Shown piece by piece: positions 1-64,000 of a DNA stretch of 64,000 bases (position 1 is its first letter; every line of letters begins with the position of its first letter). A model generated the notes under the pieces. The model worked only from the letters and a program-made list of their open reading frames with translations, had not been told where the DNA came from and did no database searches. Origin of the DNA: Owenia fusiformis (taxonomy: Eukaryota; Annelida; Polychaeta; Sabellida; Oweniidae); assembly GCA_903813345.2 (NCBI GenBank), contig CAIIXF020000005.1, positions 22,819,375 through 22,883,374 on the forward strand, given 5' to 3'. The translations under genes and the position numbers were made by a program.

Positions 1-1607
1 ATGTTGATGTTTTTTAGTGAATATTTAGCTAAATCTGAATGTAAGCCCCAATAATGTATCGTGCTTCTACTGTTTTAGAATATGGCATTTTATTTTTATT
101 GTAAACTTGCGCATTTAGTTAATGCCAGTTATGCTATATCTATTTCAGGGGAGAAAGAACTAAAAGGTTTGATATGATATTTGTATTTTTGTATGTTTAG
201 GCTATACAGTACTAGTTTTTCAGCTTTATGTTACAGCTCTACCATATTGCTTAGTTTGGCTTCTAATATGACCTACTGACCAAGGGAAACAAAGTGCCAT
301 GGCCAATATATACCTCAAAAGCTCATTCTATTAAATCATGCCACATTACATTTGATATGACACAAGTGGTCTACTGACATCAGTAGTTTTAAAACCTTAC
401 TAGTTTTGACTTATGATATCAAGAATCTAACCACTGTACTTCAATTAGTTTTCTTTTATCACAAGAGTGTAAGAAGGCAGATTTTACTGTTTACAGGAAA
501 GGGTTTTGAGATGTAGGCTAGGTACTTGATTCATTGACATATTATGTATAGATAGGTACCTGTTGTCAATTTGGGTTTATAGAGGAATTTAATATTATTA
601 GCATTTTTATAAAGAACCTGGTACCTTTTGGCATGTTCAGTAGGGTGCCCTCAGTAGTTGCCAGTGAGTTTTGCAGATACATGTCTGCATGTAGTTATAT
701 TTTGTTTCCCATGATTCATTTTGATTAATGTATCTGTGCAGTAGTTTAGTTTTTATCTACAAACTATATCTTGATCTTTATAACTTTAATTGTTAAATCT
801 TATAGATACACCTTCTTTCTGGTTTTAAAGCTTTATGATATACAATGTACAACATCTTTTTTTAAATAATGTTATTACTGTACATTATGCAAAGAATGGA
901 TCATGGAATGCTGATGAACTTATTACTTATAACCCTTGTAATGTCCAGCATAATGCTTGTACTAATACTGTAGCTTTGAGGAGGTTGGTTAATGCCCTTC
1001 GTGAAAGAACTTATTAAATTAATTCATTCAGATTGTTATAAATAAATTATTAGAAAAAGCAAATGAGTAATTTATCCAGAGATGTGTAAATGTAAAATCA
1101 AGTCCTTATAATTCTGGGATTTGAACTTTAGGATTTGAAAAATTAACCAAAAATGACATTCATTAAGGTTTGTGAGGCTGTCTTAATACGTATATGTACT
1201 AACATTTCCAAAGAAATACGTATGGGTTGGGAATGCATACAGGCATAAGACTTGAATTTGGTGAAGCATTAACTAATAGTTTACTAAATCCAAAAATACT
1301 AATAAAAGCAAACTAACTTGTATTAGGGTCAGGGAACAGTAATTGTGTGGTCTTGGTGTTATAATACTATAAAGACATTATTTTTTAGTAGAAGTTGTAT
1401 TTTACAATTTGTATATCTGTGGTACAAGACATTTTGTTTTTGAGTGAGTTTTTTAAAGTTTATTATGGAGAGAATAAAAAACTATTGAATGAAAAATTAT
1501 GTGAGAAGACCTCTCTTTTCATATGACTGCCTTATGTGAATCTGTTTAACACATGATTAAAAATAAATTAACTCAACGTTCTAACTGAGGATATTGCATT
1601 TTTACAG
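1..1607. other. Intron of DCTN1, nothing recognised
   Basis: AT-rich DNA upstream of the first recognised DCTN1 exon. No segment with dynactin similarity and proper splice borders was found. A 60-codon open stretch at 835-1017 resembles nothing I know and ends in its own stop. The region is best read as intron. Confidence 0.6.
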
Positions 1608-1707
1608 AAGGGGAAGGTGTAGCTCCAAAGAAGATGGAGGAGTTAGCCTTCCATGCCACTGATGTTGTTTATGGCAAAGATGATGATGGCCCATTCAACT
1701 CATTAAG
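1608..1707 (+). CDS. DCTN1: DCTN1 exon, start of the visible part
   Basis: Acceptor TTTACAG and donor GTATGT frame this 100-nt exon. It starts two bases into a codon and ends with two bases of the next. It codes 33 residues including KKMEELAFHATDVVYG and FNSLR, which match the human stretch before the EGEYD motif (ELASEKLYG...YECLR). The exon before it was not found in bases 1-1600. Confidence 0.88.
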
Positions 1708-4700
1708 GTATGTGAATATTAATGGCTCAGAATCTTTTTAAGATTCACTTATTTCAGTTATGGACTTGTTGCCATGCTTTTTTGGGTACTTGCTGAGATA
1801 ACAGATTCACTTATAAAGTCACTGGCCACTGTCTTCAGGGCATGTCCTGATAAGTCAAGTCATGCTTTTAATATATATATCTGATTTATGCATTCAGTAC
1901 TAATCTACTTGTTTTAAGATATTGCCATATATAATATATATATAACATGGCATATTTCAAGTTTATATGTTTTAATCCATTCTTGAATTTAGAGCCTCAT
2001 TCAAAGTGGCAGCCAGTGCAATATCTAGTATAGCAGAGGCCATGGAGAATGGGGAGTATGACTTTGATGGCACACATGCTAAGAAAGCAGTGCCACCTAT
2101 TGTTGCAAGGGGGAATGCTGTAAGGGGCGAACTGTCAGATGTGGAACATGTCAAGTTCAGACTTGAGGCTAAGGACGAAGATATCAAAGAGTTGAAGAAA
2201 TTGCTTAAATTGAAGGTTAGATTTTCTCCTAAAATGGAATGCTTTCAACTAACACATTATCACATTTCTGCATTTATATGTATGGAATTGAAGGATGTAG
2301 AGGGATTTGAGAAATTCAATGAATGAATGATAATGATCATATCACCATAATTTGACATATTTTATTATACCTAAATAAGCTTGGTGAGTGATGGATGGCA
2401 GCATCACACTTTTCCTGTTTGCTTAGTTAAAATTGTCTCTTCCAGCAAGAAGAGTTGAGTGAACAGCAGGTTCGTGTTGGACTCATCGAGAGAAAGTTAG
2501 AAAACTCTGGGAAAGATAGTGATGATCGTGTGGAAAAAGTCCAACGGAAACTTGATGAAGCAAATCTTATGTTAAAGAAGAAAGAAAAGTAAGTCATCTG
2601 AGTGCAGTGATATAATACAAGTATTTCATAAATGTCTGCTGGAAATTTGCTTTCTGCTCATGCATGTTTTCTCGTATCTGATGCCACATCTCCAAAGAAT
2701 GATTGAAGTTCCAGTTTCAATTTCTTAACAATTTAGAATTTGGACCTTTCCCTTTGTTAATTCCCTTCCTTTCTTGTACATTTATGTTTTTTCAAATCAG
2801 GGAGTTTTTAGAAACTGAGGAAGTTTTAAGAAGTGACCTTGATGACCTACAGATAGACAAGATGTCGCTCCAGAACAAACTAAAAATGTTTAACTTGGAG
2901 TATTCCAGAGAACCAGGTTATATTGGCTCACCCTGTAGTAGCCTTGCTAAATTGGTTTAGGACACCCTGTAAACTTATCACGGTTTTAGCCATAATTCAA
3001 AGGAGCTATAAAATGGAAGAGAGGCGTATTAGGATTTCATCCTTTTACATCCCCTTCCGGTCATTTATACCTTGAAGATAAGTCATACATATTGGTAAAT
3101 GCTTTGTATAACTATAACAAGCATAGAATATGACGGGCATAATGTATTGTAATGTATATAGCGTTAGATGCATGGTATCATTGTGTAATAATAGCATTTA
3201 ATTGTAGGGTTAAATATTTGAAAGTTCACATGTTTAATGAAATCCCCCGAAAACCTACTCATGGGATGAGTTGACTTTTAAACATCTCAATCTACCTAAT
3301 AAAGATATAAATTCACAAACAAACAACTATTTTCAAATATGAAAATGTGTCATATTTTAGGTAAAATCAATTTCAAATAAATTCCAGGACTGTTAAAATT
3401 CAAGGCCCCTGATGTTAAGTGTGACTTATACTATACATCTAAATGTTCCTCATTGTCTCACTACCCTATCCAGTAAGTGGCATTACATGAGATATCCTCA
3501 ATGTATATGGATTATAAAACATGTGATCTTTTTTTTTGTGCAGGTGTACATGGTATTGGACATCATCCATGAACAAAATGTCAATCGGGTCACATATCTT
3601 TTCTCTCCGAATTTTTCTTTCAAATTTGAATGAACAGTTGAATTTTATGACATTTCTTTGTAATTTACACTTAATGTCTGTTTATTTTATTCCTTGGTAA
3701 TTCCTCTTTTTCTTAAACTATTTTCATTTGAAAGCATGACCACTATGACACTTTTTCATGGATCATCATTCATAACATTATAAACTTGAATCATCCCTTA
3801 ATGTTAACGCTTTCAGAGAATTCGATGAAACATTTGATGCACTTCAATCAGATATTGATTCTCTGGAGAATGAAAAGTCGGAACTGAAAGAGAGGCTGAA
3901 GATGTTAAGCAAAAAGGCTTTAATTGAGGGTCTCACCCAGAAGTCTGCTGGGATTAGTGCTTCGCCAGGTGGGCTTTATTAAGGGAACATCTGTTTTGGT
4001 CGTCGCAACTGATTTTCTGTGTACTCAATTCAGATTCATATTGTTAATACAATATTTTATACATATTATAAATTTCTAACCCTCTATTTCAAAAAATATA
4101 TAGCAAAGATATGTAGAAAAGTAGATATATGATCTCCCCAGCATTAAAGCAAGTGTGCGCACCCTTATAAAAAAAAACCCATTTTTTCCGAAATTCAATG
4201 GTTTCATTGCATATCATGTAACCATCATTTCAACCTTGAAGATCAAAGGGAAAATCATTATATCAACCATTCAAAACCATTGCGCAACCATTACTTCACC
4301 CAATCTTTTCAACCCTTTTTACATAAAGTTGCAATGGTTACGCAACCATTTTTGAGAAACCATTGCAAAACCATTACAACCATTACCCATTGAAATTAAC
4401 AGTTACAATTGATTGCAACCATTGATGGAGAACTGCAACTATTGCAACCATTAATCCTCAAAATGAATGCTCATGGGCAGACCTGTAGCCAGCTTTTGCA
4501 CTTTTGAAAAATTTACAAGGGTATTCATATTTTATAACTATGGCCAAAAATTGGCCAAAATCGCTTGAAAAGTCCTCAATATGGTGAAAAACTGCATGAA
4601 TTTGAAATAATTTTTGGCTATGGCTATGTTGATATTATTAGTATGTTTTTTTTATTTTTAAGTAAGCATGTCTGTAGTCTGCAGTCTATCACACTCTTCT

Positions 4701-7700
4701 CTCATTAAAGAATTTTTTTGGACTTTGTGTGTCTCGGATCTTGTTCTCAATGACAAGTCTGACGTCACTTCCAGAACAACAAAAAACATACACTTATTTG
4801 TATATATCATTTAATCTAATCCCTAGGATTTTAAACACTTATTTCTATGACTATTGCAATCACTTATCAGGTATCATTTTTAAGGAGAATGAAAAATGCA
4901 GAAATCTTGTGTGTAGTTTAACAAAATCATTACATGTACAAATTAATTCTTTTTTTAAGAATTATTTTTGTCTGAATAATTTATTTTTGAATTCCCCCTA
5001 CCATAATAATGACACAATCATAGTAAATTAGATGAGATTCACATTAAGATTTTTGAAGCCAGCTATGGTCTTGATGAATTCTCTTTTTTTCTAGCGATAG
5101 TTAACTTAAGTTCATAATACAATTTTGAGACATATCCAACTTCAAGTTCATGCTCATAGGCATAAAACCATGTTTAGTAAAAGGAAATATCATCTATTCA
5201 AGTGTTTAAGATATTTCCCTTTCAGTCATTATGATTAAAGTTTAATCCAATAGTAATTAATATTTTTTGATTTGTAAATGATATTGAAGAAAAGACAATC
5301 AATCCGGCTCTTGCCTAATCCAAAGCATAAATACAAGGATGTTGATGTTTCAAAATCATGTTTTGGAAACATTTTCAGTTTAATCTACTTAATTGTTTCA
5401 ATAAGACTTCTTTGATATTGAAGAAGCAGTTATTTTGGCACTAGCTTAATCCAAATCATAAATAAGAGGCAGGAAATACAGTCTTTGATGTTTCATAATA
5501 TGTATGTATGTACTTTTAGTCAGAAACATTTTTTTGTTGAGACAGGAGAAAAACAGAAAATTTCCACAGAATGTTTTGTTGTATTGTTCACTAAAACTGA
5601 ATGAATCAAGAAGGAATTTCCAAATAAACTACAAGAATAACCAGGGCCAAAAATGAATACACTTGATTCTCTTCAATAAAATAGAAATACTATCTCTAAG
5701 AACATGAACTTGAAGTAATATTCAGTACCAAAAATGAATAAACCTTATTCTCTTCAATTGATTAGAAATAATATGCCCATAAACATGAACTACTGTATTT
5801 TGAAACATAATAATGCATTCAATTTACTTGTATGTTCCTAATGTTTCAAATTGTCTCATTCTTAAACTAAATAATTTCCACAATATGGTTGAAAATAGTT
5901 GCAACCATTTGGTAAAATGCAACTTAAACAATCAATGGTTTGTAATGGTTGCAAATGATTCCATAATTTCAATGATATGCAACCAAAGTTTTCAACCAAA
6001 TTTTAATGGTTGCAATGTAATGGTTGGAAACCATTTCAATTGGTTGCAGCAATGGTTATGCAATGATTTGTAATGGTTGCGCAATGGATTTTAACAGTTG
6101 AAATTCGGAAAAAATGGTTGTTTTTTCCTAAGGGCAGCACCCACATGAGATTTTGAAAATAGGCTTGCACCCACCTGAAAATCCATTTGCACCCACTTGA
6201 AAATGAGAAGAATCATGAAATATTGGCATATTTTGACCAATTTTGGTCTGAATTGTGAAAGAGAATTTTGCACCCACCTGAGAAAATATCCTGGGTAGAT
6301 CAATGAGTATAGATAACAAGACGGACTTCCAAGACAATTGACGAAAGCCTAATATATAGAGGATATCCTATAATTTATGAGTGATATGATTTTTATCCAC
6401 GAATGGTTATGATATCTGCACGAGCGAGGTTAGCGAGAGAGTGCAGATACCAATATCCATGAGTGGATTAAAATCATATCACGAGTAAATCATAGGATGT
6501 TCTTTTTATTCCATAGTTAAAGTCATCATCAGAATTGTCGGAAATTAAGTTATTTAATTCGAATTTTGCAAACGATCCGGCGATGTTGACACTTAGCCTC
6601 GTTTTGAGTCTAAAGTAGCAAAAATCCATTAACCATCGCATACGACGTCGTATGTCATGGCTAAAAAACCGTATGCTATGGTTAAGTGAAAATTTGTCAA
6701 AAATATCATATTTTACCACTGATTACAAAAATACCGTTTTTATTTTCACATGTTATCCAATGAATATCATGCTAACTATGGAATAAAAGGGTAATATGAT
6801 ATGAAAATCTCCCCTATCAGCCTATATACTGAGTATATAATATAAAAGCTAGCTTATGTAGATTTATTCATCATTATTCATTAGTTAAAGCTTAAAATAG
6901 TTTTTACAGTTAATGACATTCAGTATATAATGCAGATACAACTGGGCACTAGGCCTGTATGAAATTGATTAATTTCAATTGATTGAAGCAATTAATGTCA
7001 GGAAAATTATCTTCAAAACATATACAGAAATTCACATTCAACTCTCTTTGAATATGAGTTCCTTTCCCGTAGTAAAGTGTGATCTTTCTTATAGGTGGCG
7101 CCGTAACTCCTCCCAGTCCCGGTGGTTCTCCAGTTAGGACGATTGTTGGGGATTCCCCACTGTTACTACAACAAATCTCATCCCTAAGGGAGGCCCTCAA
7201 ATTTGTCAAACATGAGAATATTCGACTGAAGGGAGAGAAAATGAAAGTAAGTATGTTATGCCACCTCAAGTATTCATTTCAAAACTGTTTCAGAAAATGA
7301 CACATATTTTTATATCACACAGATGAAACATGAAATAATTTCAGACAGTAAATTTCAGAGGGTAAAGTTATTTCTCATCTGCATGCATAACGATTCAGAT
7401 AGTTGAGACATTTTTGTTACAAAAGATTTAATAAGATATACTTTATTTCTGAGGAAATACAGTGTAGCCTGAATCTATCCATTCTTTAAACACTACTTTT
7501 CATGACCTCCTAATAATGTCCATTCCAGGTAAAGCTGGCTGGTCTGCCAGATCTGCAGGTGCCAAAGAAACCCACTGGACTGAAGAGCAATACAGGATTC
7601 ATTCCATTAGGGGAACTACCAGTGGAAATACAGGGTGGCCAGGATCTACAAAAACTTTCCAAGCAAACTAACTCTCTGATGAATGTAAGTTAAAAAAGGG

Positions 7701-9878
7701 TATGGTTGGCATTTGGCGTTTTGAGTTTGGCATCTGTAACAAATGGCAGGTGGTGACATTTTGCATATTGTTTGCCTTGTATTACTTTGTTAAAGTACTA
7801 GGTATAGTAGTAAAGCTGTACTAAATACCACACTGTTTTATAAAAATATTAGTGTGTAACCATGGTAACTAAATAACTAGGTAACTAAGTAAGCTACACA
7901 TATACCAGTATAAGAATATTTGAACATGTCAGACATCCTCTGTGTTCTATAAAACAAACTAAATTGTATGCTTCTTATTATATGCATATTTCACTAACAG
8001 GAGGTGTGTAGGTTGAGCTGTACTCCAATGGTAGTTGACATCACAAAGCGTCGCCAGGCAACAGTACCTGCCATAGAAAAGGCCAGCCCTGCTTCCCAGC
8101 TGATCCAGTCCGCATCAGAAGTGATACGTCTCCAGAAGCAGGCTGATGAGGTATGGCGTAATGTAAAAAGATATAAAAAAAGTTTAATGTCTAAATAACA
8201 AATGGCCTAGTTGGAACAAAATTATTATATACAGTCAATATGGTACAACGAAAATGGGACTTCTGCGCATGTTAACATTTTTCGTCAAAACTCAACTTTT
8301 GTTCAAGTTGATACGATTGTCTTTCGAACTAGAGACTTACCTCATTCGAAAGATCATAAAAGACTTTATCTATACTGAAAATCTTAGATCCAAACATAGT
8401 AGAATACGCCGTCAGTCCGCATTTGATTTTTTGAAGTGAGTTTCGTAGATCGTCAGATTTCTCCGACTGATATCGGGTTATCTCAAACTGGTTCGTTTAT
8501 AAATACGAATTTGTTTACCGTTATAAGGCGCATGCGCAAAATTGATTTATAAACCTTATTGGTTGATGGTTTTTCTCCTGCGCATGCGTGAAGTCTGATG
8601 AACACTTATGACGAAGACCAGAGCAAACATTACTAGCTCTTGAACGAAATTCCAAGATTCAGGTCATTTCGCCGTGTTTGCTAAGCGTGTATACGTGAAT
8701 GACAAGCTGTTTTGAGTAGATCGGGTACCTGTTTTAGACACAACATTGATTTAGCTTGACATTGATGTGCACATTGGCACTTTTGAGCATGTTAATACAA
8801 GTTTTTACACTCTTAGCACGAGACGGGTTTTCGAAAAATCTGTTATCTGATTCACTCGATTATCGTATGGATATGTATTTCTGCTGACATTTCAACACCA
8901 CATCACATAGAATTAAGATGCAGAATGATAATAAAACACAAAACAACTACTAAATTCCACTTGTTATTTCACAGGAGGTAAAAATGCAAACTGCCTAGAT
9001 TCTTTGTAAGGGTCGTCAGACATCGGATTGGCCGCCATATTTGAAATGAAAATATCACTAAATAAAGGTCTGCGCATGCCTCAACATTTCGACTGTATAT
9101 CGTATATTTAAATGTTGACCCTGTAAATAGTAACGATTAAATGTTTAATGCATTATTAAAGATAAAACAAGGTCTGCATAAAAATTTGATCAGCACATAA
9201 AGCATTTCTTCCAGTATAATGTACTTCTAAAACGTCATGCTTGTAACCTGTACACATGATATATTTATTAGTATTTACCTCTATATGTTAATACATGTAT
9301 TGTGATAATTGTGTTTTATTCCAGTTGCAAGTGAAGATTACAACAATGTTAGCACAGACAAGGAATGGAGGCCAAGTTAAGGCTGATTTCTCAAGCTTCC
9401 CTTCTCCTGCATACTCCAAGGTAAATTGTGAATCTAGATCATGTGATCATATATAACGGAGTGCCAGAAGAACACTCAAAGTATTCAAGGTGTTCATAAG
9501 CAGATTGCAAAAGGTTGTAAGAATACTACCTAAACAGGTATCTGAGATTAAAATATTGATAAGTACTAATTTACCTTTGAGAGGAGTAATATACACCTTA
9601 TCCTTATTTGATTCAATATCCTTCTATGCTTGCTTTGTAAGTGCCATGTATTGATTAAAAAATGTTGATCCTAACCAAGTTGGGATTTGTACTTAAATCA
9701 ATATTTCACATAACTAATTTACACCACATTATTTCAGGTGCTAGAAGAAAGGACCAAGGATACTCAACTTGTAGGACGTATAAGGATACCTGCAGAACAA
9801 GGCAAGGGTGGAGATGTAATCCCTGTCCTGCTCCAACCAGACCAGTTGAGACGAATACACTCCCAGTTTGTTAGCTGA
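1608..9878 (+). CDS. DCTN1: Dynactin subunit 1 (p150Glued), C-terminal part of gene
   Basis: This is the 3' part of the gene for the large dynactin subunit, the dynein cofactor arm that binds microtubules and dynein and whose C-terminal half contacts the Arp1 shoulder. Exons in the main form: 1608-1707, 1993-2215, 2446-2588, 3817-3968 (or 2801-2916), 7095-7246, 7529-7684, 8001-8150, 9325-9420, 9738-9878. All have AG/GT borders and compatible phases, giving 436 codons plus TGA (424 with the alternative exon). Recognition rests on remembered human DCTN1: MENGEYDFDG (human MQEGEYD), IKELKKLLKLK, KKEKEFDETFDALQSDID, GDSPLLLQQISSLR, VVDIT, and the C-terminus QLRRIHSQFVS (human QLHQLHSRLIS). The part present holds coiled coil 2 and the C-terminal region. 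The CAP-Gly domain, coiled coil 1 and dynein-binding parts lie upstream of the window. Family identity is certain; exon borders are read by eye. Confidence 0.95.
1993..2215 (+). CDS. DCTN1: DCTN1 exon, start of coiled coil 2
   Basis: Exon of 223 nt; its first base completes the Arg codon of the previous exon. It codes SSIAEAMENGEYDFDG, then VRGELSDVEHVKFRLEAKDE and IKELKKLLKLK, the conserved entry into dynactin coiled coil 2. The heptad-rich run ends in phase 0 at the donor GTTAGA. Confidence 0.94.
2446..2588 (+). CDS. DCTN1: DCTN1 exon, middle of coiled coil 2
   Basis: Acceptor CTTCCAG, donor GTAAGT. The 143 nt code EELSEQQVRVGLIERKLENS, DRVEKVQRKLDEANLMLKKK and end two bases into a Lys codon. 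Human dynactin has [20 protein letters not shown] and [20 protein letters not shown] at this point. The two downstream alternative exons both supply the missing third base. Confidence 0.94.
2801..2916 (+). CDS. DCTN1: DCTN1 alternative exon A (divergent copy)
   Basis: The 116-nt open segment has acceptor TTCAAATCAG and donor GTTATA. It codes EFLETEEVLRSDLDDLQIDK, MSLQNKLKMFNLEYSREP and a final G. It is clearly homologous to the exon at 3817 (EFDETFDALQSDIDSLENEK): both begin EF.ET and both contain RLKM or KLKM. It starts with one base completing the Lys codon of exon 2446-2588 and ends with one base of a Gly codon, exactly like the other copy. Using both would shift the frame. Its donor is weaker than that of its partner, and it lacks the IEG...SGI tail seen in human dynactin. 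It is probably a tissue- or stage-specific variant; a relic copy is possible but it has no stop. Confidence 0.75.
3817..3968 (+). CDS. DCTN1: DCTN1 alternative exon B (canonical end of coiled coil 2)
   Basis: The 152-nt exon has acceptor GCTTTCAG and donor GTGGGC. It codes EFDETFDALQSDIDSLENEK, SELKERLKMLSKKALIEGLT and QKSAGISASP. It matches the human [20 protein letters not shown] segment and the following IEGL...SGI, so it is the ancestral form. Its start and end phases equal those of exon A. Confidence 0.93.
4163..6135. mobile_element. Inverted-repeat DNA element in DCTN1 intron
   Basis: The arms 4163-4450 and 5878-6135 are inverted copies of a degenerate repeat built on CAACCATTGCAACCATT. 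The outer ends pair as AACCCATTTTTTCCGAAATT against AATTCGGAAAAAATGGTT. No transposase was seen between them. The middle holds imperfect direct repeats: about 125 bp twice (5278-5500) and about 85 bp twice (5636-5810). It looks like a non-autonomous fold-back or MITE-type element. The exact ends and target duplication are unclear. Confidence 0.6.
4485..4625. repeat. Dispersed repeat fragment (ATGGTGAAAAACTGCATGA family)
   Basis: This stretch shares the order TTTTGAAAA(A)TTT, TGGCCAAAAT, ATGGTGAAAAACTGCATGA, TTTGAAA.AATTTTTGG with the fuller copy at 60187-60403. It is a short relic of the same family. Confidence 0.5.
6363..6498. repeat. Long hairpin (fold-back repeat)
   Basis: Bases 6363-6421 pair with 6440-6498 as an imperfect stem of about 59 bp around a loop rich in GAGCGAGGTTAGCGAGA. 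A second inverted pair flanks the following stretch: TTTTATTCCATAGTTA near 6503-6520 and TAACTATGGAATAAAA near 6771-6787. Between them lies the 16-bp perfect palindrome CATACGACGTCGTATG at 6639-6654. Probably nested palindromic MITEs within the DCTN1 intron. Confidence 0.7.
7095..7246 (+). CDS. DCTN1: DCTN1 exon with the SPLLLQQI motif
   Basis: Acceptor TCTTATAG, donor GTAAGT. Two bases complete the Gly codon, then a Pro/Gly/Ser linker leads to VGDSPLLLQQISSLREALKF and HENIRLKGEKMK. Human dynactin has KDSPLLLQQISAMR and QHENSILKGAQMK here. Ends in phase 0. Confidence 0.94.
7529..7684 (+). CDS. DCTN1: DCTN1 exon, variable linker
   Basis: Acceptor CATTCCAG, donor GTAAGT, 52 whole codons. It codes VKLAGLPDLQVPKKPTGLKS through LQKLSKQTNSLMN. 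Similarity to human is weak apart from the K.S.L..LN pattern at the end, but phase, position and borders make it the next exon. Confidence 0.88.
8001..8150 (+). CDS. DCTN1: DCTN1 exon with VVDIT motif
   Basis: Acceptor CACTAACAG, donor GTATGG, 50 whole codons. It codes SCTPMVVDITKRRQATVPAI and PASQLIQSASEVIRLQKQAD. The VVDIT run and the coil after it match human [20 protein letters not shown]. Confidence 0.92.
8230..9097. mobile_element. Possible TA-inserting MITE in DCTN1 intron
   Basis: The segment begins TACAGTC and ends GACTGTA, each flanked by TA (8228-8229 and 9098-9099), as expected for a Tc1/mariner-type insertion. It is richer in CpG and GCGCATGCG words than its surroundings. Similarity of the arms beyond the first seven to ten bases is poor, so this is tentative. 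Confidence 0.4.
9325..9420 (+). CDS. DCTN1: DCTN1 exon, FSSFPSPAY segment
   Basis: Acceptor TTATTCCAG, donor GTAAAT, 32 whole codons. It codes LQVKITTMLAQTRNGGQVKA then DFSSFPSPAYSK, matching human TDFATFPSSAFLRAK. Confidence 0.92.
9738..9878 (+). CDS. DCTN1: DCTN1 terminal coding exon
   Basis: Acceptor ATTTCAG, then VLEERTKDTQLVGRIRIPAE, VIPVLLQPDQLRRIHSQFVS and TGA at 9876-9878. The last eleven residues match the human C-terminus in position and pattern, so this is the natural end of the protein. Confidence 0.95.
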   Translation: MLEERTKDTQLVGRIRIPAEQGKGGDVIPVLLQPDQLRRIHSQFVS

Positions 9879-11950
9879 GACACTTAAAGAACATTATATA
9901 CTAAATATAGCCTGGTGGTCATGTTTTGCTTGAATGCTTTAAAGTAATCAGTTGTTAGTCTTACAATTTCGAACAATTGCAGTTGTATTGGCAAACATCA
10001 TTAATCTATGGAGTAAATTATATAGGAGCCACCCACAATGAATGCATTGCTACGGTACTGGGCAGAATTCAAAAGTAATCTACAAATTATATGCTCTTCT
10101 TCCCAAAATATGTTTACTTTCATGTCAACATGACTCTAACCCTGGATATGATTTTGCTTATGTACAAAAATATGAATTTAGGGTTTGGAGGAGTTTTATC
10201 CTTCCCATCATGCCTTGCTTATACTGCAGTTCAGTAAAGAAATACTCTCAAGTCTTGGCTTCAAGTTTATTTATTGCCATATTATAGAAGCATGTCCACT
10301 TTTGGCATTTTAATGGCAGTTCTCTGCAATTTGTTATTATTTATTATTAAAATCATAACTAATTATGAACAGTGCACTCAAGGTGTCTAGTATAATCTTA
10401 CATACATAATATATATAGTGGACTAGTAAAAAAGTAGATATTTGCCAAATGATAAAAAATGTCATATTAGATGTCGTAATGTGAAAACATGCATGCATGG
10501 CAAATAAGATGCATAATACATGTAATAGGGCTGTAATAGGTACCATCTCATATTTTACAAATTTTATTGGAAACTTACTTCTTAGGGATCAATAAATTTT
10601 CGTACACACATATTTTTACCCTTTGCATTCGTTTGACTTCACTTCTTAAATTAAAAGAGAGCTTCGTCTTCACTCTTTCAAACTAAAATAAACCTGTGAA
10701 CTCACCGCGTCAATCAGTGTTCGTCAGCCAAATTTGACGACGTTCTATATATGGTCATTCCTTCTGACGTCATCGTTGAGCCCGGAATTGACCAATGACA
10801 TGCGCATATTTAATTAGAACGCATTTGGCGTATGTTTGTTCAAGCTCGCTGAATGGTGGAAGAAAGGTCAGTGCATAGGTCAGAAGTGATTTATTACCCA
10901 AACTGTCACCGGTACCCGTCGTGGGGGCGGGGCTACTAAACTGTATAATATGGTCTCTACTAGGCAGAGTGTAGTTTAACTAGACTCTGCACGCAGGGTA
11001 ACATATTTTTAAAAGGGGTCAAATGTCTATTACCATTTATAAGGATTGAAACATTGGCCAAATCAATTTCTGAAAATAACAACACAGAGCATACTGGTAT
11101 TTCATATTTCTTTCACATAGGGATTAGATTCAATTAAATTCTGTACTTAGGCACTTGTAAAGTAATTGTTTTTGTATTATGTAACCACAAATACATATAC
11201 TTTGCTATGATAGTTGAGCCTTCAGAGTCTCTTCACATGCAAACCTCTCCCTCCCTTCAATCTAAGGATTCAAAGAGGGTTAAACCTGCATGTTTATATT
11301 ATGTATTTATTATTATGTTTATATCCCTCAAATAATTTGGACATTATGTGAGTATTGGCAAATTGTAACACTTACAAACACCACACACCAGCTATAATGA
11401 GCATCGTGATCAATGTTCAACCAGTCATACTTAAAGGTGCACGCTTATGAAAAAACAATTGAGCCTGAAGTCGACAAAAAACATATTTGATGTATTTATT
11501 ATTTGAATGAAGAAAATTACTTGAATTCACTTTCAAAATGGTGCTTTAATGCTTTAATTTCCAAAATAGATCCATATTTGGTTTGATCATATTGTACGTG
11601 TAGCTACTTTCTTTAGATTAAAAGTTCCATTTCTCCTTAGTTTTGCAACATCTAAATTACTTATAATGTTGTTTGCTTCAGTAGAATGCTTAAGCAATTT
11701 GCGCTGGAGTCAACACAATTATTTGTATTGAGACCATCGTTGTGTCAATGCAACTCCAAGACTATTCACCAGGTCTTTGTGTGTTATCCAAGCCAAAAGC
11801 ATAATCTTTGAGGAGCTTTCATATTTTGTCCAATTTTCGAAAGTATATTTGAGGGACATAAAATGGGTTATTCAAATATGTGGTGGAAATAGTTGAAGCC
11901 TTGCTGAAATGTATTTAAGTTGTGTTTGCAACAATAAAATATGCTTATGA
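9879..11950 (+). other. DCTN1 3' UTR and candidate poly(A) sites
   Basis: Two AATAAA hexamers lie downstream of the stop, at 10591-10596 and 11933-11938. The second is followed within 30 bases by a T/G-rich stretch (TTTGTTATTATTG). Either could end the transcript; the first gives a UTR of about 0.7 kb, the second about 2 kb. Sequence alone does not decide. Confidence 0.4.
10765..10932. promoter_or_regulatory. CRE, CCAAT and GC-box cluster
   Basis: Within 170 bases there is a perfect palindromic CRE TGACGTCA (10765-10772), CCAAT (10792-10796) and the GC box GGGGGCGGGG (10923-10932), in a locally CpG-richer stretch (about 10690-10990) of an otherwise AT-rich region. It could be a promoter of an unseen or noncoding transcript, or an inserted repeat. 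No gene start is visible next to it. Confidence 0.3.
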
Positions 11951-12205
11951 TACAAACATCTTTGTTATTATTGAAGTGAATGATGGAGTGCTCATTAAGA
12001 GGTGCTTACATTAAGAGGTCAAGGCCAGGTATCATGGAGACCCACCTGTGGATTACCAAAAATAGGGAACTGAAATAATAAATACTAAAAGAATGTGTTC
12101 CGCTAAATGGCCTTTGCTGTATTCATATCAATGGATGAACTTGGCCTACTTTCTATATTTTGGAAAAACCATTGCTTGGTGTGTTGTCAGAACCTCAACC
12201 TCTTA

Positions 12206-12300
12206 ATCAGATTTGAACTTCTGAGAACTTGTAGATGATTTTGAAAAAAAATTGTCAATTTGAAGCAAGTTGAAAAAATACCTTTTTAACCTTGAGAAAC
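12206..12300. repeat. Single copy of the CAGATTTGAACTTCTGAGAAC repeat
   Basis: Contains TCAGATTTGAACTTCTGAGA, then ACTTGTAGATGATTTTGAAA and GAAGCAAGTTGAAAAAATAC. The same block recurs as a tandem array at 12870-13245 and alone near 59270-59385. Confidence 0.7.
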
Positions 12301-12869
12301 CATACCACTTTTGGTGGGGACATAACTACATTATTAAAATTGCATAGTAGTCATGCCTCAAGGGCAAGATGGGCGATGGCATACCCCTTATTGCATAGCT
12401 GTCGCCTCGGCCATGATACGGCTGTAAGCTCACTACGAGGTATTGTTAGTAGCCATGAAAAGTGTATTAAAAACAAAAACAAAAAACTGTCTGAAACATC
12501 TACATTATACAGGATAATAATTTAGATATGGGTTCCCACACTTATGTTGATACAGACAGATGGCTATGGTTAGGCACGAAGAGTATATTAATATTGTTCC
12601 CTAATTAGCTAAAAGTAATATTTATTACAAATACTTACTGGTATAAACAAGTAACATAATGCTTAAATGTTCTGCTTTATTAGACAAAAATCTTATTTAT
12701 TAGTGATACAAAATCTCATGAAAGTAATATAAAATATACAACCAAATAATACAAAGATCCTGGAAAATAAATGTTTGAATTACTGATATGATCATAAACA
12801 AGCCATTAACATGACAAAATGTCACCACCTAATTGCTCACAATATTATGAATCTCAAAATAGGTCAAAT

Positions 12870-13245
12870 CTCACAGATTTGAACTTCCAAGAACTCGTGG
12901 ATGATTTTGTCGTTGAAGGTCGAATCTAAAATTTAAAGTCCGATTTTAATTTCTGAGAACTTGTAGATGATTTTGAAAAATTGGTCAATTTGAAGCAAGT
13001 TGAAAAAATACCTTTTTGACCTTGAGAAGGCCATTGAAAGTCAAGTCTCTAGTCAGATTTGAACTTCTGGGAACTCGTGGATGATTTTGAAAAAAATTTA
13101 ATCAATTTGAAGCAAGTTGAAAAAAGCATTTTGACCTTTTTTTTACCTTGAAAAGGTCATTAAAGGTCAAAACTTAAATCTAATGTCAGATTTGAACTTC
13201 TGAAAACTTGTAGATGATTTTGAAAAAAATTGAAGTCAGTCTAAA
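12870..13245. repeat. Tandem repeat, about four diverged units
   Basis: Units begin near 12874, 12941, 13052 and 13186 with CAGATTTGAACTTC or a variant. Each continues with AACTTGTAGATGATTTTGAA or a variant, and most with TTGAAGCAAGTTGAAAAA and a TTTTGACCTT block. Unit length is uneven, about 70-130 bp. No coding potential. Confidence 0.75.
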
Positions 13246-13384
13246 CAGTATTTGTTTAGATATTGGAAGTTGTAGGAATTTGTTACAGTCACCAACCACC
13301 AGCCACCGATTGCCGTCATTAAAATGGAGACCATAACAATATATCACCACTTTTTGGTGGTGACATAATGATAGAGCAAAGACG

Positions 13385-14710
13385 AGAATTATTGCATAAC
13401 TCACAAAATCATAAATGGTACAAAAATGTTGTGAAACAAATGGTTGCATAGCTGCATTAATCATGAATGGTAACACTGTATAAATCATGAATCTGCACAG
13501 TCACAATGTAATATTTATCATCTACGCTTCCCTTCAATAAACATTTGAGATCATTGTAGTATCATGCAACCATACTTAAAGATATCTCAAGTAATGGCGA
13601 ATTCCTGCTCTAGGCAGCCATTTTGAAATTTCTTTGGCACAAATCAGAAAAAACGATACCATATTTCTGTTCTACTCTAAAATTCCTTCAATTTGAGTAT
13701 AATATGGCCATACTTTTAAAGGATCAGAAAATTATTGCGAAATCCCACATTAATTGGGCATTTTGAATTGTACAATACAATATTTGCACTCTGCTCTAAA
13801 TTGCCGTTCATTTGAGTATAATGAAGCTATACACGTACTTCAAAAACATCTTAAAATTAACGCAAATTTCTGTTTTCCCATGGTTATTCACGGCCCCTGG
13901 GGGTCAGGGTGAAAAACACGGAATATATGAGAAAAAGATATATTTTGTGAATATACTACCAACATTTCAAATAATAATATTTATTACTTTGGTTTAAAAT
14001 GAAAAAAATAATATTTTTTGTGAAAAACTTCCGTCATTTCTAAAGCGGCGGCCGTCTTGAAATATTTTTTTGCGTAAAACTATTCACCAATAAACATCTT
14101 TCCGACAAATAGGGAGAAATTCTGTCAACTAGTATTCGAGTTACCTTCCGAACGGACGGACAGAGGGAAGGCTTCACTTTATACCCTACCAAACTTTGTT
14201 CATTGGGATAATTATTGCATCACTTGAAACTAATAAATCATAAATCATGAATGGTACAAAGATCTTGTGAAATAAAATTATTGCATCACTTGATACTAGT
14301 AAATCATAAATCATGAAATGGTACAAAGATTGTAAAATAAATTATTATACAAGTATCACAAACTTAAAAACTTATACTGTAAGTGGCAGAGATCTTGTAA
14401 AACAAATGCTTATATCACTTATGATAAATGGTAATAAGATCTTAACAAATGGCTACATCACTGACTTAATTGCACATACTAAATGGTACAAATATCTTGA
14501 AAAAAACATGTTTGTCTCACTGACTAAAAATAGTACACAGACATTGGAAAACAAATTCTTGCATCACCAACTACAAATGGTATAAATGTAACAAATAAAC
14601 AAACAGCTGAGTAAACAAATGGTTACATTGTCAACTAAATTGTACAAAGATTTTTTACAAAATGGATGCAATGTCTATATGGAATGGAACAAAAACATAT
14701 TGCATATCAC
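13385..14710. repeat. Degenerate array of ATCATGAATGGTACAAAGAT units, interrupted
   Basis: Units of roughly 70-90 bp carry ATTATTGCATCAC, AAATCATGAATGGTACAAAG and CTTGTGAAACAAAT. They run at 13385-13500 and again at 14205-14710. Between them sits a copy of the dispersed GGGATAAT-ended repeat (about 13560-14210), which appears to have landed inside the array. Confidence 0.6.
13560..14210. repeat. Dispersed repeat, GGGATAA-ended family, copy 1
   Basis: Shares with other copies in this window the 'ggcagccattttgaaa' theme, a GACGGACGGACAG-like run and the 3' end TTTGTTCATTGGGATAAT. Other copies are near 22000-22670, 45640-45910 and 48000-48435. It is probably an old interspersed repeat; I cannot assign the class. 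Confidence 0.55.
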
Positions 14711-15408
14711 AATGATACAAATGCTATATACAAGTAAAGTGAGAATGGGTGACTATCTCATTCTACCACAAACACTGGAAAGTATAATATTTCCATACTG
14801 TTGTTTTATAAATCATATCTAGAAATAAAGTTAACTTGTTATAAAGTCAATTAATTGATTCAAAATTATACATGAGATTCTCATGATTTCACAATCAGTA
14901 ATGTTAAGACATAATTTTGCCATCAATACTAAGTATCTTATATGTTATTTTTAAAATATTGTTCAGAGATCATAACTTTGAGCAGACTTATAAAACTTTT
15001 ATGTCTCTGCTTTGAGAGATTCTTTCAAACTTGTTACATGTATCTCAAGGGCAATCCTCAGATGATTGGTCATTCTTCTTATAGCTTCTCCAATATAGGC
15101 CAATCAAACTATCAGAAGATGAAGTTTAACTTTTGATGGTTAGGAAACTGGGTTCTTCACATTTTGTGTTTAGTGCACTTGGTTTGTGTTTGATTATTTT
15201 CTCACATGGGTTTCCCATTTTTGGGGAATTTCGTTTTAGATATATTGATTGGGGCATTTGGTTCACCTCCATTGATTGTGACAATTGGTGAGACACTTGT
15301 ATTGAAGGGAACACTTGGTTTGATATACAGTACTGTAATTTCCCTTGTCATGCCCCTCTATATTGTCATGCCCCTTTATATGTAGATCTCCTGAGGCTTG
15401 ATTGGCTA

Positions 15409-18400
15409 CTAGAGCTGCAGAGCTTGCATAGGAATATTTGGTCGACGTAGGGATGTTGGTCTTGGAGGCACTTCAGGTAAGATACGAATGTGAAGTTTAG
15501 AGTCAAATGAGACCCTTTTAGATGGCGAAGGAGAGTTGGGGTGTCTCAAAATTGAACGGGAATTGTGTCTGTGCCTTGTAATTGGCTCATTATTTATGAC
15601 TGACACAGCAGTTGGGTTTGACCAACCAGTAGTCTTGTCAGGTTTTGACACTGCAGCAGAATTTGACACACCAGAAGAAAAAAACACCCCAGAACATTTT
15701 GGAATATCAGTTGGACTAGACACATCCATTGTTAAAAACGCTTCATTTAATGAAATTTCAGAAAATTCTTCATTCAATGAGGTCTCATCTCCAGTAGCCA
15801 CATAGAGGGAGGGAGACTCAGCTGGAAGGGGCTTTACTTCATGGTTAAGAGAACCAACTGCTGACAGAGGCTCATTACTTGGAGGGTTCATGCTTTCCAT
15901 ATCATCTTTACTTCTCAGTGGTATTTCCTCACATCGATCTTGTGGTTCATCAAAGCTATCTGAGTCTTTGGAAGATAGCATTATGGGAATGTTAAGTGAT
16001 ATCTTATTGTCCTCCTTTGGTGTATTTGACTCAGAGTTGAGATTATTTCTATTGCTTTGAAGCTCAGAGACGCCATTTGGAGATGTCATTTCCATGACAT
16101 TGCTATTGTTTTCTTTCATAATGTCAGGATATATTTCATCGGGTGAGAGTTGTTTGTGTTCACGAGCCTCAATGATACGTTGAATGTACCTTCCAAGAAG
16201 TCCATTTGTCTTCTCTTGTTTTGGTCGTTCATGACAGGGCTGTTCGTACTCCTTTCCCAAGTGTTTCAAGTATCGACCAATCAAACTACAGGCTATCATT
16301 TTTCCATTTTTGTTGCTTATGGAGGCACAGGGGATAACATATTTTGTGATTGAGGAATTGGGATGTCCAAAGTTTTCATCAGCCACATCAATTTGATCAC
16401 TTGGACTTATCAGAGCTTTAGACATGTTAGACATTGCTTTGTTTGGTTTGAACACAGCATCAGGGCTTTTGATCCATGTAATAGGAAACCTTAAATGTTT
16501 CTCACTTTTGCTGATGGAGTCCGAAGATGGTTGGCTCCTTTGGAAGGTTTTAAATCTTGGTGTGGAACTTCCCTGAATAGTCACATGTTGATTCTTTCTA
16601 GGAGTGACTTCTACACTTGAGGGATTCCAGGATGTTTCATTTTTTGTTGTTGAAACACAACATGTTTGACTTTTATTGGGTTTGAAGATTTCATGATTGG
16701 GTGTTGGTGCTTTCCCACTTTTGACATCTGGACTTTCTCCTTGGTTAACACCTGTGTTGACTTCACCTGTGGTGACTTGTGACTTCAAAGGTATCTCACA
16801 TATGTTGCTAGATATATATGATTGTTGATTCTTTTGTAAGTTGCTAATTTGAGCACTGGTACATGTAGTTGGGGTGTCCTTCATCTGTACAACTTGAAAT
16901 TCTCTCCGCATCACTCCTCTAGTTGAGTTAAAGACAAAGGATTTCTGACTCTTGTTGTCGTTTGAGATTTCAGCACTACTAGGGAAGGGGTTTTCAAGTA
17001 TATCAACTTCATCACTTTTTCTCCGAGCCCTGACTGATGAAGTCAGTGGTGTTGCTTGATGACCAAAGCTGAAGTTTGCTGGAACCTCCATAGTGTGCAA
17101 CTGTTTCCTGGTTTCATATAAAACTGGGCTCCACTTCTCCTTATTATTTGAGTCAGGTTGATTTCTTTCAGGACTCATACATGGTAGAGATGGACCATAA
17201 GGTACACCCAGTTGGGGCGATGATGCCAATATGTCTTTCCTATCTTTGTTTTGTTGGACTGTTGGTGTATCTGTCGTTCTCTGGTGTCTAGTGTTTTCTA
17301 AGATCATGTGTGGTTGAGGAGTAGGTCTAGTTTTGAGCTCAGAAGGGTATTCACCTTCTGTATGACCCAGGGACTCTTGGAGACCTGCTTGACCCTCTGT
17401 AGTTATCTGGGGACCTACTTGACTCCTTTCATTAGAACCATTCAATGCTCCTATGGATGGATGCCCCTTTGTTGACTTCACCTGTCTGTTGTTATTACCA
17501 TCTTTAGAGTGTTGCTTCTCAACTGATGCTACTCTTATGGCAGTTTTAGCCTTCTGTTTGGCTAGGATAGGTTTCAAAGTATCCATCAAACTAGCCATTG
17601 TTTCATGCAGCATTTGTTTCACAGATGTTGGAAGATCAATCGGGAAAAAGAAATCTGCACCAGGTGGACTTAAATACCCCAAAAGCTCAATTGCAGATAA
17701 CTGGAACTCTTCAAGAGCTGCCTTATTTGACTCAGCACCAAGATAAGCCTGTTTCAGTCTCAACATATCAATCAGTTCTTCTTTGGCAATCTCATTGTTT
17801 GCATGGGCAACTGCCATATGCTGGTCCAGGGCTTCATCTAATGACATTGGGAGACCCATAGCAGAAATGGGACTAAGAATGTTTTCCATTATGCTGTTGA
17901 ACCTCTGCACAGTTGAATGATTGAGGTTTGGATCATGGAGATGGGAAGAACCAGGGGGACTAAATAACTGCATGAGCTCCTTGGATTCTTTTCTAAACTT
18001 TGTCACCCTGTTTGGTGCCCAAGATGACAAGAGATTATACTTGATTTTCATCATCTCAAGTAGCTCAACCTTTGGAGATTCATTGTTTTCTCTTGCCTTG
18101 TACAGATATTCATCGACCTGATCAAGAAATTCACTTTCCTCTATGACGTCTTTGATATCCCAAGGTATGGCGTTGTCATGCTCTTCTGGGCTTCCATCCT
18201 CTATGGAGTCTGCCTGTTTACCCCTGATAACAGTTTGAACTAGTGATTTTGATATTTTGTCATTTTCTTGTATATTCTTGATGATACTCTGAGCACTAGC
18301 TTTGTCTGAATCAGAGAGATTTTCCCGGAGAAGTGAACAACACCCAGGTGGACTCAAACATGTCAACAGCTTCACAGATGACTTACGAAAACTTTTAGGA

Positions 18401-18979
18401 TTTTTCCATGATGGTGTTTTCCCTGTTTCAACCAACTGACCATATTTCAGCTTTAGATTCTCCAAAAGTTCCACTTTGGCTTTGTTATTGGTTCGGTAAG
18501 CCTCCTTGATGTTCTTATCAACTATTATGAGAAACCTTCTGTCCACATCTTTACGTAGGGCATCATTTTGTTCAGTCACAGTTTTTGGAGATTTTGTTGT
18601 TGGATTAGTGTGAGTCACAAGTTTCCCTGTTGGTTTTGCTGTTGGATTAGTTTGAGTCACAAGTTTCCCTGTTGGTTTTGTTGTTGGATTAGTTTGAGTC
18701 ATAAGTTTTCCTGTTGGTTTTGTTGTTGGATTAGTTTGAGTCATAAGCTTCCCTGTTGGTTTTGTTGTTGGATTAGTTTGAGTCACAAGTTTCCCTGTTG
18801 GTTTTGTTGTTGGATTAGTTTGAGTCATAAGTTTCCCTGTTGGTTTTGTTGTAGGTTTGCAAGTGGAGTCAGAAGACAAACCCGCCTCTTGTTTCTGTTT
18901 CTCTCTTAACTGGCTATCAAATATGTGGATGTTACCAGAGTGGTAACCTGCAAGCCTGGCTAGGTCCTTCACTGGACTC
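15409..18979 (-). CDS. PCED1: PCED1 gene 1, exon 7: repeat-rich tail
   Basis: A single 3.57-kb open exon ending in TAG at 15411-15409. In order (protein numbering): a link 294-336; six tandem 14-residue repeats TTKPTGKLMTQTNP at 337-420; three copies of a helical domain of about 95 residues ending in LSPPG or FSPPG (about 436-532, 568-661, 673-764); a long polar, probably disordered stretch rich in Ser, Asn, Pro and Lys; and a C-terminal block with SILR (1436-1439), KRVSF (1448-1452) and a Pro/Arg-rich end. I do not recognise the SPPG domain from any named family. Confidence 0.93.
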
Positions 18980-21900
18980 CTGGAACATTATTTCATACTC
19001 ATCATGATATACCAAACAGGAAAAAATTCATATCACAAAATTGTATTAGGTTTCCCGGTCCCATCTAACAAGTTGATTTTTTCAAAGTATCAAGAAGGAA
19101 ACAACTTATTACTGTATTATTAAACTATTGATATAAATGATAAACAAGATAGACAATAAATGATGAACAAGACGTAAATTTTGAGAGATTTTCATGGAGA
19201 ATTGAAGTATTATTTGGGGTTTGGAAAAAACTCTATGTCATATTGTGTACCTTATGAAAGGACCATTCTTCAGATGAGGTGAATTGTATCCAACAGGTCG
19301 GCCCATAAACACCCAAAGTTCAGCCACAGTATGAAGTAGCAGGTTAGTGATATGTCTGTGGGACACCCTGTAAATACAAATAAATAATGAATAACAAAAT
19401 ATCTATTGTCCATTTATAATAGACATTCAGTAAATGCATGTAGTATAGATGGAAAATATATGGAAAAATGTACATTTAAATTATAATGGGAAACTATAGA
19501 CAAATTGGATAAAAAGTATTACTTGTAATTAAGAAAATGGTTAATGATTTTAGGTTTTCAAAATAAAGGAAACTATGTTCTCATTCACATTATTAAAACA
19601 AGACACATGGTGAACAGGATTGTACCCTTGAATAGAATACGGTTTGGTTGGGAACCTGTAGACAAGCATTGACAAACAAAATTTTAGGACACAAAACCCA
19701 AAATGGCTGCCTTAACATTTACCCAGAATGCCCCAAAACTAATCCGTTCTAAACTTTCATCCGTAGAGAGGCCAAGAGACATCCCTGAAAACTTCCAATA
19801 AATCCATGAAAAGGTTTGGCTGGAAACCTGTAGACAAGCATTGACAAACAAGATTTTAATGATGGAAACTTTGCTTTCATATGTAGAAACATACCTGGAA
19901 ATTTCAGATGAATCCATGAAAAGGTTTGGCTGGAAACCTGAAGACAAGCATTGACAAACAAGATTTTAATGACGGAAAATCCAAAATGGCCGCCTAAACA
20001 TTTACCCAGAATGCCCCAAAACTAATCAGTTCTAAGCTTTCATATGTAGAAACATACCTGGAAATTTCAGATGAATCCATGAAAAGGTTTGACTGGAAAA
20101 CTATAGACAAACTTGACAAACAAGATTTTAATGACAGAAAATCCAAAATGGTCACTTTAACATTTACCCCGATTGCCCAAAAATCAGTTCTAAACTTTTG
20201 TACGTAGAGACATAACTGAAAATTTCAGATGAATCCCTTAAACGGTTTGGTTGGAAACCTGTAGACAAGCCTCGACAGACAAGACTTCAGGATGGAAAAT
20301 CCAAAATGGCCGTGCACCTTAAAATTAAATCAGATTGCCCAAAAACTAATCCGCTCTAAAGTTTCATACGCAGAAACATCCCTGAAAATTTCGGATGAAT
20401 CCATAAAATGGTTTGGCTGGAAATCCGTAGACAAGCCTAGTGAGCCAAGATTCCATGATGGAAAATCTTAAATTGCCACCTTTATATTTACCCAGAATGA
20501 CCAAAAAGTAATCAGTTCTAAACTTTCATCCGTAGAGACGTCCATGAAAATTTCTGATGAATCCCTGTAATGGTTTGGCTGGAAACCTGTGGACAAGATC
20601 GGGAGCCACCCATTGCCCTGCAAACTGATCACAATATAGCACCCAAGGATGCAATAAATATGCAAGAAACTTTGAACATCATAGAGTCAGTGCATGTTAC
20701 TTACAAAAATCAAATGTTTACCTATCCCAGTGTGTTCCATCTCCTCTTCTACGGAATCCCTGCTTTCGGAAGAAGAAATTGAGATCCAGGATACGACAAT
20801 TATAGTGAGACACAATTTTCTGGGCCCAAAGATTAGCCTGACTCACATCATTATTCAAGGACTTGCTGCGATGTTCAAGCTTCAAATAAATATAGGTCTT
20901 GATGAAATTCAGGCAGTATTAAACAGAGAGTAAGGTTAAGGGTGAACAGTTTCACATTTAACATTAAAAGATGGGATCCACTGTAAGGTTTATGTTAAAC
21001 ATTGATGTAGATAATCACAAGGTGAGAAGGTTCATTGACAGAGTGTGCCAGGTATCTAATCAACAGTTGGCTGAGCAACCATTTTTTAAAACAGGTTGGC
21101 CATAACAGAATGACTCGATTGGTAGTCAGTCTATATTTCCACTAAGTTGCATGATGGGACTCAAAATTTACTGATCACTTTACTTGGAAGAATGAATATT
21201 GTTGGAAAATCTTAAGTATTTTTTTAAAACTTTTTTTTGTCAAGTTTCATTGTAATTCGAGTCTACCTCTGGTGTAATGACTCCTCCCCTGCAACTCTCT
21301 GAAACAGGCAGAGCTGTGGCCCAAATGACAAGGGTATTACGTTGCAAGGCTCTATTCAATCCTTCCATCAGTGCTGTGAGATTGGTCCTATAGCCCTCCA
21401 TATATCCAACACCATACCTACATTCAGAGTTTCTAATATAAACAAAAGTAGAGAATGACAACTGCTTTATATTACATAAAATTATGTCAAATCACTAGAC
21501 ATTTCGGACATTACATGATGGAAATAACCAGGAAGTAGTAATGTAGCACTGTCTCAATTTTGGCAAAATCTGCACCCATGATCACACCGGAATACCATAA
21601 CGGTAAAGTCAGATACCGTTGTCACAAATGATGGCCACAGGTTCATATTCAATTTGATTTTCATTAACTGCATGTTTAATAGAGCACCTAGATTAAATTC
21701 CAATGGTACAACAATCAATCAAAGTGTCTTTCTACTCATCATATAGTTAAATATGTTCTACCATCTGAATAAAGTCTTTAATTTTACCGATCGAACTATG
21801 ACAACATTTGATTGAATTTGGGATTTCATATGATACACCATCACAAGAGCTTAATACATCCACAAAATCAGCGATGATAAGGTCCCATGAAATGAGAATT

Positions 21901-24900
21901 AAGTGATTAAAGAGTTGAATCGATGGTTATGTTCGCCATTTGTGACAACGGTATTTGACTTTACTAATGTCCGGTGTGATGATGTCACATGGCACCAATT
22001 GGTATTTTGAGTGGCCTTTAGAAACTGACTGAGCAAATATCTATGTCCATAAGGCTTCAGCACAAAACATTTAAACCAAATCAAAGATAACATTTTTTAA
22101 CAAATAATCTTAACCATTTTGAATAGAGTGGTCATCTCAAAAATTCATTCTTAGGTATTCCTTTTGAACCAAATCCTTCAATTGGTATTTGAATTATCAA
22201 AGATCACATTTTATAAAGGTGGCCATTTTGAAGAGTGCAGGCCATATTGAAAATGCCTTCTTGAGCATAGGTCCTTGCATGTAGAACAATAGCCTATAAA
22301 ATTTGGACAAAATTCAATAGATGCTATTTAATTTTATAATGAAATGGTGGCCATTTTGAAATAAAGTGGCCAACTTGAGCAGGACTCCTATGTCTCTAAG
22401 ACATCAGCATAGAAAATTTGAACCAAATCCGTCACCTGGTATTTTTGTTAAGAAAATGATGGTCATTTTGAACTGAGTGGCCATATTGAAAATTCCTTCT
22501 CGAGCAGAGGTCCTGTGCCCATACCTCGGCCATAAGGCATGTGTCTATAGAATTTGAACTAAATCACCAACTGGTATTTAAGTTATCGTATTTAAGTTAT
22601 CACTTGGACACATGAACACACAGACAGCTTCTTTATATCCCTAACAGACTCTGTTCGGTGGGATAATGACAAAGTAATGGTGTGACTCAGAACATTAGGC
22701 TTTAAGGCTGCATTTCATTGTCCAATCTCAATCACTAAATGAGTTTCAAGTCAGTTGATCTATTATGTCTTGACTTATACCCAATTCACACATATGCTAC
22801 ATGATCACTCATATATATTGTACAATCACCAAATATCATGCTGTCTGAAAGAGTATACTGGCACACTTAATACTTACTGTAAGCTGTGACCTACCTCGTC
22901 ATGTCCCAAAGACAGGAGTTTATGAGAATAAGATCAGGCTGGGGTCCAGATGCCAAGTCCTCTAGTATTGTCTCCATGTAGGCACTATAGGCACGTGTGA
23001 TGAAATAGAATCTTATGATGAGATTCTGGGCTGTGTATTGCCGCACTTCTCTGTATGTGGGCTCATTTACCATCAAGCCAAGTTTACCACCTTCTATCAG
23101 TTCATCATTTTCAAATGAGAGCTCACCCTATGAAAACAAAAGCAAGTCTTAAAACAAGGCATTAACATGCAAAATGTCACAACTTGCCACAGACACCAAC
23201 CACCAAATCATAAGATAAAAGGTCCAACTGTTTGATTTTTCAGATAATGTTTACTTTGGTAACTACATGGTGTCCCAAAAGTATGGGGGCCCCCCTAGGC
23301 AGACATATACCAATGACTTCATGGTATGTGTCATATATCAGTTTAAAGCTTATCAAAATTTACATTGATTTGCCAAGTATCATCGTTCAACTCACAAATG
23401 GTAAAAAGTTACAGGCATTTCAAAACTTAGTGTTTGGCCAAAAATATAGTTCATTTCAGTATCCTGGAAACAGCCCTGACCTGAATGTGACTGAAAATAT
23501 GGGTGCTATTGTCGACAAAAGGATGGATATCAAGTTCTAAAAAGAGGAAGTTGAGGGTAGATACTCCAAGGAAACTCTTCTAGAATGCCTTCAAAAGGTT
23601 TTATGAGGATTACAAAATGCCAAATCCCTATTTGAAGCACGTTTAAGGTCATATATGGAAAGCAATGCTGCCGTTAACATGGCTTAAGGAGACACACCGA
23701 CTATTATTTTTGTGTTAAACTGACTTTAATTTTGGCCAAACACTAAATTTTGAAATGCCTGTGACACTTGGCAGATCAATGTAACTTTAGATGATCTTTA
23801 AAATGATATATGACACATACTATGGAGGCATTGGTATATGTCTGGCTAGGGGGGGGCATACTTTCCGGACACCCTGTAAATTGATGTCACCAGGACAAAC
23901 CACTTGAATCCCAGGTTCTAAAATTTGTTTGAAACCAGGGAATGTTTCACTTTTGCTAGTCTTTGACATTTTACTACATACATTACATATATAACAGGTG
24001 ATGCTCAATTTAGTGAAATTAGCCAGCAGAGATCATTTCTACACATTTTAAAACATTTTTGGTGTAAATTGGATGAATAAAACTAGAGCAATTTTTGTGA
24101 AAAATTTTCAGACAGTTTTTCTCGTCACTCTAGATTTCAATGTCATTTCTAAGGTGACGAGAAATCTTGTCACTCAGGTAGTCTTTGCTTGATTGTCAAA
24201 GAGAGTTACAATTGTAGCCATAACTAGACTTGGGAAATTGAACGAAGTTCAATTTCAGACTCCAGATCTAGACTTTTTTTTAGCCGAGTCATCCAGAATA
24301 AGCCGAGTCATCCAAAATAAGCTGAGTCATCCAGAAAAAGATGGATGGATGGATGGATGAAAAAGGAAGGAAGGATAGGCTAGAATAGGAAGGGACGATA
24401 GGATAGAATAAGAAAGAATGATAGAATAGAATAGGAAGAAGGAATAGAATAGGAAGGATAGGAAGGAGAGGATAGGAAGGAGAGGATACGAAGGAAAGGT
24501 AGATAAGAAGGATACGATAGGATCACAAAGGAAGGATGGATGCATTTTTCAATATTTTCTTCTCTACTCTTGACTTTCTATCAGGATACCATCAGATCGA
24601 TTTTTCTCGAAATTTCAAAACCCCATAATTTTCGAACCGGAAGTCTGATCGAAATTTGGTTTGCAGAGTCGGATTCCTGAGAAAATTCTGCCTTTAATTC
24701 ATAACTCATATGTTAAATTTTGAGAACTTTTTATTTTGATCTACTTTTCGGACACCATATCTCAAAAGTGGGTCGAAATACTTTCTGACGGCAAAAAGCT
24801 AACACTATTAGCACACTCTTTCCCACCTGTATACAAAATTTTGAAGCAAATCTTATAAATATAGTGTCAGAATCGCAAAAATAAGGAAAAACTATGAATT

Positions 24901-27900
24901 TGACCTAGATTTTGACCTAGGGATTTTGGTGTCCAAATTTTGAAGTTAGGTAGCCTTCGAGGTCCCCTTCTTGCATAGGCTTTCATTATTTTAAGCTGTA
25001 CTTAGTCTATATCTCGTATTTTACACTTCAAAAAAATCCTTTTTCCCATTGACATAACATGGGGCACCAAATTTAGCGATTTTTGAGCTTTCAAAATGTC
25101 ATAACTTCCGAACCGGAAGTTGGATCAAAATTTGATTTGCAGATTCGGATTCCTGAGAAAATTCTATACTTAATTCATAACTCAAACGTTAAATTTGGAG
25201 AATTTTTTTATTTTGACCTACTTTTCGGACACCATATCTCAAAAGTGGGTCAAAATACTTTCTGACGGCAAAAGGCTAACACTATTAGCACACTCTTGGC
25301 AACATGTATACAAAATTTCGAAGAATATAATTAATCTGTAGTGTCAGAATCGCAAAAATAAGGGAAAACTTTGAATTTGACCTAGATTTTGACCTAGGCA
25401 TTTTGGTGTCCAAATTTTTATGAAAAGAAGGTTTTGAGGTCCCTTTCTTTTATGGGCTTCCATTATGTTTAGCTGTGCTTAGTCTATATCTCGTACTTTA
25501 CACTTCAAAAAAATTTTTTTTCCATTGAATTAACATGGGGCACCAAATTTAGCGATTTTTGAATTTTCAAAACGCCATAACTTCTGCACCGGAAGTCAGA
25601 TCGAAATTTTGTTTTCAGATTCGGAATCCTGAGAAAATTTCCTATAAAACTGATATCCTGGACATTGGATTCGAAGAACTTTTTTTTGGACCTCGTTTTC
25701 GGACACTGATATCTCGAAATCGGTTTGAGATACCAAAAAACTAAATCACCCTAGATTTTCTACTTTTTTATGAGGAACACAATGAAAAAAAACCGGATCA
25801 AAAATATTGAAGGACGACCGAGAAAATCGAAAAAAGTGACAAAGTACTGGATTTGACCTAGTTCTTGACCTTTGACCTAGATAAAAATTTGACCCAATTT
25901 CCCACCAACTAGATACTGAACCTAAATGAACTGTATAATGGTCTTTACTGGATACCTTATAGTTATTGAAAAAACTCTTAAAGAAAAATAATAACTAGAC
26001 TTTGGAAATTGAACGAAGTTCAATTTCAGACTCCAGATCTAGACTTTTTTAAGCCCAGTCATCTAAAATAAGCCGAGTCATCCAGAATAAGCTGAGTCAT
26101 CCAGAATAAGATGGATGGATAAAATAGGAAGGTAGGATAGGATAGAATGGGAAGGAACGATAGGATAGAATAAGAAAGAAGAATAGGATAGAACAGAATA
26201 TGAAGAAAGGATATGATAGGAGAGGAAAGGAAGGATAGGAAGGAAAGGATACGAAGGAAGGATAGATAGGAAGGATAGGATAGGATCAGATAGGTAGGAT
26301 GGATGAATTTTTCAATATTTTCTTCTCTACTCTTGACTCTCTATCAGGATACCATCAGATCGATTTTCCGAAATTTCAAAACGCCATAACTTCCGAACCG
26401 GATTTAAAGTTTCGGATTCCTGACAAAATTCTACCCCTAATTCATAACTCATACGTTAAATTTGGCGAATTTTTATTTTGACCTACTTTTTGGATACGCC
26501 ATTACTTCGGAACCGGAAGTCGGATCGAAATTTAGTTTGCAGACTCGAATTCCTGAGAAAATTCTACCCTTAATTCATAACTCATATGTTAAATTTGGAG
26601 AACTTTTTTTTTTACCTTCTTTTCGGACACCATATCTTAAAAGTGGGTCGAAATACTTTCTGACGGCAAAAGGCTAACACTATTAGCACACTCTTTCCCA
26701 CCTGTATACAAAATTTTGAAGCAAATAATTTAAATATAGTGTCAGAATCGCAAAAATAAGGAAAAACTATGAATTTGACCAAGATTTTGACCTAGGGATT
26801 TTGGTGTCCAAAATTTGAAGTTGGGTAGCCTTCGAGGTCCCCTTCTTTCATAGGCTTTCATTATTTTAAGCTGTACTTAGTCTATATCTCGTATTTTACA
26901 CTTCAAAAAAATCTTTTATCCCATTGACATAACATGGGGCACCAAATTTAGCGATTTTTGAGCTTTCAAAATGTCATAACTTCCGAACCGGAAGTCAGAT
27001 CGAAATTTGGTTTGCAGATTCGGATTCCTGAGAAAATTCTATACTTAATTCATAACTCAAACGTTAAATTTGGAGAATTTTTTATTTTGACCTACTTTTC
27101 GGACACCATATCTCAAAAGTGGGTCAGAATACTTTCTGACGGCAAAAGGCTAACATTATTAGCACACTCTTGGCTACTTGTATACAAAATTTCGAAGAAT
27201 ATAATTAATCTGTAGTGTCAGAATCGCAAAAATAAGGAAAAACTTTGAATTTGACCTAGATTTTGACCTAGGCATTTTGGTGTCCAAATTTTTATGAAAA
27301 GAAGGTTTTGAGGTCCCTTTCTTCTATGGGCTTCCATTATGTTTAGCTGTGCTTAGTCTATATCTCGTATTTTACACTTCAAAAAAATATTTTTTCCCAC
27401 CAAATTTAGCGATTTTTGAATTTTCAAAACGCCATAACTTCTGAACCGGAAGTCAGATTGAAATTTGATTTTCAGATTCGGAATCCTGAGAAAATTCTCT
27501 AAAAGACTGATATCCTGGACATTGGATTCGGAGAACTTTTTTTTGGACCTCGTTTTCGGACACTGATATCTCGAAATCGGTTTGAGATACCAAAAAACTA
27601 AATCGACCCTAGATTTTCTACTTTTTTATGAGGAACACAATGAAAAAAACCCGGATCCAAAATATTGAAGGACGACAGAGAAAATCGAAAAAAGTGACAA
27701 AGTACTGGATTTGACCTAGTTCTTGACCTTTGACCTAGATAAAAAATTGACCCAATTTCCCACCAACTAGATACTGAACCTAAATTAACTGTATTATGGT
27801 CCTTACTGGATACCTCATAGTTATTGAAAAAACTCCTAAAGAATAATAAGAATAACTAGATTTGTAAATTGAACAAAGTTCAATTTAAGACTCCAGATTG

Positions 27901-30900
27901 TTTGATTTGACCTAGATAGCTGAGTAAGTAGCCCAGTAAGAAGCTGTGTAGAAAGCTGAGTAAGTAGCTAAGTAGGTAGCTGAGTAAGTAGCTAAGTAGA
28001 TAGCTGGGTAGTTATGTAGGAATTTTTGAAAGTATATTTCATCGATCTGCATTCTGGATACTGGCATAGAATCTTAACTGAAAGTCGGATTTCAATTTCG
28101 ATTTCAGATTCAGATTCCTGAGAAAATTCTACCCTTAATTCATAACTCATACGTTAAAGGAGTTGGGTAAACAAGGCCATTTTAAGCCCCACCTGATTTT
28201 CAAGTTTTCTCTTTATTTTATTAATCTATGTGATATATGTGTTTCAAAAATGTATGAAAATTTAGGTCAAGGTCATATTCCCCAGGTCAAGGTCAAATTA
28301 AAAAAATATATTAAATATATTAATATATTCCGCCCTTCCCACGCAACACTGAAAGAGAAAAAAGTACCTAAAATAATGAAAATACTTTATTATTTTTAAT
28401 TCATTTAAATTCAGAATGTACATTTCATGATTTGACTCGTAAAGTAATGTTTATTTTTTATGAGAAATATGTCCTGCTTCCTGTTAGCGACATAGGGTAT
28501 GCTAAAAACCACACACTAAACACACACACTGTATATATTATAATTCAACATAATGATATTATTCAACATAATTTTAAAGCAACTATTAAGTTTATTATCA
28601 ATCATTCTGATAATGTCTAGGAAACAGTAAGTACAGATAACGGAGATAATCACTTCTTGGAGATCACCTAAAAGGTGAAAAACATCTAAAATCTCAACAC
28701 ATTTCATCATTGGCTTGTTAATGAAATAACAATGAAACATTTTCTGATTAGTTTTACTCATCATCACTTGAACTATTATTATTGCATATTATCTGTCCAA
28801 CTTTGGCATTCTTGACTTGTGAAGCTAAATCTTCTATAACCTTTCTCCGTTTTCTAGGAGAATTTACCTGCTTCCTACATATGCAGCATGAATAGCATTT
28901 GGCCATTTTGAATAATCAACAAAAATGGCAGGCAAAATTTTCTATAAAGTTCTAAAACTCACATCGAGCATAATAAGTCTCCATCAAAATTATTCTTTGT
29001 ATGCAACAATATAACATTTATGTAACTAAAGAAGCACTTATTAGAGTGGAGACTTGTTATGCTCTATGTGAAAACACACAAAGGATTACTACCTCCAGTG
29101 AATAAAAATGTCACCCAGACTCAGCATGAAATGTCCTTTCAAAGCTTCACTTACCTCTAAACTGTACATATTGTTTAAATCAATTGTATGTATGGATCAA
29201 ATAAATATATATTTACATAATCCTGGACAGATAAATCAAAAACATTCATTCATAGCTGAGTAAATTGGAATTCATCAAGAGGGTTGCAAAATATGTGAAT
29301 TTTTTTCCTTCTGGCCCCCACCCTCTTTGAAGGTCTCCAGACACCGTAACAATTTTTTCTAATTTTTTTTAAAAATACTACCCAAAAATATAGACTTCAA
29401 TCTATGCATTTCTGATGTTTTTTTCTCCTATTCTTAAAAAAAGTTTTTTCACACTTCAATTGGGGCACTCTCTGTTGCTAGTTTACCCAACTCCTTTGAA
29501 TTTTTTTATTTTGACCTACTTTTCGGACACCATATCTCAGAAGTGGGTCAAAATACTTTCTGACGGCAAAAGGCTAACACTATAAGCACACTCTTTGCTA
29601 CATGTATACAAAATTTTGAAGCAAATCTTTAAAGTGTAATGTCAGAATCGCAAAAATAAGGAAAAACTATGAATTTGACCTAGATTTTGACCTGGGCATT
29701 TTGGTGTCCACATTTTAAAGATAGATAGCCTTCGAAGTCCCCTTCTTTCATGGGCTTTTAGAATGTTAAGCTGTACTCAGTCTATATCTGGTATTTTACA
29801 CATTAAAAAAATCTTTTTTCTCATTGACATAACATGGGGCACCAAATTTAGCGATTTTTGAGCTTTCAAAACGTCATAACTTCTGAACCGAGAGTCGGAT
29901 TGAAAATTGGTTTGCAGATTCGGATTCATGACAAAATTCATAATTCATACATTGAATTTGGAGAACTTTTTGTTTTGACCTACTTTCCAGACGCCATATT
30001 TCAAAATCAGTAAGAGTAATCAAAAAATGGATGGCACACTTATAAATGGGCTGTTTATAAGCTACATGATGAAAAAAGATGGAGATGTTTCGATAAATAA
30101 CGACGAAGATAATTGATAGAATATTGAAAATGTAAGATTTGACCCAGTTCTAGGATAGGATAGGATATAGAATAGGAAGGAAGGATAGGATAGGAAGGAA
30201 AGGATAGAAAGGAAGAATAGATAGGAAGGATATGATCAGACGGGATAGGAAGGAAGGATGGATGATTTTTTCTATATTTTCTTTGCTACTCTTGACTTTC
30301 TATCAGGATATCAACAGATCGATTTTTCTCGAAATTTTCAAAACGCAATAACTGTCGAACTGGATGTCGGATCGGAATTTGGTTTGCAGATTCAGATTCC
30401 TGAGAAAATTCTACACTTATTTCATAGCTCATATGTTAAATTTGGTTAACTTTTTAGTTTGACCTACTTTCAGGTCGCCATATCTCAAAACCGGTAGACG
30501 TAATCAAAAAACCGATCACACACAGTCGAATCGTCTTTTTATTGGCTACACGGTAAAAAAAAAAAAAAAAATTGAAAAATGACAAAGATAATTTGACCTA
30601 GATTTTGACCTTTGACCTAGATAAAAATTTGACCTAATTTCCCAGAAACTAGGTCACATACCCTAACTGACCATGTAAGTAGATTTACTACAAGTCTTCT
30701 AGTTACTGAGAAAACGTGACAAGAGAGAATAATAATAACTAGACTTTGGAAATTGAACGAAGTTCAATTTCAGACTCCAGATTGAGTCCATTTTTAGCTG
30801 AGTCATCCAGAATAAGCTGAGTCATCCAGAAAAAGATGGATGAATAAAATAGGAAGGTAGGATAGGATAGAATAGGAAGGAACGATAGGATAGAATAAGA

Positions 30901-33900
30901 AAGAAGGATAGGATAGAACACAATAGGAAGAAAGGATATGATAGGAGAGGATAGGAAGGAAAAGATACAAAGCAAGGATAGATAGGAAGGATAGGATAGG
31001 ATAGGATAAGATCAGATAGGAAGGATGGATAAATTTTTCTAAATTTTCGACTTCTCTACATTTGACTTTCTATCAGGATACCATCAGATCGATTTTCCGA
31101 AATTGAGCTTTCAAAACGCCATAACTTTCGAACCAGTAGTCGGATCGAAATTTGGTTTGCAGACTCGGATTCCTGAGAAAATTCTACCTTCAATTCATAA
31201 CTCTAATGTTAAATTTGGAGAACTTTTTATTTTGACCTACTTTTCGAACACCATATCTCAAAAGTGGGTCGAAATACTTTCTGACGGCAAAGGCTAACAC
31301 TATAAGCACACTCTTTCCTACCTGTATACAAAATTTTGAGGGAAATCATTTAAACAGAGTGTCAGAATCGGAAAAAATAAGGAAAAACTATTAATTTGAC
31401 CTAGATTTTGACCTAGGGATTTTGGTGTCCAAATTTTGAAGTTAGGTAGCCTTTGAGGTCCCCTTCTTTCATAAGCTTTCATTATTTTAAGCTGTACTTA
31501 GTCTATATCTCGTATTTTACACTTCAAAAAAATATCTTTTTTTCCCATTGACATAACATGGGGCACCAAATTTAGCGATTTTTGAGCTTTCAAAATGTCA
31601 TAACTTCCGAACCGGAAGTCGGATCGAAATTTGATTTGCAGATTCGGATTCCTGAGAAAATTCTATACTTAATTCATAACTCAAACGTTAAATTTGGAGA
31701 ATTTTTTATTTTGACCTACTTTTCGGACACCATATCTCAAAAGTGGGTCAAAAGACTTTCTGACGGCAAGAGGCTAACACTATGAGCACACTCTTGGCTA
31801 CATGTATACAAAATTTCGAAGAATATAATTAATCTGTAGTGTCAGAATCGCAAAAATAAGGAAAAACTTTGAATTTGACCTAGATTTTGACCTAGGCATT
31901 TTGGTGTCCAAATTTTTATGAAAAGAAGGTTTTGAGGTCCCTTTCTTTTATGGGCTTCCATTATGTTTAGCTGTGCTTAGTCTATATCTCGTATTTTACA
32001 CTTCAAAAAAATATTTTTTCCCATTGAATTAACATGGGGCACCAAATTTAGCGATTTTGAATTTTCAAAACGCCATAACTTCTGAACCGGAAGTCAGATC
32101 GAAATTTGGTTTTCAGATTCGGAATTCTGAGAAAATTTCCTATAAGACTGATATCCTGGACATTGGATTCGGAGAACTTTTTTTTGGACCTCGTTTTCGG
32201 ACACTGATATCTCGAAATCGGTTTGAGATATCAAAAAACTAAATCGACCCTAGATTTTCTACTTTTTTATGAGGAACACAATGTAAAAAAACCGGATCAA
32301 AAATATTGAAGGACGACCGAGAAAATTGAAAAAAGTGACAAAGTACTGGATTTGACCTAGTTCTTGACCTTTGACCTAGATAAAAATTTGACCCAATTTC
32401 CCACCAACTAGATACTGAACCTAAATAAACTGAATTATGGTACTTACTGGATACCTCATAGTTATTGAAAAAACTCCCAAAGAATAATAAGAATAAGAAT
32501 AACTAGACATGTAAATTGAACAAGTTCAATTTAAGACTCCAGATTTCAAACTTTTTTTTAAGCTGAGTCATCCAAAATACTGTAAGCTGAGCCATTCAGA
32601 ATAAGCTGAGTCATCTAGAATATAGACATTTAGACAACTCTTTAGTAGGTTATCTTCGTCTCCATTGACTTAACATTGGGATATCATAATATCGACTTTT
32701 CGAGACTTCAAACCGCTATAACTATCTAATCAGAAGTTGGATCGAAATTTGGTTTAAAGATTCTGATTACTGAGAAAATTCTACCCTTAATTCATAACTC
32801 ATACCTTAAATTTGGAGAACTTTTTATTTTGACCTACTTTTCAGACACCATATCTCAAAAGTGGGTCAAAATACTTTCTGACGGCAGAAGGCTAACACTA
32901 TAAGCACACTCTTTGCTACCTGTATGCAAAATTTCGAAGCAAATCATTAAAGTGTAATGTCAGAATCGCAACAAAAAGGAAAAACTATGAATTTGACCTA
33001 GATTTTGACCTAGGCATTTTGGTGTCCAACTTTTAAAGCTAGATAGCCTTCGATGCCCCCTTCTTTTATAGGCTTTCAGAATGTTAACCTGTACTCAGTT
33101 TATATCTGGTATTTTACACTTCAAAAAAATCTTTTTTCTCATTGACATAACATGGGGCACCAAATTTAGCGATTTTTGAGCTTTCAAAACGCCATAACTT
33201 CCGAACCGAATGTCGGATTGAAATTTGGTTTGCAGGTTCGGATTTCTGGGAAAATTCTACCCTTAATTTATAGCTCATATGTTAAATTTGGAGAACTTTT
33301 TATTTTGACCTACTTTTCGGACACCATATCTCAAAAGTGGGTCAAAATACTTTCTGACGGCAAAAGGCTAACACTATTAGCACACTCTTTGCTACCTGTA
33401 TACAAAATTTTGAAGTAAATTATTAAAATGTAGTGTCAGAATCGTAAAAATAAGGAAAAACTATGAATTTGACCTAGATTTTGACCTAGGCATTTTGGTG
33501 TCCAAATTTTGAAGCTATGTAGCTTTTGAGGTCCCCTTCTTTTATAAGCATTCATTATGTTAAGCTATACTCAGTCTATATCTTGTATTTTACACTTCGA
33601 AAAAGTCTTTTTTCCCATTGACTTAACATAGGCACCAAATTTAGCGATTTTCGAGCTTTCAAAACGCCATAACTTCCGAACCGGAAGTCCGATCTAAATT
33701 TGGTTTGCAGATTCGGATTCCTGAGATCATTCTACACTTATTTCATAACTCACATGTTGAATTTGGAGAACCTTTTGTTCTGACCTACTTTTCGGACGCA
33801 ATATCTCAAAATCGGTAAAAGTAATCAAAAAACGATTTGCATTACGGAATTAGCGTTTCTTCCAAGGAACATGTTGAAAAAAACCCGGAGCCAAAATATT

Positions 33901-36900
33901 GAAAGACGACTGAGAAAAGTGGTGAATTAGTGATAATTTAAGAGTTGACCTAGTTCTTGACCTATGACCTAGATAAAAATTTGACCTAATTTCCCAGAAA
34001 GCCAGATACATTTCCTAGTCAACCATGTAGGTTGGATTAAGTAAGATGTTATAGTTGGAGAGAAAATCTGTTAGGAGGAAGAAAGAAAGAAAGAAAGAAA
34101 GAATGAAGAATAATAAGAAAACAGGCAAAAACAATAGACTCCAGATTTTCAATCTGGAGTCTAATAATAACTAGACATGTAAATTGAACAAGTTCAATTT
34201 AAGACTCCAGATTTAAAACTTTTTTTAAGCTGAGTCATCCAAAATACTGTAAGCTGAGCCATTCAGAATAAGCTGAGTCATCTAGAATACAGACATTTAG
34301 ACAACTCGTAAGTAGCTTATCTTCGTCTTCATTGGCTTAACATGGGGATATCATAATATCGACTTTTCGAGACTTCAAACAGCTATAACTATCTAACCAG
34401 AATTTGGGTCGAAATTTGGTTTGCAGATTCGAATTTCTGAGAAAATTCTACGTTTGTGTCATAACTCATACATTAAATTTTGAGAACTTTTTATGTTGAC
34501 CTACTTTCCGGACGCCATTCCTCAAAATCGGTAAGAGTAATCAAAAAAGACAGTTACAATAATGAAAGGACTGTCTTTAAGCTACATGCTGAAAAAAAGA
34601 TAAAGGAATAACGACGAATACTGACAAAGATAATTGACATAACATGGGATATCAAAATACCAATTTTTTAATTTTTCAAAACGCCATTACTTCCAAACCA
34701 GGTGTCGAATTGAAATTTGATTTGCAGATTCGGATTCCTGAGAAAATTCTACCCTTAATTCATAACTCATACATTAAATTTGGAGAAACTTTCATGTTGA
34801 CCTACTTTTCGGACACTATATCTCAAAAGTGGGTCAAAATACTTTTTGACGGCAAAAGGCTAACACTATTAGCACCCTCTTGGCTACATGTATACAAAAT
34901 TTTGAAGCAAATCCTTAAAGTGTATATCTGGTATTTTACACTTCAAAAAATCCTTTTTCTCATTGACATAACATGGGGCACCAAATTTAGCGATTTTTGA
35001 GCTTTCAAAACGCCATAACTTTCGGAACTGGAGTCGGATCGAAATTTGGTTTGCAGATTCGGATTCCTGACAAAATTCTACCCCTAATTCATAACTCATA
35101 CGTTAAATTTGGAAATTTTTTATTTTGACCTACTTTTTGGACACGCCATTACTTCCGAACCGGAAGTCGGATCGAAATTTGGTTTGCAGATTCGGATTCC
35201 TGAGAAAATTCTACCCTTAATTCATAACTCATACGTTGAATCTGGAGAACTTTTTATTTTGACCTACTTTTCGGACACCATATCTCAAAAGTGGGTCAAA
35301 ATACTTTCTGACGGCAAAAGGCTAACACTATTAGCACACTCTTTGCTACCTGTATACAAAATTTTGAAGTAAATCATTTAAATATAGTGTCAGAATCGCT
35401 AACACTATTAGCACACTCTTTGCTACCTGTATACAAAATTTTGAAGTAAATTATTAAAGTGTAGTGTCAGAATCGTAAAAATAAGGAAAAACTATGAATT
35501 TGACCTAGATTTTGACCTAGGCATTTTGGTGTCCAAATTTTGAAGCTATGGTTTGCAGATTTGGATTTCTGAGAAAATTCTACATCTTTTTCATAGCTCA
35601 CACATTCGATTTGGAGCATGTTTAGGCGTGACCTACATTTCGGACGCCATATCTCAAAATCGGTAAGAGTAATCAAAATTCTGATGTCATATCTTTGATT
35701 CGCCTTTTTCTAAGCTACACGATGAAAAAAAGATGAAGGAGTTACGAAGAATATTGACGAAGATATGATGAAGAATGTTAAAAATGTAAGATTTGACCTA
35801 GTTCTTGACCTTTGACCTAGATAAAAATTTGACCTAATTTCCCAGAAAGCCGGTTTCAGTCTTTAGTTAACCATGTAAGTTGGATTAAGTAAGCTGTTAT
35901 AGTTGACGAGAAATTTGGTGAGGAGGAAGAATAACTAGACATTTAAAATCGCCACGGGGGCGATTTCGTAGAATGCCGTTCCTCGCTGCAGCAGCAAATT
36001 TGGTGCACAATTGACCTTTTTCAAGGTCACGCAGAGGTCGAATTCCAAAACCGAAAGCATATTTGATATCATATTTTGCCATATTTTTGAAATTTTGGCA
36101 CTCAATTTAAAAACCTTTTTGACCTTTTCAAGGTAACCCGGAGGTCAAATTCCAAAACCACAAGCATATTTAGAATCAGGGACATCCATACTTCATACTT
36201 GCAAAGAATTGGAATGAAAATCCTAGTTTTCAACTTTGAGGTCATTTGAAGGTCAATGTCAAAGGTCAAGGTCAAAATGGTGACCTAATTTACTCTATCC
36301 GAGTACAGTGTAATACAATGGTACCAATTTGGAATCAATTTGAGCGATTTTGATTTTTGAACTTGTTGACCTTTTCAAGGTCACTCAGAGGTCGGATTCC
36401 AAAACCGAAAGCATATTTGGAATCAGGGGCTTCTATTCTTTATATCTGCTCAGAATTGGGATCGGAGACACAGTTTTCAAATTTTGCCCAACTGGGGTGC
36501 CCCATTTTTCAAATTTGGGGCACCCAATTTTAAAACCCGGAATATATGTGAAATGGCAATTGTGAGGGATGGCATATGCAAATTTTGGGTAAAAAATACA
36601 AATGGTTACTCCTTGTACGTGCAAAAATGTAAAAATTTGCGATTTGACCTTGGCTAATTAGGGAGGGGCTAATTAAAAAAATGAAGGCATTTCCCTGTAG
36701 CCCAGGAACATGTCAAGGTTGATGGTATATGCTAATTAGCTGACATGTCGGTGTGTGCGGAGAAATCTTGCACGGAATAATAATAACTAGATTTGTGAAA
36801 TTGAACAAGTTCAATTTAAGACTCCAGATTTATTTGACCTAGATAGATCAGTAAAGAGCTGAGTAAGTTACTGAGTAATTAGCTGAGTAAGTACCTTAGT

Positions 36901-39900
36901 AGTAGTTGAGTAAGCAGCTGAGTAAGTAACTGAGTAAAAAGCTGAGTAGGTAGCTGAGTAAGTACCTGAGTAAGTACCTGAGTTAGTAGCTGAGTAAGTT
37001 GCTAAGGAAGTAATAACTAATTAAGTAATTGAGTAAGTAGTCAAATAAGTAGCTGAGTAGGTAGAGAGGTAAAGTAGGGTATGCAGGAATTTTTGAAAGT
37101 ATATTTGATCAATCTGCATCGTGAATACTGGCAAGTGCGAATTTCAAACTTCAAAATGGCGTAGAATCTAAACCGGTGGTCGGATTGCAATTTTAATTTC
37201 AGATCCAGATTCCTTAGGAAATTCTACCCCTAATTCATAACTCATACTTTAAAATTGGAGAACTTTTTATTTTGACCTACATTTCGGACACCATATCTCA
37301 AAAGTGGGTCAAAAAACTTATTGACGGCAAAATGTCAACATTATTAGCACACTCTTTGCTACAAGTTTACAAAATTTCGGAGAATATCATTGAAGTGTAG
37401 TGTCAGAATCGCAAAATAAAAAAAAATATGAATTTGACCTAGATTTTGAACTAGGTATTTTGGTGTCAAAACTTTGAAGGAAAGTAGCTTTTGAGGTCCC
37501 CTTCTTCTATGGGCTTTCATTATGTTTAGCTGTACTCATTCTATATCTCGTATTTTTATACTTCAAAAAATTATTCGGTCCCATTGATTTAACATTGGGC
37601 ACCAAATTTTGAGATTTCAAAACGCCATAACTTCAAAACAAGTAGTCGGATCGAAATTTGGTTTGCAGATCTAGATTTCTGAGAAAATTCTACCCTTAAT
37701 TAATAACTCATACGTTAAATTTGGAAACTTTTTACTTTGGCCTACTTTTTGGACACCATATCTCAAAAGTGGGTCAAAATACTTTCTGACGGCAAAACGC
37801 TAACACTATTAGCATACTCTTTGCTACCTGTATACAAAATTTTAAAGCAAATCATTTAAATATAGTGTCAGAATCGCAAAAATAAGGGAAAACTATAAAT
37901 TTGACCTTGATTTTGACCTAGGCATTTTGGTGTCCAAATTTTGAAGCTAAGTAGCCTTCGAGGTCCCCTTCTTTAATAGGCTTTCATTATATTAAGCTGT
38001 ACTCAGTCTATATCTCGTATTTTACACTTCAAAAAAATCTTTTTTCCCATTGACATAACATGGGGCAGCAAATTTAGCGATTTTTGAGCTTTCAAAACAC
38101 CATAACTTCCGAACAGGAGGTCGAATCAAAATTTGATTTGCAGATTCGGATTCCTGATAAAATTCTACCCCTTATTCATAACTCATACGTTACATTTGAA
38201 GATTTTTTTATTTTGACCTACTTTTGGGACACCATATCTCAAAAGTGGGTCAAAATACTTTTTGACGGCAAAAGGCTAACACTATTAGCACCCTCTTGGC
38301 TACATGTATACATAATTTCGAAGAATATAATTAAAGTGTAGTGTCAGAATCGCAAAAATAAGGAAAAGCATTGAATTTGACCTAGATTTTGACCTAGGCA
38401 TTTTGTTGTCCAAATTTTCAAAATTAGAAGGTTTTGAGGTCCCCTTCTTTTATGGGCTTCCATTATGTTTAGCTGTACTTAGTCTATATCTCGTATTTTA
38501 CACTTCAAAAAAATATTTTTTCCCATTGACATAACATGGGGCACCAAATTTAGCGATTTTTGAGCTTTCAAAACGCCATAACTTCCGAATCGGAAGTCGG
38601 ATCGAAATTTGGTTTGCAGATTTGGATTCCAGAGAAAATTCTATCCTTAATTCATAGCTCATACGTTAAATTTGGAAACTTTTTATTTTGACCTACTTTT
38701 CGGACACGCCATAACTTCCAAACCGGAAATCGGATCGAAATTTGGTTTGCAGATTCGGATTCCTGAGAAAATTCTATACTTAATTCATAACTCAAACGTC
38801 AAATTTTGAGAATTTTTTATTTTGACCTACTTTTCGGACACCATATCTCAAAAATGGGGCAAAATACTTTCTGACGGCAAAAGGCTAACACTATTAGCAG
38901 ACTCTTAGCTACATGTATACAAAATTTCGAAGAATATAATTAATCTGTTGTGTCAGAATCGCAAAAATAAGGAAAAACTTTGAATTTGACCTAGATTTTG
39001 ACCTAGGCATTTTGGTGTCCAAATTTTGAAGGTAGATGGCTTATGAGGTCCCCTTCTTTTAAAAGCTTTCATTATATTTAGCTGAACTCAGTCTATATTT
39101 CGTATTTTCACTTCAAAAAAATCTTTTTTCTCATTGACTTAACATGGGCACCAAATTTAGCGATTTTTGAGCTTTCAAAACGCCATAACTTCCGAACGGG
39201 AAGTCGGATCAAAATTTGGTTTTCAGATTCGGATTCCTGAGAAAATTCTACACTTATTTCATAGCTCATATGTTAAATTTGGAGAACTTTTTGGTTTTGA
39301 CCTACTTTCAGGACGCCATATCTCAAAATCGCTAAGAGTAATCAAAAAACGGATGGCACACTCTCGATTTGTTTTTTTCTAAGCTACATGTAGAAACTAA
39401 GATGAAGTAGTTACGACAAACAACAACGAAGATAATTGACAGAATGTTGATTTGACCTTTATTTGACCTAGTTCTTGACCCTTGACCTAGATAAAAATTT
39501 GACCTAATTTCCCATCATCCCAGGAACTGCCCCTAGTTGATCATGTAAGCAGCTTAAAGTAAATTCTTTTAGTTGGTGAGAAATCTGGGAAGGAGGAAGA
39601 TTCTGAAAGAATAATAACTAGATTTTGGAAATTGAACGAAGTTCAATTTCAGACTCCAGATCTAGACTTTTTTTAGCCGAGTCATCCAAAATAAGCCGAG
39701 TCATCCAGAATAAGCTGAGTCATCTACAAAGAGACGGATAAATAAAATAGGAAGGTGGGATAGGATAGAATAGGAAAGAACGATAGGATAGAATAAGAAA
39801 GAAGGATAGGATAGAATAGAATAGGAAGAAAGGATAGGATAGGATAGGATAGGAAGGATAGGAAGGATAGGAAGGAAAAGATACGAAGAAAGGATAGAAA

Positions 39901-42900
39901 AGATACGAAGAAAGGATAGAAAGGAAGGATAGGATAAGATCAGATAGGAAGGATGGATGAATTTTTCAACATTTTCTTCTCTACTCTTGACTTTCTATCA
40001 GGATACCATCAGATCGATTTTCCGAAATTTCAAAACGCCATAACTTCCGAACCGGAAGTCGGATCGAAATTTGATTAAAAGATTCGGATTCCTGACAAAA
40101 TTCTACCCCTAATTCATAACTCATACGTTAAATTTGGAGCTTTTTTATTTTGACCTACTTTTCGGACACGCCATAACTTCCGAAAGTCGGATCGAAATTT
40201 GGTTTGCAGATTCGGATTCCTGACAGAATTCCACCCTTAATTCATAACTCATATATTAAATTTGGAGAACTTTTTATTTTGACCTACTTTTCGGACACCA
40301 TATCTCAAAAGTGGGTCAAAATACTTTCTGACGGCAAAAGGCTAACACTATTAGCATATTCTTGGCTACATGTATACACAATTTCGAAGAATATAATTAG
40401 AGTGTAGTGTCAGAATCGAAAAAATAAGGAAAACCTATGAATTTGACCTAGATTTTGACCTAGGCATTTCGGTGTCCAAATTTTAAAGCTAGTTGGCTTT
40501 TGAGGTCCCCTTCTTTTAAAGGCTTTGATTATATGAAGCTGAACTCAGTCTTTTTTCCGTATTTTTCACTTCAAAAAAATATTTTTTCCCATTGACTTAA
40601 CATGGGCACAAAATTTAGCGATTTTTGAGTTTTCAAAACGCCATAACTTCCGAACCAGAAGTCGGATCGAAATTTGGTTTGTAGATTCGGATTCCTGACA
40701 AAATTCTACTCCTAATTCATAACTCATACATTGAATTTGGAGCACGTTTTGGTGTGACCTACTTTCTGGATGCCATATCTCGAAATCGGTTTGAGATATC
40801 AAAAAACTAAATCGACATTCTATATACAACTTTTTTATGAGGAACACAATGAAAAAAAAACGGATCAAAAATATTGAAGGACGACTGAGAAAATCGAAAA
40901 AAGTGACAAAGTACTGGATTTGACCTAGTTCTTGACCTTTGACCTAGATAAAAATTTGACCCAATTTCCCATCAACTAGATACTGAACCTAAATAAACTG
41001 TATTATGGTCCTTACTGGATACCTCATAGTTATTGAAAAAACTCCCAAAGAATAATAATAATAACTAGATTTGTAAATTGAACAAACTTCAATTTAAGAC
41101 TCCAGATTGATTTACTTGAGTAGGTAGCTGAGTAAGTAACTGAGTAGCAAGCTGAGTAAGTAGATGATGAAGTAATTGAGTGAGTAGCTGAGTAGGTAGC
41201 TGAGAAGGAAGCTGAGTAAGCAGCTGAGTAGGTAGCTGAGTAAGTAGCTGAGTAGGTAGCCGAGAAGTAGATAGCTAAGTAGGTAGCCGAGTAGGTATGT
41301 AGGTAGGTAGGTAAGTAGGAATTTTTGACCAAAAGTCGGATTGAAATTTGGTTTGCAGATTCAGATTCCTGGGAAAATTCTACCCTTATTTCATAACTCA
41401 TACATTAAATTTGGAGATTTTTTTATTTTGACCCACTTTTAGGACGCCATATCTCAAAAATGTGTCAAAATACTTTCTGACGGCAAAAGGCTATCACTAT
41501 TAGCACACTCTTTTCTACCTGTATACAAAATTTTGAAGCAAATCCTAAAAGTGTAGTGCCAGAATCGTAAAAATAAGGAAAAACTATGAATTTGACCTAG
41601 ATTTTGACCTAGGCATTTTGGTGTCCAAATATTGAAACTAGGTTGCTTTTGAGGTCCCCTTCTTTTATAGGAATTCATTATCTTAAGCTGTTCTCAGTCT
41701 ATATCTCGTATTTTACACTTCAAAAAAAATCTTTTTTCCTTGACTTTCTATCAGGATACCATCAGATCGATTTTTCCCGAAATTTCAAAACGCCATAACT
41801 TCCGAACAGGAAGTCGGATCGAAATTTGGTTTGCAGTTTCGGATTCCTGAGAAAATTCTATCCTTAATTCATAACTCATACGTTGAGTTTGGAGACATTT
41901 TTATTTTGACCTACTTTTCGGACACCATATCTCAAAAGTGGGTCAAAATACTTTCTGACGGCAAAAGGCTACCACTATGAGCACACTCTTGGCTATATGT
42001 ATACAAAATTCCGAAGAATATAATTAATCTGTAGTGTCAGAATCGCAAAAATAAGGAAAAATTTGAATTTGACCTAGATTTTGACCTAGGCATTTTGGTG
42101 TCCAAAATTTTATGAAAAGAAAGTCTTGAGGTCCCTTTCTTTTATGGGCTTCCATTATGTTTAGCTGAACTCAGTCTATATTTCGTATTTTTCACTTCAA
42201 AAAAATCTTTTTTCCCATTGACTTAACATGGGCACCAAATTTAGCGATTTTTGAGCTTTCAAAACAATATAACTTCCGAACCGGAAGTCGGATCGAAATT
42301 TGGTTTTCAGATTCGGAATCCTGAGAAAATTTCCTACAAGACCAGTAGCGTGGACATTGAATTGGGAGAACTTTTTTTTGGACCTCGTTTTCGGACACTG
42401 ATATCTCGAAATCGGTTTGAGATATCAAAAAACTAAATCGACCTGTTTTCCCCTACTTTTTTATGAGGAACACAATGAAAAAAAACCGGATTGAAAATAT
42501 TGAGGGACGACCGAGAAAATTGAAAAAAGTGACAAAGTACTGGATTTGACCTAGTTCTTGACCTTTGACCTAGATAAAAATTTGACCTAATTTCCCATCA
42601 TCCCAGATACATTCCCTAGTTGATCATGTAAGTAGCTTAAAGTAAGTTCTTCTAGTTGGTGAGAAATCTTGTAAGGAGGAAGAGGAAGAAAGAAAAATAA
42701 TAACTAGATTGGTGAAATTGAACAAGTTCAATTTAAGACTCCAGATTTATTTTGACCTAGATAGATCAGTAAAGAGCTGAGTAAGTAACTGAGTAATTAG
42801 CTGAGTAAGTACCTTAGAAGTAGTTGAGTAAGTCGCTGAGTAAGTAACTGGGTAAAAAGCTGAGTAGGTAGCTGAGTAGGTAGCTGAGTAAGTACCTGAG

Positions 42901-45900
42901 TAAGTAGCTGAGTAAGTAGCTAAGTAAGTAATAACTAATTAAGTAATTGAGTAAGTGGTCAAATAAGTAGCTGAGTAGGTAGGGAGGTAAAGTAGGGTAT
43001 GTAGGAATTTTTGAAAGTATATTTGATCAATCTGCATCGTGAATACTGGAAAGTGCGAATTTTTAACTTCAAAATGGCATAGAATCTTAACCGGGGGTCG
43101 GATTGCAATTTTAATTTCAGATCCGGATTCCTGAGAAAATTCTACCCCTAATTCATAACTCATACGTTAAATTTGGAGAACATTTATTTTGACCTACATT
43201 TCGATCACCATATCTCAAAAGTGGGTCAAAAACTTCTTGACGGCAAAAAGCTAACATTATTAGCACACTCTTTGCTACATGTATACAAAATTTTGAAGAA
43301 TATCATTGAAGTGTAGTGTCCGAATTGCAAAAATAAGAAAAAACTATGAATTTGACCTAGATTTTGAGCTAGGTATTTTGGTGTCCAAATTTTGAAGGAA
43401 AGTAGCTTTTGAGGTCCTCTTCTTCTATGGGCTTTCATTATGTTTAGCTGTACTCATTCTATATCTTGTATTTTTACTCTTCAAAAAATTATTCAGTCCC
43501 ATTGATTTAACATGGGGCACCAAATTTAGCGATTTTTGAGCTTTCAAAACGTCATAACTTCTGAACAAGATGTCGAATCGAAATTTGGTTTGCAGATTCG
43601 GATTCCTGATCAAATTCTACCCCTAATTCATAACTCATAAGTTAAATTTGAAGAATTTTTTATTTTGACCTACTTTTGGGACACAATATCTCAAAAGTGG
43701 GTCAAAATACTTCCTGACGGCAAAAGGCTAACACTATAAGCACACTCTTGGCTACATGTATACACAATTTCGAAGAATATAATTAAAGTGTAGTGTCAGA
43801 ATCGCAAAAATAAGGAAAAACTTTGAATTTGACCTAGATTTTGACCTAGGCATTTTTGTGTCCATATTTTTAAGCTAGATGGCTTTTGAGGTCCCCTTCT
43901 TTTAAAAGCTTCCATTATATTTAGCTGAACTCAGTCTATATTTCGTATTTTTCACTTCAAAAAAATCTTTTTTCCCATTGACTTAACATGGGCACCAAAT
44001 TTAGCGATTTTTGAGCTTTCAAAACGCCATAACTTCCGTACTAGATGTCGGATCGAAATTTGGTTTGCAGATTCAGGTTCCTGAGATCATTCTACACTTA
44101 TTTCATAGCTCACATGTTGAATTTGGAGAACTTTTTGTTCTGACCTACTTTCCGGACGCCATATCTCAAAATCGGTACGAGAAATTAAAAATCTGATGGC
44201 ATATCTTTGAAAGAGCTGTTTCTAAGCTACATGATGAAAAAAAGACAAAGTTGTTTCAATAAATAACGACGAAGATAATTGAAAGAATGTTGAAAATGCA
44301 AGATTTGACCTAGTTCTTGACCTTTGACCTAGATAAAAATTTGACCTAATTTCCCATCATCCCAGATACATTCCCTAGTTGATCATGTAAGCAACTTAAA
44401 GTAAGCTCTTCTAGTTGTTGAGAAATCTTGTAAGGAGGAAGCGGAAGAATAATAAAGAAAACTGGCAAAAGCAATAGACTCCAGATTTTCATCTGGAGTC
44501 TAATAATAAGAAAACTGGCAAAAGCAATAGACTCCAGATTTTCATCTGGAGTCTAATAATAAGAATACTGGCAAAAACAATAGACTCCAGATTTTCAATC
44601 TGGAGTCTAATAATAATAAGAATACTGGCAAAAACAATAGACTCCAGATTGACATCTGGAGTCTAATAAGAAGAAGAAGAAGAAGAAGAATACTGGCAAA
44701 AACAATAGACTCCAGATTGACATCTGGAGTCTAATAACCAACAAATAATTGGACCTTTGACCTTTAGATAATACCACAAAAATCTGGGTAGCATCTCCAC
44801 CAAGCTTCAACAATATTAGTTTAATATTAGTTTATTGGGGTAACAGCGCATCACCGTTTAATTCAACATTTAAGAGTACTGTGATTACAGCATCTTACTT
44901 CTGAATCACCCTGAATTTTTGTTTTCTGACTGTATATGCTCGGTTTAACTTGACAACATACAAAGTGAGCCAAAAATCTCCATAATTTTTTATTTGGCCA
45001 GTGCAGCCTTTTCAATGATGCAAATGGGATGAATGAATTTTCAGCACTTCCTGAATAAGGTAACTGATTTAAGATAAGGTTCGAAGAAATAATTTCACAC
45101 AGATATTGGTCATGCCTATAATAATTGAACTGGATTAACTTCGTATAAAGTTGGTACTATGATTTGAGGAATGACCAATATCATTGAAAAATTGTTGCTG
45201 CGAATATCATCCTGAAAACAGTATGTTTTAATATAGACACCTCGTGTCTGTTTACCTTTCCCCCATCCTGTAGTTATGCCACTGAGTTTTTGAAATTGAC
45301 TAATTGAAACAATATACATGTAGCTAACTATATAGCAAAAGATGGTTAATGTATAAGAGTAAGCCAAGATATTTTAGACAGATAAAATATTTATCTAGAC
45401 CCTTTTTCATTCTTACCTTTTTTGTTATCCTTGATTCTGGAGTAAAGTGATTATTCTGACACAAGAAGACAAGGTCTTTGTAGACCATCCTTTGAACTAA
45501 AACAAATAAAGGAGCCAATGTCATAAAAGGGCAACAAAATATATTGGAACTGAATATTCAAGTCAGTGAACATTATTCTATTTGTTTCTTATTTATCATA
45601 AAATCAGAAGTAAAAGTGACAGACTGATGGATCAACAGATTGCTGCCTAGTCTATCCCATAGACCCATAGGGATATTGGCATTATGTCTTTTTACGAAAA
45701 AAAGCAGAGTAGAGGTCCTTCACCCATAAGGCACAACCCTGTAAAATTTAAATGAAATTTAAATAAAATCCATCAACTGGGATTTGAGTTATCATCCAGA
45801 CAAACAAGTGGACTGATGGAAAAACACTTGAATGGATATATTGATGGACAGATGGATTGATAGACAAATGGATGGACGGCTTCTCGATATTCCATGGGAT

Positions 45901-46163
45901 AATTAGTATCAGGCTCATATTTAGATCTCCTGTAGAACTTGGAATATTAATAAACTTGACTTACTTGAGTCACCAATAATAATGATGAACTTGTTATGCA
46001 AAACGCGTGTGGCATCTTGAGTTGTGAAGTTGAATGGGATCAGGCGACAAATATCACTGTACTCCAAGTTAGCATGGACATCAGTCATGTAAAACACTTT
46101 ATCCATTGTGGATTGATCAAATTCTTGGTATGGTAATATACTTTGGGGATGGCAGTTATTATT
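15409..46163 (-). CDS. PCED1: PC-esterase domain protein with giant tail (PCED1/FAM113 family), gene 1
   Basis: A complete coding region on the minus strand: exons 46163-45965 (ATG at 46106-46104), 45496-45417, 23127-22895, 21417-21267, 20879-20722, 19367-19251 and 18979-15409. All borders are AG/GT and all phases agree, giving 1483 codons and TAG. Residues 1 to about 290 form the SGNH-type PC-esterase domain: HNKFIIIIGDSIQRMVYKDL with the nucleophile Ser in GDS, GELSFENDELIEGGKLG, PDLILINSCLWD, and GDGTHW with the catalytic Asp and His. These match remembered human PCED1A/B (HNKFVVILGDSIQR, INSCLWDLSRYG). Human members have roughly 450 residues; here a tail of about 1190 residues follows. 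The family's substrate is not established to my knowledge; acyl ester hydrolysis of a modified glycan or protein is predicted. No signal peptide is evident. A 22.3-kb intron lies after exon 2. A further 5' noncoding exon is possible, since the frame stays open upstream of the ATG. Confidence 0.93.
15505..15555 (-). other. SILR and RVSF motifs (possible PP1 docking)
   Basis: The sequence SILRHPNSPSPSKRVSF holds an [GS]IL[KR] motif followed nine residues later by RVSF. Both are known protein phosphatase 1 docking motifs, and their order here is the usual one (SILK before RVxF). The presence of both is seen; PP1 binding is inferred. Confidence 0.55.
17569..18555 (-). other. Triplicated SPPG domain in PCED1 gene 1 tail
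   Basis: Three in-frame copies at 18555-18265, 18159-17878 and 17844-17569. Shared pattern: A..NN...K.ELL..(L/M)(K/R)(L/I)K, a spacer, then F......EL(L/M)..(L/F)SPPG, then a helix of about 20 residues after a short loop. Examples are NNKAKVELLENLKLKY, NNESPKVELLEMMKIKY and NNEIAKEELIDMLRLKQ. DNA identity is low, so the triplication is old while the pattern is kept, which suggests a folded domain under selection. Function unknown. Confidence 0.8.
18600..18851 (-). repeat. 42-bp coding minisatellite, six units
   Basis: Six tandem units of 42 bp code TTKPTGKLMTQTNP with M/V, Q/H and T/A swaps. Units are nearly identical at the DNA level, indicating recent expansion or homogenisation, and copy number is likely to vary between individuals. 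Confidence 0.92.
19251..19367 (-). CDS. PCED1: PCED1 gene 1, exon 6, end of esterase domain
   Basis: 117 nt coding VSHRHITNLLLHTVAELWVF and MGRPVGYNSPHLKNGPFI. Matches human HAHRHLSHLLLTHVADAWGV, the last helix of the domain. Acceptor TATTTACAG, donor GTACAC. Confidence 0.92.
19640..20600. repeat. Tandem repeat of about 160 bp, about seven units
   Basis: Units carry GGTTTGGCTGGAAACCTGTA, GACAAGCATTGACAAACAAG, AAATCCAAAATGGCCGCC, TTTACCCAGAATGCCCCAAA and CTTTCATACGTAGAAACAT. The GGAAACCTGTAGACAAGC anchor recurs near 19650, 19822, 19932, 20092, 20250, 20420 and 20582, mostly at 160-170 bp spacing with one short 110-bp unit. It fills most of the intron between exons 5 and 6 of PCED1 gene 1. Confidence 0.85.
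20722..20879 (-). CDS. PCED1: PCED1 gene 1, exon 5 with GDGTHW motif
   Basis: 158 nt coding LEHRSKSLNNDVSQANLWAQ, KIVSHYNCRILDLNFFFRKQ and GFRRRGDGTHWD. GDGTHW carries the Asp and His of the SGNH catalytic triad. Ends with two bases of Arg at donor GTAAAC. Confidence 0.94.
21267..21417 (-). CDS. PCED1: PCED1 gene 1, exon 4
   Basis: 151 nt coding YGVGYMEGYRTNLTALMEGL, NTLVIWATALPVSESCRGGV and ITPE. The donor GTAGAC directly after the Glu codon is favoured because the join PE|LEHRSKSLNNDV mirrors human PELQPLAGSLRRDV. Confidence 0.92.
21560..22000. mobile_element. Inverted-repeat (MITE-like) element
   Basis: Bases about 21575-21640 and 21930-21995 are inverted copies: ATCACACCGGA and CCGTTGTCACAAATG on the left, CATTTGTGACAACGG and TCCGGTGTGAT on the right. 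No open frame lies between them. It sits in the intron between exons 3 and 4 of PCED1 gene 1. Confidence 0.6.
22000..22670. repeat. Dispersed repeat, GGGATAA-ended family, copy 2
   Basis: Internally repetitive: GTGGCCATTTTGAA, GGCCATATTGAAAATTCCTT, GAGCAGAGGTCCTGTGCCCA and TAAGGC recur several times. It ends with CACACAGACAGCTTCTTTAT, TCTGTTCGGTGGGATAATGA, matching copies near 13560, 45640 and 48000. Confidence 0.65.
22895..23127 (-). CDS. PCED1: PCED1 gene 1, exon 3 with INSCLWD motif
   Basis: 233 nt coding GELSFENDELIEGGKLGLMV, EPTYREVRQYTAQNLIIRFY, FITRAYSAYMETILEDL and PDLILINSCLWDMTR. Human PCED1 has GELSFEQDQLVAGGQLGEL, YREVRQF, RFYFLTRVYSEYLEDVLEEL and PDLVIINSCLWDLSR. Acceptor TTTTCATAG, donor GTAGGT; ends with two bases of Arg. 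Confidence 0.96.
23266..23876. mobile_element. Tc1/mariner transposon remnant
   Basis: A 611-bp element flanked by TA (23264-23265 and 23877-23878), with ends CATGGTGTCCC...GGACACCCTG and inverted arms of about 170-190 bp. The middle, plus strand from about 23443, reads YPGNSPDLNVTENMGAIVDK, the conserved third-catalytic-residue region of Tc1/mariner transposases (usually PDLNPIEN), followed by a decayed C-terminus with stops. The N-terminal two thirds of a transposase are absent, so this is an internally deleted, dead copy within intron 2 of PCED1 gene 1. Confidence 0.85.
24222..25992 (-). mobile_element. Helitron-like unit 1 (AGGATAGGA type)
   Basis: Terminal hairpin at 24235-24256, three GAGTCATCCA(G/A)AATAAG-like copies, a GGAT/AGGA microsatellite at about 24335-24540, then satellite monomers with TCATAACTTCCGAACCGGAA and AACATGGGGCACCAAATTTA, and a TGACCTTTGACCTAGATAAA tail block. 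Confidence 0.7.
25993..27853 (-). mobile_element. Helitron-like unit 2 (AGGATAGGA type)
   Basis: Same order as unit 1 and very close in sequence to it, including the long matched tail (CTGATATCTCGAAATCGGTT, then TGACCTTTGACCTAGATAAA). A short extra half monomer lies near 26490. Confidence 0.7.
27854..30736 (-). mobile_element. Helitron-like unit 3 (GCTGAGTAAGTA type), interrupted
   Basis: Head hairpin, then a 12-bp based GCTGAGTAAGTA array (about 27920-28015), then satellite sequence split by a 1342-bp insertion at 28156-29497. An AGGATAGGA stretch occurs later (about 30153-30258), so this unit may itself be a fusion of two insertions. Confidence 0.6.
28156..29497. mobile_element. DNA element with 17-bp terminal inverted repeats
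   Basis: The ends AAAGGAGTTGGGTAAAC and GTTTACCCAACTCCTTT are perfect inverted copies. The element lies exactly inside a satellite monomer, which resumes with TTTGAATTTTTTTATTTTGA. An internal stem pairs about 28967-28990 with 29049-29072 (GAGCATAATAAGTCTCCAT against GTGGAGACTTGTTATGCTC). No transposase and no clear target duplication were found. Confidence 0.7.
30737..32500 (-). mobile_element. Helitron-like unit 4 (AGGATAGGA type)
   Basis: Head hairpin, GAGTCATCCAG copies, an AGGATAGGA microsatellite (about 30850-31030), satellite monomers starting near 31100 and 31580, and the TGACCTTTGACCTAGATAAA tail. Close in sequence to units 1 and 2. Confidence 0.7.
32501..34168 (-). mobile_element. 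Helitron-like unit 5 (no microsatellite)
   Basis: Head hairpin with a two-base loop, then AGCTGAGTCATCCAAAATAC-like copies, and AGACATTTAGACAACTC in place of a microsatellite, followed by two to three satellite monomers. Its right end carries one copy of the AGACTCCAGATT/AATCTGGAGTCT hairpin unit (34122-34163). Confidence 0.65.
34169..35932 (-). mobile_element. Helitron-like unit 6 (no microsatellite)
   Basis: Near twin of unit 5 at the head (ACATTTAGACAACTCGTAAG). It contains full and partial satellite monomers, with a short internal duplication near 35398-35460, and ends with the TGACCTTTGACCTAGATAAA block and GAGGAGGAAGAATA. Confidence 0.65.
35933..36784 (-). mobile_element. Helitron-like unit 7, short and divergent
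   Basis: Starts AACTAGACATTTAAAATCGC without the usual hairpin and has no 477-bp monomer. Instead it repeats CCTTTTCAAGGTCAC and GGAGGTC(A/G)AATTCCAAAACC three times. It ends with GAGAAATCTTGCACGGAATA. It may be a different family that used the same landing site. Confidence 0.5.
36785..39615 (-). mobile_element. Helitron-like unit 8 (GCTGAGTAAGTA type)
   Basis: Head hairpin, a GCTGAGTAAGTA-based array (about 36850-37070), then four or more satellite monomers including one compound join near 38700. The longest unit without an insertion. Confidence 0.65.
39616..41062 (-). mobile_element. Helitron-like unit 9 (AGGATAGGA type)
   Basis: Head hairpin with a GAA loop, GAGTCATCCA copies, an AGGATAGGA/GGAAGGATAG microsatellite (about 39740-39960), two satellite monomers and the conserved tail with TGACCTTTGACCTAGATAAA. 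Confidence 0.7.
41063..42701 (-). mobile_element. Helitron-like unit 10 (GCTGAGTAAGTA type)
   Basis: Head hairpin, a GTAGCTGAGTAAGTAGCTGA array (about 41115-41315), two to three satellite monomers and the conserved tail. Ends GGAGGAAGAGGAAGAAAGAA. Confidence 0.65.
42702..44460 (-). mobile_element. Helitron-like unit 11 (GCTGAGTAAGTA type)
   Basis: Very close to unit 8 at its head (same ACTGAGTAATTAGCTGAGTA and AATAACTAATTAAGTAATTG runs). It has fewer satellite monomers and ends at GAGGAAGCGGAAGAATAATA, after which the small hairpin array starts. Confidence 0.65.
44461..44737. repeat. Five tandem hairpin units of 53-68 bp
   Basis: Units start with ACTGGCAAAA near 44461, 44514, 44567, 44624 and 44692. 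Each holds a perfect hairpin with arms AGACTCCAGAT and ATCTGGAGTCT and a three- to five-base loop, then AATAATAAG spacers that vary in length (one is an AAG run). The same arm AGACTCCAGAT occurs next to the terminal hairpin of nearly every Helitron-like unit, so these appear to be multiplied element termini. Confidence 0.85.
45417..45496 (-). CDS. PCED1: PCED1 gene 1, exon 2
   Basis: 80 nt: two bases complete Ile, then QRMVYKDLVFLCQNNHF and TPESRITKK. It continues the GDSIQR block. The gene 2 counterpart at 60420-60499 has exactly the same length and phases. Confidence 0.94.
45640..45910. repeat. Dispersed repeat, GGGATAA-ended family, copy 3
   Basis: Contains GAGGTCCTTCACCCATAAGG, ATCCATCAACTGGGATTTGA, GGATGGACGGCTTCTCGATA and ends CCATGGGATAATTAG. 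It matches the order in copies 2 and 4. Lies in intron 1 of PCED1 gene 1. Confidence 0.65.
45965..46163 (-). CDS. PCED1: PCED1 gene 1, exon 1 with GDS nucleophile
   Basis: Acceptor-like CTTTCAG precedes 46163 and donor GTAAGT follows 45965. The first ATG that fits is 46106-46104 (MDKVFYMTDVHANLEYSD); a second in-frame ATG lies six codons later. It then codes DATRVLHNKFIIIIGDS and ends one base into the Ile codon. The frame is open upstream of the ATG, so a longer N-terminus from an unseen exon cannot be excluded. Confidence 0.88.
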
Positions 46164-46173
46164 CTGAAAGAAC

Positions 46174-47500
46174 ACCAAATTTCTAATACAGTCAATTTTC
46201 AAACATTAAGTGTTAAGACTCATTCAAATGCTCAAATTATAGAACTTCAAGTAATTAGGTATACGTAGAATTAACTGATCCATAAAAATTTCAGAATTTG
46301 AATGTCTCTAAACCAATGGTTCTGCAAGATGTTAAAAATATATGGAACATATCAGCTTATTTCATTCAGATGTGTCTTGCATTATTTGCTTATTACCATT
46401 TTTGAGACATTTTTCTTCTAAAATCAGATAGTACTACCATATCCCAGGTTATAAAGATCGATCTCAATAATATGCATCTTTCTTTTCACTATTGGCACAT
46501 TCCAAGTAACTTTATTTTTTACACAGGTGTCCAATACAACTCGCTTTTCAGAAGATTCAACACAGTGGAGCATTTAAAAATTACTCAATATACTTCAAAA
46601 TAAAAATTAATTAAATATCTTAATATTAAATAATATGAATCATATGGATACTAGCCCAAAACAAAGAATTTCCAAGCCAACATAAAATTAACACAAATGA
46701 GTGATTGATAAAGCTCACCATTTGAGCTAATAGGTCACTACTAAAATTGTTCAGAAATGAAAGGAACCTATATATTTCATTCCCAAAGGGTAGAGAGAAA
46801 TGGCATGGAATAAGAAGAGAAATGGCATGGAATAAGAAGAGAAATGGCATGGAATATGAAGAGACCAGAGTGACATTTTTACCATGAACTAATTTATTCA
46901 TCTTTAATCATCATAACTTCCTCAAATATTCACTTATTCCTTTGTTATAGTGGTAAGTGAAAATTCCATTTATTTTCATAATGGGCTAATATCCAGAGTC
47001 CATTCCTTTAAATGTACTCACCAAATCTCTATAGAAACCACTATATTCCATGTCATTTGCATCCCTGTATCTCCTCACACTAAAATAGTTATTCCATTCC
47101 AAATTATTTCTGGTTTGTCACCAGGATAGGCCCTATGAATTAATTGTCTGTTTAGTAATATCAATGCCTGGATATTTATAGCCCCTTTGTCCATTTGTCA
47201 AACTATTCTTGCCTCTAAAGATTTCTTTCATTTTGATACATATTTTTGCAAAATTCTACTGACAAACAATTAATGTGTAGTGTAGTGTAGTGTAGTGTAG
47301 GGGCCTTAGGCGAATGAGTAAAGTTGGAAGCATTCAAATGACATCAGAATGATTGGGTCACATCTCTATTTAATGATATAATTTATTTGTTGACTGTTTA
47401 TTCAGCGATCCTCTAATAATACCTTTAATGGTTTCTTACCAATGAGTCTTTTTTACATTTTTTAAATTTCTCAACACCACTGGTGATCCACTCAATTACG
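46174..47500. other. Upstream region of PCED1 gene 1
   Basis: No coding sequence recognised. It should hold the promoter and any 5' noncoding exon of PCED1 gene 1, but no TATA box or initiator stands out. It includes a 22-bp tandem repeat AAATGGCATGGAATAAGAAG(AG) of three copies at about 46797-46862 and a GTGTA microsatellite at 47273-47300. Confidence 0.5.
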
Positions 47501-47639
47501 CTGGTTACAGAAACGGTTCGTTTCGGTAACATAATGTCGGAACGTCAAAGGTACGATTTTTCTTTTTTCCCTATTTCACGCGTTGTAGGCAGAATACAAA
47601 CGACGTTTTTTCTCCCAAACGTGTATCAGTATCATATGT

Positions 47640-47860
47640 TTTAGAAAATGTACATGTTTGCGAAAAAATAGCTCAGAAGACAACAGAATCGTCGATTTTA
47701 GCTCTCAGTTACAGAAATGGTTTGGGTTAAAAGTGCAGATCTTAACTGTTTTACGAAATACCATTTCTGTAACTTAGTGAGGAATTAAACCGACGATTCT
47801 GTTGTCTTCTGAACTATTTGTTCGCAAATGTGTACATTTTTGTAAACATATAATATAGAT
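47640..47860. repeat. Fold-back repeat, about 220 bp
   Basis: Left arm GTACATGTTTGCGAAAAAAT, CAGAAGACAACAGAATCGTC, TTACAGAAATGG; right arm CCATTTCTGTAA, CGACGATTCTGTTGTCTTCT, TTCGCAAATGTGTACATT. The arms pair almost throughout with a centre near 47737. A shorter palindrome GTTACAGAAACGGTTCGTTT with its partner CGGTAAC lies just upstream (about 47503-47530), perhaps from a related copy. Confidence 0.75.
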
Positions 47861-47999
47861 GTCATGATAGTATGAAATCATTACAATCGTCGATCAAAAT
47901 AAACTTCAATTTATAAATATAAATAATATATTTGTGATATGCTCTTTTAACTGAGAAAAGGGTCTGAACAAGAAGTTAACTAGAAAAACAGCAACTACA

Positions 48000-48435
48000 C
48001 GGTTCAAATCCATCCACTGGTATTTCATTTATAAAATACCGTCAACTGGTAGTTATCAAAGATTGTGTTCTGTTACGAAAAATATTGGCAAATGGAAATT
48101 CAGCTGCCATCTTGAAAATTCTTTCTTAAAATGACCAAGTGTGTCCCTAGGCATCAACATACAAAATTTGAACAAAACTATTTACTCTTATTTGAGTAAT
48201 CAAAGAGTTATTAAAAAATTATATTTTTATGAACAATGGTGGCTATTTTGAATTGAACCATATTGGCCATATTGAAAATTCCTTATTTAGCAGAGGTCCT
48301 ACACCCATAAGGCATAAACCCATAAAATTTGAATCAAATCCATTGACCGGTATTTGAGTTATGGCCTAGATAGACATACAGACAGACAGACAGTTTCTTT
48401 ATATCCCCCTTGAACTTCGTTTGGTGGGATAACTA
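48000..48435. repeat. Dispersed repeat, GGGATAA-ended family, copy 4
   Basis: Contains TCCATCCACTGGTATTT, GGCCATATTGAAAATTCCTT, GCAGAGGTCCTACACCCATA, GACAGACAGACAG and ends TTCGTTTGGTGGGATAACTA. The best-preserved copy in the window. Confidence 0.7.
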
Positions 48436-49452
48436 CGAAACAGCAAGAATAAACACATATTTTTTCAAAAATACAAAATGACTATTAATTTATTAACTTA
48501 ACTTATGTTGCAAAATATGTATAAAGTACCTTACATGTGACTAAGGAATTACTTCCTTGGCAAACAAAACTATAACATGAATGGAATATGTTGCGTGTCA
48601 CATCCAGATTACTAATAGTTAATATTAAATGCAAACACATGCAAAACTAGACAATGGTTAAAATAATTCATTGCCAGTATGGTTGATTTTAACTTACTTA
48701 TGATAACATGCTTGATATTCAAAATACAATGACAAAACATCGAAATAAAATTCTCATGAAAATAACTTAGTTCGGTATTTTCTGTGTGCTATTAATTTTC
48801 GCACAATTGCAATGGTGGTAATATCGGGAAAAATAAATATTGCTAATTTGCCAATTTAATCCCAGAGGATTTGTAAATTTGTAATTCCCTGGGACTCTGA
48901 TGTGTTTCGTGGTATGTACAATGTTTGTCTACTGTTATTGGGCAATGAATGGAATACCAGTAAAAATGTCACTTTTACGCTGGCTTATTATACCAATTTG
49001 GCCAAAAATGATATAATAGAGCTTGAGGTGCAATACAATCCACTAAGCTATGGAAAAAGGAAATAAAGTAAAATTGCAGGAGATAAAAAGCTTGAAGACT
49101 CAGATAATAATGAAATCTCAACTTGTAAAATCCGCAGAAAATTACAGCGTTGAAATTGCGACTTTTCAAAATTTCCAAAAATTAATAGCACTGAAATATA
49201 CCAGGAGTTCAGTATAACAGAATCACTTTTAAAGATTAGTCTGTTTTAAAAAAGAACTTTGAATTATCAGATTATTGCACAACAGCTTCAAAGTAACGTG
49301 TTTAACTCTACAATAGTGTCTGATTTATATAACAATTGTTACAGCAAAATGAAAAATCAAATCAAATCTCATCAAATGTTTACTCATTTTCTAACTCAAT
49401 ATCATCAAAGTGATTCTTCAACTTCAAGAAATTGTATATGTACATTATTCTA

Positions 49453-50204
49453 CACCCTATGCAGACGGAGCATGTGGGAAATATTTGGTGCAGCAGAAAT
49501 GAGCGTTTGGTACAATGGTCATTTATGAATTCAAATTTGGGATATTTCTGAAACTAAGCCATGTTGAGACTTCAAATTAATACTCATATATGTGTAGTTG
49601 ACACCTAATATCAAAAATTGTAATAAAAATAGTAGTGTAATGCATTATTTGGCGATACAGTGTATATTAAGCATCAGTTTTAACTTGCTTTTTGGCATAA
49701 AGATATTTCCTTCCTTGTATGTAAAGAGATTCTGGAAACAGTTGACATGGTTCAAGTACTCTTACAACTCAAAGTATAATCAAACGATATTGTTCTTTGT
49801 TGAGCTCGCTTCACCAAATATTTAGAGGGGGCTCTGTATCTAATAAACATTTCCAAATTTTTATAAAATCACACAGAAACTGTCTGGCTTCCAAAATGCA
49901 AAAATAATTTGTATGAATAGTGTATCTTGAACACCATTTTTTATGAATGCTTGGGGCACTGTATAAAAAATAATATAGGAATAGGATTAATGCATACTGC
50001 GCCGCTATAGAATGAATTACACTATTTTCACAATTTTATTGACATTAGGTGTCAACTACACATATATGAGTACATTTGAAGTCCAAAAATGACTTAGTTT
50101 CAGAAATATCCTGAATTTAAAATCAAAAATGACCATGGACTCCACACCAAATGCTAATTTCTACCGCGCAAAATATTTCCCACAGGTTCTTTCTGCATAG
50201 GGTG
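49453..50204. mobile_element. MITE with long inverted arms, TA target
   Basis: Begins CACCCTATGCAGA and ends TCTGCATAGGGTG, flanked by TA on both sides (49451-49452, 50205-50206). Arms of about 170 bp pair imperfectly (AGTTGACACCTAATATCAAA on the left against ATTAGGTGTCAACTACA on the right). No transposase. Arm divergence shows it is old. Confidence 0.8.
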
Positions 50205-50394
50205 TACTAACAAAATCATATTTTTTGACAAATAACTCATCTTTCAACATGTCTAATACTATTAAATCAGTTTTCTATTGATTAACATATATCCTACTGA
50301 CCACAAAGTTTTTACAAATAATGCAAACTGTAAATACATATTTTCTAAGATGTTTAGGGAGCATTTCAAAATATTCATGTCAGAAAATTAACTA

Positions 50395-51299
50395 TACTCC
50401 TCAAAAAAAGTTAAGAACCAGTGGTTTTCCTCATAGGTTTACATGTTAACCCCCATATTTGTTTGAAGACTATTTTCTCAGCGTGGAACAAAAGAAATCC
50501 CAATAAAGAAAATAAATCTGTATCTTGATTCTATTCCCTATAAAGTCCGCAACATTTCAATGTTATATCTCCATTACATTGGGTCAAAATTGAATGTCAA
50601 AATTGATGAATTTCATGAAATTTAACAAAAATGGCAGATCCCATGTTAAACAAATGGGGAATGGTTGGGTTGCCATAAGTCATATGAGGAACGATCCATC
50701 CATCCGATTGCTCTCAAAATTGAAATTGTGAGAGTTAATTAAATTTGCTTAATTGTCCATTCGACAAAAATATGATTTAATTGTCCGGGCTTTACAAAAG
50801 TTAATGGTTTCAAATTCAATAATTTTTTAATGATCCTCTAATTGAAATAACACAGGTGGTTCAGTGAGGTAGTCAAAATTACTTTAACGCTCTGTATCGC
50901 TAATTTTAACAACATAAGCGAGACATTTAGCATGTAAAATGTAAAATCATTCAATTTTCTACCTAGAAAGTATTTGTAATAAATGTTTTACTGAATAGAT
51001 ATTCCAAAATCTGAGTTGCCCCTAAGCCACCATTCCCCATTTGTTTAACATGGGATCTGCCATTTTTGTTAAATTTCATGAAATTCATCAATTTTGACAT
51101 CAAATTTTGACCCAATGTAATGGAGATATAACATTGAAATGTTGCGGACTTCATAGGGAATAGAATCAAGATACAGATTGATTTACTTTATTGAGATTTC
51201 TTTTGTTCCCCGCTTAGAAAATAGTCGTTCAAACAAATATGGGGGTTAACATGTAAACCTAGGAGGAAAACCACTGGTCCTTAACTTTTTTGAGGAGTA
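50395..51299. mobile_element. Tc1/mariner-type MITE, 905 bp
   Basis: Begins TACTCCTCAAAAAAAGTTAA and ends AACTTTTTTGAGGAGTA, flanked by TA (50393-50394, 51300-51301). The inverted arms are about 270 bp and differ at only a few sites, so the insertion is fairly young. No transposase in the 360-bp centre. It lies 360 bp downstream of the PCED1 gene 2 stop and supplies a minus-strand AATAAA (51192-51187) that could serve as that gene's poly(A) signal. Confidence 0.85.
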
Positions 51300-51662
51300 T
51301 ATTTGAACAGCAATGGGGGGTCATTAGCCTTAAAAGCTTTCGAACTTCATTCCTGGGAATTTTCTTAGCCTAGTGCAAATTTTGTTGGATATAAACTCAG
51401 GATTGTACAGTGAGATACAATACAAGATATATTTTTATGATGATACTGTACACAAATACTGATTGGAATAATAATTATATAATATATGTACATGTATGTT
51501 CAAATACAGTTGTTCTACATTGAACTTTTGAGATGCTCCCTTATACAACAAAACAAAAGCTACTGTATCAATATTATCACTCCTGTACCATACATTATCT
51601 ACTCCACATACTTCAGTTCCACAACTTGATCTCAAATTGTATGAATGCTGCACCCCATGTGA

Positions 51663-54600
51663 TCAATCATAACTGAGCCTCCTTTTCTTATTATTGTTTG
51701 TGTATATTGAAACACAATCCCCATCTTTGTGAATCTTGGTTAATGAATGCCTACCAAATCTAGCATCCTGAGTATGCAATTGGGGGGACCGAAGAAACTT
51801 TGGATTCAAATGTATATTGCGACCAATTTTGTTTGGACTATCCACAATTTTGTAAGAGGATGCCTGATATAAATGAACGGGAGGAGGGGGTGGGACATGA
51901 GGAACACATAGGGAAGCTGTTTGGCCATGAATAGATGGAGTACTGGCACTAGGAGTTAGGGACAAAGGGATATTGCTATGAGAATAAGTGGCTGGTGCAA
52001 AGAAAACTCTGGACTTAACATTGCCTAAAGTTGCTTCCTCACATGATTCTTCATTTGATTTGGCATATGTCTCACATTTTATTTTACTCTTTGATGGTTG
52101 GATATTGTTTCCAATTCCCCATGTTTCAATGTCTGTGTCTGTATCACTGAATATAATCTCTTTTGATTCATGTTCATTAAAAGAGATTTTCCTATAATGT
52201 TTCATATTCAATTTTTGACGAAGATCCTTCTTATCAAGATTTTTTTCAGTCAGTTTGTTCCTGAGATCAGTGGAGAATATTTCTGGATCAGGGAGTGTAA
52301 CTGGCCTGTCACTGGATTTTGTATCATTTTTTGATGGAGTATCTCTTTCAATAGTATCTTTGTTGATCTGTTTTTCAATGTCACTGATATCTCTTAGGCA
52401 CCACACTCCATGGTTGTAGTCATATATATTAGTTCTCTCACCTTTATCGACTACTGATTTAGGTTTTGGTTTTAAACTCACAAACTTAGGTTTTATCTCT
52501 TCATGCATGGATGGATCTTTTAAAGTGGTGGTATTTCCTTTATCACTACTTTCTTTTTGAATAACTACTTTCTTTGAACTCTGAACATTACTGTCATTTG
52601 GAATTTTTGTTTTCTTTGTACTCTGAGAGTTACTTTCCTTTTGACTGCTTATTTTCTTTGAATTCTCAGCATTTTCCTTTTGAAAAATGTGACTACTTGT
52701 AACTTGTGCATGTGCCAACTTATCACTGATGTCTGGTAAGGCATTTTGTGAAACCTTATTTATATTGTCAATAGGCTTTAAAGACCAGGTGCACAGTGAT
52801 TTGGTTTTGTTTTCTGATTGGTCAGGTGAGTTGGTGATTTTATTTTCATTTGCAGATATAGCTGTTGTTTTACAAGGGTTGTCAAAAGTAATTGGTGTGA
52901 GCTTGAATGGCTTAGATATAAGAGCAGGTTTAGCTTGGGGTTTTGTTTTCATATTGGTCTTTGTTTTGACACTTCCAGTAGAGCTGTTGTTGTGAGTCCC
53001 TTTTACACATTCTAATGGGTTTTGGAGATTAGAAATTGGTAGAGTTTTCCTTACAATGTTGCTGTTAGGACAAGTAGTCTGGGAAATATTGATATTTACC
53101 ACTCCTCCAATTACAACAGGTATGGAACTTTGAGGTCCTTCAATAATTGTTTTATCAGCTGTTGTATTGTGACTGTTGACTTTAGCAACATAATTTTTAT
53201 CAACAACATGGACTACTGATTCTGCTTTTTCCATACAAGAGGTTCTGAGATCATCATCCAATGAGCTCACATCAAAGTCATCAGCTTCAACAGTAATTAT
53301 GTCATCGAGTAAAATACCGATATCAGATTTTGTTGATTCATATTTCATTTTATATGATTCAAGTTTTGGCTTTCTCATATCTTCCTCACATTTAGATGTA
53401 GACTCCTTGCCATTTGTTTCACGTGTCAGTGTTTCTATTATCTCATCAATTGTATCAATGTTAAAAACCTTTATTTTGTCTTCCTTCTTAACTACCTTCT
53501 CTACAATTATATCATCTACTTCTTTTGCGGTAGATGGCTTGCTGTTACACTTGGACTTGATTCCCTTGGAATCATTTACATCATGTTGAATACATTTAAG
53601 TATAGTACTAAATGTGTTAGTGGTAGACTCTTTTGGTTCAGTTTTTACTGGATTTGCCTCTTGACCATAACTGACATCTTTCTCTACTTTTGGTTTTTCA
53701 GCTGATTTTGAGTTTCCTACTGTGCCATTTTTATTGGCTTTCACAACATTTCTGTCAATACTCCTTTCATTATTAGGCAAAGGATTATTCTGACCATTAC
53801 ATTCCATATTTGTTCTTTTTTCTGAATGTTCAATGTCAGCTACATTTCTTTTACTATCATTTCCAGCACTTATTTCAGTTGCATCACATTCAATGCTAGT
53901 GTCCTTCATGCCAGCCTGAATTTCAACAGTAACTCTGCTATCAGGATTACATTTAGGAGCCTCTACAATATCATCGTTGACACTCAAATCCTTTTCCATA
54001 TCAGATTTGATGCTTGTATCTTCTGTCTTATTATCTTTGGTGATCTGATAATCTGACATGCCATTTTTTTGTTTAGAAACAGAATCACTTATGTTGTCAT
54101 CCTGACATTTAGTTTTGTCAGAGTGAGTGCTGCTTATTGTGACATTGTTCTTCTCAATGTTATCAGAACCGTTTCCTTTTAATTTATCTCTGCTGACAGC
54201 GTCAGATTCATTCTCTGTTTCTTCTGACTTGTTACAAGGAGTGGAAACTCTCTTCCCCTTATTTCTTGAATTGTGTTTACTTTTATCAAGATGAATGCTG
54301 TGAACAGTCCTGACCCGTTTGTGTTCATCGTTATGAATACTGTTATTACCTGCAAACTGACCGCTATTAAACTGAGATTGACTGCCAAGAAATGGAATGT
54401 TATATGGATTGGTCACAGAAAAGGGTGTGTTATATAGATTGTTCACAGAGACAGGTGTGTTCCATTGATTGGACACAGAAATGGGTGTGTCATATGGATT
54501 GCTCACATAAAGGGGTGTGTTGTATGAATTGCTCATATAATTGAATTGATTGGTGTCATAATTACGAGAGGTATTAAATGAAGAGCAATATGTGTTCCTG

Positions 54601-56787
54601 GTACTGACATTTTGATAATTTCTATCTCTAGCTCCTGCTTCAACTATACCTCTGTTTCTTGTATCCCCAGTGTCACATCTAACACGCTGCACTCTGTCCT
54701 CATTCCCACTATCATTCTTGGCCATATCGCATGTGGCTATTGTATCATCATCCATCTTGGCATTCTTTGTAATGTTACATTTGATTTGTGCATCATCTGT
54801 CACATCACATGCAGTTACAGTATGTTTGGTCAAGTCATGTTTGGACATGACAACTTTGGTAATGTCATCTTTATCTATAACATCACTAGATGTGTTATCT
54901 TGTTCAATATGCTTTGTCAAGTCAACTTTAATTTTGTCATGTATTGATTTCTTGTCTTTGATTTCAGGATCCTTGTTCATATCAGGTTCAATATAACTAA
55001 CATTATCTATAGTGTCACCATTAAAGCCAACATCCTTACTCTTTTCAATATCCCTTGATGTTTCAACTTTAATGTTGCATTTTTGTATATTGTCTTTGAT
55101 TTGAGCATTTTTGTTCAAATCAGGTGAAATGTGAACATCATCTGTTCTGTCATCTTTATTTTCAACATTCTTGCCACTTTCACTTTCATCTTTAATATCA
55201 GAAGAATGACACACATTTGGGTCATTAGTTACTTGCAGCACTGATTTGTCCCTTTTATAGGCTTCTGATATTGACATCCCAATGTCCTTTTGAGTCATAT
55301 TGAGTGTAGCACATTCCAACGCATCTGTTGATTTTAAGATAGTATCTTTGGTAAATGAAGTATTCAAATCCAACACTTGAATTTTGTCTTTCTTCGTCAA
55401 AACCTTCTCTACAACTATATCAGTTTTAATGGTTCCTTTTTCTTTGGTAACACAATCTCTTGCCATTTTTCCATTTTCCTGTTTGGTTTGTAAGTGTAAG
55501 GTATTTACTGATTGGGCATCTGTTTTGTCAAAGATGTCCTCATCTTGCCGATTATCTATATTTTCTATGGCTTTTGTTTCACATTTAGACTTTTCAACTA
55601 GAATGTCAGTTGTTTTGGATATACCGTCTTTAACCTGTACTAAGCCATCAACTTTAGGATTTATGGTTACAATGCCTGTTTTCTGTCTTATGCTTGAGTT
55701 TTTACTACAAGACCAATTGACATTTGGCACAGTTTTAGATCGCTTGTGTTTTTTCTTACCAAAGGTTTTAAATGAGTATTGGGTGGGATCAATTTGGTTA
55801 TCAACAGAAAACCGACCGGTGTTGTACCTTCTTTGATTAACCATGGGAATACCATTTGAATATGTAATGTATTCAGGATTCACACTCTCAATCTCCCCAC
55901 CCATTTGACTGTTGTGGAACTGGTTTGAATTGAAACCAACAAATGGTTTTACTGGTCTACAAGGACCATTAGAAAAACTTCTGGTATAGGTTGGGTCAGG
56001 CCTATTTTGACCAGTATTATTTCTCATGTCATTGTCAACAAATTGATGATTGCCTTCATTACCAAACCATTTGTTGTCTCTATGTCTTGGTCTACCTCTG
56101 TTGCCCATATTGGCATCATACTTGCTCCATTCATTCACATTGCTACCTATTTCACCAAATCTATTTTGTTTCCCAATGGGACCTCCATAGCGATCTACAT
56201 TATTGAATGAGTCTCCTTGAAAAAGTCTGTTTAAACCAAAGTCATAGTTGCAAGGATCAAGATCAAGTTTCATTTGTGGTACATAAGACATGTTCTGGAG
56301 AGAATTCATCATGGGTGGTGGTGGTGCTATATTACAGTTTTCATGGTTTCCCTGCCCAAACATCTGATAATAGTTTGCTCCAAGAGGTACAGAAGCTTCT
56401 GGGGCAGGAGGCAGTTCAATTTCTGATATGTTACAAATGTATGTCAGAATAATGTTACTCATCCTGCGATGTGCTAATCCATTCCAGTGTACACCATCCC
56501 CAGCCATGTTATACAATTGGTGTTGGAAGTAGTACTCCATATCTACGATACCCATGTCATATTGATCAGCCAACTGCTTAGCATGCCAGTTGCACTGCAT
56601 GATCTCAACAGGGAGGGTATCATTGTGGCATCTCAGATGATCTGGGATACAACCAGCCTTGGCCGTTTTAGTCACAGGTGCTGCGGTGCTCCAGATACGT
56701 AAAGTGTCAGGCAGAACTTGATGGAGACGTTGGAAGAGGGTTGTCAATTTCTGTTGGTATTCCCCTACTGTACCTATCACACCCTTA
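51663..56787 (-). CDS. PCED1: PCED1 gene 2, final 5.1-kb exon
   Basis: Acceptor CATTGTAG, then KGVIGTVGEYQQKLTTLFQR, IWSTAAPVTKTAKAG, DMEYYFQHQLYNMAGDGVHW and RRMSNIILTYICNISEIELP finish the esterase domain. The tail follows: a five-unit decapeptide repeat (54390-54540), two copies of a VEKV..K.DKI.V motif, RKISF at 52193-52179, the acidic stretch SDTDTDIETWG, and a basic end NNNKKRRLSYD. The exon is uninterrupted, without the three introns of gene 1 in the homologous part. Confidence 0.94.
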
Positions 56788-59700
56788 CTACAATGTTAAA
56801 ACAAGAGGTCAGAGGCTACAATTGTAGCAGAACACAATCATGGTTAATCAGATCAAGACTAAATAAGTAAATGCTGCTATGTTATCTTCCAGAGTTTACG
56901 ATCAGATCATAATATAGATTAACCTTGCACAAAATATTCTTTATTTATTTATTTATTGGGAGGGGTATTTATTTAAATCTATGGCTTTAATATATGTATT
57001 TTTAAATGCCTCACCTGCGAAGGTCCCAGAGGCAGCTGTTCATAATCAGAATATCAGGCTTCTTAGAACCATTCTGCATAAAAGAATTTAGAGCAATTAG
57101 TTCTGGCAGTAAAAACACTAGAGATCATAACGTACTCTGCTTTCATTATTAAACACTCTTTCTAGGCATTGTGCAATGTACCATGTCAGGGTTTGAGATG
57201 AGTATCAGTAGTAATTGTTATGCATTTCAATAGAGGGATCATTATGACAACCTTACATACCTCCCAAGAATTAAGTAAGGCTTCCATACGATCACCATAA
57301 GCATGTGTCATGAAGTGGAATCCAATATGATGGCAGTCAGTCTTGTATTCTCTCACTTCTGAGTATGTAGGTGCATTGGTCATCTCCCCAAGAGAACCTC
57401 CACTGAGTAGCTTGTCATTCAAGAATGAACGCTCACCCTTCAATTAAACCATTTTATGATGAGCATTATTAATTTTTAAGAAAACTAATTTATTTTTAAT
57501 AGAACATATGCTTGAAGCTAGGTGTAACAAGAAGACAAATATAATAGAGAAGGGATGAGTGGGACTTTTGGCACAATGACAAAAAAATCAAAACTGATCT
57601 AATTCATCACAAACAGAGCTCCTATAACTGGTTTTTGAGTGAAAACTCTATATACATGTGAATCTTCAACTAATGAAAGGTAATTTTCAAATAAGTCCAG
57701 TGGACTTAAATTCTCTGTTTCCCTGTCAACCTTTTTCAGAAAACAAAAACAAGATTGTGCCCTTAAAATCCCTGAATAGTCATGATAAATGGCCTTTGCA
57801 TTTGGATTTATGCTACATCTGTACCTTATATAAGCATAGGCCTTATTGTATCATCTGAATGATCAGAGCTGCCTCTAGATGAGATAGCTCTGGCATGTTA
57901 GACCAGAATACAGACAGGACAGGACTATTCTCTATTATCATTCCTTGGTGATCAGATGTTTGGAGATGGATAGAATGTTAAGACTGAGTTAAAAGTCAGG
58001 AAGTAGTCATGGTAAAATGTTCACTTAATCCTTCATGCCTCCCTTAAAAGAGATTCAATGGGTATTTTCAGCAGTCTTTGGCAAAATGAAGTCTTACTTT
58101 GATCTTCATAGTATTTTCAATGGATTAATAAATACCTGGTCTTTTGAATTACCCAAATGCGTGTAGGTAGTTACCAGTTTCACCACCAGGTGGCTGATTC
58201 GGGTCAATTAACATGGCAGGTATATAAGAAAGTTCCCTTAAACTTGAATATTATCAATTTAAGTGGCTCAATTTTCATATAACCCTTATGTGCCTGATAC
58301 TTATACTAATGAAAATATGTCCAGTAAAGCAAAATATTATCTGTCCACTAAAAGAAAAGATATTTCATTTTTTGTGATTTTATAGCATGGGGTCTATGGG
58401 GAATCTCCCCGAGCTAGAAGTCACATTTTCAAAGAAAATTAATTTTTCAAAGTTGATAAACACTTTTTAAAACCACATTTGAATTGAATTTTGAATTTTT
58501 AATGACGTAAATCAAGATTATTTCTACTCGCATCTGGGTTATTAGACACCAAAAACAGCTCAAACTTACTTACAATAGATTTAATCAAAAAAAATTCGAT
58601 CTGCCAATATATATGTGTCAAGTTTTTAGCAATCCCATTGAAAGATGGGAAAGTTGTTTGCATCACATTATTCATTCATTTTTGATAACATTGTCAACCA
58701 TATGGCATCTTTTAAATCAAGAATTATTTAAAAACACACTTGTTAAAAGAGAGCATTCATTTCTTTAGATCTCTGAACTCCAAATGCTGTTTTCACTTCA
58801 GTATTAACAGTTTTTATCATATTTGATTGAGTGTGTGAGCAGCATGCCTCAGAGATTTAATAGTTTAATATCATCTATAGCCAAGTTGCAAAAATATGTA
58901 AAATGTTCAGCATTTATTTTCTGTGCTTGTTTTTTACCTTGCTTGCAAGATGATTTTGACCTGATAGGAAACGAAGCATTTAAGTCCATTTGCCTAATCA
59001 ATCGGGTGAAGTGCTTAGTCAGGTTGGTTCTAATGAAGGACTCATGACCCTGCGCTCACACAGTGTAGAGCCTATAGAGGAATGTATATCCTGAGTTTCA
59101 ACCAAGAATATTGATTTGTAGTCTTGAGAAACTTAGATAGCACAGTTTATGACCTAGTTTGATGACATTGACCTTTGAGCTTAAAAATTTTACCTTTCAG
59201 AGCTCAGTAGGTCTTTTGTGATTAAGCTGACCAAAATTTAAATCCCAAAAAACAATTTGAAAAACAAACTTTTTGAACTTGGAAGGTCACTGAAGGTCAA
59301 ATTTCAAAACTAAGATCAGATTTAAACTCCTGGGAACTTGTAGATGATTTTTCTTGAAAAATTGGTCAAATTGAAGCAAGTTGAGAAATAACCTAATCCA
59401 TTCAACTTGATTATTATCATCCTACTGTCATTTATTGAAGACAAGACATGGATCTAACATAACCATTTGTTTTTGTGGTTAAAGTTTTCTTAAAACTAAA
59501 GATATAGCCCTTTGAAAAAGCTTGCCATATCTTACATAACTCTTTGTGCGGCTAATGTTGACAGATGGCGGATGGACTGACACCTAGTCTGACGCCTGTG
59601 TGAGCCAAATAGTATGCAAAATGCACTTGCTGTCACAAATATGCTAATAGAATATACTAATTGAAAGAGGAGGTGTTAAAAGACAAAAGTAATTCCTTTT

Positions 59701-60499
59701 TATTTGTATTAAGCATTGATCTCTAAGGAAATGCAAATTGCTCATTATAATGAAGTAATTTGGCACTAAAACAAATAGACTAATATGAGACAGACATAGT
59801 CATTAACATGAATATCTCCCGCAAGCATCGCATCCAGAAGGACAAATTTTCATTTGTTCATCGATTAATACCAAATTCTCCCAAGCTTTGTGAAATAAAG
59901 CTGGAATGGTGCTTTCAAAATAGGACCCTATACATTTCAATTGGAAAGAACCTGGATGTAAAAAATCAGTACCCAAAATGAGAGCTCTTTAACAAAGGAC
60001 GTAGGAAAATTGCTGTCATTCTGATGTATGGCGTATTAGTCAATTTATACCTATAAGGAGAAGATGGGCATTCAAGCAGGGTTCCATGCTGTTGGAAGGA
60101 ATAATTGGCACTCTTGAAAATACAAAGATATCAAAATCTGCAAAAGGTTACAAAGCGCCATTTGATTTTATAATATTTGACTCCATGCAGGCCATTAGCC
60201 AGGATTTGCCAAGGGGGGTTCAGTTTTCAAAAATTTCCAGGGGAGTTCACATTTGACAATTTTGACCCAAATATGGCTAAAATCACTTTAGAAGTGCTCA
60301 AAATGGTGAAAAACTGCATGATTTTGAAAGAATTTTTGGCCTGGGGGGGGGGGTTTGCTGGAACCCTGCGAACCCCCCCTGGCTACGGGCCTGCCATGCA
60401 TATTATTCTGAAACGTTACCTTCTTTCTCAGTTCATTGTCGTTTAGATGTCGGTTCTCTTGTAGCATCAGTACGAAATCCTTGTACACAGAACGTTGGA
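51663..60499 (-). CDS. PCED1: PC-esterase domain protein with giant tail, gene 2 (5' end outside window)
   Basis: A second PCED1/FAM113-family gene in tandem with the first. Visible exons: 60499-60420, 57437-57261, 57073-57015 and 56787-51663; all borders and phases fit, giving 1812 codons to TGA. The esterase domain continues from just after GDS: QRSVYKDFVLMLQENRHL, GERSFLNDKLLSGGSLGEM, PTYSEVREYKT, PDILIMNSCLWDLR and AGDGVHWNGLAHRRMSNIIL with catalytic Asp and His. The exon with the nucleophile Ser was not found up to base 64000. The tail of about 1570 residues is rich in Asn, Ser, Asp and Lys, shares little with gene 1, and is probably disordered. Exon 2 has the same 80-nt length as in gene 1, but the downstream intron pattern differs. 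Confidence 0.92.
54390..54540 (-). repeat. 30-bp coding repeat, five units
   Basis: Five tandem units of 30 bp code YNTPLYVSNP, YDTPISVSNQ, WNTPVSVNNL, YNTPFSVTNP and YNIPFLGSQS. Aromatic, NTP and VSN positions are kept while others vary. Confidence 0.85.
56800..57014 (-). other. Intron with a TTTATTTATTTATT run
   Basis: Short intron between exons 4 and 5 of PCED1 gene 2. A plus-strand run of TTTATT units lies at about 56940-56958. Nothing else is seen. Confidence 0.4.
57015..57073 (-). CDS. PCED1: PCED1 gene 2, exon 4 with MNSCLWD
   Basis: 59 nt coding NGSKKPDILIMNSCLWDLR and two bases of the next codon. It matches PDLILINSCLWDMTR of gene 1; together exons 3 and 4 (236 nt) equal the single 233-nt exon there. 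Acceptor TTTATGCAG, donor GTGAGG. Confidence 0.92.
57261..57437 (-). CDS. PCED1: PCED1 gene 2, exon 3
   Basis: 177 nt, 59 whole codons, coding GERSFLNDKLLSGGSLGEMT, NAPTYSEVREYKTDCHHIGF and HFMTHAYGDRMEALLNSWE. It corresponds to the first three quarters of gene 1 exon 3. Acceptor AATTGAAG, donor GTATGT. Confidence 0.93.
57438..60419 (-). other. Intron 2 of PCED1 gene 2
   Basis: About 3 kb of AT-rich intron. It contains one copy of the CAGATTTGAACTTC repeat (about 59270-59385) and the GGCTACGGGCC dispersed repeat (60187-60403). A short CTCACACAGT-containing block near 59030-59065 is echoed near 60660-60695. No coding exon recognised. Confidence 0.6.
60187..60403 (-). repeat. Dispersed repeat with GGCTACGGGCC end
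   Basis: Both ends carry inverted words: GCAGGCCATTAGCCAGGATT at the start and CCCCCCTGGCTACGGGCC at the close. The interior has TTTTCAAAAATTTCCAGGGG and ATGGTGAAAAACTGCATGAT. It resembles a short palindrome-ended repeat family that I recall from several marine invertebrate genomes. A worn copy lies at 4485-4625. It ends 17 bases from the exon 2 donor of PCED1 gene 2. Confidence 0.65.
60420..60499 (-). CDS. PCED1: PCED1 gene 2, exon 2
   Basis: 80 nt with acceptor CTTTTAG and donor GTAACG. Codes QRSVYKDFVLMLQENRHLND and NELRKK. The start phase (two bases) demands an upstream exon ending one base into the residue after GDS, as in gene 1. Confidence 0.93.
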
Positions 60500-60869
60500 C
60501 TAAAAGTTCAAATAGAATCATTTGAAATCGCAACAATAGTTGAATTTGCCTATATTTTAAGGGCATCTGTAAAATTATCAATATTGTCATAGAGTTTCAA
60601 TACATTTTCTGATGATCTTGTGTGAATGTTCTTGAGCTTTGACAAAATCTTTAAAATGGTAATGAAGGACCCACGGTCCTGTGCTCACACAGTTAGTATA
60701 GTAGGAACAAGGGGTTCCCATGCACCCATAAGGTGTGAATAAGTTACATACATTTTTGTAATCCCTAGGGTGTCTATTTAATGAATTAATTTGTTAACAT
60801 TGCCAACTAATGTCCCATAGTACTTTTATGGCGGCATTCAGTTACCATGGTTACGCATCTTTAGACATC

Positions 60870-61610
60870 TTACCTTAGTATCTTAAATCATTTGTAGCTC
60901 TGTCATTATTTGGTCTATAGAAATGATATTGGTACCAAATTGAACCTCGTTAAATTTCCAATAAATTTCTGATATTCAATAATGCAAATTATCTAATTTG
61001 CATAAATTATGACGTCATCAATCTATTTTTGGTTCAGAATTTCCAACTATAGCAACGTATCTATTAGAACTGAGGCCGTATGGCAAAATTTCTGAAAGGT
61101 TTTGTCCTTTATTCTATTAGTGGAAGGTATAAGCAACATAAAAGTGAAAACAGATTCAAAATTGAATCAGTATTACGAAAGTTATGTAACTTTCGAGGCA
61201 GCTATCGTGAATGTCATTATTTGACAATAATATACATACGTCTTACCTTGGAGTCTTGAATCAATGTAGCTTCGCCATTATTTGGTCTATAGAGATGATA
61301 TTGGTATCTGATTAAACCTTATTAAATTTACTATATGGTTACAATATTCAGTTATGCAAATTAGCTAATTTGCATTAATTGTGACGTCATCAATCCATTA
61401 TTGGTTCAGAATATCCTAGTATAGCAATATATCTATTAGAACTGAGGCCGTATGACAGAATGTGTGCATAGTTTTGTCCCTTATTTGATGAGTGGAAGAT
61501 ATAAGCAACATTAAAGAGACAACAAATCTTCAAAATTGGATCAGAATTAACAAAATTATCCAGCTTTGGAGGCAGCTACTGTGAACGTCATTGTTTGACA
61601 ATTATAAAAA
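60870..61610. repeat. Direct duplication of about 370 bp
   Basis: Two head-to-tail copies, about 60870-61232 and 61247-61610. They share TCATTATTTGGTCTATAGA, TATGACGTCATCAATC or TGTGACGTCATCAATC, TATTAGAACTGAGGCCGTAT, ATAAGCAACAT and GAGGCAGCTA.TGTGAA-like blocks. Each holds one TGACGTCA. No open frame is shared. Each copy has an AGGTAAGA donor-like word on the minus strand but no PCED1 exon. Confidence 0.8.
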
Positions 61611-61781
61611 GAATATTAAATAACAAAAAAAGTAACAACCATAGTTGTTTCAATCTTATTGAGTAAAAATGTGCATGTATTGAACTGAACTAATAAGTAT
61701 GTGGAAAGGTTACATGTATTTTGACTATCATTCACAGGGGTCAAAACGGTTATCTCGACCCTGTATATTAAAGATCCAATT

Positions 61782-64000
61782 TTATAATTTACCATGCACT
61801 TTCAATGATTCATATAAATAGTATACATATAGTCTGATTTTCATCATATTCTTCATATTCTTGATTCGTAAAGCATCTGAAGTATAAAGCATGATTAGAA
61901 GTGAAGATGATTCATCATATGGTTTATGTAATATTTCTAACATTTCAGATGCTATGGTAACATCACTTGATAATGAGGTTTTTACATTTCACGTTCTTAA
62001 TGAGTTAAAAGAAAGTTATTCTCCCTTTGCTTTAGAGATAAATAGTCACATGAATTTGTTTAAAAAAATTATAACTTAGTTTAACCCCCTACTGACAGCC
62101 CCAATATTTGAAGATTTTGGTGAAACCTGGCAAAATACATTAATTATTTTTTTCCAGAAGCCCCAAGAAGCTATATGATGGCCCCCAGTGGCCCCAAGAA
62201 TCTATACAGGGGCCCCAAGTGGCCCCCAGAAGGTATACGATGGCCCCCAGAAGCTATACAAGGGCCCACAGAAACTATACTGTGGTCTCCAGAAGCTATA
62301 TGGTGACCCCCAGTGGCCCTCAGAAGCTATATGATGGCCCCCAGAAGCTAATTAGTGGCCCCAAGGAGCTATACGGTGGCACCCAGAAGCTATACAGGGA
62401 ACCCCAGTGGCCCCAAGAAGCTATACCATGGCCCCCAGAAGCTATACAGCAGCCCCCAGAAGCTACACGATGGCCCCCAGAATCTATATGATGGCCCCCA
62501 ATGGCTCCCAGAAGCTATACAGGGCCCCCAGTAGCCCCTAGAAGCTATACAGTGCCCCCCAAAGCTACATGGTGGCCCATTGCGGGACACTGTATAGCTT
62601 CTGGAGGCCATCGTATAGCTTATGTGGGCTACCATATAGTTTCTGCGGGCCCTTGAATAGCTTCTGGGAGCCACTGGGGGCCCCTGTATAGCTTCTGGGG
62701 GCTATAGTACAGTTTCTGCAGGCCCTTGCATAGCTTCTGGGGGCCATCGTATAGCTTCTGGGAGCCACTGTGGGCCCCTTTATAGCTTCTGGGGGCCACT
62801 ATATAGCTTTCGGGGCCACTGGGGGCCACCGTATAGCTTCTAGGGGCTACTGGGGGGGGGGGGGCTTTATAGCTTCTGGGAGCCATTGGGGGCCACCATA
62901 TAGATTCTGGGGGCCATTGTGTAGCTTCTGGGAACCACCATATAGCTCCTGAGGGTCACTATTTAGCTTCTGGGGGCCATCATATAGCCTATGAGGGCCA
63001 CTGGGGGCCACCGTATAGCTTCTAGGGGCTACTGGGGGCCCTTCACATCTTCTGGCAGCCATTTGGGGCCATCATATAGATTCTGGGGGCCATCATGTAG
63101 CTTTTTGGGGCTCCTGTATAGCTTCTGGGGGCCATCGTTTAGCTTCTTGGGGCCACTGGGGTCCCCTGTATAGCTTCTGGGAGCCACCGTATAGCTCCTG
63201 GGGGCCACTAATTAGCTTCTGGAGGCCATCAAATAGCTTCCGAGGGCCACTGGGGGGCCACCATATAGCTTCTGGAGACCATAGTATAGTTTCTGGTGGC
63301 CCTTGTATAGCTTCTGGGGGCCATCGTATCGCTTCTGGGGGCCCCGCATAGCTTCTGGGGGGCCACCGTATAGCTTTTTGGGGCCACTTGGGGCCCCTGT
63401 ATAGCTTCTGGGCGCCACCGTATAGTTCCTGGGGGCCACAGGGTTTCCTATATAGCTTCTGGGAGCCACCGTATAGCTCCTGGGGACCACTATTCAGCTT
63501 CTGGGGGCCAACATATAGCTTCTGGGGAGCACATTATAGCTTCTGGGGGCCACTTGGGGCCCCTGTATAGATTCTTGGGGCCACTGGGGGCCATCATATA
63601 GCTTCTGGGGGCTTCTGGAACCTAATAATTAATGTATTTTGCCAGGTTTCACCAAAATCTTCAAATATGGGGCTGTCAGGGGGGGGGGTTAAATTAATTA
63701 AGTTATAATTTTTCTAAACAAATTCATGTGACTATTTATCTCTAAAGCAAAGGGAGAATAACTTCCTTTTAACTCATTAAGAACGTGAAATGTAAAAACC
63801 TCATTATCAAGTGATGTTACCATAGCATCTGAAATGTTAGAAATATTACATAAACCATATGATGAATCATCTTCACTTCTAATCATGCTATATACTTCAG
63901 ATGCTTTAAGATTCAAGAATATGAAGAATATGATGAAAAGCAGACTATATGTATACTATTTATATGAATCATTGAAAGTGCATGGTAAATTATAAGATTG
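61782..64000. mobile_element. Large fold-back element with inverted minisatellite
   Basis: The unique arms 61782-62150 and 63630-64000 are close inverted copies (the right arm probably continues past the window). Each includes the same 60-codon frame starting MIRSEDDSSYGLCNISNISD. Between them is a 21-bp minisatellite: GGCCCCCAGAAGCTATACGAT orientation at 62155-62575, and its reverse complement at 62580-63625. The whole is one long imperfect palindrome, as in foldback (FB/TU-like) transposons. No transposase seen. It lies upstream of PCED1 gene 2 exon 2, probably in intron 1. Confidence 0.75.
62155..63625. repeat. 21-bp minisatellite in two opposed blocks
   Basis: About 20 units lie on the left and about 50 on the right in the opposite orientation. 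The base unit is 21 bp, with 31-32-bp variants carrying an extra AGTGGCCCC. Because 21 is a multiple of three, long stretches read as heptapeptides such as APRSYTV, but these frames are broken repeatedly and on both strands, so coding is unlikely. Confidence 0.85.

What the first reader, a model, noticed from the sequence alone, without database searches (positions are those of the whole stretch)
2801..3968. Mutually exclusive duplicate exons at the end of dynactin coiled coil 2
Two homologous exons (2801-2916 and 3817-3968) lie in tandem. Both start one base and end one base into a codon, so either can join exon 2446-2588 to exon 7095-7246, but inclusion of both breaks the frame. The downstream copy is human-like; the upstream copy keeps EF.ET...SD(L/I)D.L...(K/R)LKM but loses the IEG tail. 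This would give two p150 forms differing at the end of CC2, a region reported to contact other dynactin/dynein parts, and I know of no such pair in vertebrate DCTN1.
Basis: partly seen in the sequence, partly recalled or inferred. Interest (0 to 1): 0.85.

Follow-up and report, generated by a model that had tools for sequence, protein, structure and literature searches.

The report
Possible twin exons in worm dynactin
An animal gene for the largest part of dynactin, very probably from a marine worm, carries two old, related versions of one exon and so may make two kinds of the arm that helps the dynein motor, but there was no RNA evidence to show that both are used.

Summary
Window 2801-2916 and 3817-3968 are homologous exons of DCTN1 (p150Glued), in phase with exons 2446-2588 and 7095-7246. 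Either alone keeps the frame; both or neither breaks it. The in-register similarity at the acceptor scores 70; the best of 14,500 other AG sites scores 23. Identity by codon position is 18, 20 and 8 of 30, and a codon model disfavours neutral evolution of the pair and of the upstream copy alone: an old duplicate kept for its protein.

The animal is not a vertebrate. Hox genes and 12 chromosome-size contigs point to an annelid, very probably Owenia (inference).

Best reading (0.64): mutually exclusive exons giving p150 two versions of distal CC2 and its hinge, one 12 residues shorter, just before p150 enters the dynactin shoulder. Weak point: the upstream donor CAG|GTTATA is poor and the frame runs on to TAG at 2958-2960, so an alternative last exon or a decaying exon is not excluded. 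A 2012 survey saw alternative DCTN1 isoforms only in vertebrates (passages). No transcript data and no related genome could be reached here; RNA-seq junction counts would settle it.

The parts
2446..2588 (+). DCTN1 exon before the pair (CC2); ends two bases into a codon; donor AAA|GTAAGT
2801..2916 (+). Upstream, divergent copy of the distal-CC2 exon (116 nt); acceptor strong (6.2 bits), donor CAG|GTTATA weak (3.5 bits)
2917..2960 (+). Open frame that runs on past the donor to TAG at 2958-2960; coding only if the upstream copy is a last exon
3298..3381 (+). AATAAA motifs at 3298 and 3376 in the 900-nt intron between the copies; at about the background rate, so not evidence by themselves
   Evidence: 59 in 64 kb on the + strand
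3817..3968 (+). Downstream, human-like copy of the distal-CC2 exon (152 nt); donor CAG|GTGGGC
7095..7246 (+). DCTN1 exon after the pair; its first two bases complete the codon begun by either copy

Best explanation
The distal-CC2 exon of this DCTN1 gene was duplicated in tandem long ago and both copies are kept as alternative coding exons, of which a transcript uses one. Shown: homology, position at a strong acceptor, equal phases, a frame that survives only if exactly one copy is used, near-random third positions with conserved first and second positions, and no further copies found. Inferred: splicing picks one copy; products with both or neither carry early stops and would go to nonsense-mediated decay. 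The 900-nt intron between the copies makes simple steric exclusion unlikely (recalled rule). Inferred function: the upstream form keeps leucines and other core residues at 6 of 9 assumed heptad sites, changes the surface, and has 12 fewer residues in the linker before p150 enters the shoulder, so it would give dynactins whose p150 arm differs in hinge length and surface at its base.
For: Frame logic. Score 70 against at most 23 at 14,500 other AG sites. Codon positions 18/20/8 of 30; 14 shared residues, only 4 with the same codon; omega 0.08 over 1 by 2 delta lnL 12.06. With the upstream branch alone set neutral, best lnL -220.20 against -215.62 free. Acceptor score reached by 0.58% of 7,229 AGs. 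Published prediction criteria met: 12 aa length difference (limit 20), same phases, similarity 29% of self score by my own alignment (threshold 15%) (PMC3228551 passages). In that paper 65 of 94 such exons on the fly X fell in internal mutually exclusive clusters (26 of the 65 already annotated), and 0.56% of other exons (90 of 16,180) share the features.
Against: No transcript evidence. Donor at 2916 scores 3.5 bits against 5.3-10.1 for 17 other donors of the gene; 7.8% of simulated donors are as weak, and 15.9% of all 6,688 GTs score as high, so it is hardly above background. The open frame continues 14 codons past the donor, and that tail resembles human GLRGPPPSGIATLV (shuffle p 0.002; 0.0068 for the longer tail). 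Only 30 codons, grid-fitted with kappa fixed; a recent loss of function would not show. No related genome was reached.
Confidence: 0.64

Rival explanations
1. The upstream copy is an alternative last exon: entered through its strong acceptor, read to TAG at 2958-2960 and polyadenylated in the intron. The product would be a p150 ending just after CC2, without the part that is built into the dynactin shoulder, and so free of dynactin.
For: Strong acceptor with weak donor. Frame open to 2957, TAG 2958-2960. The 14-residue tail aligns without gaps to human GLRGPPPSGIATLV, 7 identities, shuffle p 0.002. AATAAA at 3298 and 3376. The survey of mutually exclusive exons warns that terminal exons can look mutually exclusive through alternative polyadenylation (PMC5740500 passages); 8 of 94 candidates in PMC3228551 were of that kind.
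Against: AATAAA occurs 0.92 times per kb on this strand, so two in 900 nt is not remarkable. The tail shows no similarity to the downstream exon's own tail (p 0.67), and in the coil the upstream copy never matches human where the downstream copy does not, so a tail kept only from the vertebrate split is odd. The comparison was made after seeing the alignment.
Confidence: 0.16
2. The upstream copy is a former alternative exon that has lost, or is losing, its use: still open, but its donor has decayed.
For: Weak donor; 12 residues lost; a recent death leaves the constraint signal intact.
Against: Still open over the 38 codons up to the donor and 14 beyond, strong acceptor, and the upstream branch prefers constraint. 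In a neutral simulation about 25-37% of copies stay open at 0.4-1.0 changes per site, but few keep this score: 8.2% at 0.4, 0.03% at 0.8, 0 of 4,000 at 1.0.
Confidence: 0.12
3. The upstream copy is a regulatory 'poison' or ordinary cassette exon: its inclusion together with the downstream copy shifts the frame and lowers p150 output through decay.
For: Using both copies gives a stop inside the downstream exon.
Against: Such an exon need not keep a coiled-coil protein sequence, whereas protein-level constraint is seen.
Confidence: 0.08

Closest known systems
Mutually exclusive exons from tandem exon duplication (WebScipio criteria, PMC3228551; human atlas, PMC5740500; passages seen)
   Same: Neighbouring homologous exons of similar length, same phases, each fitting the same flanking exons
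   Different: Mutually exclusive use not shown here; one copy has a weak donor and a 12-residue shorter end; a DCTN1 pair was not found in my searches
Vertebrate DCTN1 exon 27 (EEQQR), alternative, just behind CC2 (PMC3583065 passages)
   Same: Alternative splicing at nearly the same place of p150, function not analysed according to that paper
   Different: A five-residue cassette exon in vertebrates; here a duplicated whole exon that replaces the end of CC2 and the linker
Vertebrate DCTN1 transcripts with intron 22 retained (PMC3583065 passages)
   Same: Would parallel the last-exon reading: p150 without the C-terminal part that enters dynactin
   Different: Ends before CC2 by intron retention, not after CC2 through a duplicate exon

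Membership tests
Mutually exclusive exon pair | Neighbouring exons encode homologous sequence | tested here: met
   14 of 30 identical, score 70 against at most 23 elsewhere; 29% of self score
Mutually exclusive exon pair | Similar length (difference up to 20 aa) and the same phases | tested here: met
   116 and 152 nt, both fit phases 2 and 1; criterion from PMC3228551 passages
Mutually exclusive exon pair | Usable splice sites at both ends of both copies | tested here: inconclusive
   Upstream acceptor strong; upstream donor 3.5 bits, weak; on a matrix from the gene's own 20 donors the downstream donor is the lowest (-1.85 when left out) and the upstream one scores 1.5
Mutually exclusive exon pair | Transcripts hold one copy, never both or neither | not testable with these tools
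   No transcript data; only the frame consequence was computed
Alternative last exon | Open frame to a stop inside the exon, no donor needed | tested here: met
   TAG at 2958-2960
Alternative last exon | Polyadenylation site downstream | tested here: inconclusive
   AATAAA at 3298 and 3376, near background rate
DCTN1 (p150Glued) gene | Sequence match over CC2 and C-terminal part, CAP-Gly exon upstream | tested here: met
   phmmer E 1.9e-38; CAP-Gly match at C5:22766247 and ordered exons in between; the basic region and one exon were not placed

The most novel reading that the evidence does not exclude
The duplicate exon makes a natural p150 that ends after CC2 (alternative last exon): a dynactin-free arm that could still bind the dynein intermediate chain and LIS1 through CC1B and so act as a built-in competitor of dynactin in some stage or tissue.
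Probability: 0.12. Interest if true: 0.7.

Novelty: new member of a known kind. Interest (0 to 1): 0.47.

Why it matters
The survey I saw (PMC3583065, passages) reports alternative DCTN1 isoforms only in vertebrates, as exons of a few residues. A kept pair of versions of the distal CC2 and hinge would be a natural swap experiment on a stretch of p150 that a recent cryo-EM study could not see (residues 988-1088; PMC7615804 passages), and would make it testable whether hinge length or surface at the base of the arm tunes dynein activation. The last-exon reading, if true, would be a built-in dynactin competitor.

Tried and rejected
Chance similarity between coiled coils: rejected. A third copy in 2589-7094: none (next best score 15 against 69). 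Other genomic or processed copies: none found. Steric exclusion: the intron is 900 nt (recalled rule on distance). U12-type incompatibility: donors do not look U12-like (by eye, recalled motif). RNA pairing as a selector: one search gave 40 inverted pairs in 2589-7094, 25 shown; the longest belong to 6354-6509 and to the multi-copy element; no selector was pursued. Relatives: viral contigs (42 pattern stretches, none confirmed), genome contigs (177 stretches, none confirmed). COX1 for naming the species: not in the assembly. Excess identity in the heptad core: 6 of 9 against 8 of 21, Fisher p 0.24, not significant. In one search only the upstream copy was allowed to change, so its joint test on third positions is too strict and I do not use it. 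One intron (before the exon at about 1608) gave only a poor donor (-2.9) and was left out of the donor sets.

Papers: all 10 searches used. I saw their listings; of the papers I saw passages or one section of PMC3583065, PMC10289029 (exon term only as a software category), PMC8047447 (passages, outline and section 7), PMC5740500 (dynactin only in its reference list among the passages), PMC7615804, PMC7737607, PMC3228551, PMC9977687. Within these I met no report of this pair; only open-licence PubMed Central text is covered, and supplements were not available.

Full report
What was checked. The window is C5:22819375-22883374 of a 498-Mb assembly in 525 contigs. The finding lies in a + strand gene at the window's start. 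Translated exons match 'Dynactin subunit 1' chains in the PDB (5 distinct sequences, best E 1.9e-38). With recalled human p150 as a guide, exons follow in order from CAP-Gly matches 53-55 kb upstream of the window to C-terminal matches at window 9322-9438 and 9744-9875. The last two are weak alone (E 0.11 and 0.032). The basic region and one exon before window 1608 were not placed. The Dynactin family model matches only at this locus (2 of 2 matches).

The pair. Both copies take up the two codon bases left by exon 2446-2588 and leave one base for exon 7095-7246. Either alone is open; both or neither gives early stops. The copies are 116 and 152 nt; their first 30 residues share 14 identities, and the upstream one lacks 12 residues of the linker.

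Not chance. From each AG in 134 kb, both strands, I read the frame that an exon here would need and scored it in register against the downstream exon. The upstream exon scores 70; the best of 14,500 others scores 23. Against recalled human p150 the upstream 30-mer scores 56 at residue 1011 and at most 26 at the other offsets (1,248 in all). No third copy lies in 2589-7094, and the own-genome searches found neither exon elsewhere.

Old and constrained. Identity by codon position is 18, 20 and 8 of 30; of 14 shared residues 4 use the same codon. A codon model on a grid (kappa fixed at 2) prefers omega 0.08 over 1 by 2 delta lnL 12.06. Setting only the upstream branch neutral costs about 4.6 lnL units (-220.20 against -215.62). 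This rests on 30 codons, and a recent death of the exon would not show. The upstream copy matches human at 11 of 30 sites, the downstream at 20, and no site matches human in the upstream copy alone; both window copies share S11, K28 and M29, which human lacks (from the same sequences). This fits a duplication after the split from the vertebrate lineage.

Splice sites. The upstream acceptor scores 6.2 bits on a recalled matrix, reached by 0.58% of 7,229 AGs. The donor CAG|GTTATA scores 3.5 bits, against 5.3-10.1 for 17 accepted donors of the gene; 7.8% of simulated donors are as weak, and 15.9% of 6,688 GTs score as high. With a matrix from 20 donors of this gene, each left out in turn, the downstream exon's donor is lowest (-1.85) and the upstream donor scores 1.5, between that and the next lowest (2.9). 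So the donor is weak, and how unusual that is depends on the yardstick.

The main rival. The frame passes the donor and ends at TAG 2958-2960. Those 14 residues align with human GLRGPPPSGIATLV (7 identities, shuffle p 0.002), and AATAAA occurs at 3298 and 3376. This would fit an alternative last exon. Against it: AATAAA runs at 0.92 per kb here, the tail does not resemble the downstream exon's tail (p 0.67), the comparison was made after seeing the alignment, and the upstream copy has no human-only residue in the coil.

What it would do. [quoted passage not shown]). In a 2024 structure residues 988-1088, the C-terminal half of CC2, were too flexible to see (PMC7615804 passages). The pair covers roughly human residues 1010-1070, the flexible base of the arm. 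My inference is a change of hinge length and surface with dimerization kept; the heptad-core identity (6 of 9 against 8 of 21) is not significant.

Which animal. The largest contig seen (C1, 62.2 Mb) holds 11 Hox-type matches within 0.5 Mb, among them a homeodomain followed by KLTGP (a Lox5 mark, recalled) and two that look like Lox2/Lox4 (recalled), and a posterior-type gene about 39 Mb away. Of 21 contigs whose length I saw, 12 are 31.9-62.2 Mb and the rest under 0.7 Mb. Owenia fusiformis is described with 12 chromosome-scale scaffolds, 505.8 Mb, and a compact Hox cluster on chromosome 1 with Post1 apart on the same chromosome (PMC9977687 passages). I infer Owenia or a near relative; no alignment was possible.

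Known work. Hammesfahr and Kollmar 2012 (PMC3583065 passages) give alternative DCTN1 exons 5, 6, 7 and 27 in vertebrates and state that such isoforms were not identified in any other species analysed. Exon 27 lies right behind CC2, so vertebrates vary nearly the same place by another route. The pair meets the published prediction criteria (PMC3228551 passages); that paper assigns 65 of 94 such exons on the fly X to internal clusters, 21 to promoter clusters and 8 to poly(A) clusters.

Verdict. A real, old and constrained duplicate exon in a lophotrochozoan DCTN1. Mutually exclusive use is the likeliest reading (0.64) but is unproved.

Noticed in passing
4162-6134: Multi-copy element with inverted ends (51 nt, 78% complementary) inside the intron after the pair; one end (4140-4700) gave 43 matches in the genome, itself included, many at 95-98% identity, with 40 of 717 candidates scored, so a recent insertion.
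   Followed up: partly
15412-18987 and 51666-56795, minus strand: Two long open frames (1192 and 1710 aa) with no Pfam match at E 0.001 and no meaningful likeness to each other (best E 0.47).
   Followed up: partly
24200-44200: Many tandem arrays, several with a period near 477 nt and others of 5, 12, 19 and 23 nt.
   Followed up: no
61785-63992: GC-rich arrays of CCCCCAGAAGCTATA-like units in opposite orientations about 62.6 kb, flanked by nearly the same peptide frame on opposite strands (61785-61988 minus, 63789-63992 plus): looks like an inverted duplication.
   Followed up: no
2916-2917 and 3968-3969: By a matrix from this gene's own 20 donors both members of the pair have low-scoring donors (1.5 and -1.85), which would fit regulated splicing of both; small sample.
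   Followed up: partly
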